From: Pelosinus propionicus DSM 13327
Lineage (GTDB): Bacteria; Bacillota; Negativicutes; DSM-13327
Length of the DNA stretch: 64,000 nucleotides
Direction: 5' to 3'
NCBI RefSeq assembly: GCF_900114615.1
Contig: NZ_FOTS01000001.1
Location: 1 to 64,000 of the forward strand
This document shows, one piece after another, positions 1-64,000 of the stretch (position 1 is the stretch's first letter; each line of letters begins with the position of its first letter). A program made the position numbers and the translations under genes. The notes below the pieces were generated by a model, which was not told where the DNA came from, made no database searches, and was given only the letters and a program-made list of their open reading frames with translations.

Positions 1-226
1 TATAACCATAAACGATAATTTTGAAAAGCATTTTAGGTGAGACTACTGATTTTCTGCCTTTACGAGAATACGCTTTGTATAACAGCGAATAATCAAGTTG
101 ATCCATTATCTTACTTAACAGCCTGACCGAATCGTTTTCTGGTATGAGGATTTCGATAGGAAGCGGTAAAACTAGTTGATATGAATTTGTTTTTGTTGTA
201 GGATTTATATGTGTAAAGTTTTTCAT
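1..226 (-). CDS. IS1182-like transposase, N-terminal fragment cut by window edge
   Basis: Read on the minus strand from an ATG at 226-224, the frame stays open to base 1 (75 codons). The product contains a YQLVLPL-type start, an IPENDSVRLLSKIMDQLDY segment, YSRKGRKSVVSP and a final LFKIIVYGY. This is the conserved N-terminal region of IS1182-family DDE transposases. The catalytic domain lies outside the window, so intactness is unknown. The ribosome binding site is weak. Confidence 0.75.
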   Translation of the reverse strand, partial: MKNFTHINPTTKTNSYQLVLPLPIEILIPENDSVRLLSKIMDQLDYSLLYKAYSRKGRKSVVSPKMLFKIIVYGY

Positions 227-244
227 AGCAGTTTAATTCTACAC

Positions 245-283
245 CAAGAGGCAGGTTCTTCGGAACCTGCCTCTTGTATTTTT
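245..283 (+). terminator. Strong intrinsic terminator with TTCG tetraloop
   Basis: A perfect 14-bp inverted repeat (245-258 and 263-276) closes on a TTCG loop and is followed by TATTTTT. The T-run gives plus-strand polarity, so it would stop transcripts running antisense through the transposase toward the gene at 398. Confidence 0.75.
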
Positions 284-292
284 AATACATAT

Positions 293-334
293 AAGGGACT
301 ATCTCAATTTCTTATTGAGACAGCCCCTTTTATT
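293..334. repeat. Imperfect hairpin at the IS boundary
   Basis: Imperfect inverted arms around 293-308 and 314-329 (GGGACTATCTCAA against TTGAGACAGCCCC) are followed by TTTTATTTTA. It may be an IS terminal structure that also insulates against transcription. Confidence 0.5.
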
Positions 335-397
335 TTATCATTCGATTATGTTATACTATATCATAAATTAACTTAATTAAATTAAGAGAGGTAAATG

Positions 398-715
398 ATG
401 GAAAATTCCAAAGAATCAGCAAAGGAAAAATATCTGCCAATCATAAAACTTGGAAAGCTATATTTATATTTATTAATTTTAGGGAGACTTGTTTATTTGA
501 TACAGCGTGTACCGCTCCCCACAGACAAACCTATAGACAGTTCAATCATAGATGCTGGGAAATTTATGCTTCAGTCAGTTCTTGGGAATGAAGTTGCAAA
601 AAGTGTATGTATTTTAGTTTTACTCCTTTACACCATGTTTGTGGCAATTGAGAGTTTTATGTTATTGCGCCAGTGGTTCCTATCGTATTATACCAAATAT
701 AAAAAGAAAAACTAA
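398..715 (+). CDS. Small membrane protein, unknown function
   Basis: About 105 residues. Two hydrophobic segments are visible, near residues 22-35 (YLYLLILGRLVYLI) and near 70-90 (VCILVLLLYTMFVAIE), with charged termini, so two membrane passes are likely. I do not recognise a family. The ATG at 398 is preferred over the one at 395 because it leaves about 7 bases to the GAGAGG ribosome site. The 3' end overlaps the opposing gene at 712 by 4 bases. Confidence 0.6.
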   Translation: MENSKESAKEKYLPIIKLGKLYLYLLILGRLVYLIQRVPLPTDKPIDSSIIDAGKFMLQSVLGNEVAKSVCILVLLLYTMFVAIESFMLLRQWFLSYYTKYKKKN

Positions 716-930
716 CTCTTTTCTATAAAGCGAATATGCCAAAGGGATTCATTTTTTAAGTTCTCTGCATCTAAAGAAAAACTTCTGCATACATGTTGCA
801 GTGAGTTGATCAGGTCAATGGGTACTGGTTTTCCGCAGCAAATGCAAGATAAATAATCTGTTTTGAATAAGTCAGAAATTGGGATGGCAAAGGTTCGAGT
901 ACAGGACAAGCAGGTAAATTCAATTGTCAT
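712..930 (-). CDS. Small zinc-ribbon-like protein
   Basis: 72 residues with two CxxC pairs (CLSC near residue 8, CICC near 29), spaced as in a zinc ribbon. A strong AGGAGG lies before the ATG. The function is unknown; similar proteins may bind nucleic acid or act as metal-bound adaptors. It converges with the membrane protein gene at 398. Confidence 0.65.
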   Translation of the reverse strand: MTIEFTCLSCTRTFAIPISDLFKTDYLSCICCGKPVPIDLINSLQHVCRSFSLDAENLKNESLWHIRFIEKS

Positions 931-1063
931 GACACACCTCCTTAGTATTGCATACTATCTTCGATTGATTACCTTCATTTCCTGCTTGGAAATAAAAAAA
1001 ACAATAATTATTTATGATTTCTATTGAATAGTAAGCTAGATCGATTCGTTTTGGAGGCATTAG

Positions 1064-1837
1064 ATGTATTACGAAGAAATAAAAAAAGTTTCAAGTGCAG
1101 CGCAGGCAAAGAGCGCACTTCTAAATGGAAGTCCCGTCAAATATTTAGTATCATCTGCTCTGGCAGGTATGTATGTTGGTCTTGGTATAGTACTTATATT
1201 TACGATTGGCGGAATTTTATTTCAGTCTGAATCTCCGGCAATGAGAATTATTATGGGAACCTCTTTTGGTATTGCGTTGAGTTTAGTGATTATGGCCGGA
1301 TCAGAGCTTTTTACAGGTAATAATCTGATTATGACCATTGGCAAGATGGAAAAGAAAGTAACAATAGGTGAAGTAGTTGCTATTCACATTCTTAGTTTTA
1401 TTGGGAATTTACTAGGCTCTTTTTTATTAGCTTCTTTATTCCTTGTATCTGGGCTTGGGCAAGGCAGTACGGCGCTGTTAATGGCAAAAATTGCACAGAG
1501 CAAAGTATCTTTGCCATGGATAGAGCTTTTAGCAAGGGGAATGCTGTGTAACATCTTGGTTTGCCTTGCGATTTGGTGCTCTTTTAAAATGAAAGAAGAA
1601 GCTGGAAAGCTCATCATGATCTTTTGGTGTCTTTTTGCTTTTATTACAACTGGTTTTGAACACAGTGTTGCAAATATGACATTGCTGTCAGCAGTGTTGA
1701 TGATGCCTGGAGCAGATGCGGTTTCTCTTTCCGGTTTTATCTATAATATTAGTTGGGTTACCTTAGGTAATATGATAGGCGGTATCATATTTGTGGCCTT
1801 GCCGTATTGGTATATATCAAAACAAGAAAAGTCATAG
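1064..1837 (+). CDS. Formate/nitrite transporter (FNT) family channel
   Basis: 257 residues with six predicted hydrophobic segments. It carries family hallmarks: the GSELFTGN loop, RGMLCNILVCLAIW, and GFEHSVANM containing the central pore histidine. FNT proteins are pentameric channels for small monovalent acids (formate, nitrite, hydrosulfide, lactate). The sequence alone does not settle the substrate; without a neighbouring formate or nitrite enzyme, an anion exporter role such as formate or HS- is possible. The start is fixed by GGAGG 12 bases upstream of the ATG. Confidence 0.9.
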   Translation: MYYEEIKKVSSAAQAKSALLNGSPVKYLVSSALAGMYVGLGIVLIFTIGGILFQSESPAMRIIMGTSFGIALSLVIMAGSELFTGNNLIMTIGKMEKKVTIGEVVAIHILSFIGNLLGSFLLASLFLVSGLGQGSTALLMAKIAQSKVSLPWIELLARGMLCNILVCLAIWCSFKMKEEAGKLIMIFWCLFAFITTGFEHSVANMTLLSAVLMMPGADAVSLSGFIYNISWVTLGNMIGGIIFVALPYWYISKQEKS

Positions 1838-1927
1838 GAATGATAGGACTCGGTCTAAAATGGCGTTATATTGACATGCATATAGTAATGGTTTAAGATA
1901 AATATAGGATTTAAGAAACTGGCAATG

Positions 1928-1968
1928 GCGCCTAGGTTGCATAGACAGCTTAGGTGTTTTCTTTTTTC
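1928..1968 (+). terminator. Hairpin with T-rich tail between FNT gene and amidohydrolase
   Basis: Arms GCGCCTAGG and CTTAGGTGT enclose a loop of about 13 bases, followed by TTTTCTTTTTT. It probably terminates the FNT transcript, although its position just before the next gene would also allow attenuation. Confidence 0.5.
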
Positions 1969-1997
1969 TTAAAAATTTCTAAAAGTGAGATGGTTAG

Positions 1998-3251
1998 ATG
2001 GTTTGTTTTAAACGATTGGAAGAAAATTTTCAACGATTATCGACAATTGGAAAGCAAGATGGGGGTGGATTTACGCGTCTTGCTTTCGGTGATGCTGACT
2101 GGGAAGCAAGAAACGTTATTATAGAACTTATGAAGACGGCAGGACTAACGATTCGCGTTGATGCTTTTGGCAATGTCATTGGACGTCGGGAGGGGTTATA
2201 TTCCGAGAAGCCAGTAGTAATGCTTGGGTCCCATATTGATACGGTTCCGAATGGAGGAAATTTTGATGGAGTTCTTGGTGTTCTAGGGGCGATAGAAGCA
2301 TTGCAATGTTTAGAGGAGCAGCAAGAGCAAAATGAACATCCTATTGAAGTTGTGGTATTTATGGCTGAGGAATCGAGTCGGTTTGGAGTTGCGACATTGG
2401 GCAGCAAGGCGTTTTGCGGGAAGCTTTCTCCTGAGAAGTTAGTTCAGTATAAGGATAAAGATGGTATATCTCTAGGTGACGCAATGCAGCAAAGAGAACT
2501 TAATCCGGCGAACATCCGCCAAGCCCAATATCAGGGGGATATTAAAGCATTTTTAGAGTTACATATTGAGCAGGGAAAAGTTTTAGAAACTACAAAACAC
2601 CAAATTGGAATTGTAACCGGCATTGCAGCGCCTACTCGTTTCAAAGCAATCGTAACAGGTCAGGCGGATCACTCAGGAGCTACTCCGATGAATATGCGTC
2701 AGGATGCCTTAACAGCTGCAGCAGAAGTGATTTTATTGGTAGAGCAATTGGCAAGAAAAGTTGCCCATCTGGGAGTGGTAGGAACAACAGGAGTCATTAA
2801 AGCAGAGCCAGGTGCCATGAATGTAATTCCTGGGCGTGTGGAACTTGGAATTGATATTCGTGCAATTCAATTAGCAAGTAAACAGTGGGTAGTTGATGAG
2901 CTAATTGCAGGAATCGATAAAATTAAAGCGCAGCGCAGTGTAGAGATTGAAATGACTACGCTTACTGATGAAACTCCGGTTGAGCTTTTAGAAGAAATGG
3001 TTGAAGTGTTGCAAGATGTCTGCAAGCAGCATCCTTATCCCAATATGTTGATGCCTAGTGGCGCAGGACATGATGCAATGCATTTAGCTTCTCTGGCACC
3101 TACAGGTATTATATTTATTCCCTGCCAGGGAGGCATTAGCCATAATCCAGCAGAGTCGGCAAGTATGGATGATATCGTAGCGGGTACTGAGATTCTTTTA
3201 ACAGCAATTCGTAAAATTGCTAAAGTGGATTTCTCGTGGAAAAAACAATAA
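1998..3251 (+). CDS. M20-family allantoate / N-carbamoyl-amino acid amidohydrolase
   Basis: 417 residues. Metal-binding and catalytic motifs of the M20 carbamoylase branch are in order: GSHIDTVPNGGNFDG (His, Asp) near 92, EESSRFG near 128, ELHIEQG near 189, the dimerisation/lid segment with ATPMNMRQDAL, and SGAGHDAMHL with the last metal His near 355. Family members hydrolyse allantoate, N-carbamoyl-L-amino acids or beta-ureidopropionate using two metal ions. The substrate cannot be chosen here because no purine or pyrimidine catabolism genes are adjacent. It stands alone between terminators. Confidence 0.85.
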   Translation: MVCFKRLEENFQRLSTIGKQDGGGFTRLAFGDADWEARNVIIELMKTAGLTIRVDAFGNVIGRREGLYSEKPVVMLGSHIDTVPNGGNFDGVLGVLGAIEALQCLEEQQEQNEHPIEVVVFMAEESSRFGVATLGSKAFCGKLSPEKLVQYKDKDGISLGDAMQQRELNPANIRQAQYQGDIKAFLELHIEQGKVLETTKHQIGIVTGIAAPTRFKAIVTGQADHSGATPMNMRQDALTAAAEVILLVEQLARKVAHLGVVGTTGVIKAEPGAMNVIPGRVELGIDIRAIQLASKQWVVDELIAGIDKIKAQRSVEIEMTTLTDETPVELLEEMVEVLQDVCKQHPYPNMLMPSGAGHDAMHLASLAPTGIIFIPCQGGISHNPAESASMDDIVAGTEILLTAIRKIAKVDFSWKKQ

Positions 3252-3260
3252 TAGAGAAAT

Positions 3261-3318
3261 AAAGTGAAACTGACTGGAATCTTTATAGGTGCAAAGTTCT
3301 AGTCAGTTTCACTTTGTT
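3261..3318. terminator. Perfect 15-bp inverted repeat downstream of amidohydrolase
   Basis: AAAGTGAAACTGACT at 3261-3275 and its exact reverse complement at 3301-3315 enclose a 25-base loop. The tail is only TTTG. The interval 3320-3560 shows nothing else that I can support. Confidence 0.55.
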
Positions 3319-3572
3319 CATATAGTAAACCCTCTTTAATCCTGAAAAATTGCAATGTAAAATTTAAGCAGGTATGTGAAAAGAATCTATTGCAAATGCA
3401 ACCCATAAACGTTATGATTATTTTTTAAAGGCATGTACTGTATTATATAAAATGAAGTATTTTTCGTAGTAAAATAGCAATATAGAATGTATTGCTGTTA
3501 GTAAATCATAAATAAATCTTGAGTGAAAAATGACGGAGAATAAATTCCATAGAATCGGGAGGTAAATTTAAA

Positions 3573-4325
3573 TTGGGTAAGGTAATTGGAGAAGGAACAC
3601 AGCCATTGATCTGTACTCCTCTAGTGGGAAGAAATCAAGAAATTGTATTAGCTGAATTAGCAATTATTTTAGAGAAGATGCCGGATATTATTGAATGGCG
3701 TGCTGATTTTTTTGAACGAATTGCCAATACAGATGAAGTGATTGCCTTAACGAATGCAATGAAAAAGATTGCGGGTGATGTGCCGATTATTTTCACAATT
3801 CGTTCGATTCGGGAAGGAGGCCAAATCATTTCATTGTCAGATCGCGAAGCGATTGAATTAAGTGCAGCCATTTGTAAGAATACAAGTGTCGAATATGTGG
3901 ATTGTGAATTAAGCAACCTGCCAGAACATTTTCAAAAGTTATGTAAAATAGCGAAGCAAAATAGTACCAAAGTAATTGCATCCTTTCATAACTTTACTTG
4001 TACGCCGCGTAAAGAAATATTAGAACAAAAGTTCAGACAAGCAGAAGAATATGGTGCCGATGTTGCAAAAGTGGCAGTTATGCCAACATCAGTGGAAGAT
4101 GTCCTTACGTTGTTGAGTGCAACATTAGAAGCAAAAAAGAAGTTGAAGATTCCTGTAATTAGTATGTCAATGGGAGGGCTAGGTGCCCTAACCCGTATGT
4201 TTGGAGGAGTCTTTGGATCGACTGTTAGCTTTGCAGTAGGAGAAAATAGTTCTGCACCTGGGCAAGTACCTATTGATGATTTAAAAACAGTGTTCCAGAT
4301 TGTAAAAAAATCTATGGGAATGTAG
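3573..4325 (+). CDS. aroD: 3-dehydroquinate dehydratase, type I
   Basis: 250 residues. It catalyses the third shikimate step, dehydration of 3-dehydroquinate through a Schiff base. Visible signatures are EWRADFFE near 41, FTIRSIREGG near 74, the catalytic His in ASFHNFT, the Schiff-base Lys in VAKVAVMP, and the C-terminal SMGGLGALTRMFGG / GSTVSFA phosphate-binding loop. The start is TTG, chosen for GGGAGG about 10 bases upstream. It heads the aromatic gene block. Confidence 0.93.
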   Translation: MGKVIGEGTQPLICTPLVGRNQEIVLAELAIILEKMPDIIEWRADFFERIANTDEVIALTNAMKKIAGDVPIIFTIRSIREGGQIISLSDREAIELSAAICKNTSVEYVDCELSNLPEHFQKLCKIAKQNSTKVIASFHNFTCTPRKEILEQKFRQAEEYGADVAKVAVMPTSVEDVLTLLSATLEAKKKLKIPVISMSMGGLGALTRMFGGVFGSTVSFAVGENSSAPGQVPIDDLKTVFQIVKKSMGM

Positions 4326-4490
4326 ATATAAAGATTTTGGCTTACATGGTACTGGGCTTGCTAAGGGGAAAAGTTCTCTCGATCATGAATTTGGTATAGC
4401 AGATATACTGATCTGAGAAAAGGCATTGTGCGCTTTACTGGTGATACTTCTAGCTTAGACAGGAATCTTAAGTATGATGACTTCTTATAA
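4324..4490 (+). pseudogene. Possible short gene remnant with a frameshift
   Basis: Two protein-like segments sit end to end in different frames. Frame A (4324-4416) gives HGTGLAKGKSSLDHEFGIAD before a stop. Frame B (4410-4490) gives DLRKGIVRFTGDTSSLDRN and ends LKYDDFL-stop. Neither has its own start. They look like the tail of a lost gene with one frameshift, but I cannot name the family, and chance is not excluded. Confidence 0.25.
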
Positions 4491-4681
4491 ACACAATGTA
4501 TAATATCAATGTACAATGTGCTGATTAAGAAGTTTTTTTATTTGTTGCAATTTAAAATAAAAAATAGCTATCTTACAGACAACAATAATAGTACATTTTT
4601 ACTTTCCGAAAGTACAATTGTGTTTTTTAAATATAAAAACATAACAATTGATTGATAATGTTATTGTATTTTGACAGATGC

Positions 4682-4709
4682 TTGACAAGTATTGTTTGTT
4701 TGGTATAAT
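4682..4709 (+). promoter_or_regulatory. Sigma-A type promoter upstream of aroK leader
   Basis: TTGACA at 4682-4687 and TATAAT at 4704-4709 with a 16-base spacer. Transcription from about 4716 would give a leader of roughly 270 bases before aroK. The 4491-4680 interval before it is AT-rich with nothing else recognised. Confidence 0.7.
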
Positions 4710-4815
4710 GAAAAAAGTATTATGTTGGGTTGAGCAGAGGATATTGATATAGCAAATAATAGGCTGCTAAATGAGAGCTTAAACACGAGCAGGCAACTGT
4801 TTTTGTGATAAAAAG

Positions 4816-4841
4816 GAGACTCAGTAGAGTCTTATTTTTTG
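4816..4841 (+). terminator. Terminator inside the aroK leader (possible attenuator)
   Basis: AGACTC, loop AGTA, GAGTCT, then TATTTTTT. It falls about 100 bases after the promoter and before aroK, so it would cut transcription unless read through. The preceding leader at 4716-4815 does not match any riboswitch I recognise. Confidence 0.6.
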
Positions 4842-4886
4842 TTTTATCGTATTAAAATGCCGTTTTCTCGGTAACGGAGGAAAATA

Positions 4887-4964
4887 GTGAACATAAATCG
4901 AATTCTTTTAAGAGATTGCTTTACTCTGCTCGCAATGATAAAAGGACGCGAGTCGTTTTTCTGA
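4887..4964 (+). CDS. Possible 25-codon upstream ORF before aroK
   Basis: A GTG at 4887 sits 7 bases after GGAGG and opens a frame of 25 codons ending TGA at 4962-4964. The peptide begins MNINRILLRDCF and ends GRESFF. It has only three Phe, so it is a poor match to a classical amino acid leader peptide. It could couple translation to aroK, which starts 27 bases downstream, or be spurious. Confidence 0.3.
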   Translation: MNINRILLRDCFTLLAMIKGRESFF

Positions 4965-4990
4965 TAAAAAATAGTAGGCGGTGTATTGTA

Positions 4991-5536
4991 ATGAAATTTC
5001 ATAATAATATTGTGTTGATTGGTATGCCGGGGAGTGGTAAGACGTCTCTAGGTTCGATTATTGCAGAACGATTAGAGCTTGAGTTCTGTGATATTGATCA
5101 ATATATACAGGAAAAAGAGAATAAGACTATTTCTGAGCTTTTTTTATTAGGAGAGTCACATTTTCGTCAGATTGAAAGCAATGCAGTTCTCGAAGTCAGC
5201 AGTAAGAAGTCAATTGTTATTGCTACTGGAGGCGGTGTAGTAACACGTCCCGAGAATATTGCTGTATTACAGCAAAGAGGTACCATCTTTTATATTGACC
5301 GACCAATCGAAATGATAATAGAAACGATTGATGCTGCAGCTCGCCCGTTGCTGGAAGATAATGTGAAGAGGATTTACAGCTTATATCAACAGAGAAAGCA
5401 TTTATATGAGGCGTGTTGTCATTATCGAATTACCAATGGATTATCATTACACTCTGCAGTCGATCAGATTCTAAAAGTAATTGTAAAAAGTCAGGATGAT
5501 GAGCAATCAGTTGTTTCTGACCAAGCTTCTTTTTAA
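4991..5536 (+). CDS. aroK: Shikimate kinase
   Basis: 181 residues from the ATG at 4991. An upstream in-frame ATG at 4916 lacks a ribosome site and adds a non-conserved extension. It phosphorylates shikimate with ATP. Visible motifs are the P-loop GMPGSGKTSLG near residue 11, CDIDQYI for shikimate and magnesium binding, GESHFRQIE, the TGGGVV Walker-B-like segment, and AARPLL in the lid region. Confidence 0.92.
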   Translation: MKFHNNIVLIGMPGSGKTSLGSIIAERLELEFCDIDQYIQEKENKTISELFLLGESHFRQIESNAVLEVSSKKSIVIATGGGVVTRPENIAVLQQRGTIFYIDRPIEMIIETIDAAARPLLEDNVKRIYSLYQQRKHLYEACCHYRITNGLSLHSAVDQILKVIVKSQDDEQSVVSDQASF

Positions 5537-5537
5537 T

Positions 5538-5580
5538 AAAAATCAGCGTCTAAGGCAAATACCTAGACGCTGATTTTTTG
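5538..5580. terminator. Bidirectional terminator between aroK and aroC
   Basis: AAATCAGCGTCTA and TAGACGCTGATTT arms flank a short loop, with A-rich and T-rich ends on either side. It separates the convergent aroK (+) and aroC (-) genes. Confidence 0.75.
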
Positions 5581-5618
5581 TGTTCAAAAAATCCAAAGGA
5601 TCTTAAATTTAAAGTTGC

Positions 5619-6686
5619 CTATAATACATCCCAAATAGCCATTGCTGCTGCAGCTTCGACAACAGGTATCGCACGATGGACAATACAAGGATCATGACGG
5701 CCTTCTACCCTAATAGAGACATTTTCACCTTTTGCATTCACTGTATCCTGCTCTACAGAAATCGAGGGGGTTGGTTTTATGGCTACACGAAAAATGAGAG
5801 GCATGCCATTGGAGATTCCTCCTAGGATTCCTCCATTATGATTGGTGGAGGTCACAACCACATTATCTTTACTATACATCGCATCATTGGCCTGACTGCC
5901 GCGCATTTGGGCAAACGTAAATCCGGCACCAAATTCCACACCTTTAACGGCAGGAATAGAAAATAACAGATGTGCCAGTGTACTTTCTAGGGAATCAAAG
6001 AAAGGATCACCTAGGCCGGCAGGCAGGTGGATTACAGCTGCTTCAATGATACCGCCTACGGAGTCGCCTGCAGTCTTGGCGGAGAGAATGCACTCCTGCA
6101 TTGATTCTCCCACAGCAGGGTCGAGTACAGGAAATGATTTTGCTTTTAATTGTTCTAGTGTTGCTTGGTCAATTGTTACTGCATCAAATTGAGATTCTGA
6201 AATAGAAGAGATACGTTGGATATGAGAACCAATATGAATGTTTTGCTGTCTCAAAAGCTGCTTAGCAATCGCACCGGCAAACACGAGAGGAGCTGTGAGG
6301 CGGCCGGAGAAGTGCCCACCGCCTCGCAAGTCATTAAAGTGCTTATATTTTATTGAACCAGTATAATCCGCATGCCCAGGGCGAAATTTCCAAGCTAAGG
6401 ATTCATAATCTGCAGACCTTTGATCTTTATTTTCAATGCTGGAACACAGTGGACTTCCTGTTGTTTTGCCATTTAAAAAGCCACTCCAAATCGTAAATGC
6501 GTCTTTTTCATTACGTGCTGTTGATAAAGGACTTTTCCCAGGAGCGCGACGCTCCAGCTCCCGAGTTACTTCTGCTAAGTCAATTTCAAAGCCGGGCGGT
6601 AATCCGTCAATGGTAATACCGATTCCTTTTCCGTGACTTTCGCCAAAAATAGAATACTGAACCTTTTTACCCCATGAGCCACTCAT
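5619..6686 (-). CDS. aroC: Chorismate synthase
   Basis: 355 residues. It makes chorismate from EPSP using reduced FMN. Signatures are GESHGKGIGITIDGLPPG near residue 14, RPGHADYTGSIKY and the FNDLRGGGHFSGR segment near 105-130, and EGRHDPCIVHRAIPVVEA near the C-terminus. It lies 24 bases downstream of aroF on the same strand, so the two are probably cotranscribed and share the aroF leader control. Confidence 0.95.
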   Translation of the reverse strand: MSGSWGKKVQYSIFGESHGKGIGITIDGLPPGFEIDLAEVTRELERRAPGKSPLSTARNEKDAFTIWSGFLNGKTTGSPLCSSIENKDQRSADYESLAWKFRPGHADYTGSIKYKHFNDLRGGGHFSGRLTAPLVFAGAIAKQLLRQQNIHIGSHIQRISSISESQFDAVTIDQATLEQLKAKSFPVLDPAVGESMQECILSAKTAGDSVGGIIEAAVIHLPAGLGDPFFDSLESTLAHLLFSIPAVKGVEFGAGFTFAQMRGSQANDAMYSKDNVVVTSTNHNGGILGGISNGMPLIFRVAIKPTPSISVEQDTVNAKGENVSIRVEGRHDPCIVHRAIPVVEAAAAMAIWDVL

Positions 6687-6710
6687 TTGTTAACCTCCTG
6701 AAGTGTAAAA

Positions 6711-7724
6711 TTAGATCGTGCGATTTTCAATTTTAGCAATCTGCGCTAAGGACCCCATTAATGAGGCGAAGCGTTCAGGTGTGATGGATTGTGGTCCATC
6801 GCAGCTTGCATTGGCAGGATCGTTGTGTACTTCAATAATCAATCCATCAGCACCAACGGCAATCGATGCCTTTGATAGAGCCTCTACCATCCACCATTTG
6901 CCCGCAGCATGGCTAGGATCAATAATAACAGGAAGATGACTTAATTTTTTTATGGCGAGTACGGCACTCAAATCTAGAGTATTACGAGTATAGGTTTCAA
7001 AAGTGCGAATGCCCCTTTCGCATAAAATAACATTGTCATTACCTTCAGCCATAATATATTCTGCTGACATAAGTAATTCTTCAATGGTAGCACTTAATCC
7101 TCGTTTTAATAAAATTGGTTTATTAGTTTGTCCTACTGCCTTCAACAGATCAAAGTTTTGCATGTTTCTTGCACCAATTTGAATGATGTCAACATCTTCA
7201 ACGAATTTATCCAGTTTGCTCACGGACATAATTTCAGAGACAATGGGCAGTCCTGTTGCTGCTCTGGCAATTTTCAATAATTCCAGTCCTTCTTCCTTTA
7301 ACCCCTGGAAACTATAAGGTGATGTTCTTGGTTTGTAAGCTCCGCCACGCAAGAAGCCAGCCCCTGCAGCTTTGACTTGATTTGCTACAGACAAAATTTG
7401 ATTCTCGTTTTCAACCGAGCAGGGACCGGCAATGATTGTTAATTTATTACCGCCGATCGTTTGATTTCCAATTGGAATGACTGTATCTTCTGGATGAAAG
7501 ACTCGATTGGCCTTCTTATAAGGTTCCTGTACAGATAGTACTTTTTCTACATAGTTTTTACTTGCCAGCTTATCTTTATCAAGTTTATGAGTGCTGCCAA
7601 CTACGCCGATAATCGTCTGAAACTCTCCATACGTGGGCCAAGCACTGCAGCCGCCTTTTTCTAGTTCTGCTTTTAACTCTTCAATTTGTTCTGCTGTTAC
7701 AGATGGATGTAATACGATAACCAT
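6711..7724 (-). CDS. aroF: DAHP synthase, type I-beta
   Basis: 337 residues. It condenses phosphoenolpyruvate and erythrose 4-phosphate, the first committed aromatic step. An N-terminal ferredoxin-like regulatory domain (about 1-70) precedes the barrel. The barrel shows IAGPCSVEN, RGGAYKPRTSPYSF with catalytic residues, IGARNMQNFDLLK, LKRGLSATIEELL and IDPSHAAG. No chorismate mutase domain is fused. It is first gene of the aroF-aroC unit behind a leader peptide and terminator at 7842-8056. Confidence 0.95.
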   Translation of the reverse strand: MVIVLHPSVTAEQIEELKAELEKGGCSAWPTYGEFQTIIGVVGSTHKLDKDKLASKNYVEKVLSVQEPYKKANRVFHPEDTVIPIGNQTIGGNKLTIIAGPCSVENENQILSVANQVKAAGAGFLRGGAYKPRTSPYSFQGLKEEGLELLKIARAATGLPIVSEIMSVSKLDKFVEDVDIIQIGARNMQNFDLLKAVGQTNKPILLKRGLSATIEELLMSAEYIMAEGNDNVILCERGIRTFETYTRNTLDLSAVLAIKKLSHLPVIIDPSHAAGKWWMVEALSKASIAVGADGLIIEVHNDPANASCDGPQSITPERFASLMGSLAQIAKIENRTI

Positions 7725-7841
7725 AATAAATGCCCCCTATTATTTTACTTTATAACTTAAAAGTGAGTCTTTGGTGATGGAGAAGCGCGATGAAATCCTG
7801 CTTGTAAAGATGGGAATTTAAGAGCGATTTATCCATCGGGT

Positions 7842-7868
7842 AAAAAAAATAAGACTCCAATGAGTCTT
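7842..7868 (-). terminator. Attenuator terminator upstream of aroF
   Basis: On the minus strand AAGACTC, loop ATTG, GAGTCTT is followed by ATTTTTTTTA. It lies between the aromatic leader peptide and aroF, where a transcription attenuator is expected. Confidence 0.75.
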
Positions 7869-7897
7869 GTAGAGATGGTGGAAATAAATTGTTCTTA

Positions 7898-8056
7898 TCA
7901 GATTGCTGTTAGTTGACATTTCCATCTATAATGCTCATTTAAAAAACATATATTCACTTTTTTCCATCCGAAAAAGTCGAAGCTAAAAAAGTAGCTCCAA
8001 CCAAAAAAGTAAAAATATTGTTTTTGTTCAATGGCTTTATAGGTGAGATGTGTCAT
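7898..8056 (-). CDS. Aromatic-rich leader peptide controlling aroF-aroC (candidate)
   Basis: 52 residues from the ATG at 8056, which lies 9 bases after GGAGG; the upstream in-frame ATG at 8104 would precede the predicted transcription start. Residues 14-31 hold 13 aromatics in 18 (8 Phe, 3 Tyr, 2 Trp), including two FFGW blocks. A promoter lies immediately upstream and an intrinsic terminator 30 bases downstream, followed by DAHP synthase. This is the layout of ribosome-mediated attenuation, where stalling at Phe/Tyr/Trp codons would relieve termination. The function is inferred. The reading frame, ribosome site, promoter and terminator are seen directly. Confidence 0.75.
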   Translation of the reverse strand: MTHLTYKAIEQKQYFYFFGWSYFFSFDFFGWKKVNICFLNEHYRWKCQLTAI

Positions 8057-8102
8057 AAAAAACATCCTCCGATAATAATTGATTTTCCAGTAACTGTTTT
8101 CC

Positions 8103-8130
8103 ATTATATCAAAGTATTAAAAAGTGTCAA
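8103..8130 (-). promoter_or_regulatory. Promoter for the aroF leader
   Basis: On the minus strand TTGACA (8130-8125) and TATAAT (8108-8103) with a 16-base spacer. The expected start near 8096 gives a leader that contains the aromatic peptide. Confidence 0.75.
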
Positions 8131-8229
8131 GTAATAGTTTTAAAATAAAATTAAAATAAATAAATGTTACATGTTAATGAAAGAATAAAAACATTTGTAT
8201 AATAGAGATAAACAAAAACAAAAAAACTC

Positions 8230-8258
8230 TTGACAGTGTAGCAAAATTTGAATAAAAT
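8230..8258 (+). promoter_or_regulatory. Promoter for the trp T-box leader
   Basis: TTGACA at 8230-8235, a 17-base spacer, then TAAAAT at 8253-8258. It lies just before the T-box leader. Confidence 0.7.
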
Positions 8259-8279
8259 GTGCCTTAATAGAATGTGTAA

Positions 8280-8566
8280 TCCGCTATGAGCAGGAGAAGT
8301 ACATATACGAACTTTGGATCAGCGAGTCGGTGACCAGGCAACTGGAGGTGTGATGACCGGCCCAAAGAGTCTATGGAATGGGCCTGTGAGCAGCTCACCG
8401 AACGCATATCATATGTTAGTAGGATGAGCCGGTTGCCACCGTTATTGGGCTAGGGTATCAGATGTAACATCTCGTACCTGAGTAGAGGGAAAGCATTAGC
8501 TTTCTAAATTAGGGTGGTATCGCGAATCATTTCGCCCCTTTCAAGGGGTGGAGTGATTTTTTTATT
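8280..8566 (+). promoter_or_regulatory. T-box leader, tRNA-Trp specific, controlling the trp operon
   Basis: The conserved T-box sequence AGGGTGGTATCGCG is at 8511-8524, followed by a terminator (CCCCTTTCAAGGGG within longer arms, then a T-run to 8566). Stem I has the AGTA motif near 8297 and a GAGTCGGTGAC apical region. On the descending arm the specifier position reads TGG (8374-8376), the Trp codon, placed like GGC in glycine T-boxes. Uncharged tRNA-Trp should stabilise the antiterminator and turn on the downstream genes. Established: T-box mechanism. Inferred: exact specifier. Confidence 0.93.
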
Positions 8567-8598
8567 TTTATAAGCTTAATTTATAAGGAGGAATGGCT

Positions 8599-9636
8599 AT
8601 GTTCAAGGAATTTTTATCTCACGTAGTAGCGGGAGAAAATTTATCGCGAGAAGATGCACAATTGTCCATGGATATCATTATGTCTGGGGGCGGGACCGAA
8701 GCACAAATTGGTGCTTTTATTACAGCTTTACGAATAAAGGGTGAAACCATTAATGAAATTGCTGGTTTTGCCCAAACCATGCGTAATCATTCATTAAAGG
8801 CACAATTTAGCAGTAGGGAAATGATTGATACCTGTGGTACGGGCGGGGATAAAACAGGTACCTTCAATGTATCGACAGCGGTAGCTTTTGTGGTAGCAGG
8901 TGCTGGGCTTGTTGTAGCTAAACATGGCAATCATGGCTTATCCAGTTCTTGCGGCAGCGCAGACGTTCTTAATGCTTTAGGAATTTCAATGAATTTACCG
9001 CCTCAAGGAGTAAGTAAATCCATTGAAATGACGAAAGTTGGTTTTTTGTATGCTCCTGCTTTTCATAAAGCGATGAGATATGCTGCGAAACCGCGTAAAG
9101 AATTGGGATTTCGAACTGTTTTTAATATGCTGGGACCATTAACCAATCCTGCAGAGGCTAATTATCAGTTAATCGGTGTATATGATCCTTCTTTAACTAC
9201 AAAATTAGCAGAGGCGCTTGCCATGTTAGGCGTGAAGCGAGCCATGGTAGTACATGGTTTGGATGGTCTGGATGAAATATCCACTACTTCGCTGACACAG
9301 GTAACAGAAGTCAATGGTTCAGAAACTCGAACCTATATGATTGATCCTGCTGTATACGGGTTTAGTGGCAGTGGTCTAGAGGCGTACCGCGGTGGTACAC
9401 CAGAGGAAAATGGAAAACTTATTTTGGATATTTTTCAAGGGAAGCTGCTCGGTCCAAAGCGTGATATCGTTTTGCTAAATGCCGCTGCTGCATTAGTAGT
9501 CGCCGGTAAGGCAGAAAGTATAAAAGAGGGATTGAACATTGCGGCAAAGAGCATTGACGATGGAGCGGCCTATTCCAAATTAGAAGAGGTACGGCGCTTT
9601 AGTCAAGAATATAAGGAGGAATTGATATTATCATAA
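8599..9636 (+). CDS. trpD: Anthranilate phosphoribosyltransferase
   Basis: 345 residues from ATG 8599, 7 bases after AAGGAGG; the ATG at 8593 is too close to it. It transfers phosphoribose from PRPP to anthranilate. Motifs are DTCGTGGDKTGTFNVST for PRPP binding near 76, KHGNHGLSSSCGSADVLNALG, and RKELGFRTVFNMLGPLTNP. It is first in the operon although trpE and trpG come last. Confidence 0.95.
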   Translation: MFKEFLSHVVAGENLSREDAQLSMDIIMSGGGTEAQIGAFITALRIKGETINEIAGFAQTMRNHSLKAQFSSREMIDTCGTGGDKTGTFNVSTAVAFVVAGAGLVVAKHGNHGLSSSCGSADVLNALGISMNLPPQGVSKSIEMTKVGFLYAPAFHKAMRYAAKPRKELGFRTVFNMLGPLTNPAEANYQLIGVYDPSLTTKLAEALAMLGVKRAMVVHGLDGLDEISTTSLTQVTEVNGSETRTYMIDPAVYGFSGSGLEAYRGGTPEENGKLILDIFQGKLLGPKRDIVLLNAAAALVVAGKAESIKEGLNIAAKSIDDGAAYSKLEEVRRFSQEYKEELILS

Positions 9637-10256
9637 AAATCTGTGGCATCACATCAGTGGAAATAGCCCAAGGAGCTAAAGAGCAGGGGGCTGATTTGAT
9701 CGGCTTTGTATTTGCAGAAAGTAAGCGTCAGATTGATATAAAAAAGGCTCATCGAATTGGGCAGGAAGTGAAAGGAATCAGCAAGGTTGGTGTTTTTGTG
9801 AATTCACCTCTACAAGAGGTACAAGAGATTGCAGAGTATTGTCAGTTAGACTATGTTCAGTTGCATGGCGAAGAGACTCCTGAGTATTGCCGGTCTGTTG
9901 GCAGACCCGTTATTAAAGCATTTCGGGTAGCTCCTGGTTTTAATTTTGAAAGAAGCCAGGAATATCCTGCTGATTGGATTCTATTAGACAGTTTTACTCC
10001 TGGGCAATACGGCGGGACGGGGATTACTTTTGATTGGCAGTCTCTGCAGGATTTTACTTCTCAGAGCCACATTCCCGTAATGGTAGCTGGTGGTCTTACT
10101 CCTGAAAATGTTGGAGCAGCTATTTCTCTATTATCTCCTAGTGGGATCGATGTTTCAGGAGGTGTCGAAACCAATGGAAAGAAAGACATAAAAAAAATCC
10201 AAGAATTTATGATTGCTGCTCGCAGGGCAGAAGGAGGCAAAACCAATGCTAAATGA
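9627..10256 (+). CDS. trpF: Phosphoribosylanthranilate isomerase, apparent ATT start
   Basis: About 209 residues. It isomerises phosphoribosylanthranilate. The conserved first strand and catalytic Cys (IKICGITS) lie upstream of any ATG/GTG/TTG start. The only start with proper spacing is ATT at 9627, 7 bases after AAGGAGG at 9613-9619 and overlapping trpD by 10 bases. The GTG at 9657 would delete the catalytic Cys. Further motifs are GADLIGFVF, VQLHGEE, LLDSFTPGQYGGTG and VAGGLTPENV. The family is certain; the start is inferred. Confidence 0.9.
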   Translation: MIIKICGITSVEIAQGAKEQGADLIGFVFAESKRQIDIKKAHRIGQEVKGISKVGVFVNSPLQEVQEIAEYCQLDYVQLHGEETPEYCRSVGRPVIKAFRVAPGFNFERSQEYPADWILLDSFTPGQYGGTGITFDWQSLQDFTSQSHIPVMVAGGLTPENVGAAISLLSPSGIDVSGGVETNGKKDIKKIQEFMIAARRAEGGKTNAK

Positions 10257-11013
10257 AATTATAACGAAAAAACGCCGAGAGATAGCAATGCAAAAAAGTA
10301 AAAGACCTCTTGACCAATTTGACAAAGAGATTACAAGAGGAGATTTTCGTTTTAGTAAAGGGATTAAGAAAAACCCATGGGCACTTATTGCAGAGTGTAA
10401 GCTGGCGTCCCCGGCTAAAGGAGAGCTGTGTAATGCATATACAGAATGTGAATTAGCGCAGATCTATACGGCAAATGGAGCAACAGCTCTTTCAGTACAC
10501 ACAGATCAACACTTTAAAGGGAAGCTGGAGAATATAAAAATGGTAAAGGCTGTTACTCATTTGCCCATCTTGCGTAAAGATTTTATTATTGATGCATACC
10601 AGATTTATGAATCCAGATGGGCAGGGGCAGATGCCATATTGCTGATTGCAGCAGTATTAAGTGATGAAGAGCTGAACGAGTACCTAGAAGTTGCCGCTAC
10701 GCTTGGTCTGGATTGCTTGGTCGAGGTTCATACATTGGAAGAACTCCTGCGGGTGCAAAGGACTTCGGCGGTGTTAGTAGGGATTAATAATCGCGATTTG
10801 AAAACCTTTACTACTGACATTAGTAATACGTTTGCTTTATTGCCTTATTGTTCTTCGAAGATTGTACTAATTAGTGAAAGCGGCATCAAAAATCAAGAAG
10901 ATGCGAAAAGATTGCAAGAAGCAGGAATAAAAGGGATTTTGGTAGGAGAAGGATTAGTTTGTGCTCATGATATTGGTAGGATGACGCAGGAAATGGCATT
11001 GTGCCAAGGGTGA
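10246..11013 (+). CDS. trpC: Indole-3-glycerol phosphate synthase
   Basis: 255 residues from ATG 10246 with AGGAGG upstream, overlapping trpF by 11 bases. The barrel motifs are ECKLASPAKGE, where Lys follows Cys instead of the usual EIKRASPSKG, LRKDFIIDAYQIYE, GADAILLIAA, VEVHTLEE, GINNRDLKTF and ISESGI. It closes the indole ring before TrpAB. Confidence 0.93.
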   Translation: MLNEIITKKRREIAMQKSKRPLDQFDKEITRGDFRFSKGIKKNPWALIAECKLASPAKGELCNAYTECELAQIYTANGATALSVHTDQHFKGKLENIKMVKAVTHLPILRKDFIIDAYQIYESRWAGADAILLIAAVLSDEELNEYLEVAATLGLDCLVEVHTLEELLRVQRTSAVLVGINNRDLKTFTTDISNTFALLPYCSSKIVLISESGIKNQEDAKRLQEAGIKGILVGEGLVCAHDIGRMTQEMALCQG

Positions 11014-11046
11014 GTGAAGCAGTTGAAAGAATAGGAGGAATAGAGT

Positions 11047-12228
11047 ATGCCAGATAAAAATGGGAAATTTGGGGATTTTGGTGGTCGATTTGTACCAGAG
11101 ACAGTGATGCCAGCTTTGATTGAACTGGAAGAGCATTATGACGCATTAAAGAGTGATGCATCGTTTCAGGAGGAACTGCACTTTTATTTGCAGGAGTATG
11201 CAGGCCGCCCCACGACCTTATATTTTGCGAAGAATTTGACAGCACATTATGGGCGGGGGAAAATCTATCTAAAACGGGAAGATTTACTGCATACAGGAGC
11301 TCATAAAATCAATAATGCTATCGGGCAGGCCCTGCTGGCACGTCGTATGGGAAAAAAGAAAATTGTGGCTGAGACGGGCGCTGGGCAGCACGGTGTGGCT
11401 TGCGCTACTGTTGCAGCTCTCTTTGGGCTAGAATGCTGTGTATATATGGGAAAAGAAGATATTGAACGGCAGGCTTTAAATGTCTTTCGTATGCGGCTCT
11501 TGGGAACGGAAGTTATACCCGTGACTAGTGGCACGGGTACGTTAAAGGATGCTACAAGCGAGGCCATTCGCTACTGGGTAACAAATGTAGAAGATACCCA
11601 TTATATTATTGGCTCTGTTGTAGGACCTCATCCTTATCCTATGATTGTGCGGGATTTTCAAAAGATCATTGGTGAAGAAGTAAAAGAACAAATTCTAAAT
11701 TATAATATAGAAAAATTAAAGTATATTGTTGCTTGTATTGGTGGAGGCAGTAATGCCATGGGGATGTTTTACTCCTTTCGTAATGATAAAGAGATTATCA
11801 AAATTGGTGTCGAGGCGGCGGGTAAGGGCATCACTACCAATGAGCATGCGGCATCTTTAACGAAAGGGCGGCCAGGTGTACTGCATGGGGCATTTAGTTA
11901 TTTATTGCAAGATGATGATGGGCAGATTATTGAACCGTACTCTATCTCTGCTGGACTTGATTATCCTGGCGTTGGTCCCGAGCATTCCTTTTTTAAAGAT
12001 AGTGGAATTGTTGAATATAAAGCAGTTTCCGATGAAGAAGCATTACAAGCATTTAAACGCCTTGCACGTGTAGAAGGAATTATTCCAGCTTTAGAAAGCT
12101 CCCATGCGCTGGCATATTTAGAGGAAATTATGCCGAAGACGCAAATGGATGAAACGGTAATTATTTGCCTTTCTGGTCGAGGTGACAAAGATGTAGATAT
12201 GGCAATAAAAGTAATGGGGGAATTATAA
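11047..12228 (+). CDS. trpB: Tryptophan synthase beta subunit
   Basis: 393 residues, normal length. The PLP Lys lies in [13 protein letters not shown] near 85. Also visible are [11 protein letters not shown], the GGGSNA phosphate loop and the C-terminal CLSGRGDKD. It condenses indole with serine. The stop codon overlaps the trpA ATG by one base, consistent with coupled translation. Confidence 0.97.
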
Positions 12229-13019
12229 TGTCAAATTTGTCGGAAACGTTGCAAAAATTAAAAGCGTCAGGACGTAAGGGGCTTATTGTCTATCTAACAG
12301 CTGGTTATCCTGATTATGCCACAACATTAGAAACTGTTTTGGCGATGGAAGCAGAAGGAGCTGATGTGATTGAAATTGGTATTCCTTTTTCTGATCCCAT
12401 TGCCGATGGACCTGTGATTCAGCATGCCGCTACCTTAGCACTAAAGGCGGGCGCAACTACTGCTAAGTCCATCGAATTAGTTACTCAAATACGTAAAACT
12501 TCTAGTGTTCCCCTAGTGGTTATGACCTATGTCAATAGTATATTAGGGTATGGAAAAGAAAAGTTTATTTCTGATTTTGTTAAGGCAGGAATCGATGGGC
12601 TTATTGTACCTGATTTACCTCTTGAAGAAGCAGATTTATTAGAAGATATTTGCAAGAAGCAAAATATTCCTCTTATTGGGCTTATTGCACCAACATCGAC
12701 AGCCGATCGGATCAAATGCATTGCGCAAAAAGCAGAGGGCTTCTTATATTGTGTTTCCAATACTGGTGTGACAGGTGGTCGGCAAAATAATTATGATCAA
12801 ATTGGCGCAGTGATAGAGAATGCTCGCCAGGTCAGTCAGATACCTATGGCAATTGGCTTTGGAATTGGCAATTCTCAAGGGGCCTCTGCCGCAGCTCGCT
12901 ATGCTGATGCTGTTATTGTTGGCAGTGCGATTCTTGAAAAACTTACGAATGAGGGAGTCGCTGGTGCTCGCAGCTTGGTCAGGTCCATTCGTGAGACTTT
13001 AGATGAGGAGAGTGAATAG
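12228..13019 (+). CDS. trpA: Tryptophan synthase alpha subunit
   Basis: 263 residues. It cleaves indole-glycerol phosphate to indole. Catalytic regions are EIGIPFSDPIADGPVIQ near 47 (Glu) and DGLIVPDLPLEE (Asp), with GVTGGR and GFGIGN phosphate loops. It directly follows and overlaps trpB. Confidence 0.96.
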   Translation: MSNLSETLQKLKASGRKGLIVYLTAGYPDYATTLETVLAMEAEGADVIEIGIPFSDPIADGPVIQHAATLALKAGATTAKSIELVTQIRKTSSVPLVVMTYVNSILGYGKEKFISDFVKAGIDGLIVPDLPLEEADLLEDICKKQNIPLIGLIAPTSTADRIKCIAQKAEGFLYCVSNTGVTGGRQNNYDQIGAVIENARQVSQIPMAIGFGIGNSQGASAAARYADAVIVGSAILEKLTNEGVAGARSLVRSIRETLDEESE

Positions 13020-13020
13020 G

Positions 13021-14514
13021 ATGAAAATCATTCCCAGCTTAGCTGATTTTTCTAAATTAGCAAAAGAATATAATCTGATTCCTATTTTTACTGATTTATC
13101 TGTTGATCTGGATACTCCTGTGTCCATTTATTCTAAGATTACAGGCGATAACCCTGGGTTTATTTTAGAAAGTGCAGATACGAGTAAAGCTTTTGGACGA
13201 TATTCATTTATTGGAGCGGATCCTTTTATTACGGTATTGGGGAGAAGTAAAAAGACTGAGGTCAGAAAAGGGCAGGATGTTACTACGGTAGAAGCTCCAC
13301 CACTTGCTGCATTGCAAAGGATATTAGGACAGTTCTCTTTCCCTAATATCCCTGAATTACCCCCTTTTAGCGGCGGGGCTGTCGGGTATTTTAATTATGA
13401 AACCGTTGGCACATGGGAAAAAATTAGAGGAATGAATATTCCTGAAGATGAGATTTTAGGCGAATTTATGTTTTGCCGCATCATTATTGTAATGGACCAT
13501 CTCACCCATTCAGCAAAATTATTATACCTGGCTAGTATTGAGGAAGGTATCGACACTCGTGTAGAATACGAAAAAGCCATTGGACATTTGCGTGGCTTAA
13601 TAAATAAAATACAGCAGTCAGTTGCTATAGTCCAAAATGCAGAGCGTAAAATAGAAGTACAAGGAACTTCTGCAGGGCTAGATGATGAAGAGATTAAACA
13701 AAATTATTTAACCATGGTAGAAAAGGCCAAGGAATATATTGCTGCAGGAGATGTTTTTCAAGTTGTGCTTTCCAAACCTTTTCACTTAACAACGACTAAA
13801 ACCCCATTTAATTTATATCGCCGCTTACGTCAAGTCAATCCTTCACCCTATATGTTTTATATTAATGTTGGTAAAAGACAAATTGTTGGCGCATCGCCAG
13901 AGATGCTTGTGAAATTAGAAGGCGGGAATGTATTTACTTGTCCTATTGCTGGCACTAGGCCGCGGGGGAAAAGCCCGGAAGAGGACGAGAAATTAGCGGC
14001 AGAATTAATTGCTGACGAGAAGGAAAGAGCAGAGCACTATATGCTGGTTGATTTAGGGCGTAATGATGTTGGTCGTGTAAGTCTGCCAGGGACTGTAAAG
14101 GTAAACCGCATACTTGAAGTAGAAAAATTTTCTCATGTGATGCATTTAGTTTCTGAAATATCTGGTGTTCTGAATCCCAAATATACTCCGATGGATGTAT
14201 TGGCGGCTTGTTTTCCAGCGGGTACGTTAAGTGGTGCACCAAAAGTTCGGGCTATGGAAATTATTAATGAATTGGAACAGTTACCCCGCGGACCTTATGG
14301 AGGGGCAGTCGGTTACTTTGACTTTAGAAATAATATGGATACTTGTATTACAATACGTACGATGGTCATTGATGGTGATCAAGTGGGAATTCAAACAGGT
14401 GCTGGCATCGTAGCAGATTCAGTGCCAGAAACAGAATATCAGGAGATCTTAAATAAAGCTAAAGTTTTGTTTAAAGTGATTATGGAGGATGAAAATTATG
14501 ATTTTAATTATTGA
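13021..14514 (+). CDS. trpE: Anthranilate synthase component I
   Basis: 497 residues from ATG 13021. It makes anthranilate from chorismate with ammonia delivered by TrpG. The C-terminal chorismate-binding domain has VGASPEMLVKLEGG, PIAGTRPRGKSPEED, ERAEHYMLVDLGRNDVGRVS, PAGTLSGAPKVRAMEII and GPYGGAVGYFDF. The N-terminal region ends with the GGAVGYFNYE segment and has ESADTSK near residue 46, resembling the Trp feedback-site region. Its place behind trpA, with trpG, is unusual for a Firmicute trp operon. Confidence 0.93.
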   Translation: MKIIPSLADFSKLAKEYNLIPIFTDLSVDLDTPVSIYSKITGDNPGFILESADTSKAFGRYSFIGADPFITVLGRSKKTEVRKGQDVTTVEAPPLAALQRILGQFSFPNIPELPPFSGGAVGYFNYETVGTWEKIRGMNIPEDEILGEFMFCRIIIVMDHLTHSAKLLYLASIEEGIDTRVEYEKAIGHLRGLINKIQQSVAIVQNAERKIEVQGTSAGLDDEEIKQNYLTMVEKAKEYIAAGDVFQVVLSKPFHLTTTKTPFNLYRRLRQVNPSPYMFYINVGKRQIVGASPEMLVKLEGGNVFTCPIAGTRPRGKSPEEDEKLAAELIADEKERAEHYMLVDLGRNDVGRVSLPGTVKVNRILEVEKFSHVMHLVSEISGVLNPKYTPMDVLAACFPAGTLSGAPKVRAMEIINELEQLPRGPYGGAVGYFDFRNNMDTCITIRTMVIDGDQVGIQTGAGIVADSVPETEYQEILNKAKVLFKVIMEDENYDFNY

Positions 14515-15061
14515 TAATTATGATTCCTTTACGTATAATGTTTATCAATACGTTGCTAGCTTAGGGTATGAAGTAGAAGTTGTCCGTAACGATGCTGTCA
14601 CCGTAGATGAAATTAGGGCAAGAAGATATAATGCCATTATTATTTCACCAGGTCCGGGTACACCGAGTGATGCTGGAATTAGTAAAGAGGTCATCGCAGC
14701 CTTTGCTGGTGAATTGCCGATTTTAGGCATCTGTCTTGGTCATCAGGCAATTGGTGAAGTCTTTGGTGGGAAGGTAGTGCGTGCTCCTAAGCCTATACAT
14801 GGTAAGGTAGCTGATGTCTATCATAAAGAGGATGGGATTTACCAAGGCTTGTCTCAGCCTTTTGTTGCAGGGCGCTATCATTCCCTGCTGGTGGAAGAGG
14901 AGAGCATACCTGATTGCTTAGAAATAACAGCCAGAACAGCAGACGGCTTAATAATGGGAATTAGGCACAAAGAATACCAGGTTGAAGGCGTGCAATTTCA
15001 TCCCGAATCGGTGTTAACGCCAGAAGGAATGAGCTTGCTTGAACACTTTTTAAATAAATAG
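14498..15061 (+). CDS. trpG: Anthranilate/aminodeoxychorismate synthase glutamine amidotransferase
   Basis: 187 residues from ATG 14498, 9 bases after GGAGG, overlapping trpE by 17 bases. Class I amidotransferase triad: Cys in LGICLGHQAIGE and His/Glu in GVQFHPESVLTPEG. It also has DNYDSFTYN and SPGPGTPSDAG. It may also serve folate synthesis, as dual-use TrpG/PabA proteins do; that is an inference. Confidence 0.94.
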   Translation: MILIIDNYDSFTYNVYQYVASLGYEVEVVRNDAVTVDEIRARRYNAIIISPGPGTPSDAGISKEVIAAFAGELPILGICLGHQAIGEVFGGKVVRAPKPIHGKVADVYHKEDGIYQGLSQPFVAGRYHSLLVEEESIPDCLEITARTADGLIMGIRHKEYQVEGVQFHPESVLTPEGMSLLEHFLNK

Positions 15062-15086
15062 ACGAGAAAGGCACAGGAGGAGCAGC

Positions 15087-15947
15087 ATGGAGCTTAGCAG
15101 TTGGTGTGAGAAAGAGGCGATCATAGGTTATCTTGGTCCCCATGGTACGTACAGTGAAGAAGTGGCGTTTCGTCTATATAATAAGGATCAAGTCAGTTTT
15201 AAATCTTATTCCAGCATTGATGTGGCCATCAAAGCGGTCGAGTCTGGTGAAGTATCTCAAGGGATTGTTCCTGTGGAAAACTCCCTTGAAGGTTCAGTAA
15301 ATGTTACGTTGGATATCTTAGCTCACGAAGTGAATTTATATATTAGGAAAGAGGTGATTTGGCCAGTACGGCATAATCTTTTAGTCAAAAAGCATTGGGA
15401 GGATGTTAAGGTCATCGTTTCTCATCCTCAGGCCCTGGCCCAGTGTCGTCATAATTTGAGACGGCTTTATCCTGACGCTGAGTTAAGAGCTATGAATAGT
15501 ACTGCTGATGCTGCGACTCTTGTTGCTAGTGGTATAGAAAACTATGCAGCTGTAGGGAGTCAAAGTGCTGGCGCTCTTTATAAGCTGCAAACCATAGCTG
15601 GTGATATTCAGGATAGTTCTACCAATTGTACACGGTTTATTGTCTTGGGCGATAGCCCGATAGATGCTTATTTGTTGTCAGATCCCTGTAAAACTTCTGT
15701 TGTTTGCAAAATGAATGGAGAACGTCCAGGTAGTTTATGTGAGATTCTGCAGGAGTTTTCTACGAGGAACGTTAATCTTACAAGAATCGAATCCAGACCT
15801 GCACGGACAGGTATGGGAAATTATATATTTTTCTTTGATATGGATGGTAGTATGGAAAAGAATAATGTTCGCAGTGCAGTAGAGGCTGTAAAAGAAAAGA
15901 GCCTATGGTTTAAGAGTTTTGGCTCATATCCTATATGCGCGTTGTAG
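15087..15947 (+). CDS. pheA: Prephenate dehydratase with ACT domain
   Basis: 286 residues. Converts prephenate to phenylpyruvate. The catalytic domain has YLGPHGTYSEEVA near 14, VPVENSLEGSVNVTLD, and the NCTRF segment (TNCTRFIVLG). A C-terminal ACT domain from about 195 contains RPGSLCEIL and ESRPARTGMGNYIFFFD, the Phe-binding region. No chorismate mutase domain is fused. It is 26 bases after trpG, so phenylalanine synthesis may be partly under the Trp T-box. Confidence 0.94.
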   Translation: MELSSWCEKEAIIGYLGPHGTYSEEVAFRLYNKDQVSFKSYSSIDVAIKAVESGEVSQGIVPVENSLEGSVNVTLDILAHEVNLYIRKEVIWPVRHNLLVKKHWEDVKVIVSHPQALAQCRHNLRRLYPDAELRAMNSTADAATLVASGIENYAAVGSQSAGALYKLQTIAGDIQDSSTNCTRFIVLGDSPIDAYLLSDPCKTSVVCKMNGERPGSLCEILQEFSTRNVNLTRIESRPARTGMGNYIFFFDMDGSMEKNNVRSAVEAVKEKSLWFKSFGSYPICAL

Positions 15948-15969
15948 GAAGGGATTAGAGGAAATAGAT

Positions 15970-16428
15970 ATGCAATATAGTATTGTAAATACAGATTATG
16001 AATTGCAATTATGTTTAGACTTACGTCGGAAAGTATTTGTGATTGAGCAAGGCATTTCAGTTGATCTTGAAATGGATCATTATGATGCGGCTCCTCATGA
16101 ATGTGTACATGGGCTGATTATTGCTGAGGATGGCGAGGCAGCTGCTACAGGACGGTTAATAGCCTACGGAGAAAATAGCGGCAAACTGCAGCGTATCGCT
16201 GTACGTAAGGAGCTGCGTGGCAGTGGAGTAGGGCGAGAAATTATGAAATTGTTAGAACAACAGGCGATTGCTAGTCAATTTTCCAATGTGCTGCTTGACG
16301 CCCAATGTAGTGCAGAAGCATTTTATGCTAACTTGGGTTATGTGACCGTATCGGCAGTACCGTTTTTAGATGCTGGTATCTGGCATGTTAGAATGAAAAA
16401 GGATTTAATGGAGCATCATATAAGATAA
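15970..16428 (+). CDS. GNAT-family N-acetyltransferase
   Basis: 152 residues from ATG 15970; the upstream start at 15919 would overlap pheA and has no ribosome site. The acetyl-CoA loop region is seen in LQRIAVRKELRGSGVGREIMKLLE and a conserved LRRKVFVIEQGI start is typical of ElaA-like GNAT proteins. Substrate unknown. It is 22 bases after pheA, so it may be the last gene of the operon. Confidence 0.85.
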   Translation: MQYSIVNTDYELQLCLDLRRKVFVIEQGISVDLEMDHYDAAPHECVHGLIIAEDGEAAATGRLIAYGENSGKLQRIAVRKELRGSGVGREIMKLLEQQAIASQFSNVLLDAQCSAEAFYANLGYVTVSAVPFLDAGIWHVRMKKDLMEHHIR

Positions 16429-16451
16429 TCTATTTAATTTTAGAGGGAATT

Positions 16452-16508
16452 TATCGATAATCTTGAAATAATAATCATATATATAATAACTATTTAAGAT
16501 TATCGATA
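16452..16508. repeat. 13-bp perfect inverted repeat before the DUF4931 gene
   Basis: TATCGATAATCTT at 16452-16464 and its exact reverse complement at 16496-16508 are separated by 31 AT-rich bases. Each arm contains the palindrome TATCGATA. The right arm abuts the ribosome binding site of the next gene. It may be an operator pair or an RNA hairpin that hides the ribosome site. Confidence 0.6.
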
Positions 16509-16518
16509 GGAGATAGAT

Positions 16519-17283
16519 ATGGTAGACATGGCAAAGCATTTAATTTTTGATTCTGCGATTGGAAGTTCTAAACCAGAGAATATTGTGAATACAGAAGTGA
16601 AATGTCCATTTTGCTGTAGGGAGAAGTTAGAACATGTATTAGCAGAAGATGGTACTATTATACTTTTAAAAAATAAATACCCTGTTTTGCGGGATACCTT
16701 GCAAACGGTCATTATTGAAACGGATCAATGCCACTCAGAATTGTCGCTTTATCCAAAAGAACATTTGCATCGGTTATTTCACTTCAGTATGGAAAAGTGG
16801 CAGGCTATGATAGCAAGCAGAGAATTTGCATCGGTACTCTTTTTTAAGAATCATGGTCCTTTTTCTGGAGGCACGATCCGGCATCCTCATATGCAGATTG
16901 TAGGTTTAAGAACGATTGATTATGTTCCGCGGATCCCAGTGGAAACGATGGATGGAACTGTGATTCATCAAAGCAGAGGGGCGGAGTTAAATCTTGCGAA
17001 AGAACCGAAAATTGGATTTTGCGAGTTTAATGTGAAGCTAAAGGATCCATCATCAGTAGATAAGATGGCGGATTATATACAAGTAGTAGCGCATTACTTA
17101 TTGAATCATTTTCATAAACGCTGTAATAGTTATAATATATTTTTTTATCAGCTGGAAGGTAAAATTTCTGCTAAAATTATGCCTAGACTTGTTACTTCGC
17201 CTATATTTATTGGTTACTCAATTCCTCAGGTGTCAAGCCGTGGGGAAGAAGTTATCAAGGAGATACAAAAGTTATATTTTTAA
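16519..17283 (+). CDS. DUF4931 / galactose-1-phosphate uridylyltransferase-like protein
   Basis: 254 residues. It has a zinc-type CPFC pair near residue 32 and a HIT-like HPHMQIVGL motif near 121, with NHGPFSGGTIRHPH preceding it. This arrangement is that of GalT-related nucleotide transferases in the DUF4931 family. The actual substrate is not known. An ATG at 16528 is an alternative start. The 13-bp inverted repeat at 16452-16508 adjoins its ribosome site. Confidence 0.75.
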   Translation: MVDMAKHLIFDSAIGSSKPENIVNTEVKCPFCCREKLEHVLAEDGTIILLKNKYPVLRDTLQTVIIETDQCHSELSLYPKEHLHRLFHFSMEKWQAMIASREFASVLFFKNHGPFSGGTIRHPHMQIVGLRTIDYVPRIPVETMDGTVIHQSRGAELNLAKEPKIGFCEFNVKLKDPSSVDKMADYIQVVAHYLLNHFHKRCNSYNIFFYQLEGKISAKIMPRLVTSPIFIGYSIPQVSSRGEEVIKEIQKLYF

Positions 17284-17288
17284 AGCGG

Positions 17289-17330
17289 AACGGCTTCTTC
17301 ACCAATGGATGAAGAAGCCGTTTGTTTATT
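17289..17330. terminator. Terminator between DUF4931 gene and LysR gene
   Basis: AACGGCTTCTTCA and TGAAGAAGCCGTT arms around an 8-base loop, with TTTGTTTATTTG after. It separates convergent genes. Confidence 0.75.
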
Positions 17331-17345
17331 TGATTGAGGTAGAGA

Positions 17346-18221
17346 TTAAGAAAAAGATTGTATTACAAAGTTTTTGAATCGTTGAGCGGCGGGAGATAAA
17401 TAACGTTCTTTAGTCCAGGCGATTCCAATGACTCGCTGGCATTGCGGCTTAGAAACAGGTAGAAAGGACACATTGGTTTTATCTAGACCAAAGACATGAG
17501 GAATGAGTGCCACTCCTAATTTAGCTTCGACGAGGCCGGCGACGGTCAGAATTTCCTCACCTTCAAAAGTGATAAATGGCTTTAAATTTACTTCTTTAAA
17601 GAAATGGTCAGTTAAAATACGTAAACCATAATCTTTTTTGAAAGTAACAATTGGATCATGAGCAATTTCTTTAAGCTCAATGGATTTTCGTTCAGCAAGT
17701 CGATGTCCAAAAGGAACTACAACAAATAACTCTTCAGTAAAGAGTGGCTCCCACTCCATATAATCTTTTGTTGTTACAGGTGAACAAAGACATAAATCTA
17801 CTTCTCCTGCTTCTAGTTGATCTAAGAGGAGAGTGGTAGCATTTTGATAAAGCTTAAATTGTATATTTGGGAATTTAGAGCGGAATTTACTTAAGAGACT
17901 TGGCACAAGATTCGAACCAAGAGAGTGAAGAAAAGATAAGGACACGCTGCCATAGTCAGGATGTATTAAATCGTGTATAACTTGCTTTCCTGCATCGATT
18001 TCTTGTATCGACCGTTCTACATACTGTAGAAAGATGACTCCATATCGATTGAGCACAATGTGTTTACCGCGACGTTCAAATAGTGGAAATCCTAGTTCCT
18101 CTTCAAGCTTAGCAATAGAACGGCTTAGGGCGGGCTGAGAAATCGATAATTGTTCTGCGGCATGAGTAATGTGCTGCAATTGGGCAACTAATTTAAAATA
18201 TTCCAGTTGATTCCACTCCAT
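17346..18221 (-). CDS. LysR-family transcriptional regulator
   Basis: About 291 residues from ATG 18221, 9 bases after GGTGG; GTG 18233 is an alternative. The N-terminal winged helix-turn-helix reads ITHAAEQLSISQPALSRSIAKLEEELG. A LysR substrate-binding domain follows from about 90, with PDYGSVSLSF and the DLCLCSPV segment. It is divergent from the MFS gene at 18404, with a palindrome between, so it probably controls that transporter. Confidence 0.9.
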   Translation of the reverse strand: MEWNQLEYFKLVAQLQHITHAAEQLSISQPALSRSIAKLEEELGFPLFERRGKHIVLNRYGVIFLQYVERSIQEIDAGKQVIHDLIHPDYGSVSLSFLHSLGSNLVPSLLSKFRSKFPNIQFKLYQNATTLLLDQLEAGEVDLCLCSPVTTKDYMEWEPLFTEELFVVVPFGHRLAERKSIELKEIAHDPIVTFKKDYGLRILTDHFFKEVNLKPFITFEGEEILTVAGLVEAKLGVALIPHVFGLDKTNVSFLPVSKPQCQRVIGIAWTKERYLSPAAQRFKNFVIQSFS

Positions 18222-18254
18222 TATGTTGACCACCTTTTGTTATGTCGTATTTTA

Positions 18255-18272
18255 ATATCTAAGTTTAGATAT
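18255..18272. promoter_or_regulatory. 18-bp palindrome between LysR and MFS genes
   Basis: ATATCTAA-GT-TTAGATAT, perfect arms around a 2-base centre. It sits in the divergent intergenic region in the position expected for a LysR binding site and includes the T-N11-A arrangement. Confidence 0.6.
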
Positions 18273-18403
18273 GGTGGGAAATGTCTTTATATAATTATAA
18301 CACATTAATTATATAAAAATGATGCATTGGACAGATGATACTTTGGAGGTTACTATGATAAAAAGAGAATGATCGTTGATTAGGAAGGACTGTGGTGGAT
18401 ATT

Positions 18404-19621
18404 ATGAAGACCTATATACAAAAGAATAGTACAGCATATTGGCGAGGAATATCAGCTATGTTTTTAGGAAGTTTTGTTACGTTTGCTTTGCTTTATTGCA
18501 TGCAGCCCTTAATTCCTGTTTTTTCAGAAGAGTTTCATATAGCACCAGCTTATGCCAGTTTGTCAATATCTCTTACTACAGGGATTATGGCATTTTTTAT
18601 GCTGTTAGTATCTTGGTTTTCTGATGCAAGGGGAAGGAAAATCGTGATGGCAATATCGTTATCTGTTTCTGCGATATTAGGACTTATAATTGCTTTTTGC
18701 AATAACTTTTCAGTATTACTCATATTACGGATATTGCAAGGAATTATGCTGGCAGGATTTCCTGCGATTGCTATGGCATATGTAAATGAGGAATTTGATC
18801 CTAAAATAGTAGGTATGGTAATGGGGATTTATATTAGTGGCAATTCTGTTGGTGGTTTAGCTGGGCGTATTATGGTTAGTACACTGGCGGATTTTTCAAC
18901 ATGGCATATTGCAGTGGCTGGTATTAGCACAATTGGGCTGTTATTGAGTATTTGGTTTTGGATTGCTTTACCCAAATCTAAAAATTTCTCCCCCAAGAAA
19001 AGGGATTTGAGAGAGATGCTAACTGCATTTACTAAAAAATTGCAAAATATAGAATTACTTATGCTATATAGTATTAGTTTTTTAATTATGGGGGGATTTG
19101 TAACTTTATATAATTATATTGGTTACTCTTTAATGGCTCCGCCCTACAATTTAAGTCAAACCTTAGTTGGATGTATCTTTATTGTTTATTTGATTGGAAC
19201 CTTTAGTTCTACGTTTATGGGAAAGCTGGCGGATAGTAATGGCAGTTCAAAAGTGCTGTGTTTATCCATTACGATTATGTTACTAGGTTGCTTGATTACC
19301 GTAAATGGCAGTTTGTCCATTAAAATTTTAGGCGTAGCATTATTTACCTTTGGTTTTTTTGGCAGTCATTCTGTTGCAAGCAGTTGGGTAGGGAAATGTG
19401 CTCGTTCTGACAAAGCGCAGGCTGCTTCTTTATATCTGCTTTTTTTCTATTTGGGTGCTAGCACAATTGGAACAATCGGAGGAAAATTCTTGCTTTGGTA
19501 TGAGTGGGAGGGAGTCGTTAGTGTTATTGCTCTTGCATTAGTACTGGCTTTAGTCTTTTCAGGGATCTTATTGCTGCGGGAAATGCGCTATAAGGAAAAT
19601 TTGATTCGAATGGAAATTTAA
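18404..19621 (+). CDS. MFS transporter (YnfM-like efflux type)
   Basis: About 405 residues with 12 hydrophobic segments. The loop 2-3 motif is SWFSDARGRKIVM. The N-terminal region LYCMQPLIPVFSEEF with SLSISLTTGIMAF resembles YnfM-type proteins. The substrate is unknown. The start at ATG 18404 follows GGTGG; a GTG at 18392 is possible. The divergent LysR regulator is its probable controller. Confidence 0.88.
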   Translation: MKTYIQKNSTAYWRGISAMFLGSFVTFALLYCMQPLIPVFSEEFHIAPAYASLSISLTTGIMAFFMLLVSWFSDARGRKIVMAISLSVSAILGLIIAFCNNFSVLLILRILQGIMLAGFPAIAMAYVNEEFDPKIVGMVMGIYISGNSVGGLAGRIMVSTLADFSTWHIAVAGISTIGLLLSIWFWIALPKSKNFSPKKRDLREMLTAFTKKLQNIELLMLYSISFLIMGGFVTLYNYIGYSLMAPPYNLSQTLVGCIFIVYLIGTFSSTFMGKLADSNGSSKVLCLSITIMLLGCLITVNGSLSIKILGVALFTFGFFGSHSVASSWVGKCARSDKAQAASLYLLFFYLGASTIGTIGGKFLLWYEWEGVVSVIALALVLALVFSGILLLREMRYKENLIRMEI

Positions 19622-19650
19622 ATTCATTTAATCTTAGTTTTTTGGGATTT

Positions 19651-19699
19651 AACCGCTCTAAGTCTCTCTCTTGTAAAGGAGGGGAGTCATAGAGCGGTT
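19651..19699. terminator. Hairpin after the MFS gene
   Basis: Arms AACCGCTCTA (19651-19660) and TAGAGCGGTT (19690-19699) are perfect over 10 bp with a 29-base loop. No strong T-run follows, so its terminator activity is uncertain. Confidence 0.45.
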
Positions 19700-19763
19700 T
19701 AGTGCTGACTTCTTTCTCACATAGTGATATAATTAGTAAAAATCTCAAGAAAGGAATTGAATT

Positions 19764-20402
19764 ATGAGTGAGATTGTACAGTCTATTGACCAAGAAATCC
19801 TTTCATTCTATCGGCAAGGCGATCAGGAACAGGCGTTAAAGCTGTTTATAAATCAATATCAAGCTAGATTATATGCTTTAGCATATAAAATGCTGGGAAA
19901 TCACGATGATGCGATGGATGCTTTGCAGGAAATTTTATATCAGGTAAATCGTTCTTTGCAGAGTTTTAAGGAAAAGTCTAGTCTATACACTTGGGTATAT
20001 CGTTTGGGTTCAAATGTCTGCTTTAATTTTCGTAAAAAAAGAAATCAAACCGTTAATCAGTTGGAATGGGATGAGAGCTTATATTATTCAATGATGTTGC
20101 CTATTGAACAGCCAAATGAAGATCCCGATAGAATGTGTGAGGTTAAATATAAGCAGTACTTGGTTCAGCAGGCAATTTTAAAATTGCCCGAAAACCAGCG
20201 CATACTCCTTGTTTTACATGATATTGAAGGAATTTCAAGTTCAGAAATTGCACAAATTTTAAATATTAATATCAATGCGGTGAAATCTCGACTTTATCGC
20301 GGTAGAGTGGCCTTGCGTAATATCATTAGTAAAGGTTTTACGGTTAAAGGAATGGAAGGGGTAGGTACATTTTCCATTAATTCTTCTGGTCATTTAAAAT
20401 AA
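19764..20402 (+). CDS. ECF-type RNA polymerase sigma factor
   Basis: 212 residues. Region 2 is seen in ALAYKMLGNHDDAMDALQEI and the SLYTWVYRLGSNVCFNFRKK segment. Region 4 has LPENQRILLVLHDIEGISSSEIAQ followed by the recognition helix NAVKSRLYRGRVALR. No anti-sigma gene is adjacent, since a terminator follows at 20491. The input signal cannot be told from this window. Confidence 0.9.
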   Translation: MSEIVQSIDQEILSFYRQGDQEQALKLFINQYQARLYALAYKMLGNHDDAMDALQEILYQVNRSLQSFKEKSSLYTWVYRLGSNVCFNFRKKRNQTVNQLEWDESLYYSMMLPIEQPNEDPDRMCEVKYKQYLVQQAILKLPENQRILLVLHDIEGISSSEIAQILNININAVKSRLYRGRVALRNIISKGFTVKGMEGVGTFSINSSGHLK

Positions 20403-20490
20403 TGGTTATAATATTTTGCAAATAAGATTAAGATATGGGAATTGCTAAGAAGAAAAGGGGCTGGATTATTAGCCGGCAGTTCATACATAT

Positions 20491-20540
20491 AAAGAATAAG
20501 AAGGCTTTTACAGTCTTGAGTAAAAGTCTTCTTATTCTTT
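20491..20540. terminator. Long bidirectional terminator
   Basis: A stem of about 20 bp (AAAGAATAAGAAG..TTTTAC against GTAAAAG..CTTCTTATTCTTT) with one mismatch. It separates the sigma factor gene from the opposing small cysteine-rich gene. Confidence 0.75.
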
Positions 20541-20553
20541 ACATACAATATAA

Positions 20554-20694
20554 TTAGTTCTTGGATCCTAAATCTCGTAAACAATATACAAGATTTTCTT
20601 TTTTACGATGGAAATTGATACACTCACAGCATTTACCGTGACGTTCACAATCTGTCTTTGGACAGGTACAATTTTGTTCATTACAGCCAGCCAT
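20554..20694 (-). CDS. Small cysteine-rich protein, 46 residues
   Basis: Read on the minus strand from ATG 20694 with GGGGGC upstream. The peptide starts MAGCNEQNCTCPKTDCERHG and continues KCCECINFHRK, with seven cysteines in the first 27 residues plus one near residue 38. The dense CxC / CxxxxC / CCEC pattern with His suggests a small zinc or iron-sulfur binder; I recall similar short clostridial proteins grouped as DUF6485. Function unknown. Confidence 0.7.
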   Translation of the reverse strand: MAGCNEQNCTCPKTDCERHGKCCECINFHRKKENLVYCLRDLGSKN

Positions 20695-20809
20695 AAAAAA
20701 GCCCCCTATATTCTTTTATTACTATTTTAGTATAAAGTCAGGAGAGAGTAAAACCCTTTGTTAAGGGGAATGAAATAATTTTATTAAAAATACGATAAGG
20801 AGGCTATAT

Positions 20810-21703
20810 ATGTCTGAAAATAAAGTTTGCCTACTAATGGTCTTTACAGCTCTTTTCTGGTCAGGTGCATTTATAACAGGGAAAATCGCAGTACTGCAAT
20901 TTCCGCCCTTTGCACTGACTTTTTTCCGTTTCCTGCTGGCATTGCCGTTTATATTCTTCTTGCTATATAGTAGGGAGAAGGAAAAATGGCTGCCTAAAAG
21001 AGAGCAGTGGCTGCCTCTGATTGTATTAGGCATTATAGGTACCTTTTTTTATCATGTTTTATTTTTTAGTGCGTTACGCTATACCACGGCAATTAATTCT
21101 TCCTTGATTGGTGCGACCAATCCAGTATTGACTACTCTTATGGCGGTTTTATTTTTTAAGGAACATATGACACTCAAACGTTTAGTTGGTATTATCTTTT
21201 CTTTTTCAGGTGTTTTTCTTATTGTAACGAATGCAGATTGGCTGCTGATTTCTACGTTTAATTTTAATCTTGGGGACATACTCATGTTTAGCGCTGTTTT
21301 TAATTGGGCATTATATGCGCTTTTAAGCCGTTCCTATATGCAGAAGTATTGTTTATCACCATTAATGGTAACAGCCTACACATTTTTAGTTTGTGTAGTC
21401 CTATCCATACCCTTTGTAATAGCAGAAAATCCTGGCTCTTATTTATCTAAAACTAGTGTTGGTGGCTGGTTATCAATTGCATATATGAGCATATTTGCGT
21501 CTGTATTAGGATACTTAATCCAATTGTTTGCCATCGAAAAAATTGGTGCATCGCGGGCCGCAGTATTTGTTAATTTGGTACCTATTTTCACAATTGTTCA
21601 ATCTGTTTTCATCTTAGGCGAATCTTTTACATTCTTTAAATCTATAGGGGCTTTAGGGATAGTTACAGGCGTTTACTTAGCGACAAGATCAAATGAAAGT
21701 TAA
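20810..21703 (+). CDS. EamA/DMT-family transporter
   Basis: 297 residues with ten hydrophobic segments in two EamA repeats (about 5-140 and 150-290). N-terminal FTALFWSGAFITGKI and FRFLLALPF, and a second-repeat start LMFSAVFNWALYALLSR, are typical. These proteins export metabolites or amino acids; the substrate is unknown. AAGGAGG precedes the ATG. Confidence 0.88.
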   Translation: MSENKVCLLMVFTALFWSGAFITGKIAVLQFPPFALTFFRFLLALPFIFFLLYSREKEKWLPKREQWLPLIVLGIIGTFFYHVLFFSALRYTTAINSSLIGATNPVLTTLMAVLFFKEHMTLKRLVGIIFSFSGVFLIVTNADWLLISTFNFNLGDILMFSAVFNWALYALLSRSYMQKYCLSPLMVTAYTFLVCVVLSIPFVIAENPGSYLSKTSVGGWLSIAYMSIFASVLGYLIQLFAIEKIGASRAAVFVNLVPIFTIVQSVFILGESFTFFKSIGALGIVTGVYLATRSNES

Positions 21704-21711
21704 GTTTTTTA

Positions 21712-21746
21712 AGAAAATAAAAAAGTCCCTGTCATAGACAGGGACT
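21712..21746 (-). terminator. Terminator of the CxxC protein gene
   Basis: AGTCCCTGTC, loop of 3, GACAGGGACT, then a minus-strand T-run. It lies between the convergent DMT and CxxC genes. Confidence 0.75.
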
Positions 21747-21754
21747 CTGACATC

Positions 21755-22045
21755 CTAGCGGTTCTGGCTAAAGCAATCTCTGCAATAAACAGGACGATCG
21801 CCACTTGGACGGAAAGGAACTTGTGTTTCAACGCCACATGCTGCACAAGTTGCATCATGCATTTCACGTTGTTGGAAGCTGCTGTTGCGACCGCCACCGT
21901 TTCTTTGTTTGTGAGCTGCTCTGCATGAAGGGCAACGTCCTGGCTCGTTAGTAAAGCCTTTTTCAGCAAAGAAATCTTGTTCTGAAGCTGAGAATACGAA
22001 TTGGTCTGCGCAATCGCGGCAAGTTAAAGTTTTGTCTTGGTTCAT
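21755..22045 (-). CDS. CxxC-x17-CxxC zinc-ribbon protein
   Basis: 96 residues with four CxxC pairs: CRDC near residue 9, CPSC near 38, CAAC near 67 and CRDC near 87. The first half (LTCRDCADQFVFSASEQDFF, then RCPSCRAA) matches a widespread small zinc-binding family. It may bind nucleic acid or be a growth-phase protein; function not established. AGGAGG precedes the ATG. Confidence 0.8.
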   Translation of the reverse strand: MNQDKTLTCRDCADQFVFSASEQDFFAEKGFTNEPGRCPSCRAAHKQRNGGGRNSSFQQREMHDATCAACGVETQVPFRPSGDRPVYCRDCFSQNR

Positions 22046-22254
22046 GTGTTGTATAGCCTCCTAAAATCTGTTACTAAAATAGGTAATAAGAATGTTCATT
22101 GTATCTCGTTAAGTTATGTTTAACAAGATAAATGAGAAATTCAATCGATCTATTTAAGTGCTTCTAAATCATACGCTGAATTGGTACAAAAGTAAAGAGG
22201 ATTTTTATTAAATTTTAAAAAAAATTATAAAAATTATAAAAATAGTTTTCACTT

Positions 22255-22268
22255 ATCAATTAATTGAT
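22255..22268. promoter_or_regulatory. 14-bp palindrome upstream of bacteriohemerythrin
   Basis: ATCAATTAATTGAT is a perfect palindrome about 160 bases before the hemerythrin start, in an otherwise very AT-rich intergenic stretch (22046-22426). A regulator site is possible. In such AT-rich DNA chance is a real alternative. Confidence 0.3.
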
Positions 22269-22426
22269 CATTTTGCTTATAAATGTAAGAGAATAAGATA
22301 TCGTTTAGATCTCTTTTCTAGAAAAAATGTTTATATTTTAATAGATAAATTATATAATGAGCAGGTAGGAACTTGTCTCTTTTAAGAAAATGATAAAAAG
22401 AATGCAAGAAAATGGAGGAACTAAAT

Positions 22427-22846
22427 ATGGAGTTTTTTGAATGGGATGAAAGCTTTTCAACAAAAATTCAAAGATTTGATGATGATCATAAGAAATTACT
22501 AATTTTATTCAATAATGTGTATCATCGTGTATTTGAATGTGAGAATTTGGAAGAGGAAAGAGAGTTAACACAAGAGACTTTAGTTGAGTTATTAAATTAT
22601 GTTACGTATCATTTTTCTGCAGAAGAGGAATTAATGATGCAGTTTGGTTATCCACAATTCTTAGAGCACAAGAAAGAACATGGTTCTTATATAGCCGAAG
22701 TGAATAAATTCTTAGATCAGCATAAAAAAGGTGCGGCGGCATTATCTTTTCCAACCTTTATGTTTCTTAAAGAATGGATTGCTAAACATATCTTAGTGCG
22801 TGATAAGGAATATGGACAATTTTTTAATGATAAAGGAATTCGATAG
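22427..22846 (+). CDS. Bacteriohemerythrin
   Basis: 139 residues from ATG 22427 after GGAGG. It is an oxygen-binding di-iron four-helix protein. Ligand motifs are in order: FDDDHKKLL, YHFSAEEELM, the HKKEH pair, and WIAKHILVRDKEYG, which give the five His and two carboxylates expected. In anaerobes such proteins scavenge or sense oxygen. It appears to be transcribed alone. Confidence 0.93.
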   Translation: MEFFEWDESFSTKIQRFDDDHKKLLILFNNVYHRVFECENLEEERELTQETLVELLNYVTYHFSAEEELMMQFGYPQFLEHKKEHGSYIAEVNKFLDQHKKGAAALSFPTFMFLKEWIAKHILVRDKEYGQFFNDKGIR

Positions 22847-22894
22847 AAAAACATTCTCTAAAATCGTGAACTCCTACGGCGCAAATAGTAATTA

Positions 22895-23851
22895 TTAGTG
22901 TAAGTCACAAGGAATTTGAGTAGTGCTGCCATAAGTATGAAGATATGAAGTAGTAGGATGGTTAGCGGCATGATCAAAAATAATAGTAGCTCGATGAAGA
23001 AATTGTTTATTTAAAACATAGCGAAGATCGTAAATTGTAACCGAGATAGAATGAGGATGCTCCTGTACTGTAAAATAAATAAAGGGGGTAAAGGTAGCAA
23101 AGAAGTCTCCTATTTTTGTTTTTTTTGCTTGTAGTGTAAATTTCGATATGTCCTTTTCCTTTACTAAGTCAGCATGAAGTTTTAATGCTGGCGAAATGCT
23201 TCCTAATTCTCCGACCAAGTAAGCGGTTTTCGTTTCTAAAACAAAATCCCAGAACAATATGCGTCTTAATGATGGCATGACAGTGATTTGCAAGATATCT
23301 TGATGGGAAAATAATTGATAAAGCTGCTTTGCTGCTTTTTTGCGCAAAGCAATTCTAAATAAGATATATGCTGCAAGAATTGCAAACGTAAAGCACGATA
23401 ATGTGAACATTGTAATTTCAAAAGCATAGAGACTAAGTAATAGTGCGAACAGCATTGGATCAAATACATTTAAAAGCTGCACACTTTTACGTTCTTTCTG
23501 AATTGGCCATAAGATAGCAGCGCCATGGGTATTAAAGTAATCCATGACGATATGAGATAAACTGCCAGAGAAAGCCCATCCCAATAAGGATAGAAAATTA
23601 GCTTGTGGCATAATAATAACTAAAACAGCACTGATCAGCAACGACCATAGAACTAAGCCCGGGATAGAATGAGAAAAAGCGCGATGTTGCCTAAGATAAG
23701 AGAATTTTCCTTTTATTTGGGCAATGATATCAAAATCCGGTGCTTGCGCGCCAAGAATAGTAGCTAGATAGATCGGATCAGAAATGGATAACGGATGACC
23801 AGACAACCCTGCAATCGCGATGCCAACAAGTGCATGAGAGAAAGAATCCAT
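22895..23851 (-). CDS. DUF457 / YdjM-type membrane-bound metal-dependent hydrolase
   Basis: 318 residues. The N-terminal half has metal-type motifs SHALVGIAIAG, LGAQAPDFD and RQHRAFSHSIPG, followed by four hydrophobic segments to about 170. The C-terminal third is soluble and less conserved. Family members are putative metal-dependent hydrolases (LexA-regulated YdjM in E. coli). The substrate is unknown. Confidence 0.8.
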   Translation of the reverse strand: MDSFSHALVGIAIAGLSGHPLSISDPIYLATILGAQAPDFDIIAQIKGKFSYLRQHRAFSHSIPGLVLWSLLISAVLVIIMPQANFLSLLGWAFSGSLSHIVMDYFNTHGAAILWPIQKERKSVQLLNVFDPMLFALLLSLYAFEITMFTLSCFTFAILAAYILFRIALRKKAAKQLYQLFSHQDILQITVMPSLRRILFWDFVLETKTAYLVGELGSISPALKLHADLVKEKDISKFTLQAKKTKIGDFFATFTPFIYFTVQEHPHSISVTIYDLRYVLNKQFLHRATIIFDHAANHPTTSYLHTYGSTTQIPCDLH

Positions 23852-23966
23852 AATGAATGTGCCTCAACTTTCTATTTTGTTTACATAATATTATAACACA
23901 AAAGTACAGGTACACTTCTATAGTAAGTTTTGCCTTTCAATATACACTTATCTCAAGAGATGCATA

Positions 23967-24006
23967 AAAAAAGTGGTGACCTCATAGCAGAGACCACCAT
24001 TTTTTT
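23967..24006 (-). terminator. Terminator of the amino acid permease
   Basis: A GTGGTCTC..GAGGTCACCAC hairpin on the minus strand followed by TTTTTTT, just after the permease stop. Confidence 0.65.
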
Positions 24007-24033
24007 AATATATAAGCTTTATGCACTAATTTA

Positions 24034-25461
24034 TTAGTTCATTTTTTGTTCAATTTTGGCTGCGCTAATTTTCTTGTCCAAGAACAAAATGTAGTATAAA
24101 TAAACGCCCAATAATGCAGGAATGCCTGTATATAAAACAATTCGTTGGGATTCGTCAAAATATAAACTGCATATAACTCCAAGATTTAAGGTTAAAGCTA
24201 ATATTGGAACCAAAGGGTAAAAAGGAGTCCGAAATTTTAGCTGCTCTATTTTCCCCCCTAGACGGAAGAATTCTCTGCGGAAGTTGAGTTGACACCAGGC
24301 AATAATGACCCATATTAAGCAGCCAGTCAGTCCTGTACTGGACATAAGCCAAAGGTACACTGTATCAGCAGCATATTCACTAGTGAGTAACGACATACAC
24401 GCCAAGATAACAGTAATATAGACTCCATTGACAGGAACACCGCGAGAATTTAATGTACTTAAACATTTTGGTGCTAAACCTTCTTTAGACATAGACCAAA
24501 GGAGACGAGAACAGGCATATAAGGCTGAATTGCCTGCCGATAAAGCTGAAGTCATAACAACGAAACTCATAATATCTTTAGCCAAAGGAAAACCTAAGAT
24601 GCCGAATACATGAGCAAAAGGACTTTCTAAAACACTTGCTTCTTGCCAAGGAATAATACCTGCCAGTACGATCATGGCTAACACATAGAAAAAAATAATC
24701 CGAAAGGTAATGCCTTTAATAACACGAGGAACATTTTTACTGGCATCTTGGCATTCGCCAGCTGCTATACCGACAAGTTCAGCACCTTGAAAGGAATAAA
24801 CAACTGCAATCATAGTTAAAAATACAGCTTGAAATCCATTAGGAAATAAACCTGCTTCCGTATTAAAGTTGGATAAGCCAACAATAGGGACGGAATGACT
24901 GGAAAAGCCAAAGAGCAAACCGGCACCTGCAACAATAAAAGCTAGGATAGCAGTTACTTTAATACTAGCAAACCAAAATTCAGCTTCACCGTAAGCTCTT
25001 ACAGAAATAATGTTTAGTAGAGCAAGCATAATAGCAAAAAAACCGCACCATATCCAAATTTCAATTTGTGGAAACCAATTATGCATGATAATGCCTGCCG
25101 CAGTAAAGTCGGCAGCAATGCAAATAGCCCAGTTCAGCCAATACAGCCAGCCGGTAGTGAAGCCGGCACCGGGAGAAATGAAACGTGAAGCATAGCTTTG
25201 GAAGGAACCAGAAACGGGCATTGCTGAGGTGAGTTCTCCTAGGCACAATAATACCAGATACATGATAAAGCCGCCAGTTAAGTACGCAAGGACAGCACCT
25301 AAAGGACCTGCTTGATTGAGGGTTACACCTGAACCTAGAAAAAGTCCGGTGCCAATTGTGCCACCAATGGATATCATCATGAGATGGCGTGAGTTCATTC
25401 CGCGTTTGAGTCCTTCTTTTTCGGGACATAAATCTTTAAGATTTACTGTAGAATTTGACAT
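24034..25461 (-). CDS. lysP: APC-family amino acid permease, probable lysine importer
   Basis: 475 residues with 12 hydrophobic segments. The signature region GLKRGMNSRHLMMISIGGTI leads into GTGLFLGSG, typical of amino acid-polyamine-organocation permeases. A lysine riboswitch directly upstream strongly suggests lysine as substrate. The gene symbol rests on that regulation rather than on residue-level evidence. Confidence 0.85.
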   Translation of the reverse strand: MSNSTVNLKDLCPEKEGLKRGMNSRHLMMISIGGTIGTGLFLGSGVTLNQAGPLGAVLAYLTGGFIMYLVLLCLGELTSAMPVSGSFQSYASRFISPGAGFTTGWLYWLNWAICIAADFTAAGIIMHNWFPQIEIWIWCGFFAIMLALLNIISVRAYGEAEFWFASIKVTAILAFIVAGAGLLFGFSSHSVPIVGLSNFNTEAGLFPNGFQAVFLTMIAVVYSFQGAELVGIAAGECQDASKNVPRVIKGITFRIIFFYVLAMIVLAGIIPWQEASVLESPFAHVFGILGFPLAKDIMSFVVMTSALSAGNSALYACSRLLWSMSKEGLAPKCLSTLNSRGVPVNGVYITVILACMSLLTSEYAADTVYLWLMSSTGLTGCLIWVIIAWCQLNFRREFFRLGGKIEQLKFRTPFYPLVPILALTLNLGVICSLYFDESQRIVLYTGIPALLGVYLYYILFLDKKISAAKIEQKMN

Positions 25462-25487
25462 AGTTGACCTCCTATTTGATTTAAAAT

Positions 25488-25727
25488 AAAAAGGGTTGTG
25501 ATCTATCTCACAACCCCAAATTTACTCCAAAGAATAAACTAACGCTTGCGTGAGATAGCACTTCATCTAAAAGAACCTTTTAGATGACAGTCTTGTATTT
25601 ATTAAATACAAGCCCAACAACAAAAAATGGCATTTCTGCTGTTTCGGCAACTATTCCTTTCTATATAGCTCATTGCCCGCCAGCTCACTATATATACTGA
25701 TAATAATTGCGCCTCTATAATCACAAC
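25488..25727 (-). promoter_or_regulatory. Lysine riboswitch (L box) controlling the permease
   Basis: Minus-strand aptamer from about 25727 to 25549. Conserved pieces appear in order: AGAGGCGC, TAGTTGCCGAAA, TTGGGCTTG, GACTGTCATCTAAAAGG and TAGATGAAGTGCTATCTCACG. The expression platform is visible: the 3' strand of P1, CTATCTCAC, is also complementary to GTGAGATAG inside the terminator stem (25493-25516, followed by TTTTTATTTT). Lysine binding should favour termination. Confidence 0.92.
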
Positions 25728-25860
25728 ATATTTAATTTCTTGCTTATTTTAATAAATATCAGATTAGTTGTCAATCATTAGATTGTATTAAAATTATACG
25801 ATAAGAAAGAAATGAGTCTACAAAGTAAATACATATTAAAGTCATGGGAGAGATCGAATT

Positions 25861-26952
25861 ATGAATAATACATATGGGCGGATGGATGCAGCGTTTGCTC
25901 AATCTTTAGTTGATATCGTTGCTGCTGAATTAAATAAAAATGTGAATATTCTTGATGATAAAGGTGTAATTATTGCGTCTTTTAGCAGGGAGCGGATTGG
26001 GCAAGTGCATGAATCAGGTGCTAAAATGCTTGGTGCTGGAGTTGTAAAAGAATTTTATGTTACAAAAGAAGAGGAATGTTCTTTAAAGGGTATGCGGCAA
26101 GGATACAATGTACCTATCATGTTTGAAAATCGATGTATAGGTGTAATTGGTATCACTGGGGATCAAAAAACTGCAGGGCCTTATGCCCGATTGGCAGCAC
26201 GTTTTGTAGAGGCTAATGTTCAATCGAATGCTCAGCAGGAAAAACTAGTCGGAGCATTACATGAAAAAGAAGAATTACGTTCTGTGTTCTTAAATAAAAT
26301 TATTATGGTACAAGAAGAAGAGCGTAAAAGAATTTCTCGTGAGCTGCATGATGAAACAAGTCAATCTCTTACTTCGATTATTGTCGGCTTACGTATGCTT
26401 GCTGAGCAGGTAGAAGATAGCAAAGATAAAGAAAAAATATTAAAAATACGTGACCTTGCTGTAACAACTCTAGAAGCGGTTCATCATATTGCAGTTGAAC
26501 TGCGCCCTGTATTATTGGATGATTTAGGACTGGTTGCAGCAGCTAAAAAATATATAGAAAATTATGCTAAGCAATATGAAATTTCTTTACATGTAGATTT
26601 TAGTAATTTGTCTAGGGAACGGTTTTCTCCAGAAGTTGAGATTACGTTATATCGGATTTTACAAGAGGCGTTAACGAACATTGTAAAACATGCGCAGGCA
26701 ACAGAGGTTTCGGTATCATTAAACAAAAGACAGGACAAACTTATGTTAATGGTCCAAGATAATGGTGTAGGATTTGATACTAAAATGGCTGAAAGTACTC
26801 ATAGTCGTACTTGTTTAGGCATTTACGGGATGGGTGAACGGGTAGCCTTAGTAGAAGGTAATCTTACGATTACGTCTGTTATTGGCCAAGGAACTAAACT
26901 TTTTGTAGAAATTCCCCTGGAGGAAATAAATAATTTGGACATAGTAGATTAG
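25861..26952 (+). CDS. Sensor histidine kinase with sugar-diacid-recognition-type input
   Basis: 363 residues, no membrane segment. Residues about 5-130 (AQSLVDIVAAELNKNVNILD, later SLKGMRQGYNVPIMFENRCIG) resemble the CdaR-type diacid recognition domain. A HisKA_3 segment with the phospho-His in RKRISRELHDETSQ follows near 160, then an ATPase domain with EALTNIVKHA, DNGVGFD and GIYGMGERV. It would phosphorylate a NarL-type regulator; none is adjacent, the nearest being at 34734. The ligand may be a small organic acid. Confidence 0.85.
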   Translation: MNNTYGRMDAAFAQSLVDIVAAELNKNVNILDDKGVIIASFSRERIGQVHESGAKMLGAGVVKEFYVTKEEECSLKGMRQGYNVPIMFENRCIGVIGITGDQKTAGPYARLAARFVEANVQSNAQQEKLVGALHEKEELRSVFLNKIIMVQEEERKRISRELHDETSQSLTSIIVGLRMLAEQVEDSKDKEKILKIRDLAVTTLEAVHHIAVELRPVLLDDLGLVAAAKKYIENYAKQYEISLHVDFSNLSRERFSPEVEITLYRILQEALTNIVKHAQATEVSVSLNKRQDKLMLMVQDNGVGFDTKMAESTHSRTCLGIYGMGERVALVEGNLTITSVIGQGTKLFVEIPLEEINNLDIVD

Positions 26953-27193
26953 GACCAAATCCGCGAAGTTCTAAATTTGTTTAATTATGAGTAAATATTG
27001 TGTGATCAATGAGGGAATGCTTGTATATTGTAGAAAGATCAAGTACAATGTAAGTAATGGGTTGTGAGCGGATATTTTCATTTATGAACATTTGGATGAA
27101 GTCAGCCAGTTTATTTGGTAGGGTGACTTACGGAACGTCTATTGGTGAAAACAAAGTTAAATATACAAACTCAAATAATGGAGGTATTTTTTT

Positions 27194-28867
27194 TTGGAAA
27201 AACAAAATAAGCTCGCTATTATTCCACTGGGTGGATTGGGCGAAATAGGGAAGAACATGACGGTTATTCAATATGAGGATGATATTGTCATTTTAGATTC
27301 TGGGCTAGCATTCCCAGAAGATGATATGCTGGGGATTGATTTAGTGATACCCGATATATCCTATCTTCTTGAAAACCAGGATAAGATAAGGGCAGTTGTC
27401 ATTACTCATGGTCATGAAGATCACATTGGATCATTATCTTATTTACTCAAGCAGATCGATGTACCTGTTTATGGTACGCGCCTTGCAATGGGACTGGCCG
27501 AGTGCCGCTTGAAGGAAAATAATGTGGCAAATTATAAATTGATTTCCATAAAGCCTGGAGATCAAATAACATTTGGCAAAATTCAAGTGGGATTTATGCG
27601 GGTAAGTCATTCTATTCCTGATTCTGTAGGAATGTATTTTAAAACCCCAGTTGGCACAGTTGTTCATACTGGTGATTTTAAAATTGATTATACGCCAGTT
27701 GATGGTAAGGTAATGGATCTTCATAAGTTTGCTGAACTGGGCGATGAAGGTGTAATGGTTTTAATGTCCGACAGCACGAATGCGGAAAGACCTGGTTTTA
27801 CAAAGTCAGAGCGTCAGGTGGGGCTTGCTCTTGATGAAGCATTCAGTACAGCAAAAGGACGAATTCTTTTGGCAACTTTTGCATCTAATGTTCTCAGGGT
27901 GCAGCAAGCAATTACATCTGCTTGTAAATATGGTCGAAAAGTGGCGATTATTGGACGAAGTATGATCAATGTTGTAAATATTGCCACAGAACTTGGATAC
28001 TTGACAGTGCCTGAAGGTGTACTGATTGATATTGATGAAATCAAAAATTATCCAGGCAATCAAATTTTAATTTTGTCGACAGGAAGCCAAGGAGAGCCTA
28101 TGTCTGCCTTGACTCGCATGGCAATGAATGATCATCGGAAAGTTGAAATATATCCAAGTGATACTGTAATTATATCTGCTTCGCCGATTCCGGGAAATGA
28201 GAAATCAGTATCAAAGACGATTGATGCTTTATTGCGCTTGGGAGCAGAAGTCATTCACGAACGTTCTGCTGGTATTCATGTTTCTGGACATGCCAGTCAG
28301 GAAGAATTGAAGTTGATGCTGACTTTGGTAAGACCTCAATATTTCATTCCAGTGCATGGAGAGTATCGAATGCTGATGAGCCATGGGAAGCTCGCTCAAG
28401 ACTTAGGCGTTGCTAAAGAGAATATTTTTATTGGCAGTAATGGACAGGTTTTTGAGTTTGCTAAAGATGCCGGCACTATAACAGGAAAATTGGCTGGTAA
28501 GGTAACCTCAGGCAAAGTATTTGTTGATGGTTTAGGTGTGGGTGACGTGGGGAATATTGTTATGAGAGATCGAAGTAAATTATCTCAGGACGGTGTACTC
28601 ATTGTTGTAATAACCATGGACAAAGCAAGTGGATGTGTTGTGGCAGGACCGGATCTTGTTTCTAGAGGATTTGTTTATGTGCGAGAGTCGGGTCAATTAA
28701 TGGTTGAAGCCAAACAAAGAGTCAAGCAGGTTTTGGCTAATTGTGAAGCCAATAAAGTGATAGAATGGGCTTCTATAAAAGGTAGCGTGCGGGATGCTTT
28801 AAGCAAATTTGTGTATGAGAAGACTCGTCGCAGTCCCATGATTTTACCTATTATTATGGAAGTGTAA
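27194..28867 (+). CDS. rnj: Ribonuclease J
   Basis: 557 residues. Metallo-beta-lactamase/beta-CASP RNase with 5'-3' exo and endo activity in mRNA turnover. Metal motif HGHEDHIGSL near 75, SHSIPDSVG, HTGDFK, and beta-CASP pieces DSTNAERPG, STGSQGEPMSAL, HVSGHASQEELK and FIPVHGEYRM. The C-terminal domain ends at MEV. Start TTG 27194 with GGAGG upstream. The paralogue rnjB is not in the window, so J1 versus J2 cannot be decided. Confidence 0.93.
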   Translation: MEKQNKLAIIPLGGLGEIGKNMTVIQYEDDIVILDSGLAFPEDDMLGIDLVIPDISYLLENQDKIRAVVITHGHEDHIGSLSYLLKQIDVPVYGTRLAMGLAECRLKENNVANYKLISIKPGDQITFGKIQVGFMRVSHSIPDSVGMYFKTPVGTVVHTGDFKIDYTPVDGKVMDLHKFAELGDEGVMVLMSDSTNAERPGFTKSERQVGLALDEAFSTAKGRILLATFASNVLRVQQAITSACKYGRKVAIIGRSMINVVNIATELGYLTVPEGVLIDIDEIKNYPGNQILILSTGSQGEPMSALTRMAMNDHRKVEIYPSDTVIISASPIPGNEKSVSKTIDALLRLGAEVIHERSAGIHVSGHASQEELKLMLTLVRPQYFIPVHGEYRMLMSHGKLAQDLGVAKENIFIGSNGQVFEFAKDAGTITGKLAGKVTSGKVFVDGLGVGDVGNIVMRDRSKLSQDGVLIVVITMDKASGCVVAGPDLVSRGFVYVRESGQLMVEAKQRVKQVLANCEANKVIEWASIKGSVRDALSKFVYEKTRRSPMILPIIMEV

Positions 28868-28879
28868 TAATAAAAATGA

Positions 28880-28926
28880 GACACCTCTTATGTTGTATAC
28901 TATACAACATAAGAGGTGTCTTTTTA
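28880..28926 (+). terminator. Terminator of RNase J gene
   Basis: A perfect 20-bp stem (28880-28899 and 28901-28920) around one base, followed by TTTTT. Confidence 0.85.
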
Positions 28927-29172
28927 TTACCATGCCGCTAACTCAATCTATATCTTTTAGCTAGTATTGATAATTTAATAGCAAGTAAATTGTAGCGTAA
29001 GCAAGTCATCTTCTTAAAGATGAGGTCTTTCTGTTTAAGATTCAATGCGTCAAGTGAACAAATCATTAAGAGCGTGGAGAAAGATATCTGACTAAATAGT
29101 TGCCTCCAATTACATAAGTCAACAAATACGCATAAAAAAAGACTTCTTTGAAGAAGTAAAGTTAAACAAATT

Positions 29173-29199
29173 AGGTAACATAATTTACTTATGTTACCT
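29173..29199. repeat. Palindromic repeat, copy A
   Basis: AGGTAACATAA, loop TTTAC, TTATGTTACCT. Its core is the reverse complement of the core of the hairpin at 29355-29411, so the two form an inverted pair about 200 bases apart. From 28930 to 29172 I see nothing else that I can name. Confidence 0.6.
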
Positions 29200-29354
29200 T
29201 GATATTCCTAATTTTGATATATTACGTCATTTTTCATCTTTTTTCCTTCTTTTATGACTTTATTTATTTAAAAATATGAAATTTTTTTTCTGATTCTATG
29301 AAAATATTTGAATTTGTTTCTAAATAAGTGAGAATTATACTAAATCTATCTCTT

Positions 29355-29411
29355 AAAAACACAAGGCTAATGTAACATAAGTAAATTATGTTACATTAGC
29401 CTTGTGTTTTT
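29355..29411 (+). terminator. 26-bp hairpin with T-run directly before the HD-GYP gene
   Basis: Arms at 29355-29380 and 29386-29411 (AAAAACACAAGGCTAATG.. and its complement) form a long near-perfect stem ending in GTGTTTTT. AGGAGG of the HD-GYP gene begins two bases later. The hairpin looks like an intrinsic terminator, yet it lies upstream of a gene, so it either ends an upstream transcript or attenuates the HD-GYP gene. Confidence 0.65.
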
Positions 29412-29422
29412 AGGAGGTCTGC

Positions 29423-30004
29423 ATGTCCTTTAATGCTACTATTTTTCCAAAGTCTGAGGTAATAGCCTATCTCTTTCAATTAATAGTCAATTATAACCTC
29501 CCTACAGCGAAACATTCATGTAGAGTTCAAAAAATTGCAGTTGGATTTGCAGTAAAGCTTGGTCTATCATTTCAAATTATTCAACAAATTGCAATGGCAG
29601 CTTTACTTCATGACATTGGAAAAATAATAATTCCTAAAGAAATTCTAAATAAACCAGATAAACTAACGAACCATGAATTTGAGATTATAAAACAGCATCC
29701 CGAAAATGGATATCATCTATTACAAAAGATAGATCCATTACATCAATTAGAAAATGTAGCAGATGCTATCCTTTCTCATCATGAAAGATATGATGGTACC
29801 GGATATCCCTGCGGAAAGGTAGGTGATGAAATACCTTTGGTAGCAAGAATATTATCTATTACAGATGTATATGAGGCCATAACGTCTAATCGAGTATATC
29901 ATACAGCAATGACTCAAAAAGAAGCAAATAAGATTATTGATGAAGGAAAGGAAAGTCATTTTGATCCTTATTTAGTAGATGTTTTTTTGCGGATAAGGAA
30001 TTGA
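29423..30004 (+). CDS. HD-GYP domain protein, probable c-di-GMP phosphodiesterase
   Basis: 193 residues, almost only the catalytic domain. Metal motifs are AALLHDIGKIIIP near residue 65, QHPENGYHLL, LSHHERYDGTGYP with the GYP signature, and SITDVYEAITSNR. It hydrolyses cyclic di-GMP in characterised relatives. No sensor domain is fused, so activity may be set by expression. It is followed 42 bases later by a chemoreceptor gene. Confidence 0.9.
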   Translation: MSFNATIFPKSEVIAYLFQLIVNYNLPTAKHSCRVQKIAVGFAVKLGLSFQIIQQIAMAALLHDIGKIIIPKEILNKPDKLTNHEFEIIKQHPENGYHLLQKIDPLHQLENVADAILSHHERYDGTGYPCGKVGDEIPLVARILSITDVYEAITSNRVYHTAMTQKEANKIIDEGKESHFDPYLVDVFLRIRN

Positions 30005-30046
30005 AAATAACTGGAAACCAAATAAACGCGAAAAGGAGCTAATAAC

Positions 30047-31762
30047 TTGAAAATTTTTGACAATATGAAAGTAGTATTAAAATTAAGCGTTCTAATTATT
30101 ATATCTCTTTTATCTTTAGGTGTTTCAGGTTACACAGGGTATCATTTTCTTCAACAGTCGAACACAGATATGAATAGCATGTATAAGGAGCGATTAATTC
30201 CAGTAAAAATCTTAAATGAGACTCGTGCAGAGGTTCGAAAAGGCGACGCTGCAACCTTGGAATTAATGCTGACAACAAATGAAAGTAAGAACCAAGAATT
30301 AAGAAAGATGTTGGTTGATACAGCAGAAAAAACAACTACCAATCTTGCAGAAATCGAAAAAATAACTTTGGATGCAAAAAGTAGCGATTTATTAAATAAG
30401 ATAAAAACGAACATGCAAAAATACCGTGAAGCGAGGAAACAAACTTCTGAACTATCCATGCAAAATAAAAATGCAGAAGCATATGCATTATATATTACGA
30501 GTGTAGATCCACTAGCAAATCAACTTATGGACCAATTATATACTTTATCTGACTATTATAGTAAATTATCAGAAGAAATGAATGAAGAAAATCAGCTATC
30601 GTTTAAAAAAGCAACGCAGATTACGATTGCTATATTGGTATTGTCATTGATCATGTTAGGGATGAGTGGATTATATATCACCAAAATTATAACAAAGCCT
30701 TTAAATGAGATGGTATTAGTTTGCGGAGAATTAGCTGATGGTGATTTTCGTGATAAACCTCGTTCCATTGTAAGAGAAGATGAAATTGGACAATTATCGG
30801 ATGCTTTGTTTAAAATTCAGAGTAGTCTTCGTTCTCTTATGAAGCAGGTTAATGTATCTGTTGAGCAAGTGGCAGCTTCTTCAGAAGAATTAACAGCTAG
30901 TGCAGACCAATCTGCTCAAGCGTCAAATCAGATTGCTGGTTCTATTACCGATGTAGCACAAGGAATGGAAGAACAAATGGCTGCGGCTGATGATACATCT
31001 GCTGTAATGCAGCAGATGTCCGCCAGCGTTCAGCAAATTGCTGCTAATGCGAGTGAAGTATCAGAACAATCAGCGTTGGCAGCTGACAAGGCAAATGAAG
31101 GTAATATATCGGTGGATAAAGCAGTAAAACAAATGGTATACATAGAAAAAACGGTAAGCACTTCTGCAGAAGTCGTAGCGAAACTTGGTGAGCGGTCAAT
31201 TGAAATAGGACAAATCGTAGATACGATTTCTGGTATTGCCGGTCAAACCAATTTGCTGGCTCTAAATGCTGCTATTGAAGCTGCTCGTGCTGGAGAGCAA
31301 GGGCGAGGTTTTGCTGTTGTGGCAGAAGAGGTTCGAAAACTAGCTGAGCAATCACAAGATGCAGCAAAGCAAATAGCTACTCTTATTAGTGAGATTCAAG
31401 GAGATACAAATAAAGCAGTCGTTGCTATGGGGGAAGGTACTAGAGAAGTAAAATTGGGAACAGAGATTGTGAATACTTCTGGTCTGGCTTTCCAAGAGAT
31501 TGCAAAATTAGTCACACATGTATCCTCCCAGATAAAAGAGATTTCTTCCGCTATTGAGCAGATGGCAATTGGCAGTCAGCAAATTGTAAGTTCTGTTAAA
31601 CGTATGGATGATTTGAGCAAAAGAGCGTCTGGTGAAGCACAGGCAGTATCGGCTGCAACAGAGGAACAATCAGCATCTATGGAAGAGATCGCATCGTCTA
31701 GTCAGGCTTTAGCTAAATTAGCAATGGATTTGCAGGGCGAAGTTAATAAGTTCCAAATATAA
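30047..31762 (+). CDS. Methyl-accepting chemotaxis protein
   Basis: 571 residues, TTG start with AAAAGGAG upstream. First membrane segment about 10-30, an extracellular four-helix-bundle sensor of about 160 residues, a second membrane segment near 190-212, a HAMP domain ([17 protein letters not shown]), then the long signalling coiled coil with the hairpin tip [20 protein letters not shown]. The ligand is unknown. Likely cotranscribed with the HD-GYP gene. Confidence 0.93.
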
Positions 31763-31822
31763 TAAAACAAAGAAGAAGTAGAGTAAAAGCTTAATTAAGG
31801 CTTTTACTCTACTTCTTCTTTG
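31763..31822 (-). terminator. Long terminator between chemoreceptor and glcF
   Basis: 23-bp perfect arms at 31768-31790 and 31800-31822. The minus strand continues with TTTTATT, giving a terminator for glcD-glcF; it may also stop plus-strand transcription. Confidence 0.75.
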
Positions 31823-31832
31823 AGTCCACTTA

Positions 31833-33152
31833 TTATTTTTTGTGACCTGCTTTATAGGATCTGTCTAAAACTTGAACGACATGAAGAGCATCTTGATTCA
31901 TATTGTTTTGGAATAAACCATCCGTTAAATGCATTCGGCAAGTACCGCAACTAGTTACTACAGTATCAGCATTAGTAGATGCAATATCAGCAATTTTTTT
32001 ATCATTAATCTTACGTGAAAGTTCATAATTACCCAAACTAAAGGACCCTCCTGAACCGCAGCAGCGGTCAGGTGCTTTCATTTCGACAAAGGTCAAGCCG
32101 GGGATTGATTTTAGAACCTCTCGAGGCTGTTTTGTAACTTTAATGCCTCGAGCCATATGGCATGGGTCATGCATTGTTACAGTTGTATTTACCGGCCCCA
32201 GTTTGGTTTTATCAATTTTCACAATATCAATGAGAAACTCACTAATTTCATAGGTTTTTTTAGCCAGTTTTTCAGTCATAGCACTCATCTTTGGATCATC
32301 ATGAAAAAGATGAGGAAATTCAATACGAAAAGCTTCTGTACAGGAGCCGCAAGCAGAAACAATGTAGTCAAAGTTGTAGCTGTCAAAAGTTTCGATATTG
32401 TGCTTTGCTAGTATTTTAGCAGAATCTACGTCACCAGACATATATACTGGTGTACCACAGCAATGCTGCATACTAGGCAGTGTTACTTCAATATTATTTT
32501 CTTTTAAGACATTGATGACGGACTGTCCAACATCAGTATAAATATAGTTGATTGTACAGCCAGTAAAGAATCCAACTCGCATCGTCGGTCTGTCAACTTT
32601 TATTACTTCAGGATATTGGCTTCTAAGGGGAGTGGAGGCAAAAGGAGCTGTTACTCTTTTATAATCCATTCCTGGCATTGGAAAACGAGCTAAGGCTGCC
32701 ATTTTGCCAGGTATTTTTTTGAAAGATAGTGGACCAAAGACACCTGCCATTCGTAGAGAAAAGTCAAATAGATGTCTATTTTTTAGGAGGGCAAATACTT
32801 TTTTCTTAATAGGATGCAGACCACGTGCTTTTACAGCAGCTTGGCGTCCACGTAAGATTAATTCATCAGCAGGTACGCCACAAGGGCATTTTGCTGTACA
32901 AGCTTTGCACGATACGCATTTGGACATGGCGGTGTCAAAGGCAGCAGAAAGAGGAATTGAACCTTTAAGAACACCTTCCATTAGCGATAATTTACCACGT
33001 GCTACCGCAGCTTCCTTACCAACTTCTTTATATACAGGGCAGACTTCCATACAGTTGCCGCATTTCATACAATTGGCAAGAGCATCTTGAAGGTCTGATA
33101 ATAAAGCTTTATCTTGTTCGTTTATATCCTTAGCTGTTATTGTTTCAGTCAT
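31833..33152 (-). CDS. glcF: Glycolate/lactate oxidase iron-sulfur subunit
   Basis: 439 residues. Two 4Fe-4S ferredoxin motifs, CMKCGNCMEVCP near 30 and CVSCKACTAKCP near 83, precede two cysteine-rich CCG-type domains (QHCCGTPVYMSGD; DRCCGSGGSFSLG). It passes electrons from the FAD subunit to an acceptor. The start lies one base after the stop of glcD, indicating an operon. Confidence 0.9.
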   Translation of the reverse strand: MTETITAKDINEQDKALLSDLQDALANCMKCGNCMEVCPVYKEVGKEAAVARGKLSLMEGVLKGSIPLSAAFDTAMSKCVSCKACTAKCPCGVPADELILRGRQAAVKARGLHPIKKKVFALLKNRHLFDFSLRMAGVFGPLSFKKIPGKMAALARFPMPGMDYKRVTAPFASTPLRSQYPEVIKVDRPTMRVGFFTGCTINYIYTDVGQSVINVLKENNIEVTLPSMQHCCGTPVYMSGDVDSAKILAKHNIETFDSYNFDYIVSACGSCTEAFRIEFPHLFHDDPKMSAMTEKLAKKTYEISEFLIDIVKIDKTKLGPVNTTVTMHDPCHMARGIKVTKQPREVLKSIPGLTFVEMKAPDRCCGSGGSFSLGNYELSRKINDKKIADIASTNADTVVTSCGTCRMHLTDGLFQNNMNQDALHVVQVLDRSYKAGHKK

Positions 33153-33153
33153 A

Positions 33154-34536
33154 TTAACACTCTCCCACTAATTTTCCTGGGTTTAAAATCAAGTTAGGAT
33201 CAAGTGCACGCTTGATTGATCTCATTGTATTCATGGTTATCTGGCCGTGTTGCTGTTCCATCCATGGCAGTTTGCCAAGACCAATGCCGTGTTCGCCACT
33301 TAATGTACCGCCTAGAGCAATCGCTGCTTTAAACATTTCATCCATCGCTTGGTAAACTCGTTCCATTTCTTCTGGAATACGAATGTCACACACAATTGTA
33401 GGATGCATATTGCCATCGCCAGCGTGACCAAAAGTACCGATTGTTACGTTATGTTTTTTGGCAATGCTGCTTACTTCACGAAGGAAATCAGGTACTTTAT
33501 TACGCGGAACAGTTGCATCTTCTACATAGGTGGTAGGACGAAGTTTAGCCAAGGCTGGCAAAGCAGCACGACGAGCAGCCCATAACTTATCGCGTTCAGC
33601 ATCATCTTTAGCGATTTGTACAAAATCAGCATGATTTGCTTTAAGAGCTTCCATAACTTTTTCAGCTTCTTTTTCTACAACAATGGGGTTACCATCGACT
33701 TCAATTAAAAGTACCGCTTCTGCATCTAGTGGCAGTCCTACTTTAGCATAATCTTCTACGGTACGAATTGTAGCATTATCCATAATTTCGAGAGTAGCAG
33801 GAATGATTTTTGCTGCAATAATAGCAGAAACTGCTTTGCCAGCATTATCAAGATCTTTAAAGATCGCCATCATTGCTTTTTTAGCTTCTGGTGCAGGAAC
33901 CAGTTTGGAAATAATTTTAGTGATAACACATAAGGTGCCTTCTGATCCAGTAAAGAGTTTGGTCATATCATAACCAGAAACATCTTTAACATTTTTTCCG
34001 CCTGTATTCATAATATCCCCGTTTGCTAAGACAACTTCCAAACCCATGACATAATGTTTAGAAACGCCGTATTTTAGACCGCGCAAACCACCTGCATTTT
34101 CAGCTACAGTGCCGCCTAAGGTTGCAGTTGCCACAGTACCTGGGTCAGGAGGATAAATAAGACCCAATGAAGCTATTTCTTTATTTAAATCAGCCACAAT
34201 AACGCCGGGTTCTGCTACAGCTACTAGGTTTTCTAAATCAATTTCTAAAATTTTATTTAGGCGAGTCATTAATAATACAATACCGCCCTTTGTAGGGACA
34301 CAGCCTGCACTAAGATTAGTACCTGACCCTCGGGTATATACTGGGATACGATTTTCATTAGCCAGTTTTAAAACTTTAGAAGTTTCTGCAGTATTAGCTG
34401 GTGATACAACTGCATCTGGCATGTGAGCATGACCAGGTGTTGCATCGTAGGAGTAACAGTATAAGTCCTCGGCACTTGTCAACACATTTTCTTCTCCAAC
34501 AATCTCTTTCAACGCATTGATGTGGTGTTTTTCCAT
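33154..34536 (-). CDS. glcD: FAD-linked glycolate/D-lactate oxidase subunit
   Basis: 460 residues. The FAD-binding PCMH domain has VYTRGSGTNLSAG, YPPDPGTVATATLGG and ENAGGLRGLKYG; the C-terminal domain has GTFGHAGDGNMHPT and LSGEHGIGLGK. It oxidises a 2-hydroxy acid (glycolate or D-lactate) with the adjacent Fe-S subunit. Substrate preference cannot be read from the sequence, and no permease is adjacent. Confidence 0.9.
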   Translation of the reverse strand: MEKHHINALKEIVGEENVLTSAEDLYCYSYDATPGHAHMPDAVVSPANTAETSKVLKLANENRIPVYTRGSGTNLSAGCVPTKGGIVLLMTRLNKILEIDLENLVAVAEPGVIVADLNKEIASLGLIYPPDPGTVATATLGGTVAENAGGLRGLKYGVSKHYVMGLEVVLANGDIMNTGGKNVKDVSGYDMTKLFTGSEGTLCVITKIISKLVPAPEAKKAMMAIFKDLDNAGKAVSAIIAAKIIPATLEIMDNATIRTVEDYAKVGLPLDAEAVLLIEVDGNPIVVEKEAEKVMEALKANHADFVQIAKDDAERDKLWAARRAALPALAKLRPTTYVEDATVPRNKVPDFLREVSSIAKKHNVTIGTFGHAGDGNMHPTIVCDIRIPEEMERVYQAMDEMFKAAIALGGTLSGEHGIGLGKLPWMEQQHGQITMNTMRSIKRALDPNLILNPGKLVGEC

Positions 34537-34670
34537 TTTAAATAACCCCTTTATCGTTTAATTAGAACCTTAATGATAAAAATAATACCTTAATTGTAAC
34601 ATGTTTGAAAAATACAAACTATTTGTATTTTCACTTAAATATGATAAAAAGTAAATAAGGTATATACAGT

Positions 34671-34725
34671 AAAAAAACGTAGGACTATATCCTACGTGAA
34701 TGTAAGGTGTAGTCCTACATTCACG
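34671..34725 (-). terminator. Double hairpin terminator after the response regulator gene
   Basis: On the minus strand GTGAATGTA..TACATTCAC is followed by ACGTAGGA..TCCTACGT and TTTTTTT. The two stems share bases at 34696-34697. Confidence 0.7.
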
Positions 34726-34733
34726 ATGGCAAA

Positions 34734-35393
34734 TTAAATCGTTATTAATTTATATTGAATTGCATAATTCACTAGATCAGACTTTTTATGGATATTTAAT
34801 TTATTCATGATCCGTGAGCGATAGGTGTCAATGGTTTTTGGGCTGAGAGAAAGAGTAGTGGCAATTTCGCTGTTGGTATGGCCTAGCGCCAGAAAGCGAA
34901 GCACCTCACGCTCACGTACACTAAGCACTTTATATGGATGTTGCAGATCATACGTATCAGAGTCGGTATAAAGCAAATTGTTCAATAACGATTGGGAGAG
35001 CTTTTCATTTAAATATCGCTTACCCTTATGGATCTTAATAATACTTTCCATTAACTCTGTATCGGCTGACTTTTTTAACACATAGCTATTGGCGCCGGAG
35101 CGCATCACTTCCTTAATATATTCTTCATCATCGTACATACTTAAAACCAGTATAGGACATGTTAGTCCTCGGGAGCGAATTTCTTTAATACAGTCCATAC
35201 CATTCATATCTGGCATAGATAAGTCAAGAATTAGAACATCGGGAGCAAGAGCTTTAACCAAAGCAATCGCTTCGATTCCATTTTCCGCCTCACCTACTAC
35301 TTCAAATTGAGGATCATTATTGAGCAGCGCTTTTAATCCTGAACGTAAAACAGCGTGATCATCAGCTAAAATAATACGTATCTTATTTATAAT
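34734..35393 (-). CDS. NarL/FixJ-family response regulator, apparent ATT start
   Basis: About 219 residues. Receiver domain with LADDHAVLRSG, phospho-Asp in DVLILDLSMPDMNG, SMYD and a conserved Lys (VLKKSA). LuxR-type helix-turn-helix follows: SVREREVLRFLALGHTNSEIA. The reading frame has an upstream ATG at 35453, but a strong AAGGGGGTG precedes ATT at 35393, where the conserved start INKIRIILADD begins. The first 20 codons from 35453 look non-coding and overlap the likely promoter. No kinase is adjacent. Confidence 0.87.
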   Translation of the reverse strand: MINKIRIILADDHAVLRSGLKALLNNDPQFEVVGEAENGIEAIALVKALAPDVLILDLSMPDMNGMDCIKEIRSRGLTCPILVLSMYDDEEYIKEVMRSGANSYVLKKSADTELMESIIKIHKGKRYLNEKLSQSLLNNLLYTDSDTYDLQHPYKVLSVREREVLRFLALGHTNSEIATTLSLSPKTIDTYRSRIMNKLNIHKKSDLVNYAIQYKLITI

Positions 35394-35673
35394 GACACCC
35401 CCTTTTTGTAGTATCGAAAATTTACTTATACTGTAACATATAAAAAAAAACACGTAAACCTAAATACGTGATTAAATGCTCACTTGGTAATGAATTAAGG
35501 AGATTGTAAGATAAAAGTATGCTGCTTTGAGAAAGTGAATAGCATATTGCATAAATCTAGTTATAAGTGTTATTGTCCATGAAGAGTAAACATGTTAATA
35601 TGATTATAGATGAACAGATGGGTACATTTGGGAATTTTGAGTTATACGCATCTTGAAGGAGATGAATTTTTGA

Positions 35674-36336
35674 ATGAATATTTTTGATGTAATTGGTCCA
35701 GTCATGATTGGTCCTTCCAGTTCTCATACAGCTGGTGCAGTGCGTTTAGGAAATTTAGCATTAGCTATTTTGGGAGAAGGTGTGAAAGAGGCTGTGATTG
35801 GTTTGCATGGCTCTTTTGCCCAAACGTATCGAGGACATGGTACCGATTTAGCTTTGTCAGCGGGTCTGCAGGGGTGGGCAACAGATGATACCCGAATTCC
35901 AAAATCTTTTGATTCAGCAAAAGAAGCGAAATTTGATATTTCTTTTAGCACGATTAACTTAGGTGATTTGTCTCATCCTAATTCGGTTCGGTTTTGGCTG
36001 ACTGGTGTGAATGGAAATAAGTGTATAGTAACCGGAGCTTCGATTGGTGGTGGCCGTGTTGTGGTAACGAATATAGATGATTTTCCTGTAGAATTTAATG
36101 GTGACTTCCCAGCCATTTTAACAATGCATCGTGACCGTCCTGGTGCCATTGCCTTAGTTACAAGTATTTTATCTACACAAGGTGTAAATGTTGCACAAAT
36201 GAAAGTATTTCGCAAACAAAAAGGTGGTTTAGCTGCTATGATTGTTGAGACGGATCAGCCAATTGATGATGCAGCGTTTGAGGTTATTGGAAAGTTGCCT
36301 CATATACAATCGGTGCGCCGTATTCAATTAGTATAA
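35674..36336 (+). CDS. sdaAB: L-serine dehydratase, beta subunit
   Basis: 220 residues. Contains GPSSSHTAGAVRLGN near 14 and a C-terminal ACT domain (ILTMHRDRPGAIALVTSIL onward). With SdaAA it forms the two-subunit, 4Fe-4S, PLP-independent enzyme that turns serine into pyruvate and ammonia. The alpha gene follows 28 bases later. Confidence 0.95.
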   Translation: MNIFDVIGPVMIGPSSSHTAGAVRLGNLALAILGEGVKEAVIGLHGSFAQTYRGHGTDLALSAGLQGWATDDTRIPKSFDSAKEAKFDISFSTINLGDLSHPNSVRFWLTGVNGNKCIVTGASIGGGRVVVTNIDDFPVEFNGDFPAILTMHRDRPGAIALVTSILSTQGVNVAQMKVFRKQKGGLAAMIVETDQPIDDAAFEVIGKLPHIQSVRRIQLV

Positions 36337-36364
36337 GAGGGTAAAGTGATGAGGTGGAAAAAGT

Positions 36365-37255
36365 ATGGAAGAAAAGTTATCTTTGCAAGAATGGATTGAT
36401 CTGGCAGAAACAAAAAAAATAAGTTTTGGTGATTTTTGTATAGACTTTCAAGCGAAAGAATTAGAGATAGATAAAAAAGTTTTACTCGAGCGCATGGAGG
36501 ACATGTTACATGTAATGGAGCAATCTGTTGCGATTGGTCTTACAGGTATTGCTTCTATGGGAGGACTGGTTGGTGGTAATGGCAAAAAAGTGGAGGTATA
36601 CAGAAGCGAATCTACTGATAAGAGTGTTGTAGGAAGTGTGATGTCTAAAGCCATAATGATTGCTCTGGCTGTAGGTGAAGCGAATGCTTCTATGGGGCGT
36701 ATCGTGGCTGCTCCTACAGCAGGAGCCAGCGGTACGTTGCCGGCTGTTTTATTTTCTTTGGCCGAAGCTCGTGGCTTTTCCATGGGAGAACTTGGGAAAG
36801 CTTTAATAGTAGCTGGTGCTATTGGCATGGTGATTTCCTCCAGAGCTTCTTTGTCAGGAGCAGCTGGTGGCTGCCAAGCTGAGTGCGGATCGGCCGCCGC
36901 CATGGCAGCGGGTGCAGCTGTAGAACTATATGGGGGCAGTCCTGAGCAAGTGGGGCAAGCAGTTGCGATTACCTTGAAAAATATGTTGGGATTAGTTTGC
37001 GACCCGGTAGCTGGATTAGTGGAGGTGCCTTGCGTAAAGCGTAATGCAGGGGCTGCTGCTCAAGCGATGGTAGCTGCTGAAATGGCATTAGCTGGAATTT
37101 GTAGTGTTATACCTGTTGATGAAGTCATTGATGCGATGGCGGCAGTTGGAAATGCAATGTCTTGTACCTTGAAAGAAACTGCTCAAGGTGGGCTGGCCGT
37201 GTCGCCCACAGGAATTCTTCTAGCTAATAAGCTATTTGCCAAAGTGGAATCATAG
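36365..37255 (+). CDS. sdaAA: L-serine dehydratase, alpha subunit
   Basis: 296 residues. Cluster cysteines lie in GAAGGCQAECGSAA, VCDPVAGLVEVPC and KRNAGAAAQ context. Also visible are APTAGASGTLPAVL and SMGGLVGGNG. Partner of SdaAB just upstream. RidA, encoded next, would clear the reactive 2-aminoacrylate made by this enzyme; that is a sensible pairing. Confidence 0.95.
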   Translation: MEEKLSLQEWIDLAETKKISFGDFCIDFQAKELEIDKKVLLERMEDMLHVMEQSVAIGLTGIASMGGLVGGNGKKVEVYRSESTDKSVVGSVMSKAIMIALAVGEANASMGRIVAAPTAGASGTLPAVLFSLAEARGFSMGELGKALIVAGAIGMVISSRASLSGAAGGCQAECGSAAAMAAGAAVELYGGSPEQVGQAVAITLKNMLGLVCDPVAGLVEVPCVKRNAGAAAQAMVAAEMALAGICSVIPVDEVIDAMAAVGNAMSCTLKETAQGGLAVSPTGILLANKLFAKVES

Positions 37256-37384
37256 TATATATGATCTATAAGGTGTGATATTAAATTTACAATTAAAAGT
37301 AAATTTCAGCCTAAAATTACAGGAGTTTTTTTCTTCATAACGAAAATAATAAAATATTAAAGTCAAAATTTAAGGAGAATGAAT

Positions 37385-37768
37385 ATGAAGACTGTAGTTA
37401 ATACTGATTTTGCTCCTCAAGCGATTGGACCATATTCACAGGCAATTAAGGCCAATGGATTTTTATTTGTTTCAGGACAGATACCTTTAGATCCGTTGAC
37501 CGGACAGATTGTTTATGGTGGAATTGAATCACAAACCTATCAGGTGCTAAACAATCTTAAGGCTATTTTAGAAAAAGAAGGACTGCTTTTTGAGCATGTA
37601 GTAAAAACAAGCGTATTTTTAAAAGATATGGAAGATTTTGCTGCAATGAATAAAGTGTATGCAGAATATTTTAAAACGGAGCCACCAGCTAGAGCATGCG
37701 TGCAAGTTGCAAGGTTGCCCCGTGATGTAAGTGTGGAAATTGAAGTAATTGCCGTCTGCGAAAAGTAA
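37385..37768 (+). CDS. ridA: RidA-family enamine/imine deaminase
   Basis: 127 residues from ATG 37385, 7 bases after AAGGAG. Signature pieces are [27 protein letters not shown] split across residues 9-35, the catalytic Arg in [16 protein letters not shown], and VEIEVIAV. It hydrolyses 2-aminoacrylate, a product of serine dehydratase, which is encoded directly upstream. Confidence 0.93.
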
Positions 37769-37812
37769 AAAATACAGTCTCAAACCTTTCGGTTTTGAGG
37801 CTGTATTTTTTA
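37767..37812 (+). terminator. Terminator of sda-ridA region
   Basis: AAATACAG.CTCAA.ACC and GGTTTTGAGGCTGTATTT arms around TTTC, then TTTT. Confidence 0.8.
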
Positions 37813-37869
37813 AAATTTTAATATTTAATAGATTGAGAAATGACCTAAATGTTATACTATAAATGAAAA

Positions 37870-38673
37870 TTATTTTTTCCCTTTTGTTTTTTTAGGTTCT
37901 GGAGGTTGTGATTTTTGCTTTACACCACACCACACAAAAAAGATACTGCCGATAATGATTATGGCAAGGCTGGTTAACTGAGCAGATTTTAAGCCTAGAA
38001 GCAGTGTGCCATAGTCACCACGTAAAAATTCCAAGAAAAAACGAGCGATAGAGTATAGAACTGCATAGAGAATGAATACTTGACCTTTAGCATGATTGGT
38101 AGTGCGAAAAAGAAGTAATAGGACAAAAATAATGATATCAAGTTGTCCTTCCCATATTTCTGCAGGCCAAAGAGGTTTATCACCATATACTTGATACGCT
38201 AAAGTTGTTGCAGGATAGATTATACCAAAAGGACCACCTGTAGGATGTCCAAAAGCATCACCATTTAATAAATTTGCCATGCGTCCAATCGACTGCCCCA
38301 TGATGATTGCAGGGGCTACAATATCAGCAAAGGCCCAAGTATCAATGTGATGACGTTTGGTATAAATATATCCAGCAAGGAATCCGAAAAGGATGCCGCC
38401 TTGTATTGCCATTCCACCTTGCCAAACGAAAGGAATTTCTAATAAATGATGCTGGTAATAATCCCAATCAAAGAAAAAGACATCCCACAAGCGGGCGCCG
38501 ACAATGCCAGATAAGCCGCCATAAATCCCTATATCCACAACGTGTTCATGCCAGCGACCATCTTGCTTTGCTAGAAAATATGCTGTGCCTGTTGCTAGAA
38601 TAATGCTTAAACTAAGTATTAAACCATAGGCCCGAATTGGGAAATCACCTATAAAAAAAAGATATTGGTGCAT
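37870..38673 (-). CDS. lgt: Prolipoprotein diacylglyceryl transferase
   Basis: 267 residues, about seven membrane segments. It attaches diacylglycerol to the lipobox Cys of lipoproteins. Motifs are GGLSGIVGARLWDV near 50, GGMAIQGGILFGFLAGY, GQSIGRMANLLNGDAFG (the catalytic Arg region) and RFFLEFLRGD near 215. The C-terminus is basic. Confidence 0.92.
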   Translation of the reverse strand: MHQYLFFIGDFPIRAYGLILSLSIILATGTAYFLAKQDGRWHEHVVDIGIYGGLSGIVGARLWDVFFFDWDYYQHHLLEIPFVWQGGMAIQGGILFGFLAGYIYTKRHHIDTWAFADIVAPAIIMGQSIGRMANLLNGDAFGHPTGGPFGIIYPATTLAYQVYGDKPLWPAEIWEGQLDIIIFVLLLLFRTTNHAKGQVFILYAVLYSIARFFLEFLRGDYGTLLLGLKSAQLTSLAIIIIGSIFFVWCGVKQKSQPPEPKKTKGKK

Positions 38674-38781
38674 AAAGTCCTCCTAGTAAGATGCTTTTTG
38701 TACATTCAGCTTATATCAATAGTATAACAAAATTTGGATATTAAATAAATCATAAGACAATATTAATGAGATGAGGCAGAT

Positions 38782-39309
38782 ATGATGAGAAGAAAAGTAT
38801 TTATTACACTGCTGGTGGTGCTTTTAGCCTTTCTAGGAGTTTGGTATATTGGGTCATCAAAGAAAGAGTCAACTCCGCATCCACCAGATGAAAAAATTGA
38901 TGTAAAGGTGGGAAAAAACTTACCATCTTTTACTCTTGATAGCTTGGCAGGCAATCAAGTTACAGTTGGAAATACGGGCAGGATTACTGTCATTAATTTC
39001 TGGGCTACATGGTGCCCGCCTTGTTTGGAAGAAATGCCCGAATTAGAGAAGTTTGCTAAGAAAAATCAACAAAAGGTACAGTTTTATGCTGTTAACTTGC
39101 AGGAGTCTCAAGAAAAAGTAAGTGATTTTATGAATAGGTATAATTATACCATGCCTGTTCTATTAGATAAAGATGGCATTGTCGCTAAACAATTTCAGAT
39201 TACTGCAATTCCTACTACGATTATAGTGGACAAAAATGGTCTTATAAAGCATCGGCAATCGGGGGCAATGACCATGAATCAGCTAGATGGCATAATAAAC
39301 AGTTTATAG
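38782..39309 (+). CDS. TlpA/ResA-type membrane-anchored thioredoxin
   Basis: 175 residues with an N-terminal membrane anchor (7-24) and a thioredoxin fold carrying the redox pair in NFWATWCPPCLEEMPEL near 73. The cis-Pro lies in ITAIPTTIIVD. It reduces or exchanges disulfides outside the membrane, for cytochrome c maturation or similar work. The electron source is probably the CcdA encoded 9 bases downstream. Confidence 0.9.
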   Translation: MMRRKVFITLLVVLLAFLGVWYIGSSKKESTPHPPDEKIDVKVGKNLPSFTLDSLAGNQVTVGNTGRITVINFWATWCPPCLEEMPELEKFAKKNQQKVQFYAVNLQESQEKVSDFMNRYNYTMPVLLDKDGIVAKQFQITAIPTTIIVDKNGLIKHRQSGAMTMNQLDGIINSL

Positions 39310-39318
39310 AGGATGAAT

Positions 39319-40044
39319 ATGGATTATAATGAAGTTACTTTAGTAACAGCATTTATTGCTGGTACTCTTTCTTTTTTATCTCCTTGCGTATTACCTTTAT
39401 TGCCTACTTATATGGCTTTTTTGACAGGAGTCGAATCTGAAAAAATACAAGCTGATAATCTTGTTATAACATGGCCGTTTGTGTTGCGGATAAGTTGCTT
39501 TTTAAGTGGGCTTACCTTGGTATTTGTTATGATGGGAACTACAGCTTCTTATTTTGGACAGATTTTTCTAGACAATCAAAACGTCATTCGCCAGATAGGT
39601 GCAATCTTTATGGTGATTATGGGAATTCATTTAGTAGGGATTATAAAATTAGAGTGGCTAGAACGAGAATATCGCCCGTTATTACAAAATACCTTCCAAG
39701 GGCCAATTGGAGCATTTATATTGGGAGTAGCTTTCACAGCTGGCTGGACGCCTTGCACGGGTCCAATTCTAGCTTCTATTTTAGTGTATGCAAGTGCTGC
39801 TACGACTCTTGGTCAGGGGGCTTTCTTGTTGTTTATCTATTCATTAGGATTTTCAGTTCCTTTTTTATTAATGGCTTTTCTTTTTAAAAACTATTTTTTT
39901 CGGATCAAATTTGTTATGAAGTGGTTGCCGTATTTACAAGGAATATCAGGAATAATGCTCATTATCATCGGTATATTGTTATATTTCAATCTGATTCAAA
40001 GGGTATTGGGAATTTTTTTAGGATTTGATGGATTTCAGTCGTAG
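39319..40044 (+). CDS. ccdA: CcdA-type transmembrane thiol-disulfide carrier
   Basis: 241 residues from ATG 39319. Six hydrophobic segments. The two redox Cys regions are LSFLSPCVLPLLPTYM near 17 and AFTAGWTPCTGPILAS near 139. It moves reducing power from cytoplasmic thioredoxin to extracytoplasmic TlpA-like proteins, matching its neighbour. Confidence 0.92.
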   Translation: MDYNEVTLVTAFIAGTLSFLSPCVLPLLPTYMAFLTGVESEKIQADNLVITWPFVLRISCFLSGLTLVFVMMGTTASYFGQIFLDNQNVIRQIGAIFMVIMGIHLVGIIKLEWLEREYRPLLQNTFQGPIGAFILGVAFTAGWTPCTGPILASILVYASAATTLGQGAFLLFIYSLGFSVPFLLMAFLFKNYFFRIKFVMKWLPYLQGISGIMLIIIGILLYFNLIQRVLGIFLGFDGFQS

Positions 40045-40324
40045 TTGTAGTACGTTTAATTTTCAACCTTAAAAGTTTAGTTAGAGAATAAAGGAAAAAG
40101 TACTGGAGTAATTATCGTACTGGAAGGAATATTTACATTAAGGTAGAAGAGAACACATAGATAACGAGATTAATTAGCAAGAAAATGAAGTTATTATAGC
40201 TAAAAAAACTTTCTTCTAAAAGACAGTAAAGTAAAATTTAGTATATTTTACTTATTTTAGTTTGTTTGCTACAGTTAAATAATTGTATTTTAAGAGATTA
40301 TTTATTACTTTAGGAGGTGGTTTG

Positions 40325-41464
40325 ATGAAAAATAGTATTTTAATAGTTGATGATATGGCCTTCAATCGAAAGCAAATTAAAGCAGTGTTAAAAGACATGC
40401 AGCAAATTGAATTCTATGATGCGGAAGATGGTTTTCAAGCTATTAAGGAAGTTGAAGACAATGATATAGATTTAATTATATTAGACTTAATGATGCCGGG
40501 CAAAGACGGATTTGATGTACTTAGAGAGCTAAAGGCTAATGAAAAATATAAGCATATTCCAGTTATTGTATATTCTGGAATGGATAATATTGATAGCGTA
40601 AATCAAGCATTAGAACTGGGTGCTTATGATTTTTTTTCAAAAACCCTGACAATTGAGCAAAAAAAATTTGTTGTTCCTGTAAAAGTTAAAAATGCATTGG
40701 ATAGCTATGTTCAGCGCAAAATGTTACTGCGGATGCATGAAAAGATGAAGTTGGAACTGATGCTGGCAAGTGTTTTCCAGCAAACATTAATGACAACCTC
40801 AAATACAGGATCACTGGCTGACATGTACGGTAAGTATCTTGCTTGCGACGAAATTGGTGGAAACTTCTATGAGTGTGTACAATTTGAAGATAGTATCTGG
40901 TTCATTATGGCAGATGTGTCAAGTCATGGCGTAGCAGCTGCAATGATTGCTTCGATGATTAAAGTTGATTTTACTAACTCAATTAAGTACTTAGCTTGTC
41001 CGGCAGAAGTTTTGCATCAGATGAATAACACCTTTTATTCTATGATGCAAGGGGATTATTCTTTCACTGCTATTGTGGGTAAAATGCAAGGAAATGTTCT
41101 TACATTCGCTAATGCTGGACATAGTTATCCTATGGTTTATACACATGATACAGAGCAAGTGCATATTCTCTATTCCAAGGATAGACCTGTCGGTTTGGAA
41201 GGGGCAGCAGATTATAATGCTCATAAGTTTGTAGTGAGTAATGAAGATATTATTTTTCTTTATACAGACGGCTTATTTAATACTCGAGAGCAATATGATA
41301 TGGAAATGAATTATCAGGATTTAAGTGGTTGTTTTATGAACTATAAGCATATTATTCAAGAGAATCCGGAAGAGTTTTTTAATATAGTTTTACGATTATT
41401 TGCAGGCATTTCGGATGAAAAAGTAATGGATGATGTTTCCATGATGTTGATTAAAGTTCACTAG
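40325..41464 (+). CDS. Response regulator fused to PP2C-type serine phosphatase
   Basis: 379 residues from ATG 40325 after AGGAGG. N-terminal receiver domain: ILIVDDMAFNRKQIK, phospho-Asp in LIILDLMMPGKDG, PVIVYSGMD. A short linker, then an RsbU/SpoIIE-type phosphatase with ADVSSHGVAAAMIASM, TFANAGHSYP and FLYTDGLFNTRE. It would dephosphorylate an anti-sigma antagonist or similar target in response to phosphorylation. Its kinase and target are not nearby. Confidence 0.9.
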   Translation: MKNSILIVDDMAFNRKQIKAVLKDMQQIEFYDAEDGFQAIKEVEDNDIDLIILDLMMPGKDGFDVLRELKANEKYKHIPVIVYSGMDNIDSVNQALELGAYDFFSKTLTIEQKKFVVPVKVKNALDSYVQRKMLLRMHEKMKLELMLASVFQQTLMTTSNTGSLADMYGKYLACDEIGGNFYECVQFEDSIWFIMADVSSHGVAAAMIASMIKVDFTNSIKYLACPAEVLHQMNNTFYSMMQGDYSFTAIVGKMQGNVLTFANAGHSYPMVYTHDTEQVHILYSKDRPVGLEGAADYNAHKFVVSNEDIIFLYTDGLFNTREQYDMEMNYQDLSGCFMNYKHIIQENPEEFFNIVLRLFAGISDEKVMDDVSMMLIKVH

Positions 41465-41517
41465 CTTGTAGAAGAGTTGAGTAGTTAAAGCAACGATACG
41501 ATGTGAGGGGAAGCATA

Positions 41518-42513
41518 ATGACATATGTGGCACACGCGGAACGATATGATACTATGAAATACAATTATTGTGGGAATAGTGGATTGAAACTTTCAGCGAT
41601 TTCTCTAGGCCTTTGGCATAATTTTGGGGATGTAGATCGTTATGAGAACAGCCGTGCCATGGTTCGTCGAGCTTTTGATTTGGGGATTACTCACTTTGAT
41701 CTTGCTAATAACTATGGTCCACCTCCAGGATCTGCTGAAGAGAATTTTGGAAGAATTCTTCATGATGATTTTAAAAGCTATAGAGATGAGATGGTGATAT
41801 CTACTAAAGCTGGGTATAGAATGTGGCCAGGTCCTTATGGCGATTTTGCTTCTAAGAAATATCTGGTTGCTAGTATTGATCAAAGTTTAACACGCATGGG
41901 GTTAGATTATGTGGATATTTTTTACCATCATCGTCCGGATGATATGACTCCGTTAGAGGAGACAATGGGGGCACTTGACCACATTGTTCGCCAAGGCAAG
42001 GCACTATATATTGGACTTTCTAATTATAAACCTGCTCAGGCGAAAAAGGCTTTTTCTATTCTTAAAGCGTTGGGAACACCTTGTCTGATTCATCAGCCTA
42101 GATACTCCATGCTAGATCGGTGGATTGAGGAAAGTTTACTTGCTTTATTAGAGGATGCAGGGGTTGGTTGTATCGCTTTTTCTCCTTTAGGCAAGGGAGT
42201 GCTGACTAACCGGTATTTATATGGCGTACCAGAAGATTCCAGAGCTGCTGGTCACAGTACTTTTCTCAAATCAGAAGATCTTACAGGAAATCTAATTTTG
42301 AAAGTGACCATGCTGAATAAGATTGCTGAAAAAAGACAACAAAGTATGGCACAGTTGGCTTTGGCCTGGGTTCTGCGTAAGAAGCAAATGACTTCTGTAT
42401 TAATTGGTGCCAGTAAGGCTAGCCAAATCGATGATTGTGTGGGAGCATTACGGCATCTTGATTTCACCGTAGAAGAGTTAGAGACGATTGATCGTATTTT
42501 AGAGAATAACTAG
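41518..42513 (+). CDS. Aldo/keto reductase (YghZ-like)
   Basis: 331 residues from ATG 41518. Catalytic tetrad context: DLANNYGPPPGSAEENFG (Asp, Tyr), STKAGYRMWPGPYGD (Lys) and YHHRPDDMTP (His). NADPH-binding C-terminal GASKASQIDD. The GPPPGSAE insert is typical of the YghZ / L-glyceraldehyde 3-phosphate reductase branch. Physiological substrate uncertain, probably a small aldehyde. Confidence 0.9.
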   Translation: MTYVAHAERYDTMKYNYCGNSGLKLSAISLGLWHNFGDVDRYENSRAMVRRAFDLGITHFDLANNYGPPPGSAEENFGRILHDDFKSYRDEMVISTKAGYRMWPGPYGDFASKKYLVASIDQSLTRMGLDYVDIFYHHRPDDMTPLEETMGALDHIVRQGKALYIGLSNYKPAQAKKAFSILKALGTPCLIHQPRYSMLDRWIEESLLALLEDAGVGCIAFSPLGKGVLTNRYLYGVPEDSRAAGHSTFLKSEDLTGNLILKVTMLNKIAEKRQQSMAQLALAWVLRKKQMTSVLIGASKASQIDDCVGALRHLDFTVEELETIDRILENN

Positions 42514-42593
42514 GGGAAGATTTAATTTCATACGTGTAGATAAATGATTGTATGTGCATAAAGATTTCATTAAGTACTTGTAATAAATTGTAG

Positions 42594-42628
42594 AATAACT
42601 TAACATTTTGTTAAGTTATTTTTATTTA
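42594..42628 (+). terminator. Terminator after aldo/keto reductase gene
   Basis: AATAACTTAACA, TTT, TGTTAAGTTATT and TTTATTT. The rest of 42514-42865 is AT-rich; I see no convincing operator or riboswitch there. Confidence 0.8.
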
Positions 42629-42865
42629 TAAAAAAGTTATCGGAAAAAACTGAAAAATAAGGCCATGAAAAAGGAATTTACCAAATAATAGCGAATACAA
42701 TATTTGACTTAATAAAATGTTTAAAAAAGTATTTTGATTCTAGTCATCGATAAAAAAGGATGTATTTTTCCTTAAGAGATTTAGAGAGTATGCCCATTCT
42801 TTGCGTGTCTACAGTTAAATCAGCTGTTTTGCACAAATAAACTCTATTCATTAGGGGGGTTGATC

Positions 42866-44029
42866 ATGAATATTCTTCAATTCAAGGATCGATTTAATAA
42901 AGAATATGGAAGTAATAATAAACAGTCAATACATTGCTTTTTTTCACCTGGCAGGGTGAATTTAATCGGTGAGCACATTGACTATAATGGTGGCTATGTA
43001 TTTCCAGCTGCTTTATCTTTAGGAATTTATGGTGCATTACGCTTTCGTTCAGATAATCTAATTCAATTGAAATCTACTAATGCATCGACGAGTGTCTCTA
43101 TAGATCTAAAAGAGCTAATTGTGTTTAAACAAGAAGAACGTTGGGCTAATTATCCTAAGGGGGTAATTAAGCAATTACTGGATAAGGGATATTTGCTAAA
43201 AGGGTGTGACATTTTAGTTTCAGGTAACCTTCCTGATGGAGCAGGTCTTTCTTCATCGGCAGCTCTCTTAGTGTTAATAACCTTTATGTTACGATATGCA
43301 TGCGGAGAAACTACTATAGATAAAGTTGAATTGGCGAAGTTCTGTCAGCAGGTAGAAAATCAATTCATGGGTGTTAATTGTGGAATCATGGATCAATTTT
43401 CAGTAGCGATGGGAAGACAAGATCATGCTATATTATTGGATTGCGATACATTGCAGTATAAATATATTCCTTTTGTATTAGGAGTATATAGTCTAGTTAT
43501 TATGAATACCAATAAAAAACGAGAGTTGGCAGAATCCAAATATAATCAGCGCAGATGCGAATGCGAAGCAGTCTTACGGATGATACGAGAGCATCGGCAA
43601 GTGGCGAGTCTTTGCCAAGTGTCTTTTGAGGATGTAGAAAAGTATGTGAAGGATGATGTATTGCAGCGCAGGGCGCGTCATGTTATATCGGAAAATCAGC
43701 GAGTTTTATTAGCCGTTGAGCTTCTTGGTCAAGGGGATATTGCCGGCTTTGCTAATCTTATGATTCAGTCTCATTTATCGTTAAAAGATGATTATGAAGT
43801 AACAGGTTTAGAATTAGATGCGATGGTTGAGTGTGCTCTTAAGGGAGCTGGGTGCATCGGTGCCCGCATGACAGGAGCTGGGTTTGGTGGTTGTGCTATT
43901 GCATTGGTTGCAACTGATCAATTAGAATTGTTTACAGTGTCAGTAAGTAAGAATTATGAACAAAAAACAGGGTTAAAACCAGACTTTTATGTAGCAAACA
44001 TTTCAGACGGTGTAAAAGCTGTTGATTAA
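42866..44029 (+). CDS. galK: Galactokinase
   Basis: 387 residues from ATG 42866 after AGGGGGG. GHMP kinase motifs: FFSPGRVNLIGEHIDYNGGYV near 26-45, DGAGLSSSAALL for ATP binding, MGVNCGIMDQFSVAMG, and GARMTGAGFGGCAIAL at the C-terminus. It makes galactose 1-phosphate. The neighbouring mglBAC import genes complete a galactose uptake block; galT and galE are not in the window. Confidence 0.93.
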   Translation: MNILQFKDRFNKEYGSNNKQSIHCFFSPGRVNLIGEHIDYNGGYVFPAALSLGIYGALRFRSDNLIQLKSTNASTSVSIDLKELIVFKQEERWANYPKGVIKQLLDKGYLLKGCDILVSGNLPDGAGLSSSAALLVLITFMLRYACGETTIDKVELAKFCQQVENQFMGVNCGIMDQFSVAMGRQDHAILLDCDTLQYKYIPFVLGVYSLVIMNTNKKRELAESKYNQRRCECEAVLRMIREHRQVASLCQVSFEDVEKYVKDDVLQRRARHVISENQRVLLAVELLGQGDIAGFANLMIQSHLSLKDDYEVTGLELDAMVECALKGAGCIGARMTGAGFGGCAIALVATDQLELFTVSVSKNYEQKTGLKPDFYVANISDGVKAVD

Positions 44030-44119
44030 TGTAAGAATTGGTATATAGTAGATTACATAAAAAAATTCTTAATATTCCTAATTGATAAAAAATAATACTG
44101 ATCAGAATACGTGCATCTG

Positions 44120-44165
44120 AATAAACGTTAAATCAGGTGTGTATTCGCAGATAAAATAAACGTTA
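44120..44165. promoter_or_regulatory. Direct repeats upstream of the ROK regulator gene
   Basis: The 11-mer AATAAACGTTA occurs at 44120-44130 and again at 44155-44165, 35 bases apart start to start. Each holds the palindrome AACGTT. Such spacing before a ROK-type repressor gene suggests an operator pair for autoregulation; no copies were seen before galK or mglB. Confidence 0.4.
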
Positions 44166-44234
44166 GATACTGCGTTTGGAGTCTTGGTTCAGAAGGATTT
44201 TAATGGTGTAGGCCACTAAAGGGTAGGGGATAGA

Positions 44235-45446
44235 GTGGAAAATATTATAGCAAATAGTTTTAAAATTGGAAGCAGTAATGATGCATTAACGCTGAATGTG
44301 ATTCGACGCCAGGGACCCTTATCCAGGGTGGAAATTTCTAAATTGACAGGTTTAACTCCGCCGACGGTTACCAATATTACAACAAAGTTGCTAGATTTAA
44401 GTTTGATAGTGGAGGACCGAATTGGAGAGTCTAGCGGTGGGCGTCGTCCATTGTTACTAAAAATTAATAGCCTATTGGCCACCGTGATTGTTGTATATAT
44501 TCGATCTGAAAAAATGATCGGATATGTGATAGATCCTGAATTTCAAATACAATTAGAGGACAGCAGAAATATTAAAGGTAAAAAAGAAGATGAAATTTTA
44601 AAGATGCTGCTGGATATCATTAGTGATTGTCGTAAAAAAGCTGCTGTTCCTGTGCTTGCCGTTGGAGTTGTAGTACGCGGTCCGGTGAGAAGGAAAGATG
44701 GAATTGCGGTATTTGTCCCGAATATTGGCTGGCGGAATACACCCTTAAAAGAAATTATTGAGGAGCATATTGGTTTGCCTGCCTTTATAGAAAATGATGT
44801 AAAAGCATTAAGTAATGGTGAATATTATTATGGCTCAGTAAAAGATGCCAATAGTATGATTTTATTAAAAGTAAGTCATGGTATTGGAGGTGGTATTATC
44901 TTTAATGGTTCTCTTTATCGAGGTGTAAATGACAGCGCAGGTGAAGTGGGTCACACGACAATTGATATTGCGGGTCCTATATGTAGTTGTGGAAATTATG
45001 GTTGTTTAGAAGCATTAGCTTCTGAGAAGGCGTTAGTGGATGCCGTAGCAAAAGCGATTAAAGAAGGACAAAGCTCTATTATTTGCGATTTGGTGAATGG
45101 TGATTTGGAAGATTTGACTCCCGAGGTTATTTACGAAGCGGCAGATGCTGGTGACGAGTTAGGGATTCGTATGTTAGGGCAGGTAGCAAGATATTTGGGT
45201 ATTGGCATTGCAAATCTTGTTAATACGTTTAATCCTGAAATTTTTATAATTGGCGGAGGCATAGTAAGAGGTCGTCAATATATTGAAGATATAGTTAGGC
45301 AAACGGTTACAGATCGCTCTTTTGAAAGCTCTAGCGATGTGTTGGAAATTAACTTTTTAACTACAACAACGGAAAATACACTAAAAGGTGTAGCCGATAT
45401 TGTATTTGCAGAAGTTACAGAATCAATATGGCTGGGGCAGCGGTAA
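44235..45446 (+). CDS. ROK-family transcriptional regulator
   Basis: 403 residues, GTG start. N-terminal winged helix with RQGPLSRVEISKLTGLTPPT then TVTNITTKLLDL. C-terminal ROK sugar-kinase fold with VVRGPVRRKDGI, ENDVKALSNGEYYYG, HGIGGGIIFNG, GEVGHTTID and the zinc motif CSCGNYGCLEAL. It probably represses the galactose genes on either side and responds to a sugar; a catalytic kinase role is less likely given the DNA-binding domain. Confidence 0.9.
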   Translation: MENIIANSFKIGSSNDALTLNVIRRQGPLSRVEISKLTGLTPPTVTNITTKLLDLSLIVEDRIGESSGGRRPLLLKINSLLATVIVVYIRSEKMIGYVIDPEFQIQLEDSRNIKGKKEDEILKMLLDIISDCRKKAAVPVLAVGVVVRGPVRRKDGIAVFVPNIGWRNTPLKEIIEEHIGLPAFIENDVKALSNGEYYYGSVKDANSMILLKVSHGIGGGIIFNGSLYRGVNDSAGEVGHTTIDIAGPICSCGNYGCLEALASEKALVDAVAKAIKEGQSSIICDLVNGDLEDLTPEVIYEAADAGDELGIRMLGQVARYLGIGIANLVNTFNPEIFIIGGGIVRGRQYIEDIVRQTVTDRSFESSSDVLEINFLTTTTENTLKGVADIVFAEVTESIWLGQR

Positions 45447-45537
45447 TTGCTAATGGTGGTACGATTATAAGATCAAAAGTACTTAGATGTTATAATCTGT
45501 AATATTCCACACTAAATTATTGGAGGAGGGTTAATCT

Positions 45538-46563
45538 ATGAAAAGAAACTGGAAAGGACTTATGATGGCAACGCTCTTAGCAGGGGCATTGGTAGCTGGA
45601 TGTTCTAGCTCGACACCACCTGCTGCAGATGCAAACAAAGGTGGTAAAAATTTAATTGGTGTCGCAATCTATAAATTTGATGACACTTTTATGAGTGGTG
45701 TACGAAGTGCCATCTCCAAGGCTGCTGAAGGAAAAGCTCAATTGGAAATTGTTGATAGCCAAAACTCCCAACCAACCCAAAACGATAAAGTTGATTTATT
45801 TATTAACAAAAAAGCAAAAGCTCTTGCCATTAATCCGGTTGATCGTAATGCGGCAGGTGTAATTATTGATAAAGCAAAAACTGCAAATATCCCCGTAGTG
45901 TTCTTGAATCGTGAACCTTTGCCAGAAGATATGAAAAAGTGGGATAAGGTATATTATGTTGGTGCTAAAGCTGAACAGTCTGGAATTATGGAAGGTCAGT
46001 TAGTAGTTGACTATTTTAAAGCCCACCCTACCAAAGATGGAGTCATCCGATATGTTATGTTAAAGGGTGAGCCAGGTCACCAAGATGCTGAAATGCGTAC
46101 TAAATTTGCTATTAAAGCAATTGAAGATGCTGGCTTAAAAGTTGAAAAAGTTGCTGAAGATACCGCCATGTGGGATCGTGTAAAAGGCCAAGAAAAAATG
46201 GCAGCTTTCCTAGCAGCTCATGGGGATAAAATTGATGTTGTACTTGCAAATAATGATGATATGGCTTTAGGTGCTATTGAGGCATTAAAAGCTAAGGGAT
46301 ATTTTAAAGACGGAAAATTCATGCCTGTAGTTGGTGTTGATGCTACTGCTCCTGCATTAAAAGCTTTGGAAGAGGGCACACTTTATGGTACGGTTTTAAA
46401 TGATGCAAATAATCAAGGAAAAGCTACTTTCAATCTTACTGATGTATTAGCTCAAGGACAGACTCCGACTAAAGAAAATACTGGTTATACGATTACAGAT
46501 GGCAAGTATGTCTGGATTGATTATAAAAAAATTACGAAAGAAAATATGAACGAAGCCAAATAA
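45538..46563 (+). CDS. mglB: Galactose/glucose ABC transporter substrate-binding lipoprotein
   Basis: 341 residues. Lipoprotein signal peptide ending LVAGCSS, with Cys near 22 as lipid site. Periplasmic-binding protein type 1 fold: VAIYKFDDTFMSGVR, ALAINPVDRNAAG, VFLNREP, ANNDDMALGAIEAL, VVGVDATAPALKALEEG. These match MglB sugar-contact regions. First of the mglBAC set. Confidence 0.92.
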   Translation: MKRNWKGLMMATLLAGALVAGCSSSTPPAADANKGGKNLIGVAIYKFDDTFMSGVRSAISKAAEGKAQLEIVDSQNSQPTQNDKVDLFINKKAKALAINPVDRNAAGVIIDKAKTANIPVVFLNREPLPEDMKKWDKVYYVGAKAEQSGIMEGQLVVDYFKAHPTKDGVIRYVMLKGEPGHQDAEMRTKFAIKAIEDAGLKVEKVAEDTAMWDRVKGQEKMAAFLAAHGDKIDVVLANNDDMALGAIEALKAKGYFKDGKFMPVVGVDATAPALKALEEGTLYGTVLNDANNQGKATFNLTDVLAQGQTPTKENTGYTITDGKYVWIDYKKITKENMNEAK

Positions 46564-46591
46564 AAATCTTCTTTTGGGATCGGAAAATTTA

Positions 46592-46635
46592 AAAATGGCA
46601 AGGGGTAATGTATTTTGAGTTTCCCTTGCCATTTT
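46592..46635 (+). terminator. Hairpin between mglB and mglA
   Basis: AAAATGGCAAGGG and CCCTTGCCATTTT arms with an 18-base loop. It probably stops part of the transcripts or protects the mglB 3' end, giving more binding protein than transporter. Confidence 0.6.
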
Positions 46636-46687
46636 ACTTACTAATGGATAGTAAAATTGCCTTTGAGAGAAAGAGAGGCGCTTAATA

Positions 46688-48205
46688 ATGGCAGAAATTG
46701 AATTCTTACTTGAGATGAATAACATTTCTAAAGAGTTTCCAGGTGTTAAAGCACTTGATGACGTAACACTTAAAGTTAGACCTGGTACTGTACACGCTCT
46801 TATGGGAGAAAATGGTGCAGGCAAGTCAACGCTAATGAAATGTCTTTTTGGAATTTACCAGCAAGATGCTGGTGAAATTATCTTAAATCAGCAAAAACTA
46901 GAAATACATAATTCTAAAGATGCATTGAATTATGGTATATCCATGATTCATCAAGAATTGCATCCTGTTCCTCATCGAGATGTAATGGAAAATGTATGGT
47001 TAGGACGTTTTCCTATGACTGGTTTTGGTCCCTTTCAATTTGTAGACCATAAAAAAATGTATGCGGATACTACTGCCTTATTTCAACAATTGGAAATTGA
47101 TATTGACCCTAATGCATTAGTTAAAACCTTATCGGTATCGAAAGTGCAGTCTATCGAAATTGCTAAAGCTGTATCCTTTAATTCGAAAATTATTGTGATG
47201 GATGAACCGACATCTTCTTTGACTGGTAATGAGGTGGAACAGTTATTTAAGATTATACGTGACTTACGAAAAAGAGGAGTTTCGATCATTTATATATCTC
47301 ATAAAATGGAAGAAATTCTCCAAATATCAGATGATGTTACGATTATGCGAGATGGCAAATATATTGGTACCTGGAATGCCTCAGAACTGACTACAGACTT
47401 GATTATCTCTAAGATGGTGGGACGTGATCTCACCCAACGATTTCCAGAGCGCAGCAATGTACCGGGTGAAGTGGTCTTGCGAGTAGAAAATCTAACATCA
47501 CCGAATCCTCGATCTTTTAAAAATATTACATTTGATCTTCGAAAAGGCGAAGTCCTTGGAATTAGCGGACTTGTAGGTGCTCAGCGTACGGAGCTGGTAG
47601 AAGCAATTTTTGGACTGCGTACCATAGCAGAAGGTAAATTTATTTTAAATGGAAAAGAGGTTACAATTAAGACGCCTGCGGATGCAAAAAAATATAAAAT
47701 TGCTTTACTTACGGAAGAACGTCGTGTTACAGGGATTTTTCCGGTCCTACCTGTGGTTGAAAATACAGCGATTGCTGATCTAAATGCTTACCAAACATCT
47801 TATTTCTTTCTTAACGAGAAAAAGATGAAAGAAGATACAGTGAAGAGTGTTGAAAAGCTTAGAATAAAAACTCCCTCGATAAAGGAACTAATTAAGAATC
47901 TGTCTGGTGGGAATCAGCAAAAAGTTTTAATTGGACGCTGGTTGCTTACAGATCCGGATATATTGCTTCTTGATGAGCCAACTCGCGGTATCGATGTTGG
48001 TGCAAAATTTGAGATTTATACGATTATTACAGAGCTTGCCAAGCAAGGGAAGAGCATCATCATGATATCTTCTGAAATGCCTGAAATCTTAGGTATGTCT
48101 GATCGGATCATGGTAATGTGTGAGGGAAGGCTTACGGGTATATTGGATCAAAAGAATGCTACGGAACGAGAAATTATGCGTCATGCAACCTTATATTTGG
48201 CGTGA
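46688..48205 (+). CDS. mglA: Galactose/methylgalactoside ABC transporter ATPase
   Basis: 505 residues with two ATPase domains. First: MGENGAGKSTLMKCL Walker A, SVSKVQSIEIAKAV signature, IVMDEPTSSL. Second starts near 260, with LSGGNQQKVLIGRWL and LLLDEPTRGIDVGAK; its Walker A is degenerate (GLVGAQRTELVE), as is usual for this family. Partner of MglC. Confidence 0.94.
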   Translation: MAEIEFLLEMNNISKEFPGVKALDDVTLKVRPGTVHALMGENGAGKSTLMKCLFGIYQQDAGEIILNQQKLEIHNSKDALNYGISMIHQELHPVPHRDVMENVWLGRFPMTGFGPFQFVDHKKMYADTTALFQQLEIDIDPNALVKTLSVSKVQSIEIAKAVSFNSKIIVMDEPTSSLTGNEVEQLFKIIRDLRKRGVSIIYISHKMEEILQISDDVTIMRDGKYIGTWNASELTTDLIISKMVGRDLTQRFPERSNVPGEVVLRVENLTSPNPRSFKNITFDLRKGEVLGISGLVGAQRTELVEAIFGLRTIAEGKFILNGKEVTIKTPADAKKYKIALLTEERRVTGIFPVLPVVENTAIADLNAYQTSYFFLNEKKMKEDTVKSVEKLRIKTPSIKELIKNLSGGNQQKVLIGRWLLTDPDILLLDEPTRGIDVGAKFEIYTIITELAKQGKSIIMISSEMPEILGMSDRIMVMCEGRLTGILDQKNATEREIMRHATLYLA

Positions 48206-48221
48206 AAAAGGAGGTTAAAAA

Positions 48222-49235
48222 ATGAACTTTGATACGAAAAAATTGAATGAATTCTTTTTGCAATATGCAATCTATGGTGTTCTAATTGTTCTTATCATAG
48301 CAATTGCCATCTATAATTCAAATTTTTTATCAATAAATACCTTGCGTGATATTCTAATGCAGTCTTCCACTCGGGTAATCATTGCTCTTGGTGCTGGCTT
48401 TGTATTGATAACTGCAGGGGTTGATCTTTCCGCTGGACGTGTAGTAGGTCTGGCTGCAGTATTATCCGGTTCCATGCTGCAAATTGCAGACTACTCGCGA
48501 AGGTTTTTTCCAAATCTGCCTGATTTGCCAATTTGGATACCCATTCTCGTAGCTGTTATCGGCGGTCTTATTGTAGGTATACTCAATGGGTGGATTGTAG
48601 CTAAATTTAGTGTACCTCCCTTCATTGCAACATTAGGTACCTACGTTATGGTTTATGGTGTTAATTCGATTTATTTTGATATGAAGCCAAATGAATCACA
48701 GCCAATTGGTGGCTTAAGACCTGATTTTACAATCATCGGCTCGGGTTCAATTGGTAGTGGTCCCTATGCGATTCCCTATATCGTGCTGATAGCCCTGATC
48801 GTAGCTTTTGTTGTTTGGGTAATCTTCAACAAAACAAAGCTGGGGAAAAATATGTATGCCATTGGCGGTAATATTAATGCTGCAAAAGTTTCGGGAATTA
48901 ATGTTGGTCTTAATCTGATTATGATCTATGCAATTGCCGGAGCCCTTTATGGTTTTGCTGGTGTGTTGGAAGCTGCAAGAACAGGTGGTGCGACTAACAA
49001 TTATGGTAATATGTATGAGTTAGATGCAATTGCCGCTTGTGTAGTAGGTGGTGTTTCTACAACTGGCGGTATTGGCACAGTGCCAGGCATATTGGTAGGA
49101 GTAGTAATTTTTACTGTTATAAACTATGGTTTAACCTTTGTTGGAATGAACCCTTATTGGCAGCTTATAATAAAAGGTCTCATTATTGTCTCAGCGGTTG
49201 CAGTGGACATTCGAAAATATATTTCCAGAACCTAA
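48222..49235 (+). CDS. mglC: Galactose/methylgalactoside ABC transporter permease
   Basis: 337 residues with about ten hydrophobic segments. Conserved ITAGVDLSAGRVVGLAAVL near 68 and the GVSTTGGIGTVPGILVGV segment near the C-terminus fit the BPD_transp_2 sugar permeases. It starts 16 bases after mglA. Confidence 0.94.
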   Translation: MNFDTKKLNEFFLQYAIYGVLIVLIIAIAIYNSNFLSINTLRDILMQSSTRVIIALGAGFVLITAGVDLSAGRVVGLAAVLSGSMLQIADYSRRFFPNLPDLPIWIPILVAVIGGLIVGILNGWIVAKFSVPPFIATLGTYVMVYGVNSIYFDMKPNESQPIGGLRPDFTIIGSGSIGSGPYAIPYIVLIALIVAFVVWVIFNKTKLGKNMYAIGGNINAAKVSGINVGLNLIMIYAIAGALYGFAGVLEAARTGGATNNYGNMYELDAIAACVVGGVSTTGGIGTVPGILVGVVIFTVINYGLTFVGMNPYWQLIIKGLIIVSAVAVDIRKYISRT

Positions 49236-49329
49236 GGAAAAACGCTGTTCATTCTTTAAAGATGAGACTTTTTGTGTCGTTGTGGTTCTATGTATTGCCT
49301 TCAAATAACGAATCAATGTTTTTCCATCA

Positions 49330-49370
49330 AAAAATAAAGTGGCTGCCAATTGGTAGCCACTTTATTTTTT
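49330..49370 (+). terminator. Terminator of mglBAC
   Basis: AAAATAAAGTGGCT..CCAATTGG..AGCCACTTTATTTTTT hairpin with a T-run. Confidence 0.85.
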
Positions 49371-49397
49371 GATTGTATCTTATTTATTTCAGATTTA

Positions 49398-49694
49398 TCA
49401 AAAGGGATTAAAGGAAAAAAAGCTGGAATTTGAATTAGTATAAAGAACTTTCAGTCTTCGCTTTTTGGTTATTGGAGTGTGCTTAGAGTAGTTGTACAGC
49501 AATTCAGTTGTTATTTCAGGATAGTGTGTACCGTCTGGTCTTTTGATTTGATCATCTACCATCCATTTTTTTATATCTGATAGAGTAAATTGGGTAGGTA
49601 GCATTTCAGCATCAACTGCTAATTTCATATCCTCAATTAAAGATGCTTCACACAATAAAAGAGTCTCGTTTTCTTTGCCCTGGTTTAATTCCAT
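49398..49694 (-). CDS. Hypothetical protein, 98 residues
   Basis: Good ribosome site AAGAAGGAG before ATG 49694. The protein is soluble and acidic at the N-terminus, ending in a basic, Ser/Phe-rich tail. A middle segment (TLSDIKKWMVDDQIKRPDG) is protein-like. I do not recognise a family. The flanking 49695-50033 holds nothing I can support. Confidence 0.5.
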   Translation of the reverse strand: MELNQGKENETLLLCEASLIEDMKLAVDAEMLPTQFTLSDIKKWMVDDQIKRPDGTHYPEITTELLYNYSKHTPITKKRRLKVLYTNSNSSFFSFNPF

Positions 49695-50033
49695 AATATG
49701 AATTCTCCTTCTTTATAATGGTTCTTTTATTATAAATGATACGAATATTACCATCTTTATATATTGCAATATTTTTGCAGCTATCGAATAAAGAGTAGAG
49801 TCTAGTATAATAACAATTCTAAAAAAATATAAGGTCGGACATAAGGTATGCAGGATACTTCTCTTTTATTTGCGAATAGTAAAGAAATGATGATATGAAT
49901 CATTATTGTATTCATTTAAACTTCTTCTTTCATTATTCTACATTGTTATTTGAAGATAGTAAACATGCTAGCTAAAATTTTGCAGGTATGATTATAAAGA
50001 AGCAGAAAGCCACTTTTAAGGAGGAATTTAGTT

Positions 50034-50546
50034 TTGTTGATACCGTGGGAAATTGTAGTGGAGGATAGTGAAGAGGCACGTAACTTTGTAGAAAGTTTAT
50101 TGGAGGTTGCGGCTAGCGATCCTCTTATTCTGAGTGAAATTATGCGAGGGGTATTGTACGAAGATCCTTGTATTAAGATGCAAGCTGCTTCTATGGTAGA
50201 AAAAGTGACACGTGTTCGTCCTTTATTTTTGACGCCTTATAGAAGAGTGTTACTTAATGAATTCTCGAAGATCAATCAGCCTGGAGTACGCCGGGAAGTT
50301 GCTGTGCTCTATGGGCGCATGATGTGGGACGCATGGGAGATGAAACAAGTGGTTGTATTGCTTAGTCAATGGATTGAGACACAAGAAGATGAGGATATTG
50401 TTAAGAATTCCATTGATTCTCTTCATAAATTGGCTATGCAAAAGGAATGGATTTTTCCTAAGTTTAGGGACTGTCTGGCAGATGCTATAAAGCATGGTAA
50501 TCCTGGTATCAGTAATTTCGCAAATGAATTACTTCATCGCATATAG
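50034..50546 (+). CDS. HEAT-repeat-like protein
   Basis: 170 residues, TTG start with AAGGAGG upstream. Helical throughout, with repeated helix pairs such as DPCIKMQAASMVEKVTR, INQPGVRREVAVLYGRMMW and DEDIVKNSIDSLHKLA that look like HEAT/armadillo repeats. It is probably an adaptor for protein binding. It lies immediately before the nitrogenase-like block but carries no copy of the block's leader motif, so a link is only positional. Confidence 0.6.
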   Translation: MLIPWEIVVEDSEEARNFVESLLEVAASDPLILSEIMRGVLYEDPCIKMQAASMVEKVTRVRPLFLTPYRRVLLNEFSKINQPGVRREVAVLYGRMMWDAWEMKQVVVLLSQWIETQEDEDIVKNSIDSLHKLAMQKEWIFPKFRDCLADAIKHGNPGISNFANELLHRI

Positions 50547-50605
50547 CAACTATTTTTAGCAGTAGATGGAAGTCTTAAAGCGGTTTAGTTCTTTAGATAA
50601 AAAAA

Positions 50606-50634
50606 TTGACTATTAGAAAGTTTTATGTTAGAGT
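50606..50634 (+). promoter_or_regulatory. Possible promoter for the first nitrogenase-like operon
   Basis: TTGACT at 50606-50611, a 17-base spacer and TAGAGT at 50629-50634. A start near 50641 would place leader motif 1 at the very 5' end of the transcript. Confidence 0.45.
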
Positions 50635-50656
50635 AAAACCAAAAATTAGTGTCGTG

Positions 50657-50718
50657 TGGCTGATCAGGAGACTGAAGGCAAAGAAAATGGATTATTTTCT
50701 TTGTCTTCAGTCTTTTTT
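50657..50718 (+). promoter_or_regulatory. Leader motif 1: CTGA-hairpin-AAGGC with terminator
   Basis: CTGA at 50660-50663, a small stem CAG/CTG with loop GAGA, then AAGGC. A 19-bp terminator stem starts inside the motif (GACTGAAGGCAAAG..) and ends in TTTTTT. The upstream hairpin and the terminator compete for the bases GACTGAAGGC. One of six related copies in this block. Confidence 0.75.
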
Positions 50719-50821
50719 ATCAGAAAGATTTGATTCAAACCGTATTTTTCTTGTATTTACATATTAGATTTGCTGATGGCCATAGAACTTTTAATAATAT
50801 TTTAGAAGAGGAGGATACATG

Positions 50822-52309
50822 ATGAGTTATTTTTTGCTGAAAGAACCGCCAAGACGGGAACATCGCTTAAATGCATGCATTGCCAGTGGTGGGACCTTAT
50901 CGGATATGAAGAATCGGAAAATGAGATGTTGTGTACCAGATGGAGAGAGGACATTTACCCAAAATAATATCTGCTTATTGCTACCAGCCTTAGGAATGAT
51001 GAATAGCATACCGAATAGTGTGGTGCTAATGCATGGAGCAGTGGGATGCGGATCTTCTTCTCATGGTGGAAATGTAGGGGTTCGAGCTGGAAATAATCAC
51101 CGCTGGGGTGTGATTAAAGATGGCACATGGCTTTCTACAGCTTTAAATGAGAGCGATGTAATCTGCGGGGGTGAAGAGAAATTAGAAGCTGCTATTCGCG
51201 AAATTGATGAACATTATAAGCCCATGATTATCTTTGTTGTAGCTGGCTGTGTTCCAGGGATTATCGGTGATGACGTTGATGGTGTTGCTCAGCGTATTCA
51301 ATCTGAGGTGTCTGCTAATATTCTTCCAGTACATTGTGAAGGATTTAAAACAAAGATTTGGGCTACAGCCTATGATGCGGTGTATCATGCTATTGGCAGG
51401 GTCATGCTGCAGGATACATCTAAAAATATAGCTTTAAAAAAGCCGGAAAAGCCTACCGTAAATCTTATGAATGTTTCTTCTATGGGTCGGGTAGATGAAG
51501 TTGAATTGGAACGATTATTACGTGCTTTAGGATTAGAGGTTAATATCTTTCCCGTATTTTCTAAACCTGAGAAAATGTATGCCATGACCCATGCAGATCT
51601 TTCGATTAGCACATGTCCCACTCATGATGATTACTTATTAAAACACTTGCAAGAAAAATATGGGATTCCTTTTGTGTTAAAACATATGCCGATCGGTATC
51701 GGCAATACAAGTGAATGGCTAAGAAATGTAGCTGCCTTTTTTCAACTAGAAAATCAGGTAGAAAAAATTATTGCAGAAGAAGAAGCAGAGTTAGAAACAG
51801 CACTGCAAGAATTTAAAGAATTTTTTAGAGGTAAAAAAGTTTTTGTTAGTGCTGGAGAATTCCGGGCATTGGCCACTGCTATCTTATTAGCGGAACTTGG
51901 CTTTGAAGTAGTGGCGGTCCGGTCTTTTCATCATGATGAATTTGCTGATTCCGAATACGAGAAATTAAGTAAGATTACGGCAAAGGATTTCCCTTTAAAT
52001 ATTGCAAACTGCCAGCCCTTTGAAGAGGCGAATCTCATACGCCGTGTAAAACCCGATCTTTTTCTTGGGCATATGAATGGTAATTCTACAGCCGCAAAAT
52101 TGGGGATTGCAACGAATGTAATTTATAATGTCGGACTGCAGTTCATTGGTTATCAGGGAGCCTATCAGCTAGCCCGCCGTTTATACAGGCAACTAACCAA
52201 CCCGGGATTTAATCAAAATATTAGTAAATGGGTACAGCTTCCCTATTCTGAAGATTGGTATCAACAAGATCCATTTGCACATATCAAACAATCGGAAGGG
52301 GAAGTCTAA
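50822..52309 (+). CDS. Nitrogenase-like alpha-type protein 1 (NifE-like)
   Basis: 495 residues from ATG 50822, 7 bases after GAGGAGG. Oxidoreductase/nitrogenase component 1 fold. Cluster-type cysteines are at about 51, 76 (HGAVGC) and 143 (AGCVPGIIGDDVDG), spaced 25 and 67 as in NifD/NifE. The cofactor Cys is retained near 265 in STCPTHDDYLLKHLQEKYG. The position aligned with the NifD cofactor His is Asn (IYNVGLQFIGYQG), as in NifE. I infer a cofactor scaffold role with the beta-type protein downstream. Extra Cys near 19 and 36-37 are shared with alpha 2. The stop overlaps the next ATG by one base. Confidence 0.85.
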   Translation: MSYFLLKEPPRREHRLNACIASGGTLSDMKNRKMRCCVPDGERTFTQNNICLLLPALGMMNSIPNSVVLMHGAVGCGSSSHGGNVGVRAGNNHRWGVIKDGTWLSTALNESDVICGGEEKLEAAIREIDEHYKPMIIFVVAGCVPGIIGDDVDGVAQRIQSEVSANILPVHCEGFKTKIWATAYDAVYHAIGRVMLQDTSKNIALKKPEKPTVNLMNVSSMGRVDEVELERLLRALGLEVNIFPVFSKPEKMYAMTHADLSISTCPTHDDYLLKHLQEKYGIPFVLKHMPIGIGNTSEWLRNVAAFFQLENQVEKIIAEEEAELETALQEFKEFFRGKKVFVSAGEFRALATAILLAELGFEVVAVRSFHHDEFADSEYEKLSKITAKDFPLNIANCQPFEEANLIRRVKPDLFLGHMNGNSTAAKLGIATNVIYNVGLQFIGYQGAYQLARRLYRQLTNPGFNQNISKWVQLPYSEDWYQQDPFAHIKQSEGEV

Positions 52310-53655
52310 TGAAACATTTTATTGAAAGACCACGATTTACTTGTGCCTTAGGAGGTGCCATCGCGACAGTTACGGCTTTGCCGCGAGCAGTACATATATT
52401 ACATGCTCCTCCTGGTTGTGCTGGGAACACGGCTTGGACGCAGATGGGAGGATGTGGACTTCAGGTAGGCGGATATTGCGGCGGTATTAGTATACCTGGG
52501 ACGAATGTTCAAGAACGAGAAGTTGTTTTTGGTGGCTCAGATCGACTTGAAGAACAGATTCAAAATACGCTGAAAGTAATGGATGCTGACTTGTATGTCG
52601 TCTTAACGAGCTGTGTGGCAGAGATTATTGGTGATGATGTGGATTCTGTCATAGCTCCTTTTCAAAATGATGAAACCCAAATTATCTCTGCTGAGACAGG
52701 GGGCTTTAAGGGCAATTCATACCTAGGATATGAAATTGTTCTTGAAAGCATTTTAAAGAATTATGTCACTCGTGGTGAAGCAACTGTTAAAGGCAGGGTC
52801 AATCTATGGGGTATTGCTCCATCTTTTGATGTCTTTTGGCGAGGTAATTTAGAAGGATTACGCCAGCTTTTAAGCAGATTGGGATTGGAAGTAAACACAT
52901 TCTTTACAGTGGATGATCATCTTGATGGAATTCGTCAGGCAAGCAGTGCCCAGCTCAATATCGTTGTTTCCGATGTATTAGGCTGGCAAGCTGCCGAAAT
53001 TAGCCAGGAACTACATGGAATACCTTATCTAGTGAGTCCCTTGCCGATTGGACCTAGTGCGAGTGATTTGTTTCTGCGAAGGGTTGGTGAAGCGTTAAGT
53101 CTAAGGGAGGCTTTGATTGAAGAGGTTATTACTACTGAAAATCAACGCTATTATAAACTGCTTGAACCTCTTACTGATTGCTACAATGATATGGATCTGC
53201 AGCGATATGCAGCTGTTGTGGGAGACTCTAATTATGCAACGGCCATTACTGCCTTTCTTGAAAATGATTTTGGATGGTTGCCACAGGTGATTGTTATTAC
53301 GGATACATTAATCGAGGAACAACAGGAGCGCATCATAAATCGATTATCGAGTCTGAAGTCAGGACGTATACCTAAAATTATCTTCAAAGGTGATTCGACA
53401 GATATTGCAAAATGTATTAAAGATCATTGGGAAGGTAGCAAAACGCAATATGGAAAATATGTAAATGCATTATCTCCTGCATTTGTTGTCGGCAGCTCAT
53501 TAGATCGGCCATTGGCACAGGAGTTAGGTGCTGCGCATTTGAGTATTAGTTTTCCAGTATCCAATAGAGCCGTAATTGACAGAGGTTATACTGGCTACCA
53601 GGGCGGTTTGCGGCTGATTGAGGATCTAATTAGTGCCATTATCGTAAATCGATAG
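52309..53655 (+). CDS. Nitrogenase-like beta-type protein 1 (NifN/K-like)
   Basis: 448 residues, lacking the N-terminal extension of NifK. Cysteines at 12 (RFTCALGGA), 37 (HAPPGC) and 102 (LTSCVAEIIGDDVDS) match cluster ligands of NifK/NifN. Cys 57 is also shared with beta 2. Conserved AETGGFKGNSYLGYE and the C-terminal GAAHLSISFPVSNR / GYTGYQGGLRLIED are present. Its start overlaps the alpha 1 stop codon, so the two are made together as a heteromer. Whether this pair is scaffold or enzyme is judged from alpha 1 (Asn in place of His). Confidence 0.85.
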   Translation: MKHFIERPRFTCALGGAIATVTALPRAVHILHAPPGCAGNTAWTQMGGCGLQVGGYCGGISIPGTNVQEREVVFGGSDRLEEQIQNTLKVMDADLYVVLTSCVAEIIGDDVDSVIAPFQNDETQIISAETGGFKGNSYLGYEIVLESILKNYVTRGEATVKGRVNLWGIAPSFDVFWRGNLEGLRQLLSRLGLEVNTFFTVDDHLDGIRQASSAQLNIVVSDVLGWQAAEISQELHGIPYLVSPLPIGPSASDLFLRRVGEALSLREALIEEVITTENQRYYKLLEPLTDCYNDMDLQRYAAVVGDSNYATAITAFLENDFGWLPQVIVITDTLIEEQQERIINRLSSLKSGRIPKIIFKGDSTDIAKCIKDHWEGSKTQYGKYVNALSPAFVVGSSLDRPLAQELGAAHLSISFPVSNRAVIDRGYTGYQGGLRLIEDLISAIIVNR

Positions 53656-53728
53656 AAGAGAAATGTTAATACGGCTAAATTTGTGTTTAAATAACACATC
53701 TTTTTCTCCAGCTGTATCGTAGGTCATA

Positions 53729-53796
53729 GTGCTGATTAGGTGAAACCTAAAGGCAAAGAAGTTTCCTTTTTGGGAAAGCTCTTTGCCTTTTTTATT
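53729..53796 (+). promoter_or_regulatory. Leader motif 2: CTGA-hairpin-AAGGC with terminator
   Basis: CTGA at 53732-53735, stem TAGG/CCTA with loop TGAAA, then AAAGGCAAAGA, which opens a terminator closed by TCTTTGCCTTTTTT. Upstream I see no strong promoter, so it may act on readthrough from the alpha1-beta1 genes. Confidence 0.75.
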
Positions 53797-53837
53797 TTAT
53801 GAATATAAAAATTGCCCTTAAATTAGGAGGAATTTGC

Positions 53838-54209
53838 ATGTCGAAATGCCTTAGCAAGGAACCTAATTCAACCGAATCTCAACCAATTCAAGTATTAGAA
53901 ATTATTAATTATTTTTTACATACGGCTTATACTGGATTTTTGATCGTATCGGTACAAGATGGATATGTTGTTAAAATGGAGAAAACAGAAAGATTTACAA
54001 TTACAGCCAAGAGTCGCCAAGGAAGTTATGTGAAAATTGAGAAGCCTAAAGAGGAACATCCTCTTTGCGTACGGATATTAACAGAACTGCAAGATATTCG
54101 TTATGGTCAGCTGATCATTCGTTTAGATAGTGGGCAAGTGGATCATTTGGAGAAAACAGAAAAAAGACGCATCCATGAATTTGAAGGAATTGATGGAGCG
54201 GGCATATAA
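53838..54209 (+). CDS. Tandem DUF2292 (YezD-like) protein
   Basis: 123 residues from ATG 53838 after AGGAGG. Two copies of a short domain: IINYFLHTAYTGFLIVSVQD with VVKMEKTERF (about 18-58), and ILTELQDIRYGQLIIRLDSG with VDHLEKTEKRRI (about 78-117). DUF2292 proteins usually have one copy; I recall them next to sulfur-assimilation genes, consistent with this context. The function is unknown. Confidence 0.7.
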   Translation: MSKCLSKEPNSTESQPIQVLEIINYFLHTAYTGFLIVSVQDGYVVKMEKTERFTITAKSRQGSYVKIEKPKEEHPLCVRILTELQDIRYGQLIIRLDSGQVDHLEKTEKRRIHEFEGIDGAGI

Positions 54210-54262
54210 AGGAGGCTTTCTGGGATAGACATGAGAGACGGCTTTAGGAGGTTGGGAGTAAC

Positions 54263-54382
54263 GTGTCTAATGATAAAAAAAGCACCGAATCTAATTGTTA
54301 AATTACAGATGAGCATGTATTATCAGGAATGGCAATTTTGGATCACTATGCTTATGATGCGGGTACAATTGATATTAGTTAA
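54263..54382 (+). pseudogene. Possible small ORF interrupted by an in-frame TAA
   Basis: GTG 54263, about 10 bases after AGGAGG, opens VSNDKKSTESNC, then TAA at 54299-54301, then ITDEHVLSGMAILDHYAYDA and six more codons to TAA at 54380. The second half is protein-like. It may be a decayed small gene between the DUF2292 and NifB genes. A functional 12-residue peptide or a chance frame are alternatives. Confidence 0.3.
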
Positions 54383-54412
54383 ATATACAGTAAAAGTAAA
54401 TGAGGTGATACA

Positions 54413-55249
54413 ATGAGAAATTCTTGCTTTAGCAATATTCCTCTTTCTATTTTAGAACAGACACAAAAACATCCCTGCTATTCTGTAGAAGTGCACCAAC
54501 AGTTTGCTGTTATGCATTTGCCAGTGGCACCGACGTGCAATATACAGTGCAATTATTGTAATCGCAGCTTTGATTGCATCAATGAAAACCGCCCTGGTGT
54601 AACGAGTGAAAACTTAACTCCTGCTCTTGCCATCGAAAATTATCGTGGCGTAAAAGGCAAAATCGCAGAACTTGACGTGGTAGGCATTGCAGGTCCGGGA
54701 GATGCCTTAGCGGATTGGCAGCAGACAAAAGAAACGATAGAACAAATTAAAAAGATAGATCCGGACATTGTATTTTGTTTATCTACAAATGGCTTATTAT
54801 TAGCAAAATATGCACCAGAGATTGTTCAGTTGGGAATTCATCATGTAACCGTTACCATAAATGCCGTCAATCCCGTGATCGGAGCGCAAATTTATAAATT
54901 TGTACTCTACGAAGGGATGAAATATGAAGGCTTAGAAGCAGCACAGTTGCTTTATAAACAGCAGTTAGCAGGTATTGAGTATCTTGCTGATCATGGTGTA
55001 TTAATAAAAATCAATGTTGTTATGTTAAAAGGCATTAACGATCAGCATATCCCAGATGTTGTAAAAAAAATGAAAGAGCTGGGGGCTTTCATTATTAATA
55101 TTATTCCTCTTATTCCTGCTCCTGGAAGCAGCTTTGCAGAAAATCCTCAAGTGAGTGAACAAGAAATTAACGAAATGAGAAAGCGTTGTCAATTAGGACG
55201 ACAGCAGGTGCGCGATTGCGGACAGTGCAGAGTTGATAAGGTAGGGTAA
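54413..55249 (+). CDS. nifB: NifB-type radical SAM cofactor synthase, minimal form
   Basis: 278 residues. Contains the NifB hallmark HLPVAPTCNIQCNYCNRSFD with the radical SAM CxxxCxxC and the following NENRPGVTS. GIAGPGDALA, STNGLLL and INVVMLKGIND fit the barrel. The C-terminus has DCGQCRVDKVG, corresponding to the CRADA(I/V)G cluster-ligand end of NifB. It stops there, so the NifX-like domain of longer NifB proteins is absent. NifB makes the 8Fe-9S-C cofactor core from SAM and two 4Fe-4S clusters. Its presence implies that a complex carbide cluster is built for this locus. Confidence 0.93.
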   Translation: MRNSCFSNIPLSILEQTQKHPCYSVEVHQQFAVMHLPVAPTCNIQCNYCNRSFDCINENRPGVTSENLTPALAIENYRGVKGKIAELDVVGIAGPGDALADWQQTKETIEQIKKIDPDIVFCLSTNGLLLAKYAPEIVQLGIHHVTVTINAVNPVIGAQIYKFVLYEGMKYEGLEAAQLLYKQQLAGIEYLADHGVLIKINVVMLKGINDQHIPDVVKKMKELGAFIINIIPLIPAPGSSFAENPQVSEQEINEMRKRCQLGRQQVRDCGQCRVDKVG

Positions 55250-55288
55250 TTTAATGTTTCTTTTGTCGGATTTCCAGTAAGAAGGCTC

Positions 55289-55316
55289 TTGACAAGAAAA
55301 TAAATTGCTGTATAAT
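55289..55316 (+). promoter_or_regulatory. Strong promoter for the second nitrogenase-like operon
   Basis: TTGACA at 55289-55294, a 16-base spacer and TATAAT at 55311-55316. A second TATAAT (55449-55454) lies before leader motif 4 but has no good -35 box. Confidence 0.75.
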
Positions 55317-55338
55317 GAAGTAAATGTTATTATATTCT

Positions 55339-55400
55339 AGCTGATCAGAGAAGCTGAAGGCTAAAGTATTTTGCTGCTAGCAGAATGCTTTAGCTTTTTT
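55339..55400 (+). promoter_or_regulatory. Leader motif 3 (first of a tandem pair)
   Basis: CTGA at 55341-55344, stem CAG/CTG with loop AGAAG, then AAGGCTAAAG opening a terminator that closes with CTTTAGCTTTTTT. It lies about 20 bases after the expected transcription start. Confidence 0.75.
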
Positions 55401-55460
55401 ATTTTTTAAAATTGGTATTAGCTAGAAGAATAATAAGGAATATTAATCTATAATGAAGTT

Positions 55461-55533
55461 GACTGATCGGCAGACCATGCCGAAGGCAAAGAAAATTCTT
55501 TCTGTATAGAAAGGAATTTTCTTTGCTTTTTTT
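55461..55533 (+). promoter_or_regulatory. Leader motif 4 (second of a tandem pair)
   Basis: CTGA at 55463-55466, stem CGG/CCG with a 9-base loop, then AAGGCAAAGAAAATTC opening a terminator closed by GAATTTTCTTTGCTTTTTTT. The CGG/CCG pair replaces CAG/CTG of motif 3, a compensatory change. Confidence 0.75.
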
Positions 55534-55609
55534 ATTAATTAGAAAATAATATTTTCTAACTTATTGATGCAATCCATTTGCAGAGAGTAATGATTATGGA
55601 GGCAAGTAT

Positions 55610-56950
55610 ATGAGCAATTTTATCGACAGACCACGTTATTTATGTACTATGGGAGGGGCGGTGTCAACTTTAAAAGCACTACCGAGAGCGATCTCAATTA
55701 TTCATGCAGCTGCTGGCTGCGGCGGCAATTTTGGCAATGCATTAAATGGCGCTGCTGGCTACTTGGGAAGCGGATATTGTGCTGGGCAGGCATTACCCAG
55801 TTCCAATGTTTTTGAAAGAGACATTGTATTTGGTGGTGAGGAGCGATTAGAGGAACAAATCGCTAGTACCTTAGAAATTGTTGATGGAGATCTATATTTT
55901 GTTGTTACAGGGTGTATGGTAGATATTATCGGCGATGATGCAGTGTCAGTTGCTAGAAGATTTAATCAGCAGGGAAAGCCGGTTTTTGCTGCTGAAACAG
56001 GAGGATTTAAAGGAAATGCCTACACCGGATATGATATTGTTCTGAGTACATTATTTAGAGATTTTGTGGAAAAAAGACCAGTAAAAAATAAAAAGATCGT
56101 AAACTTATTCGGTCTGGTTCCCATCCAGGATGTATTTTGGAAAGGAAACTTAAATGTATTAAAAGATTTAATTCAAAAATTAGGCTATAAAGTAAATACC
56201 TTTTTTGGTGAAGGAGAAACCATTGAAAATTTAAAACAAGCTGGCGAAGCTCATTTAAATATTGTGGTGTCCGATGTCTATGGTGTTAAATCAGCGAAAA
56301 TATTTGAAGAAGTTCATGGCGTTCCCTATATTGTTGCAAACTTGCCGATTGGTCCTGCTGGTACAAAAGAATTCTTAGAGACAGTAGGCAAAGCGCTAGG
56401 GGTTGATGAACTGCTGATTTCAACTGTAATAGCAGAAGAAAAAGCCCGTTATTACAGCTATGTAGAACGATTGGCTGATGTATATAATGATTTGGATTTT
56501 CAACGTTATAGCGTAGTGGTTGCAGATGCAAATTATGCTCCAGCACTAACAAGATTTATTGCTGATGATTTAGGATGGCTGCCGGAATTAGTTGTAATTA
56601 CAGATCTTCTTTCCGAAGATGAGGAAAAGCTGGTCGCAAAGAAATTTACTACGTTTTCATCCGGTGTCATTCCCAAAGTGGTGTTTGATACGGATACTTC
56701 CAATGTGAGCAAACATTTTAATAAAGCATGGCCGCGTAATAATAATAATCGCTATTTTAATGCGTTTAGTCCCGCATTCGTTTTTGGCAGCAGCTTGGAC
56801 AGAGAATTTTCCGATAGCCTAGGAGCTGCTCATTTAAGTGTATCCTATCCCATATCCAACCGAGTTGTTTTGGATCGTGCCTATTTAGGCTATAGTGGGT
56901 CCTTACGTTTAATTGAAGATGTTATAGGATTATTAGTAGGTAGCAGATAA
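55610..56950 (+). CDS. Nitrogenase-like beta-type protein 2 (NifK-like)
   Basis: 446 residues. Same cysteine spacing as beta 1: 12 (RYLCTMGGA), 37 (HAAAGC) and 102 (VTGCMVDIIGDD), plus Cys 57. AETGGFKGNAYTGYD and GAAHLSVSYPISNRVV are conserved between the two beta proteins, showing a duplication. It precedes its alpha partner by 15 bases, the reverse of the first pair. It is short compared with NifK (about 520), as in nitrogenase-like enzymes. Inferred to be half of the catalytic component. Confidence 0.85.
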   Translation: MSNFIDRPRYLCTMGGAVSTLKALPRAISIIHAAAGCGGNFGNALNGAAGYLGSGYCAGQALPSSNVFERDIVFGGEERLEEQIASTLEIVDGDLYFVVTGCMVDIIGDDAVSVARRFNQQGKPVFAAETGGFKGNAYTGYDIVLSTLFRDFVEKRPVKNKKIVNLFGLVPIQDVFWKGNLNVLKDLIQKLGYKVNTFFGEGETIENLKQAGEAHLNIVVSDVYGVKSAKIFEEVHGVPYIVANLPIGPAGTKEFLETVGKALGVDELLISTVIAEEKARYYSYVERLADVYNDLDFQRYSVVVADANYAPALTRFIADDLGWLPELVVITDLLSEDEEKLVAKKFTTFSSGVIPKVVFDTDTSNVSKHFNKAWPRNNNNRYFNAFSPAFVFGSSLDREFSDSLGAAHLSVSYPISNRVVLDRAYLGYSGSLRLIEDVIGLLVGSR

Positions 56951-56965
56951 GAGGAGGTTTTATAT

Positions 56966-58474
56966 ATGGATTATATTAAAGAAAAAGCACCACCTGTGCG
57001 GGAAGAACGATTGCGGGCTTGTAATGCATATGGTGGATCTTGTGGAAATTTGGTAGAGAAGTCTAAAAAAGGATGCCTGAATGGGATTAAAAGAAAGTTT
57101 TCTCAAACTCAAGGGTGTCAACTGAATCTAAGTTTGGCAATTATCAATACCATTCGGGATGCTGTCGTCATTGTTCATGGTCCGGTTGGCTGCGGCGGTG
57201 CTAGTCTAGCCCAAGCCGGTGTGAATAAGGGGTTTCAAAAATTGCGGGATAGCAATGCCCGAGGACTCATATGGGTGAACACAAATATGGGGGAAAACGA
57301 GGTTGTTCAAGGGGGAGAGTCTAGACTACGAGACGCTATATTGCATGCAGAAAAGGAGTTTCGTCCCAGTGCGATTATCATTGTAAATAGCTGCGTACCA
57401 GCGATTATTGGTGATGATATCGATGGTGTTGTTGAGCAGGCACAAAAAGAAGTCAAAGCCAAAATCGTCCCTGTTCATTGCGAAGGATTTAAGACGAAGA
57501 TCATGGCCAGTGCTTATGATGCTGTCTATCATGGCATACTTCGCAACTTAATACCTCATGAGAAGATCATTCAGGATGAAAAAACTGAATTAGAAACATT
57601 GCAAGAAAAGTACCGCGCGAGTCGTACTGTCAATGTATTGAATGTTTCTTCCATGAGCCGTATTGATGAGTATGAATTAGTTCGCTTATTGAAAGCGATT
57701 GATTTGGAATTAAATATTCTTCCTTGTTATGCTCATCCAGATGATTTTCAAAAAGCCACTGAAGCTGCTTTAAATGTAAGTATTTGTGCTACTCATGATG
57801 ATTATTTCGTAGAACATTTAAAAGAGAAGTATGGTATTCCTTTTATTCTTCGTACGATTCCCATTGGCGTTCAATATACCAATCGATGGATTTTAGATAT
57901 CGCTAAATTTTTTGGAGCTGAAGAGGCTGCTCAGCGTTTTATCGATCAAGAAGTAAAGCAACTAGAAGAAGCCATTGCTCCCTTTAGAGATATATTCAAA
58001 GGGAAGAGAGTATTAATTGGCGGTGGTGAAATTCGCGTTGTTGCCAATGCGGAGCTGTTACATTATTTGGGATTTGAGATTATTGGGCTAAGAGCATATC
58101 ATTATGATCAATTTGCCGATGAAATGCTCGGTGAGCAAGATATTATTAAGCAAATTCCTTTTAATGTTGCAACAGGTCAACCTTTTGAACAGGCAAATCT
58201 AAATCACAATTTAAAGCCTGACTTATATGTTGGTCATGTGAATACGAATGTGTGGGCTGCCAAACAAGGAATTCCAGTAATACCCTTGTTTCACCAGAGT
58301 CAACTATTCTTGGGCTACACTGGAATTTACGAATTTGCCAGACGTTTAGCCAGAATACTGCGGAATCCTTCTTTTAATCGTAATTTAAAAGATAATGTTC
58401 ACCTTCCTTACTTTGAAGAGTGGTATGACAAGGATGCCTTTTCCTATATCGATGAAAGCGAGCTGCAGGCCTAG
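56966..58474 (+). CDS. Nitrogenase-like alpha-type protein 2 (NifD-like, probable catalytic)
   Basis: 502 residues. Cluster cysteines are at 51, 76 (HGPVGC) and 143 (NSCVPAIIGDDIDG). The cofactor Cys at 274 lies in SICATHDDYFVEHLKEKYG, matching the NifD segment that ligates the FeMo cofactor. His 443 in LFHQSQLFLGYTG aligns with the region of NifD His 442; alpha 1 has Asn there. This Cys+His pair suggests that it carries the finished cofactor and is the catalytic subunit. Extra Cys at 19, 26 and 37 are not part of the classic NifD pattern. Substrate unknown. Confidence 0.85.
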   Translation: MDYIKEKAPPVREERLRACNAYGGSCGNLVEKSKKGCLNGIKRKFSQTQGCQLNLSLAIINTIRDAVVIVHGPVGCGGASLAQAGVNKGFQKLRDSNARGLIWVNTNMGENEVVQGGESRLRDAILHAEKEFRPSAIIIVNSCVPAIIGDDIDGVVEQAQKEVKAKIVPVHCEGFKTKIMASAYDAVYHGILRNLIPHEKIIQDEKTELETLQEKYRASRTVNVLNVSSMSRIDEYELVRLLKAIDLELNILPCYAHPDDFQKATEAALNVSICATHDDYFVEHLKEKYGIPFILRTIPIGVQYTNRWILDIAKFFGAEEAAQRFIDQEVKQLEEAIAPFRDIFKGKRVLIGGGEIRVVANAELLHYLGFEIIGLRAYHYDQFADEMLGEQDIIKQIPFNVATGQPFEQANLNHNLKPDLYVGHVNTNVWAAKQGIPVIPLFHQSQLFLGYTGIYEFARRLARILRNPSFNRNLKDNVHLPYFEEWYDKDAFSYIDESELQA

Positions 58475-58530
58475 AATAACGAGGAGTGCTTATTTCTTTC
58501 TGCAAAACTTATTAAAGAGGAGTGTTATAT

Positions 58531-59460
58531 ATGTCCAAAATTGCAAACAGCGTAACAGATTTAATCGGTCAGACACCTTTGCTAAAGTTGAATCGTTTGG
58601 CAGAGGGGACGGCAGCCGAGGTTGTCGTGAAACTTGAATTATTCAATCCAGGTGGCAGTATTAAAGACCGTATTGGTTTTAGCATGATCAAAGATGCAGA
58701 AGAAAAAGGACTAATAAAAAAAGATACTGTAATCATTGAACCAACCAGTGGCAATACAGGGATTGCTTTGGCCCTTATTGCAGCAGCCAGAGGATATCGT
58801 CTAATCTTAACCATGCCAGAAACAATGAGTACGGAAAGACGCAGTTTACTTAAGGTTTACGGTGCTGAGTTGGTACTGACACCTGGTGCTGAGGGGATGA
58901 AAGGTGCTGTGCGTAAAGCAGAAGAATTAGCAGCTCAAATTCCAAATTCTTTTGTACCTCAGCAATTTAATAATCCTGCAAATCCTGAAATTCATCGAGC
59001 TACAACAGCAGAAGAAATTTGGGAGGATACGAATGGTAAAGTTGATATTGTCGTGGGAGGCGTGGGCACTGGCGGTACAATCACTGGTGTAGGTGAAAAT
59101 CTAAAAAAACGGAATCCCAATATTAAAATCGTGGCTGTAGAACCGTTTGGTTCCCCTGTTCTTTCGGGAGGCCAGCCAGGACCTCATAAAATTCAAGGAA
59201 TTGGTGCTGGATTTTTACCGAATGTATTGAATCTGGATATTGTAGATGAGATCTATAAAGTCAAGAATGAGGAAGCACTAGAAATTGCTCAGCGATTAGC
59301 AAGAGAAGAAGGGATTCTCGTAGGCATTTCATCGGGAGCAAGCGCTTTTGCGGCATTGCAGATTGCCAGTCGTCAGGAAAACCAAGGTAAGCTGATCGTT
59401 GCTGTACTCCCGGATACAGGTGAAAGATATATTAGTACGGCACTGTTTGAGGATAATTAA
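58531..59460 (+). CDS. cysK: Cysteine synthase (O-acetylserine sulfhydrylase)
   Basis: 309 residues from ATG 58531 after AGAGGAG. PLP Lys in [15 protein letters not shown] near 42, [33 protein letters not shown], the GIGAGFLPN loop and [12 protein letters not shown]. It joins sulfide and O-acetylserine. It follows alpha 2 by 56 bases without a terminator, so it is probably in the same operon, which ties the nitrogenase-like enzyme to sulfur assimilation. Confidence 0.93.
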
Positions 59461-59568
59461 TACTAAGAATGGATAAGAATCAGTGGTCAAGTTTCTAATT
59501 AGGGGAACTTGGCTTTTGGTTTAGATTATGGAGAATACATCATCGTTGGTAAAGAGAGTTGAATGTAA

Positions 59569-60348
59569 GTGATAAGGATTCAAGAATTGAGCAAGATGTA
59601 TATAACACCCAGTTCCAAAATCGTTGCACTGGAAAATGTAAATCTGCAAATTCAGCAGGGAGATATCTTTGGTATTATTGGCTTTAGTGGTGCAGGTAAA
59701 TCAACTCTAATTCGCTGCCTAAATCGTTTAGAAGAACCTGATTCCGGAAAAATAGTAATTGCGGGTCAAGAAATTACGGCTATGAATAAAAAAGAATTAC
59801 AATTGGCAAGAAGAAAGATTGGGATGATTTTTCAGCAATTCAACTTATTAGATGCGAAAACAGTATTTGAAAATGTAGCTTTTCCGTTACAGGTTTCGAA
59901 TTACCCTAAAAAACAAATTAAAACTCGAGTAGAAGAGATTCTGGAGCTGGTTGGTTTAGCGAATAAGTCCAAGGCATATCCATTGCAGCTCAGTGGAGGA
60001 CAAAAGCAAAGAGTCGGTATTGCACGTGCTCTTTCTAATGAACCGAGTGTGCTGCTTAGTGATGAAGCTACTTCGGCCCTTGATCCTCAAACAACCTATT
60101 CCATTTTAGAATTATTAAAAGATATCAATCAAAAACTGGGTTTAACCATTGTTTTAATTACCCATGAATTAGACGTCTTAAAACATATTTGCAATCATAT
60201 GGCTGTTATTGAGCATGGAAAAATAGTTGAAACAGGAGTAGTGGAAAAGTTCTTTTTAAATCCTGAAAGTGATACTGCTAAACGCTTTATCAGCATTCTT
60301 CAAGGGTTCCAAGAAAAAAGAGTATATAAGGAGGGAGAGGGCATTTGA
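59569..60348 (+). CDS. metN: MetN-like ABC transporter ATPase without NIL domain
   Basis: 259 residues, GTG start. Walker A GFSGAGKSTLIRCLNR near 38, Q-loop FQQFNLL, signature LSGGQKQRVGIARAL and Walker B VLLSDEATSALDPQ. DEATSALD is typical of MetN. MetN is usually about 340 residues with a C-terminal NIL domain that senses methionine; this one ends soon after the ATPase core, so that feedback site is missing. It overlaps metI by 4 bases. Confidence 0.88.
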   Translation: MIRIQELSKMYITPSSKIVALENVNLQIQQGDIFGIIGFSGAGKSTLIRCLNRLEEPDSGKIVIAGQEITAMNKKELQLARRKIGMIFQQFNLLDAKTVFENVAFPLQVSNYPKKQIKTRVEEILELVGLANKSKAYPLQLSGGQKQRVGIARALSNEPSVLLSDEATSALDPQTTYSILELLKDINQKLGLTIVLITHELDVLKHICNHMAVIEHGKIVETGVVEKFFLNPESDTAKRFISILQGFQEKRVYKEGEGI

Positions 60349-61013
60349 ATGATGATGTATTAGAACTATTGTTTACTGGCCTTGGCGAAACTCTTTATAT
60401 GGTATTATTATCGACTCTTATTGCCTTGATTCTTGGATTGCCCTTGGGAATTATATTAGTTGCTACTGAAAAGGGGAACATTCTAGAATCGCCTAGAATT
60501 AATAAAGTATTAGGTACCATTATTAATGTGGTACGATCCTTTCCCTCTATTATTTTAATTGTTGTGCTGCTTCCATTGGCTCGATTTATTGTGGGGACGA
60601 CATTGGGGGCAACAGCAGCTATTGTTCCTTTATCCATTGGTGCAGCGCCTTTTATTGCAAGAATTATTGAGAATAGCCTTAAAGAAGTCAGCTTTGGTAA
60701 GATTGAAGCTGCGATGGCTATAGGAGCAAATCCCTTAACCATTATTACAAAGGTATTAATTCCAGAAGCTTTGCCATCTCTTATCCGTGGTCTAACGATT
60801 GCTGTTATCGGCATTACTGGCATGACGGCGGTTGCAGGAGCGATTGGTGCAGGAGGTCTGGGGAGTCTTGCTATACGATTTGGGTATATGAGATACCGAG
60901 ATGATATTATGCTAGCCACCATTATAACGCTAGTTATTCTTGTTCAAGGTGTACAATTGGCTGGAGATTATTTAGCTACTTACATTAACCGAAAACGATA
61001 CAAATTTGATTAA
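60345..61013 (+). CDS. metI: MetI-like methionine-type ABC permease
   Basis: 222 residues, TTG start at 60345 after AAGGAGG, overlapping the metN stop. Five hydrophobic segments; GNILESPRINKVLGTIINVVRS split across residues 38-60 and the EAA-type loop EAAMAIGANPLTIITKVLIPEAL are typical of MetI. No MetQ-type binding protein lies nearby. The substrate may be methionine or another organosulfur compound. Confidence 0.9.
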   Translation: MNDDVLELLFTGLGETLYMVLLSTLIALILGLPLGIILVATEKGNILESPRINKVLGTIINVVRSFPSIILIVVLLPLARFIVGTTLGATAAIVPLSIGAAPFIARIIENSLKEVSFGKIEAAMAIGANPLTIITKVLIPEALPSLIRGLTIAVIGITGMTAVAGAIGAGGLGSLAIRFGYMRYRDDIMLATIITLVILVQGVQLAGDYLATYINRKRYKFD

Positions 61014-61031
61014 AGATATTGAGGAGTGATT

Positions 61032-61142
61032 TTGGTCTTCACTTATGATTCTGTCAAGTATAGGATATTAGGGTTTCCTGGCTTTCTAGCGCTGACGATT
61101 ACTGTATGGATTTATTTTTGTATATATAAATTTAAGAATTAG
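61032..61142 (+). CDS. Small single-pass membrane protein downstream of metI
   Basis: 36 residues from TTG 61032, 5 bases after GAGGAG. One hydrophobic helix (ILGFPGFLALTITVWIYF) followed by a short basic tail. It lies 18 bases after metI and may be a transporter accessory peptide. Too short for a family call. Confidence 0.5.
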   Translation: MVFTYDSVKYRILGFPGFLALTITVWIYFCIYKFKN

Positions 61143-61171
61143 AAGCTACTGGCGAAAACCGTAGCTTCTCT
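61141..61171 (+). terminator. Hairpin after the metNI unit
   Basis: AGAAGCTAC..GG and CC..GTAGCTTCT arms with a CGAAAA loop. The tail (CTCTATATAAATTT) is a weak T-run. Confidence 0.55.
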
Positions 61172-61200
61172 CTATATAAATTTCTAAACGAAGAAGATAC

Positions 61201-61224
61201 TAGTCTGCTTTATAAAGCAGACTA
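61201..61224. promoter_or_regulatory. Perfect 24-bp palindrome
   Basis: TAGTCTGCTTTA followed directly by its reverse complement. No loop and no T-run follow, so it resembles an operator for a dimeric regulator more than a terminator. It lies between metNI and leader motif 5. Confidence 0.5.
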
Positions 61225-61332
61225 AGAGAAGAATAGTACTTTTAGTCAATAGACAGGAAGCACGAAATATTTTATAATTCAACTGAGAATTAATTGCAAT
61301 TATAGGGTAATCTTAAGGTCAAGTAAGAATTC

Positions 61333-61402
61333 TTAGCTGATTAGTTAATGCATCTAAAGGCTGGATTTGTCCATAAAGGGATAAGTCTAGCTTTTTCTTT
61401 TT
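61333..61402 (+). promoter_or_regulatory. Leader motif 5: CTGA-hairpin-AAGGC with terminator
   Basis: CTGA at 61337-61340, stem TAG/CTA with loop TTAATGCAT, then AAGGCTGGATTTGTCC opening a terminator closed by GGGATAAGTCTAGCTTTTTC. It precedes the membrane ferredoxin operon. Confidence 0.75.
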
Positions 61403-61462
61403 AAAATAATTACAGATAGTATAATGAAAAATTGTATATTGAAATTGAAAGGAGATAATGTA

Positions 61463-62062
61463 GTGTTCATTAAAAAGTCTTATTTAAGTTCTTTAATGCT
61501 ATTGATTGTAGGTATTTCCTTTGCTTTAGGTTTTGGCTATTATAAAAATGCAGTAGCCAAAGAGCAGGCAGCAGCGACCGTTGCTATTAATGGTGAATCT
61601 ATTGCAGCCACCCAAAGTATTGTTTTTGACATAGCGGATCAAGGGATGCCTAAAAAGTGGCTGCAGCCTAATCAGATATTGATAGCAAGCTATTTGATTA
61701 AAAATGAAAGTAAGAATCCATTAGCTATTCAAGTAGAAGCTGTTGATTTTGTTAAGCAGGTCGTTTTAGAAGTTGGTTCTCCTGATATTAAAAAGCCTTC
61801 TGCTATCTATATGGGTACTGTGGAATCAGGAAAAACATTGCGTGTGAAAGTCAAAATGGATCTTGCTGATCAACATTTCAGTCAAACGAAGCAGCAGATC
61901 GGTGTGCTTCAGATTGTGGACATACAAACCGGTGCTCTGCTTGGAAATACATCTGTTTATGCCATGAATTCCTCACAATCATTGGATCAGGATCAGAAAT
62001 CAGTGACACCGTCAACTGTTCATGAAACACATGAATCCCATGGATCACACGAAGAAAAGTAA
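61463..62062 (+). CDS. Exported or membrane-anchored protein with His-rich tail
   Basis: 199 residues from GTG 61463, preceded by AAAGGAG; the ATG at 61424 has no ribosome site. N-terminal membrane anchor or signal (residues 9-27), then a beta-rich domain with a DUF-like NQILIASYLIKNES segment. The C-terminus HETHESHGSHEEK has four His and could bind metal. Family not recognised. It is first gene of the three-gene unit behind leader motif 5. Confidence 0.65.
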   Translation: MFIKKSYLSSLMLLIVGISFALGFGYYKNAVAKEQAAATVAINGESIAATQSIVFDIADQGMPKKWLQPNQILIASYLIKNESKNPLAIQVEAVDFVKQVVLEVGSPDIKKPSAIYMGTVESGKTLRVKVKMDLADQHFSQTKQQIGVLQIVDIQTGALLGNTSVYAMNSSQSLDQDQKSVTPSTVHETHESHGSHEEK

Positions 62063-62074
62063 GGAGATCATAAG

Positions 62075-62941
62075 ATGAATCAGCGAGAAATAAAACGTAT
62101 TTTAGGATATTTTGCAGGATTATTCTTGTTTTTTGCCCCTTTTGCTTATTACCAGAAAACACTTTCTGTTTGGTTAGGCGGCTCTCAAGCATCTGATATT
62201 CATAGTTTTTGTTTGCGCATTCCGTTATTGAATGTGTTAACAGGACAAAGTATTGAGATATTCAATGTCGGCATTATTTCTTTATTATTATTGGTCAGCG
62301 CGGCTTTTTTCCTAGGTCCTTTCTTTTGCGCCCACCTTTGCGCGAGTGGTGCGTTACCTGAATATCTTAGCCGTTTGATGCCAAAGCGGTTTAAAATCGA
62401 TTGGCAACGTTCAGTAAATCCAGTTCCCATACGATATGGATTTTTTGTAGGGTATCTGCTTTCGCCTTTTTTGGCTGGTTCGATAGCGTGTGCGCTTTGT
62501 AACTATAGTTTTATGGAAAGGCTGATTGTTGGCGGGGTACAAGGCGATATCGGTCCTTTGGGCTCTACTGCCATTATTACAGCTATTTTATGGCTGGGGA
62601 TCTTTGGTGTTATGGCTAAAGGAGGACGGGGATTTTGCAGTTATTTATGCCCTGTTGGAGCGCTGCAAAGTGCTGTACATAGTGTGGGTGCTCGATTTCG
62701 ATTTACTTATAAATTACGCTTTATCCCAAGCAAATGTGTGAATTGCAAACAGTGCGTAAAAAAATGTCCAATGGGTGCTCTTAGTCATAAGGATGGTATT
62801 TTATCTTATGAAGTATATAATTGTATTACTTGCGGACAATGCGCTGGGGTTTGTGCAAAAAACGCTCTTGCCTATGGCACCGGCGAAAGTGGCTGGCAAA
62901 AAGAGAATGCTGGAGAGCCAGAGCTGGAGTTAGTAAAATGA
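62075..62941 (+). CDS. NapH/CcoG-like membrane polyferredoxin
   Basis: 288 residues. About five membrane segments, two CxxxCxxGA motifs (FFCAHLCASGALP near 88 and FCSYLCPVGALQS near 190), then two ferredoxin motifs, CVNCKQCVKKCP near 227 and CITCGQCAGVCAKNAL near 250, the latter with Ala in place of the usual Pro. Such proteins pass electrons from quinol or other membrane donors. In this locus it could supply electrons for the nitrogenase-like enzyme; that is an inference from shared leader control. Confidence 0.88.
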   Translation: MNQREIKRILGYFAGLFLFFAPFAYYQKTLSVWLGGSQASDIHSFCLRIPLLNVLTGQSIEIFNVGIISLLLLVSAAFFLGPFFCAHLCASGALPEYLSRLMPKRFKIDWQRSVNPVPIRYGFFVGYLLSPFLAGSIACALCNYSFMERLIVGGVQGDIGPLGSTAIITAILWLGIFGVMAKGGRGFCSYLCPVGALQSAVHSVGARFRFTYKLRFIPSKCVNCKQCVKKCPMGALSHKDGILSYEVYNCITCGQCAGVCAKNALAYGTGESGWQKENAGEPELELVK

Positions 62942-63156
62942 AGGAAAAGATCAAGTCTTTAGGAGTTGGGGTGAGTGCGGCGGCGATATCCATGGTTCCC
63001 AGTTTCGTGCCCGCAGCCAGTGCTGTCTGTACCGGTGTATGCGGCTCTTGTGGCGGTGGTTGTGCTGGTTTGATCGTAGGATTGGGGGCTGGAGGATTAA
63101 TTCTTCTGACTAAACTGCAAAATGATAAAAAAGAAAAAGTAGATGACCAGGAGTAG
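62938..63156 (+). CDS. Small Cys/Gly-rich membrane protein
   Basis: 72 residues from ATG 62938, overlapping the polyferredoxin stop (ATGA). It has an N-terminal export-like segment (VSAAAISMVPSFVPAASA), a cluster VCTGVCGSCGGGC with four Cys, a glycine-rich hydrophobic helix (AGLIVGLGAGGLILL) and a charged tail. The cysteines may hold a metal centre next to the membrane ferredoxin. I know no characterised homologue. Confidence 0.7.
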   Translation: MKEKIKSLGVGVSAAAISMVPSFVPAASAVCTGVCGSCGGGCAGLIVGLGAGGLILLTKLQNDKKEKVDDQE

Positions 63157-63176
63157 TAATAAGGGGATTTGAAAGT

Positions 63177-63755
63177 ATGAAAGTAAAACAAGTTTTTTCA
63201 GCATACAATTTTCAAGAAAGAAATTCTTTGTGTAATCGTTATTGCTCAGCATGCGGTGAAAAATGTGTAAAAAAAGAAGCGGGTGGGAGAGAAAGAGAGA
63301 GTTGCCCTGCATGTGGCTTTGTTCATTATGAGAACCCTTCGCCAGCGGTATCCGTCTTGTTGGTAAAGGATGAAAAAGTGCTTTTAGGCAAACGAGCTCA
63401 TGGCAGCTTTAAAGAAGGGTTATGGTGTTTGCCTTGTGGATTTATTGAATTTGATGAAGATTTTCTAACAGCTGCAAGACGGGAAGTTCAGGAAGAAACA
63501 GGTCTTATTAGTGAGATCGAATCAATTATTAGCGTAATGTCTAATTATTTAACCCCTAATTTACATACCTTAGTAGTTGTTTTAGTAGCTCATGTTATTG
63601 GTGGAGAACTTTGCCCTGGTGATGATTTGGATGAAGTCCAGTGGTTTCCTTTTTCAGGAGTACTGCCTCAAATGGCCTTTGAAGCAGATGAGAACATTAT
63701 CGCAAGATATTGGAATACCAGAATTAAGGGGATACCTGTAGATGAAGATTTTTGA
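63177..63755 (+). CDS. Nudix hydrolase with zinc ribbon
   Basis: 192 residues. N-terminal zinc ribbon (YCSACG and CPACGFVHYENP) resembling NudC-type Nudix proteins, followed by the Nudix box: G(5)E(7)RE-x-x-EE-x-G within GFIEFDEDFLTAARREVQEE. Likely cleaves a nucleoside diphosphate-linked compound such as NADH or ADP-ribose. It is 20 bases after the previous gene and may belong to that unit. Confidence 0.85.
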   Translation: MKVKQVFSAYNFQERNSLCNRYCSACGEKCVKKEAGGRERESCPACGFVHYENPSPAVSVLLVKDEKVLLGKRAHGSFKEGLWCLPCGFIEFDEDFLTAARREVQEETGLISEIESIISVMSNYLTPNLHTLVVVLVAHVIGGELCPGDDLDEVQWFPFSGVLPQMAFEADENIIARYWNTRIKGIPVDEDF

Positions 63756-63845
63756 AATCGATTGCATATAGTTAATCAAAATCGTATATATTGATTGTTA
63801 GGTATAATCTATATCTGAAGAAGTAAAATAAAAAGCAAAGATCTA

Positions 63846-63874
63846 TTGACAGAATGTATATAGTCGTTTATAAT
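63846..63874 (+). promoter_or_regulatory. Promoter for the gene beyond the window
   Basis: TTGACA at 63846-63851, a 17-base spacer and TATAAT at 63869-63874. It leads into leader motif 6. Confidence 0.75.
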
Positions 63875-63918
63875 TCGAAAAAAGAGATAGTACTTTTAAA
63901 AAGCTAATAACAAGAACT

Positions 63919-63982
63919 TGCTGACTGGATAAACTAGAGGCAGATTTTTTCATTTTTGAAAACTTCTGCCTCTAATTTTATT
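63919..63982 (+). promoter_or_regulatory. Leader motif 6 at the right edge
   Basis: CTGA at 63921-63924, stem CTGG/CTAG (one G-U pair) with loop ATAAA, then AGGC inside AGAGGCAGA, which opens a terminator closed by TCTGCCTCT and ATTTTATT. The regulated gene is outside the window. Confidence 0.7.
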
Positions 63983-64000
63983 TCTATTTATTTTAGAAAG

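Follow-up and report, generated by a model that had tools for sequence, protein, structure and literature searches.

Nitrogenase-like alpha/beta pairs of an uncharacterized Group IV clade in a sulfur-assimilation gene context of Pelosinus propionicus

Methylthio-alkane reductase (Mar), which acts on methylthio-ethanol, DMS, or EMS, and isethionate reductase (Isr) catalyze, to our knowledge, the only two sulfur reactions assigned so far to Group IV of the nitrogenase-like enzymes. Mar cuts C-S bonds using the set of clusters considered below, and the Arg428-His429 pair of MarD has been proposed as its hallmark, the His429 position being occupied by Gly in nitrogenases (PMC12552129). The Group IV system IsrBHDK of Rhodobacter capsulatus, which serves anaerobic organosulfur use, releases sulfite from isethionate and is encoded beside ssuCAB and a cysteine desulfurase gene (PMC11423573). 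MarHDK-like genes of Group IV-A lie near type I mlp clusters, i.e., corrinoid methyltransferase clusters (PMC10418091). Finally, NflDK2 and NflDK4 were described with roles that their authors call unknown, and with neither a mechanism nor a family-wide context (PMC9147875). Here we analyzed a locus of Pelosinus propionicus DSM 13327 that belongs with the latter, as NflDK2 and NflDK4 of Heliophilum fasciatum and other heliobacteria fall in the same clades as its pairs B and A, respectively.

The window, a 64,000-nt stretch of one contig, contains five intact ORFs on the plus strand that code for two alpha/beta pairs around a NifB. Pair A is composed of alpha-A (50819..52309, 496 aa), a NifD/MarD-like catalytic subunit identified by Pfam, alignment, and tree, and of beta-A (52309..53655, 448 aa), a NifK/MarK-like subunit identified by Pfam and alignment, whose ATG shares one base with the alpha-A stop codon, the last base of the latter. 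The gene order is inverted in pair B, with the MarK-like beta-B (55610..56950, 446 aa) followed by the MarD-like alpha-B (56966..58474, 502 aa). This is the arrangement given in a preliminary description made from the same DNA. Pfam Oxidored_nitro (PF00148) covers the whole length of the four subunits with 229 to 281 bits for a cut-off of 28.6, placing both pairs in the nitrogenase component-1 superfamily. The four subunits have dN/dS values of 0.03 to 0.13, and NifB of 0.15 to 0.22, indicating purifying selection.

The genes that accompany the two pairs, likewise on the plus strand, point to sulfur metabolism. Between beta-A and nifB is an ORF for an OscA/DUF2292-like protein with two DUF2292-like repeats (53799..54209; Pfam PF10055, E = 2.6e-9), whose match to the OscA NCBIfam model (E = 3.8e-5) is under the cut-off, and which is probably an accessory for sulfur starvation. 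Similar small ORFs are found in 16 related loci by full-sensitivity search, default filters having given none. Directly after alpha-B come cysK, coding for a cysteine synthase (58522..59460; TIGR01139, 482 bits, cut-off 351) and starting 48 bp 3′ of the alpha-B gene, a gene for a MetN-like ABC ATPase (59569..60348) that is shorter than the TIGR02314 profile and under its cut-off (344 bits, profile positions 1 to 242 of 343), and a gene for a MetI-like methionine ABC permease (60345..61013; NF008049, 218 bits, cut-off 212). A search for an S-box or other sulfur riboswitch 5′ of the pairs revealed none; its hits were a lysine riboswitch and a pair of T-boxes, all distant from the genes considered here.

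The NifB protein (54413..55249, 278 aa) scores 366 bits against TIGR01290, above the cut-off of 343.65, and contains the HPC, CxxxCxxC, and ENRPG motifs as well as the C-terminal DCGQCR (CxxCR). As the match covers positions 5 to 274 of the 441 of the profile, the NifX-like C-terminal domain is absent, and the minimal NifB with complete motif ends reported initially is thus borne out. It is 63 to 65% identical to the three other NifB proteins of the genome. NifB is encoded in all 27 tested genomes with an alpha subunit of the type described below, which fits the use of a NifB-made cluster without NifEN, as in Mar.

The window locus is the left edge of a larger island. The host genome (5.4 Mb, 134 contigs) has 27 PF00148 matches, and seven alpha/beta pairs lie between 50.8 and 88.8 kb of the same contig, i.e., within 38 kb, at 50.8 (A), 55.6 (B), 64.3 (C), 68.7 (D), 73.0 (E), 77.9 (F), and 86.0 kb (G), the last five beyond the window. 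Interspersed among them are two cysK genes, metQ, a cysteine desulfurase gene, a ThiF/MoeB-like gene, a NifX-like gene, two NifH genes, a second NifB gene, and an Ssu-type ABC system. A NifH-type reductase gene lies at contig position 93697, past the window. The genome encodes two complete nitrogenase systems elsewhere, nifHDKEN and anfHDGK, each accompanied by a nifB and a nifV of its own, and contig C77 carries a true MarDK. An alpha-B that is 99% identical is present in a metagenome-assembled genome named uncultured Pelosinus, in agreement with a Pelosinus-type host within the Sporomusaceae.

Phylogenetic analyses grouped pairs A, B, and F in a single clade, hereafter A/B/F, in alpha and beta trees that agree (support 96/96 for alpha and 95/98 for beta in the drawn tree; 62/87 for the exact beta split with all labelled rows). 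A second clade unites C, D, E, and G with Mar and NfaDK-type proteins, type G being the clade of Heliophilum NflDK1. The Nif/Anf/NifE and Bch sequences stand apart, each with support of 100/99, so that A/B/F are Group IV enzymes outside both. Support for a common branch of both Group IV clades is low (64/60 in one tree and 80/82 in another), and the AU test (p = 0.33) favors neither Nif nor Mar as the closer neighbor of A/B/F at the root; these trees were built from sequences other than those of IsrD, Endomicrobium NfaDK, VnfDK, and CfbD. Forcing A/B/F together with Mar was rejected (AU p = 0.00016 for alpha, 0.0485 for beta). Placement in a characterized clade, which the preliminary description had named as its refutation, was looked for in this way and not seen. 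Both the trees and the gene order assign type B to the clade of Heliophilum fasciatum NflDK2 and type A to that of NflDK4. Members of A/B/F are distributed over Bacillota, Spirochaetota, Planctomycetota, Synergistota, and Geobacteria, and many come from termite guts, soil, or sediment. Altogether, A/B/F represents a real, well-supported, and so far uncharacterized Group IV clade. A genome search indicated in-frame stops in a few relatives; a PF00148 search of these genes did not reproduce them.

Residues were compared by position with MarD, with the numbering checked against PMC12552129, and conservation was counted over 99 relatives of alpha and about 94 of beta. The six P-cluster cysteines of a pair are kept in 93 to 99% of them. 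They correspond to Cys51/76/143 of alpha-B and Cys12/37/102 of its beta partner, as first reported, whereas in alpha-A the positions originally given were off by one, the residues being Cys52/77/144; beta-A has Cys12/37/102. The equivalent of MarD Cys270 is kept in 95/99 alpha subunits (Cys266 in alpha-A, Cys274 in alpha-B) and that of the loop-I His429 in 92/99 (His418 and His424, respectively). As the latter position is Gly in NifD and in 2/3 of the NifE-type rows, the cluster anchoring predicted for A/B/F is of the Mar type and not of the nitrogenase type. Together with the co-occurrence of NifB, the conservation of these ligands suggests that A/B/F proteins hold a NifB-made [Fe8S9C] cluster, in keeping with the carbide-type cofactor initially proposed.

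The Mar subunits of Rhodospirillum rubrum (PDB 9FMG, 9D9U) are the closest solved relatives, with E values of 2.9e-57 for alpha (2e-32 for the next) and 2.2e-77 for beta (4e-23 for the next); this holds for both subunits of pair B. A single-chain predicted model of alpha-B (pLDDT 84, pTM 0.86) has MarD 9FMG as its best fold match (TM 0.82/0.87). Mar and A/B/F further share a NifB-type maturase and a sulfur-related context. In contrast with Mar, however, A/B/F lacks the equivalent of Arg428 in 99/99 alpha subunits, while this residue is present in 34/37 sequences of types C, D, E, and G and in 8/9 Mar rows. Nor is His194 conserved, Phe199 is replaced by Tyr, and Trp195, which is a Trp in type A, is Met, Gln, or Val in types B and F. 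A/B/F has instead a signature of its own: a CxTHDD motif just past the cluster cysteine (CATHDD in alpha-B; His277 in 94%), Arg357, Trp103, Arg240, and Cys57 in beta, found in beta-A as well. These residues are candidates for shaping the pocket, and the differences at position 195 suggest that A and B act on different substrates. Mar membership was rejected for A/B/F on the basis of the AU tests and the missing Arg428, and the cysK and Ssu-type transporter genes in the A/B/F operon also set it apart.

The fold, the P-cluster cysteines, the equivalent of Cys275, and a probable dependence on NifB are shared with NifDK, NifEN, and AnfDK. Unlike these, the A/B/F proteins form a distinct clade and have no loop-II His442. 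Identity as a Mo, V, or Fe nitrogenase was rejected because they fall outside the Nif/Anf clade, lack His442, and miss all TIGR equivalog cut-offs. That the pairs might represent an alternative N2-fixing enzyme could be argued from Group IV NfaDK, a proposed N2 fixer of Endomicrobium and Heliophilum (PMC9147875), as well as from the deep position of A/B/F relative to Nif, which the AU test leaves undecided. We nevertheless consider this very improbable: the proposed fixer NflDK1 is a type G protein, in the other clade; the equivalents of NifD His442 and Gln191/His195 show no conservation in A/B/F, where a loop-I His replaces the Gly424 conserved in NifD; and the host already has full nif and anf sets, while the pairs have sulfur genes as neighbors. 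A substrate other than N2, as suggested in the preliminary description, is therefore a sound reading, albeit not for the reason given there. Several genuine nitrogenase beta chains have no NifK N-terminal extension, which makes its absence a weak argument; the conclusion that these are not ordinary NifDK proteins stands on the other evidence.

That description also held that one pair assembles the cofactor, as NifEN does, and that the other uses it. Two pairs flanking a NifB gene would suit such a division of labor, and the NifE profile gives the best score of the alpha subunits, under its cut-off. A and B nonetheless belong to the same clade and have the same ligands, and the pairs of this clade occur independently of one another. 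In genome G178 (completeness 100%, contamination 0%), PF00148 matches just two proteins, an alpha and a beta subunit of A/B/F, whose genes are part of an operon nifB-nifX-nifH-cysK-beta-alpha-ssuA-ssuC-ssuB (ssu names by family similarity). Genome G086 (97% complete) has one pair, with nifB upstream and with nifH, cysK, and an Ssu-type system present, its only other PF00148 match being a sub-cut-off fragment. The sister genome G001 has no pair F, and a deletion has reduced its pair A to an alpha-beta fusion remnant (alpha residues 1-143 linked to beta residues 268-448), whereas pair B is kept at 99% identity. This indicates that each pair works alone. A NifEN-type scaffold requirement, with a second pair beside the catalytic one, was rejected on account of the single-pair genomes, and the assembly-and-use scheme is hardly tenable. 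The core idea of a carbide-type cofactor enzyme for a substrate yet to be assigned is reasonable.

The association with sulfur genes extends across the clade. We assembled 27 non-redundant loci with enough flanking sequence, clustered at 80% identity; they were gathered by alpha similarity and come mostly from Bacillota, and the clustering only partly removes kinship from the following counts. The 9-kb surroundings include cysK in 19 of the 27 loci, NifH in 13, and NifB in 11. An Ssu-type ABC gene directly neighbors the pair in 15 loci, and at least one cysK, Ssu, or Met gene is present in 26. The Ssu-type assignments are similarities at the family level, the SsuA_fam matches being below the cut-off. 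By a strict rule (same strand, at most 600 bases), cysK adjoins 15/48 A/B/F pairs and 0/27 other component-1 alphas (Fisher p = 6e-4), the latter serving as the control since the loci around NifDK are too short for the 9-kb comparison. The neighbors of A/B/F are thus sulfur assimilation genes: cysK, Ssu-type or Met transporters, and genes for OscA-like proteins. Under the same rule cysK is beside 7/9 type F but only 2/12 type A pairs, and in 4/7 flanked type A loci URO-D (MtaA-like) genes of the corrinoid-methyltransferase type are adjacent, in line with PMC10418091. Type A thereby resembles the Group IV-A/mlp loci, types B and F being tied to cysK instead, and its product may differ. Gene neighborhood indicates the pathway, not the reaction.

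We propose that each pair is the catalytic DK2 component of its own nitrogenase-like C-S lyase, an ATP-driven reductive enzyme that serves sulfur assimilation by providing sulfide to CysK, and give this reading, which draws on sequence comparisons, a probability of about 0.68. Under scarcity of sulfate or sulfide, an organosulfur compound of the sulfonate or thioether type would be imported by an Ssu- or Met-type transporter. With ATP, a shared NifH-type reductase, encoded by the gene at 93697, would deliver electrons, as is common to the family, and these would pass through the P-cluster held by the six cysteines to the NifB-made [Fe8S9C] cluster, presumably bound by Cys274 and the loop-I His424 (alpha-B numbering); a NifEN step and homocitrate would be dispensable. 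The C-S bond would then be cut reductively, as suggested by the neighboring genes and the Mar and Isr precedents, and the sulfur released as sulfide and fixed into cysteine by the neighboring CysK.

The nature of the product is where other readings weigh most. Both characterized sulfur-related relatives release something else, sulfite as proposed for Isr or a thiol such as methanethiol for Mar (PMC12552129, PMC11423573), and the pairs may do likewise, with CysK downstream only in a general sense. Ssu-type transporters suit sulfonates, a MetNI transporter is encoded downstream in the window, and proteins of the sulfite or nitrite reductase type (PF01077) are encoded in most of the host genomes. 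Yet PF01077 was not found in G178 or in G236 (96% complete), while 11/14 control genomes match, and cysK is part of the G178 operon. Sulfite as the final product would lead nowhere in such cells, so that sulfide, or a thiol giving rise to it, is the likelier product, a deduction drawn from these two genomes. The active sites differ as well: A/B/F resembles IsrBHDK in its Group IV affiliation, organosulfur setting, and adjacent Ssu genes, but keeps all three P-cluster cysteines of alpha, the Cys274 equivalent, and a genuine NifB, whereas IsrD, compared by its published description, has one of the three, without equivalents of Cys62/154 and Cys275, and IsrB is not a NifB orthologue (PMC11423573). 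Isr identity was rejected for A/B/F on this ligand pattern. Release of sulfite or of a thiol as the end product thus appears possible but rather unlikely.

An ATP-dependent, nitrogenase-like sulfite reductase converting sulfite from elsewhere to sulfide for CysK would equally account for the cysK gene in the operon and the missing PF01077 of G178 and G236, and a P-cluster with an L-cluster would suit a multielectron reduction. Such an activity has no precedent, however, and would leave seven pairs and dedicated organosulfur-type transporters unexplained, and the P. propionicus genome already encodes PF01077 proteins; we regard it as improbable. Returning to the C-S lyase proposal, its most specific form is that A/B/F constitutes a distinct [Fe8S9C] class that fully desulfurizes sulfonates or thioethers and passes sulfide straight to CysK, with one bacterium holding several such enzymes for different substrates. 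We put this version forward tentatively, as somewhat short of an even chance.

A/B/F combines the complete set of nitrogenase-type ligands with an altered pocket, and offers a comparison point for how the protein scaffold, and not the metal cluster, sets nitrogenase chemistry. The clade makes anaerobic mining of organic sulfur directly testable, and the minimal nifB-nifX-nifH-cysK-beta-alpha-ssuACB operon (L195) has everything for expression in one place. If the most specific form of the proposal is true, anaerobes without sulfite reductase would have an ATP-driven way of making cysteine from organic sulfur.

Seven nitrogenase-like pairs lie within 38 kb of the contig (C78 50.8-88.8 kb, comprising window 50819-58474 and the loci L028 and L029), and nif, anf and mar sets are present in addition to these island pairs in a genome with 27 matches to PF00148, the nitrogenase component-1 family. 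A second NifH copy lies on the minus strand within this sulfur island (L028:11642-12463, i.e., C78 71642-72463). It is 95% identical to the NifH of the nif cluster, and both of these share only 49-50% identity with the island's other NifH (93697).

Three divergent PF00148 proteins on contig C69 (L032, 5910-8493 and 10671-12029), located amid a TonB-type receptor and genes resembling cobaltochelatase and CobO, possibly represent a tetrapyrrole-related nitrogenase-like system. A third divergent HDK set, on contig C73 (L033, 35440-38739), adjoins iron/siderophore-type ABC transport genes.

In the sister genome G001, pair A has shrunk to a fusion that joins alpha 1-143 in frame to beta 268-448 (L191:9314-10282); the OscA and NifB genes are retained. 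Both G001 and G004, another genome, have an additional type-E-like pair between NifB and pair B that is absent from the window. A complete stand-alone operon, nifB-nifX-nifH-cysK-beta-alpha-ssuACB, was found in genome G178 (L195, 5488-14471). At another locus (L200, 4344-11714), a corrinoid methyltransferase-like cluster with URO-D proteins encloses a type A pair; two other proteins of the cluster, of 218 aa and 557 aa, resemble a corrinoid protein and an activase.

Immediately upstream of the island are a ROK regulator and a ribose/sugar-type ABC transporter (window 44235-49235). Two RNA elements scoring above Rfam gathering, a lysine riboswitch (window 25548-25725, minus strand) and a T-box leader (8277-8542, plus strand), are unrelated to the nitrogenase-like pairs. 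Window 61424-62941 encodes a secreted protein and a membrane 4Fe-4S protein. As Clostridium polyendosporum has the same two genes next to its type A pair (L097), their products may be part of the electron supply.
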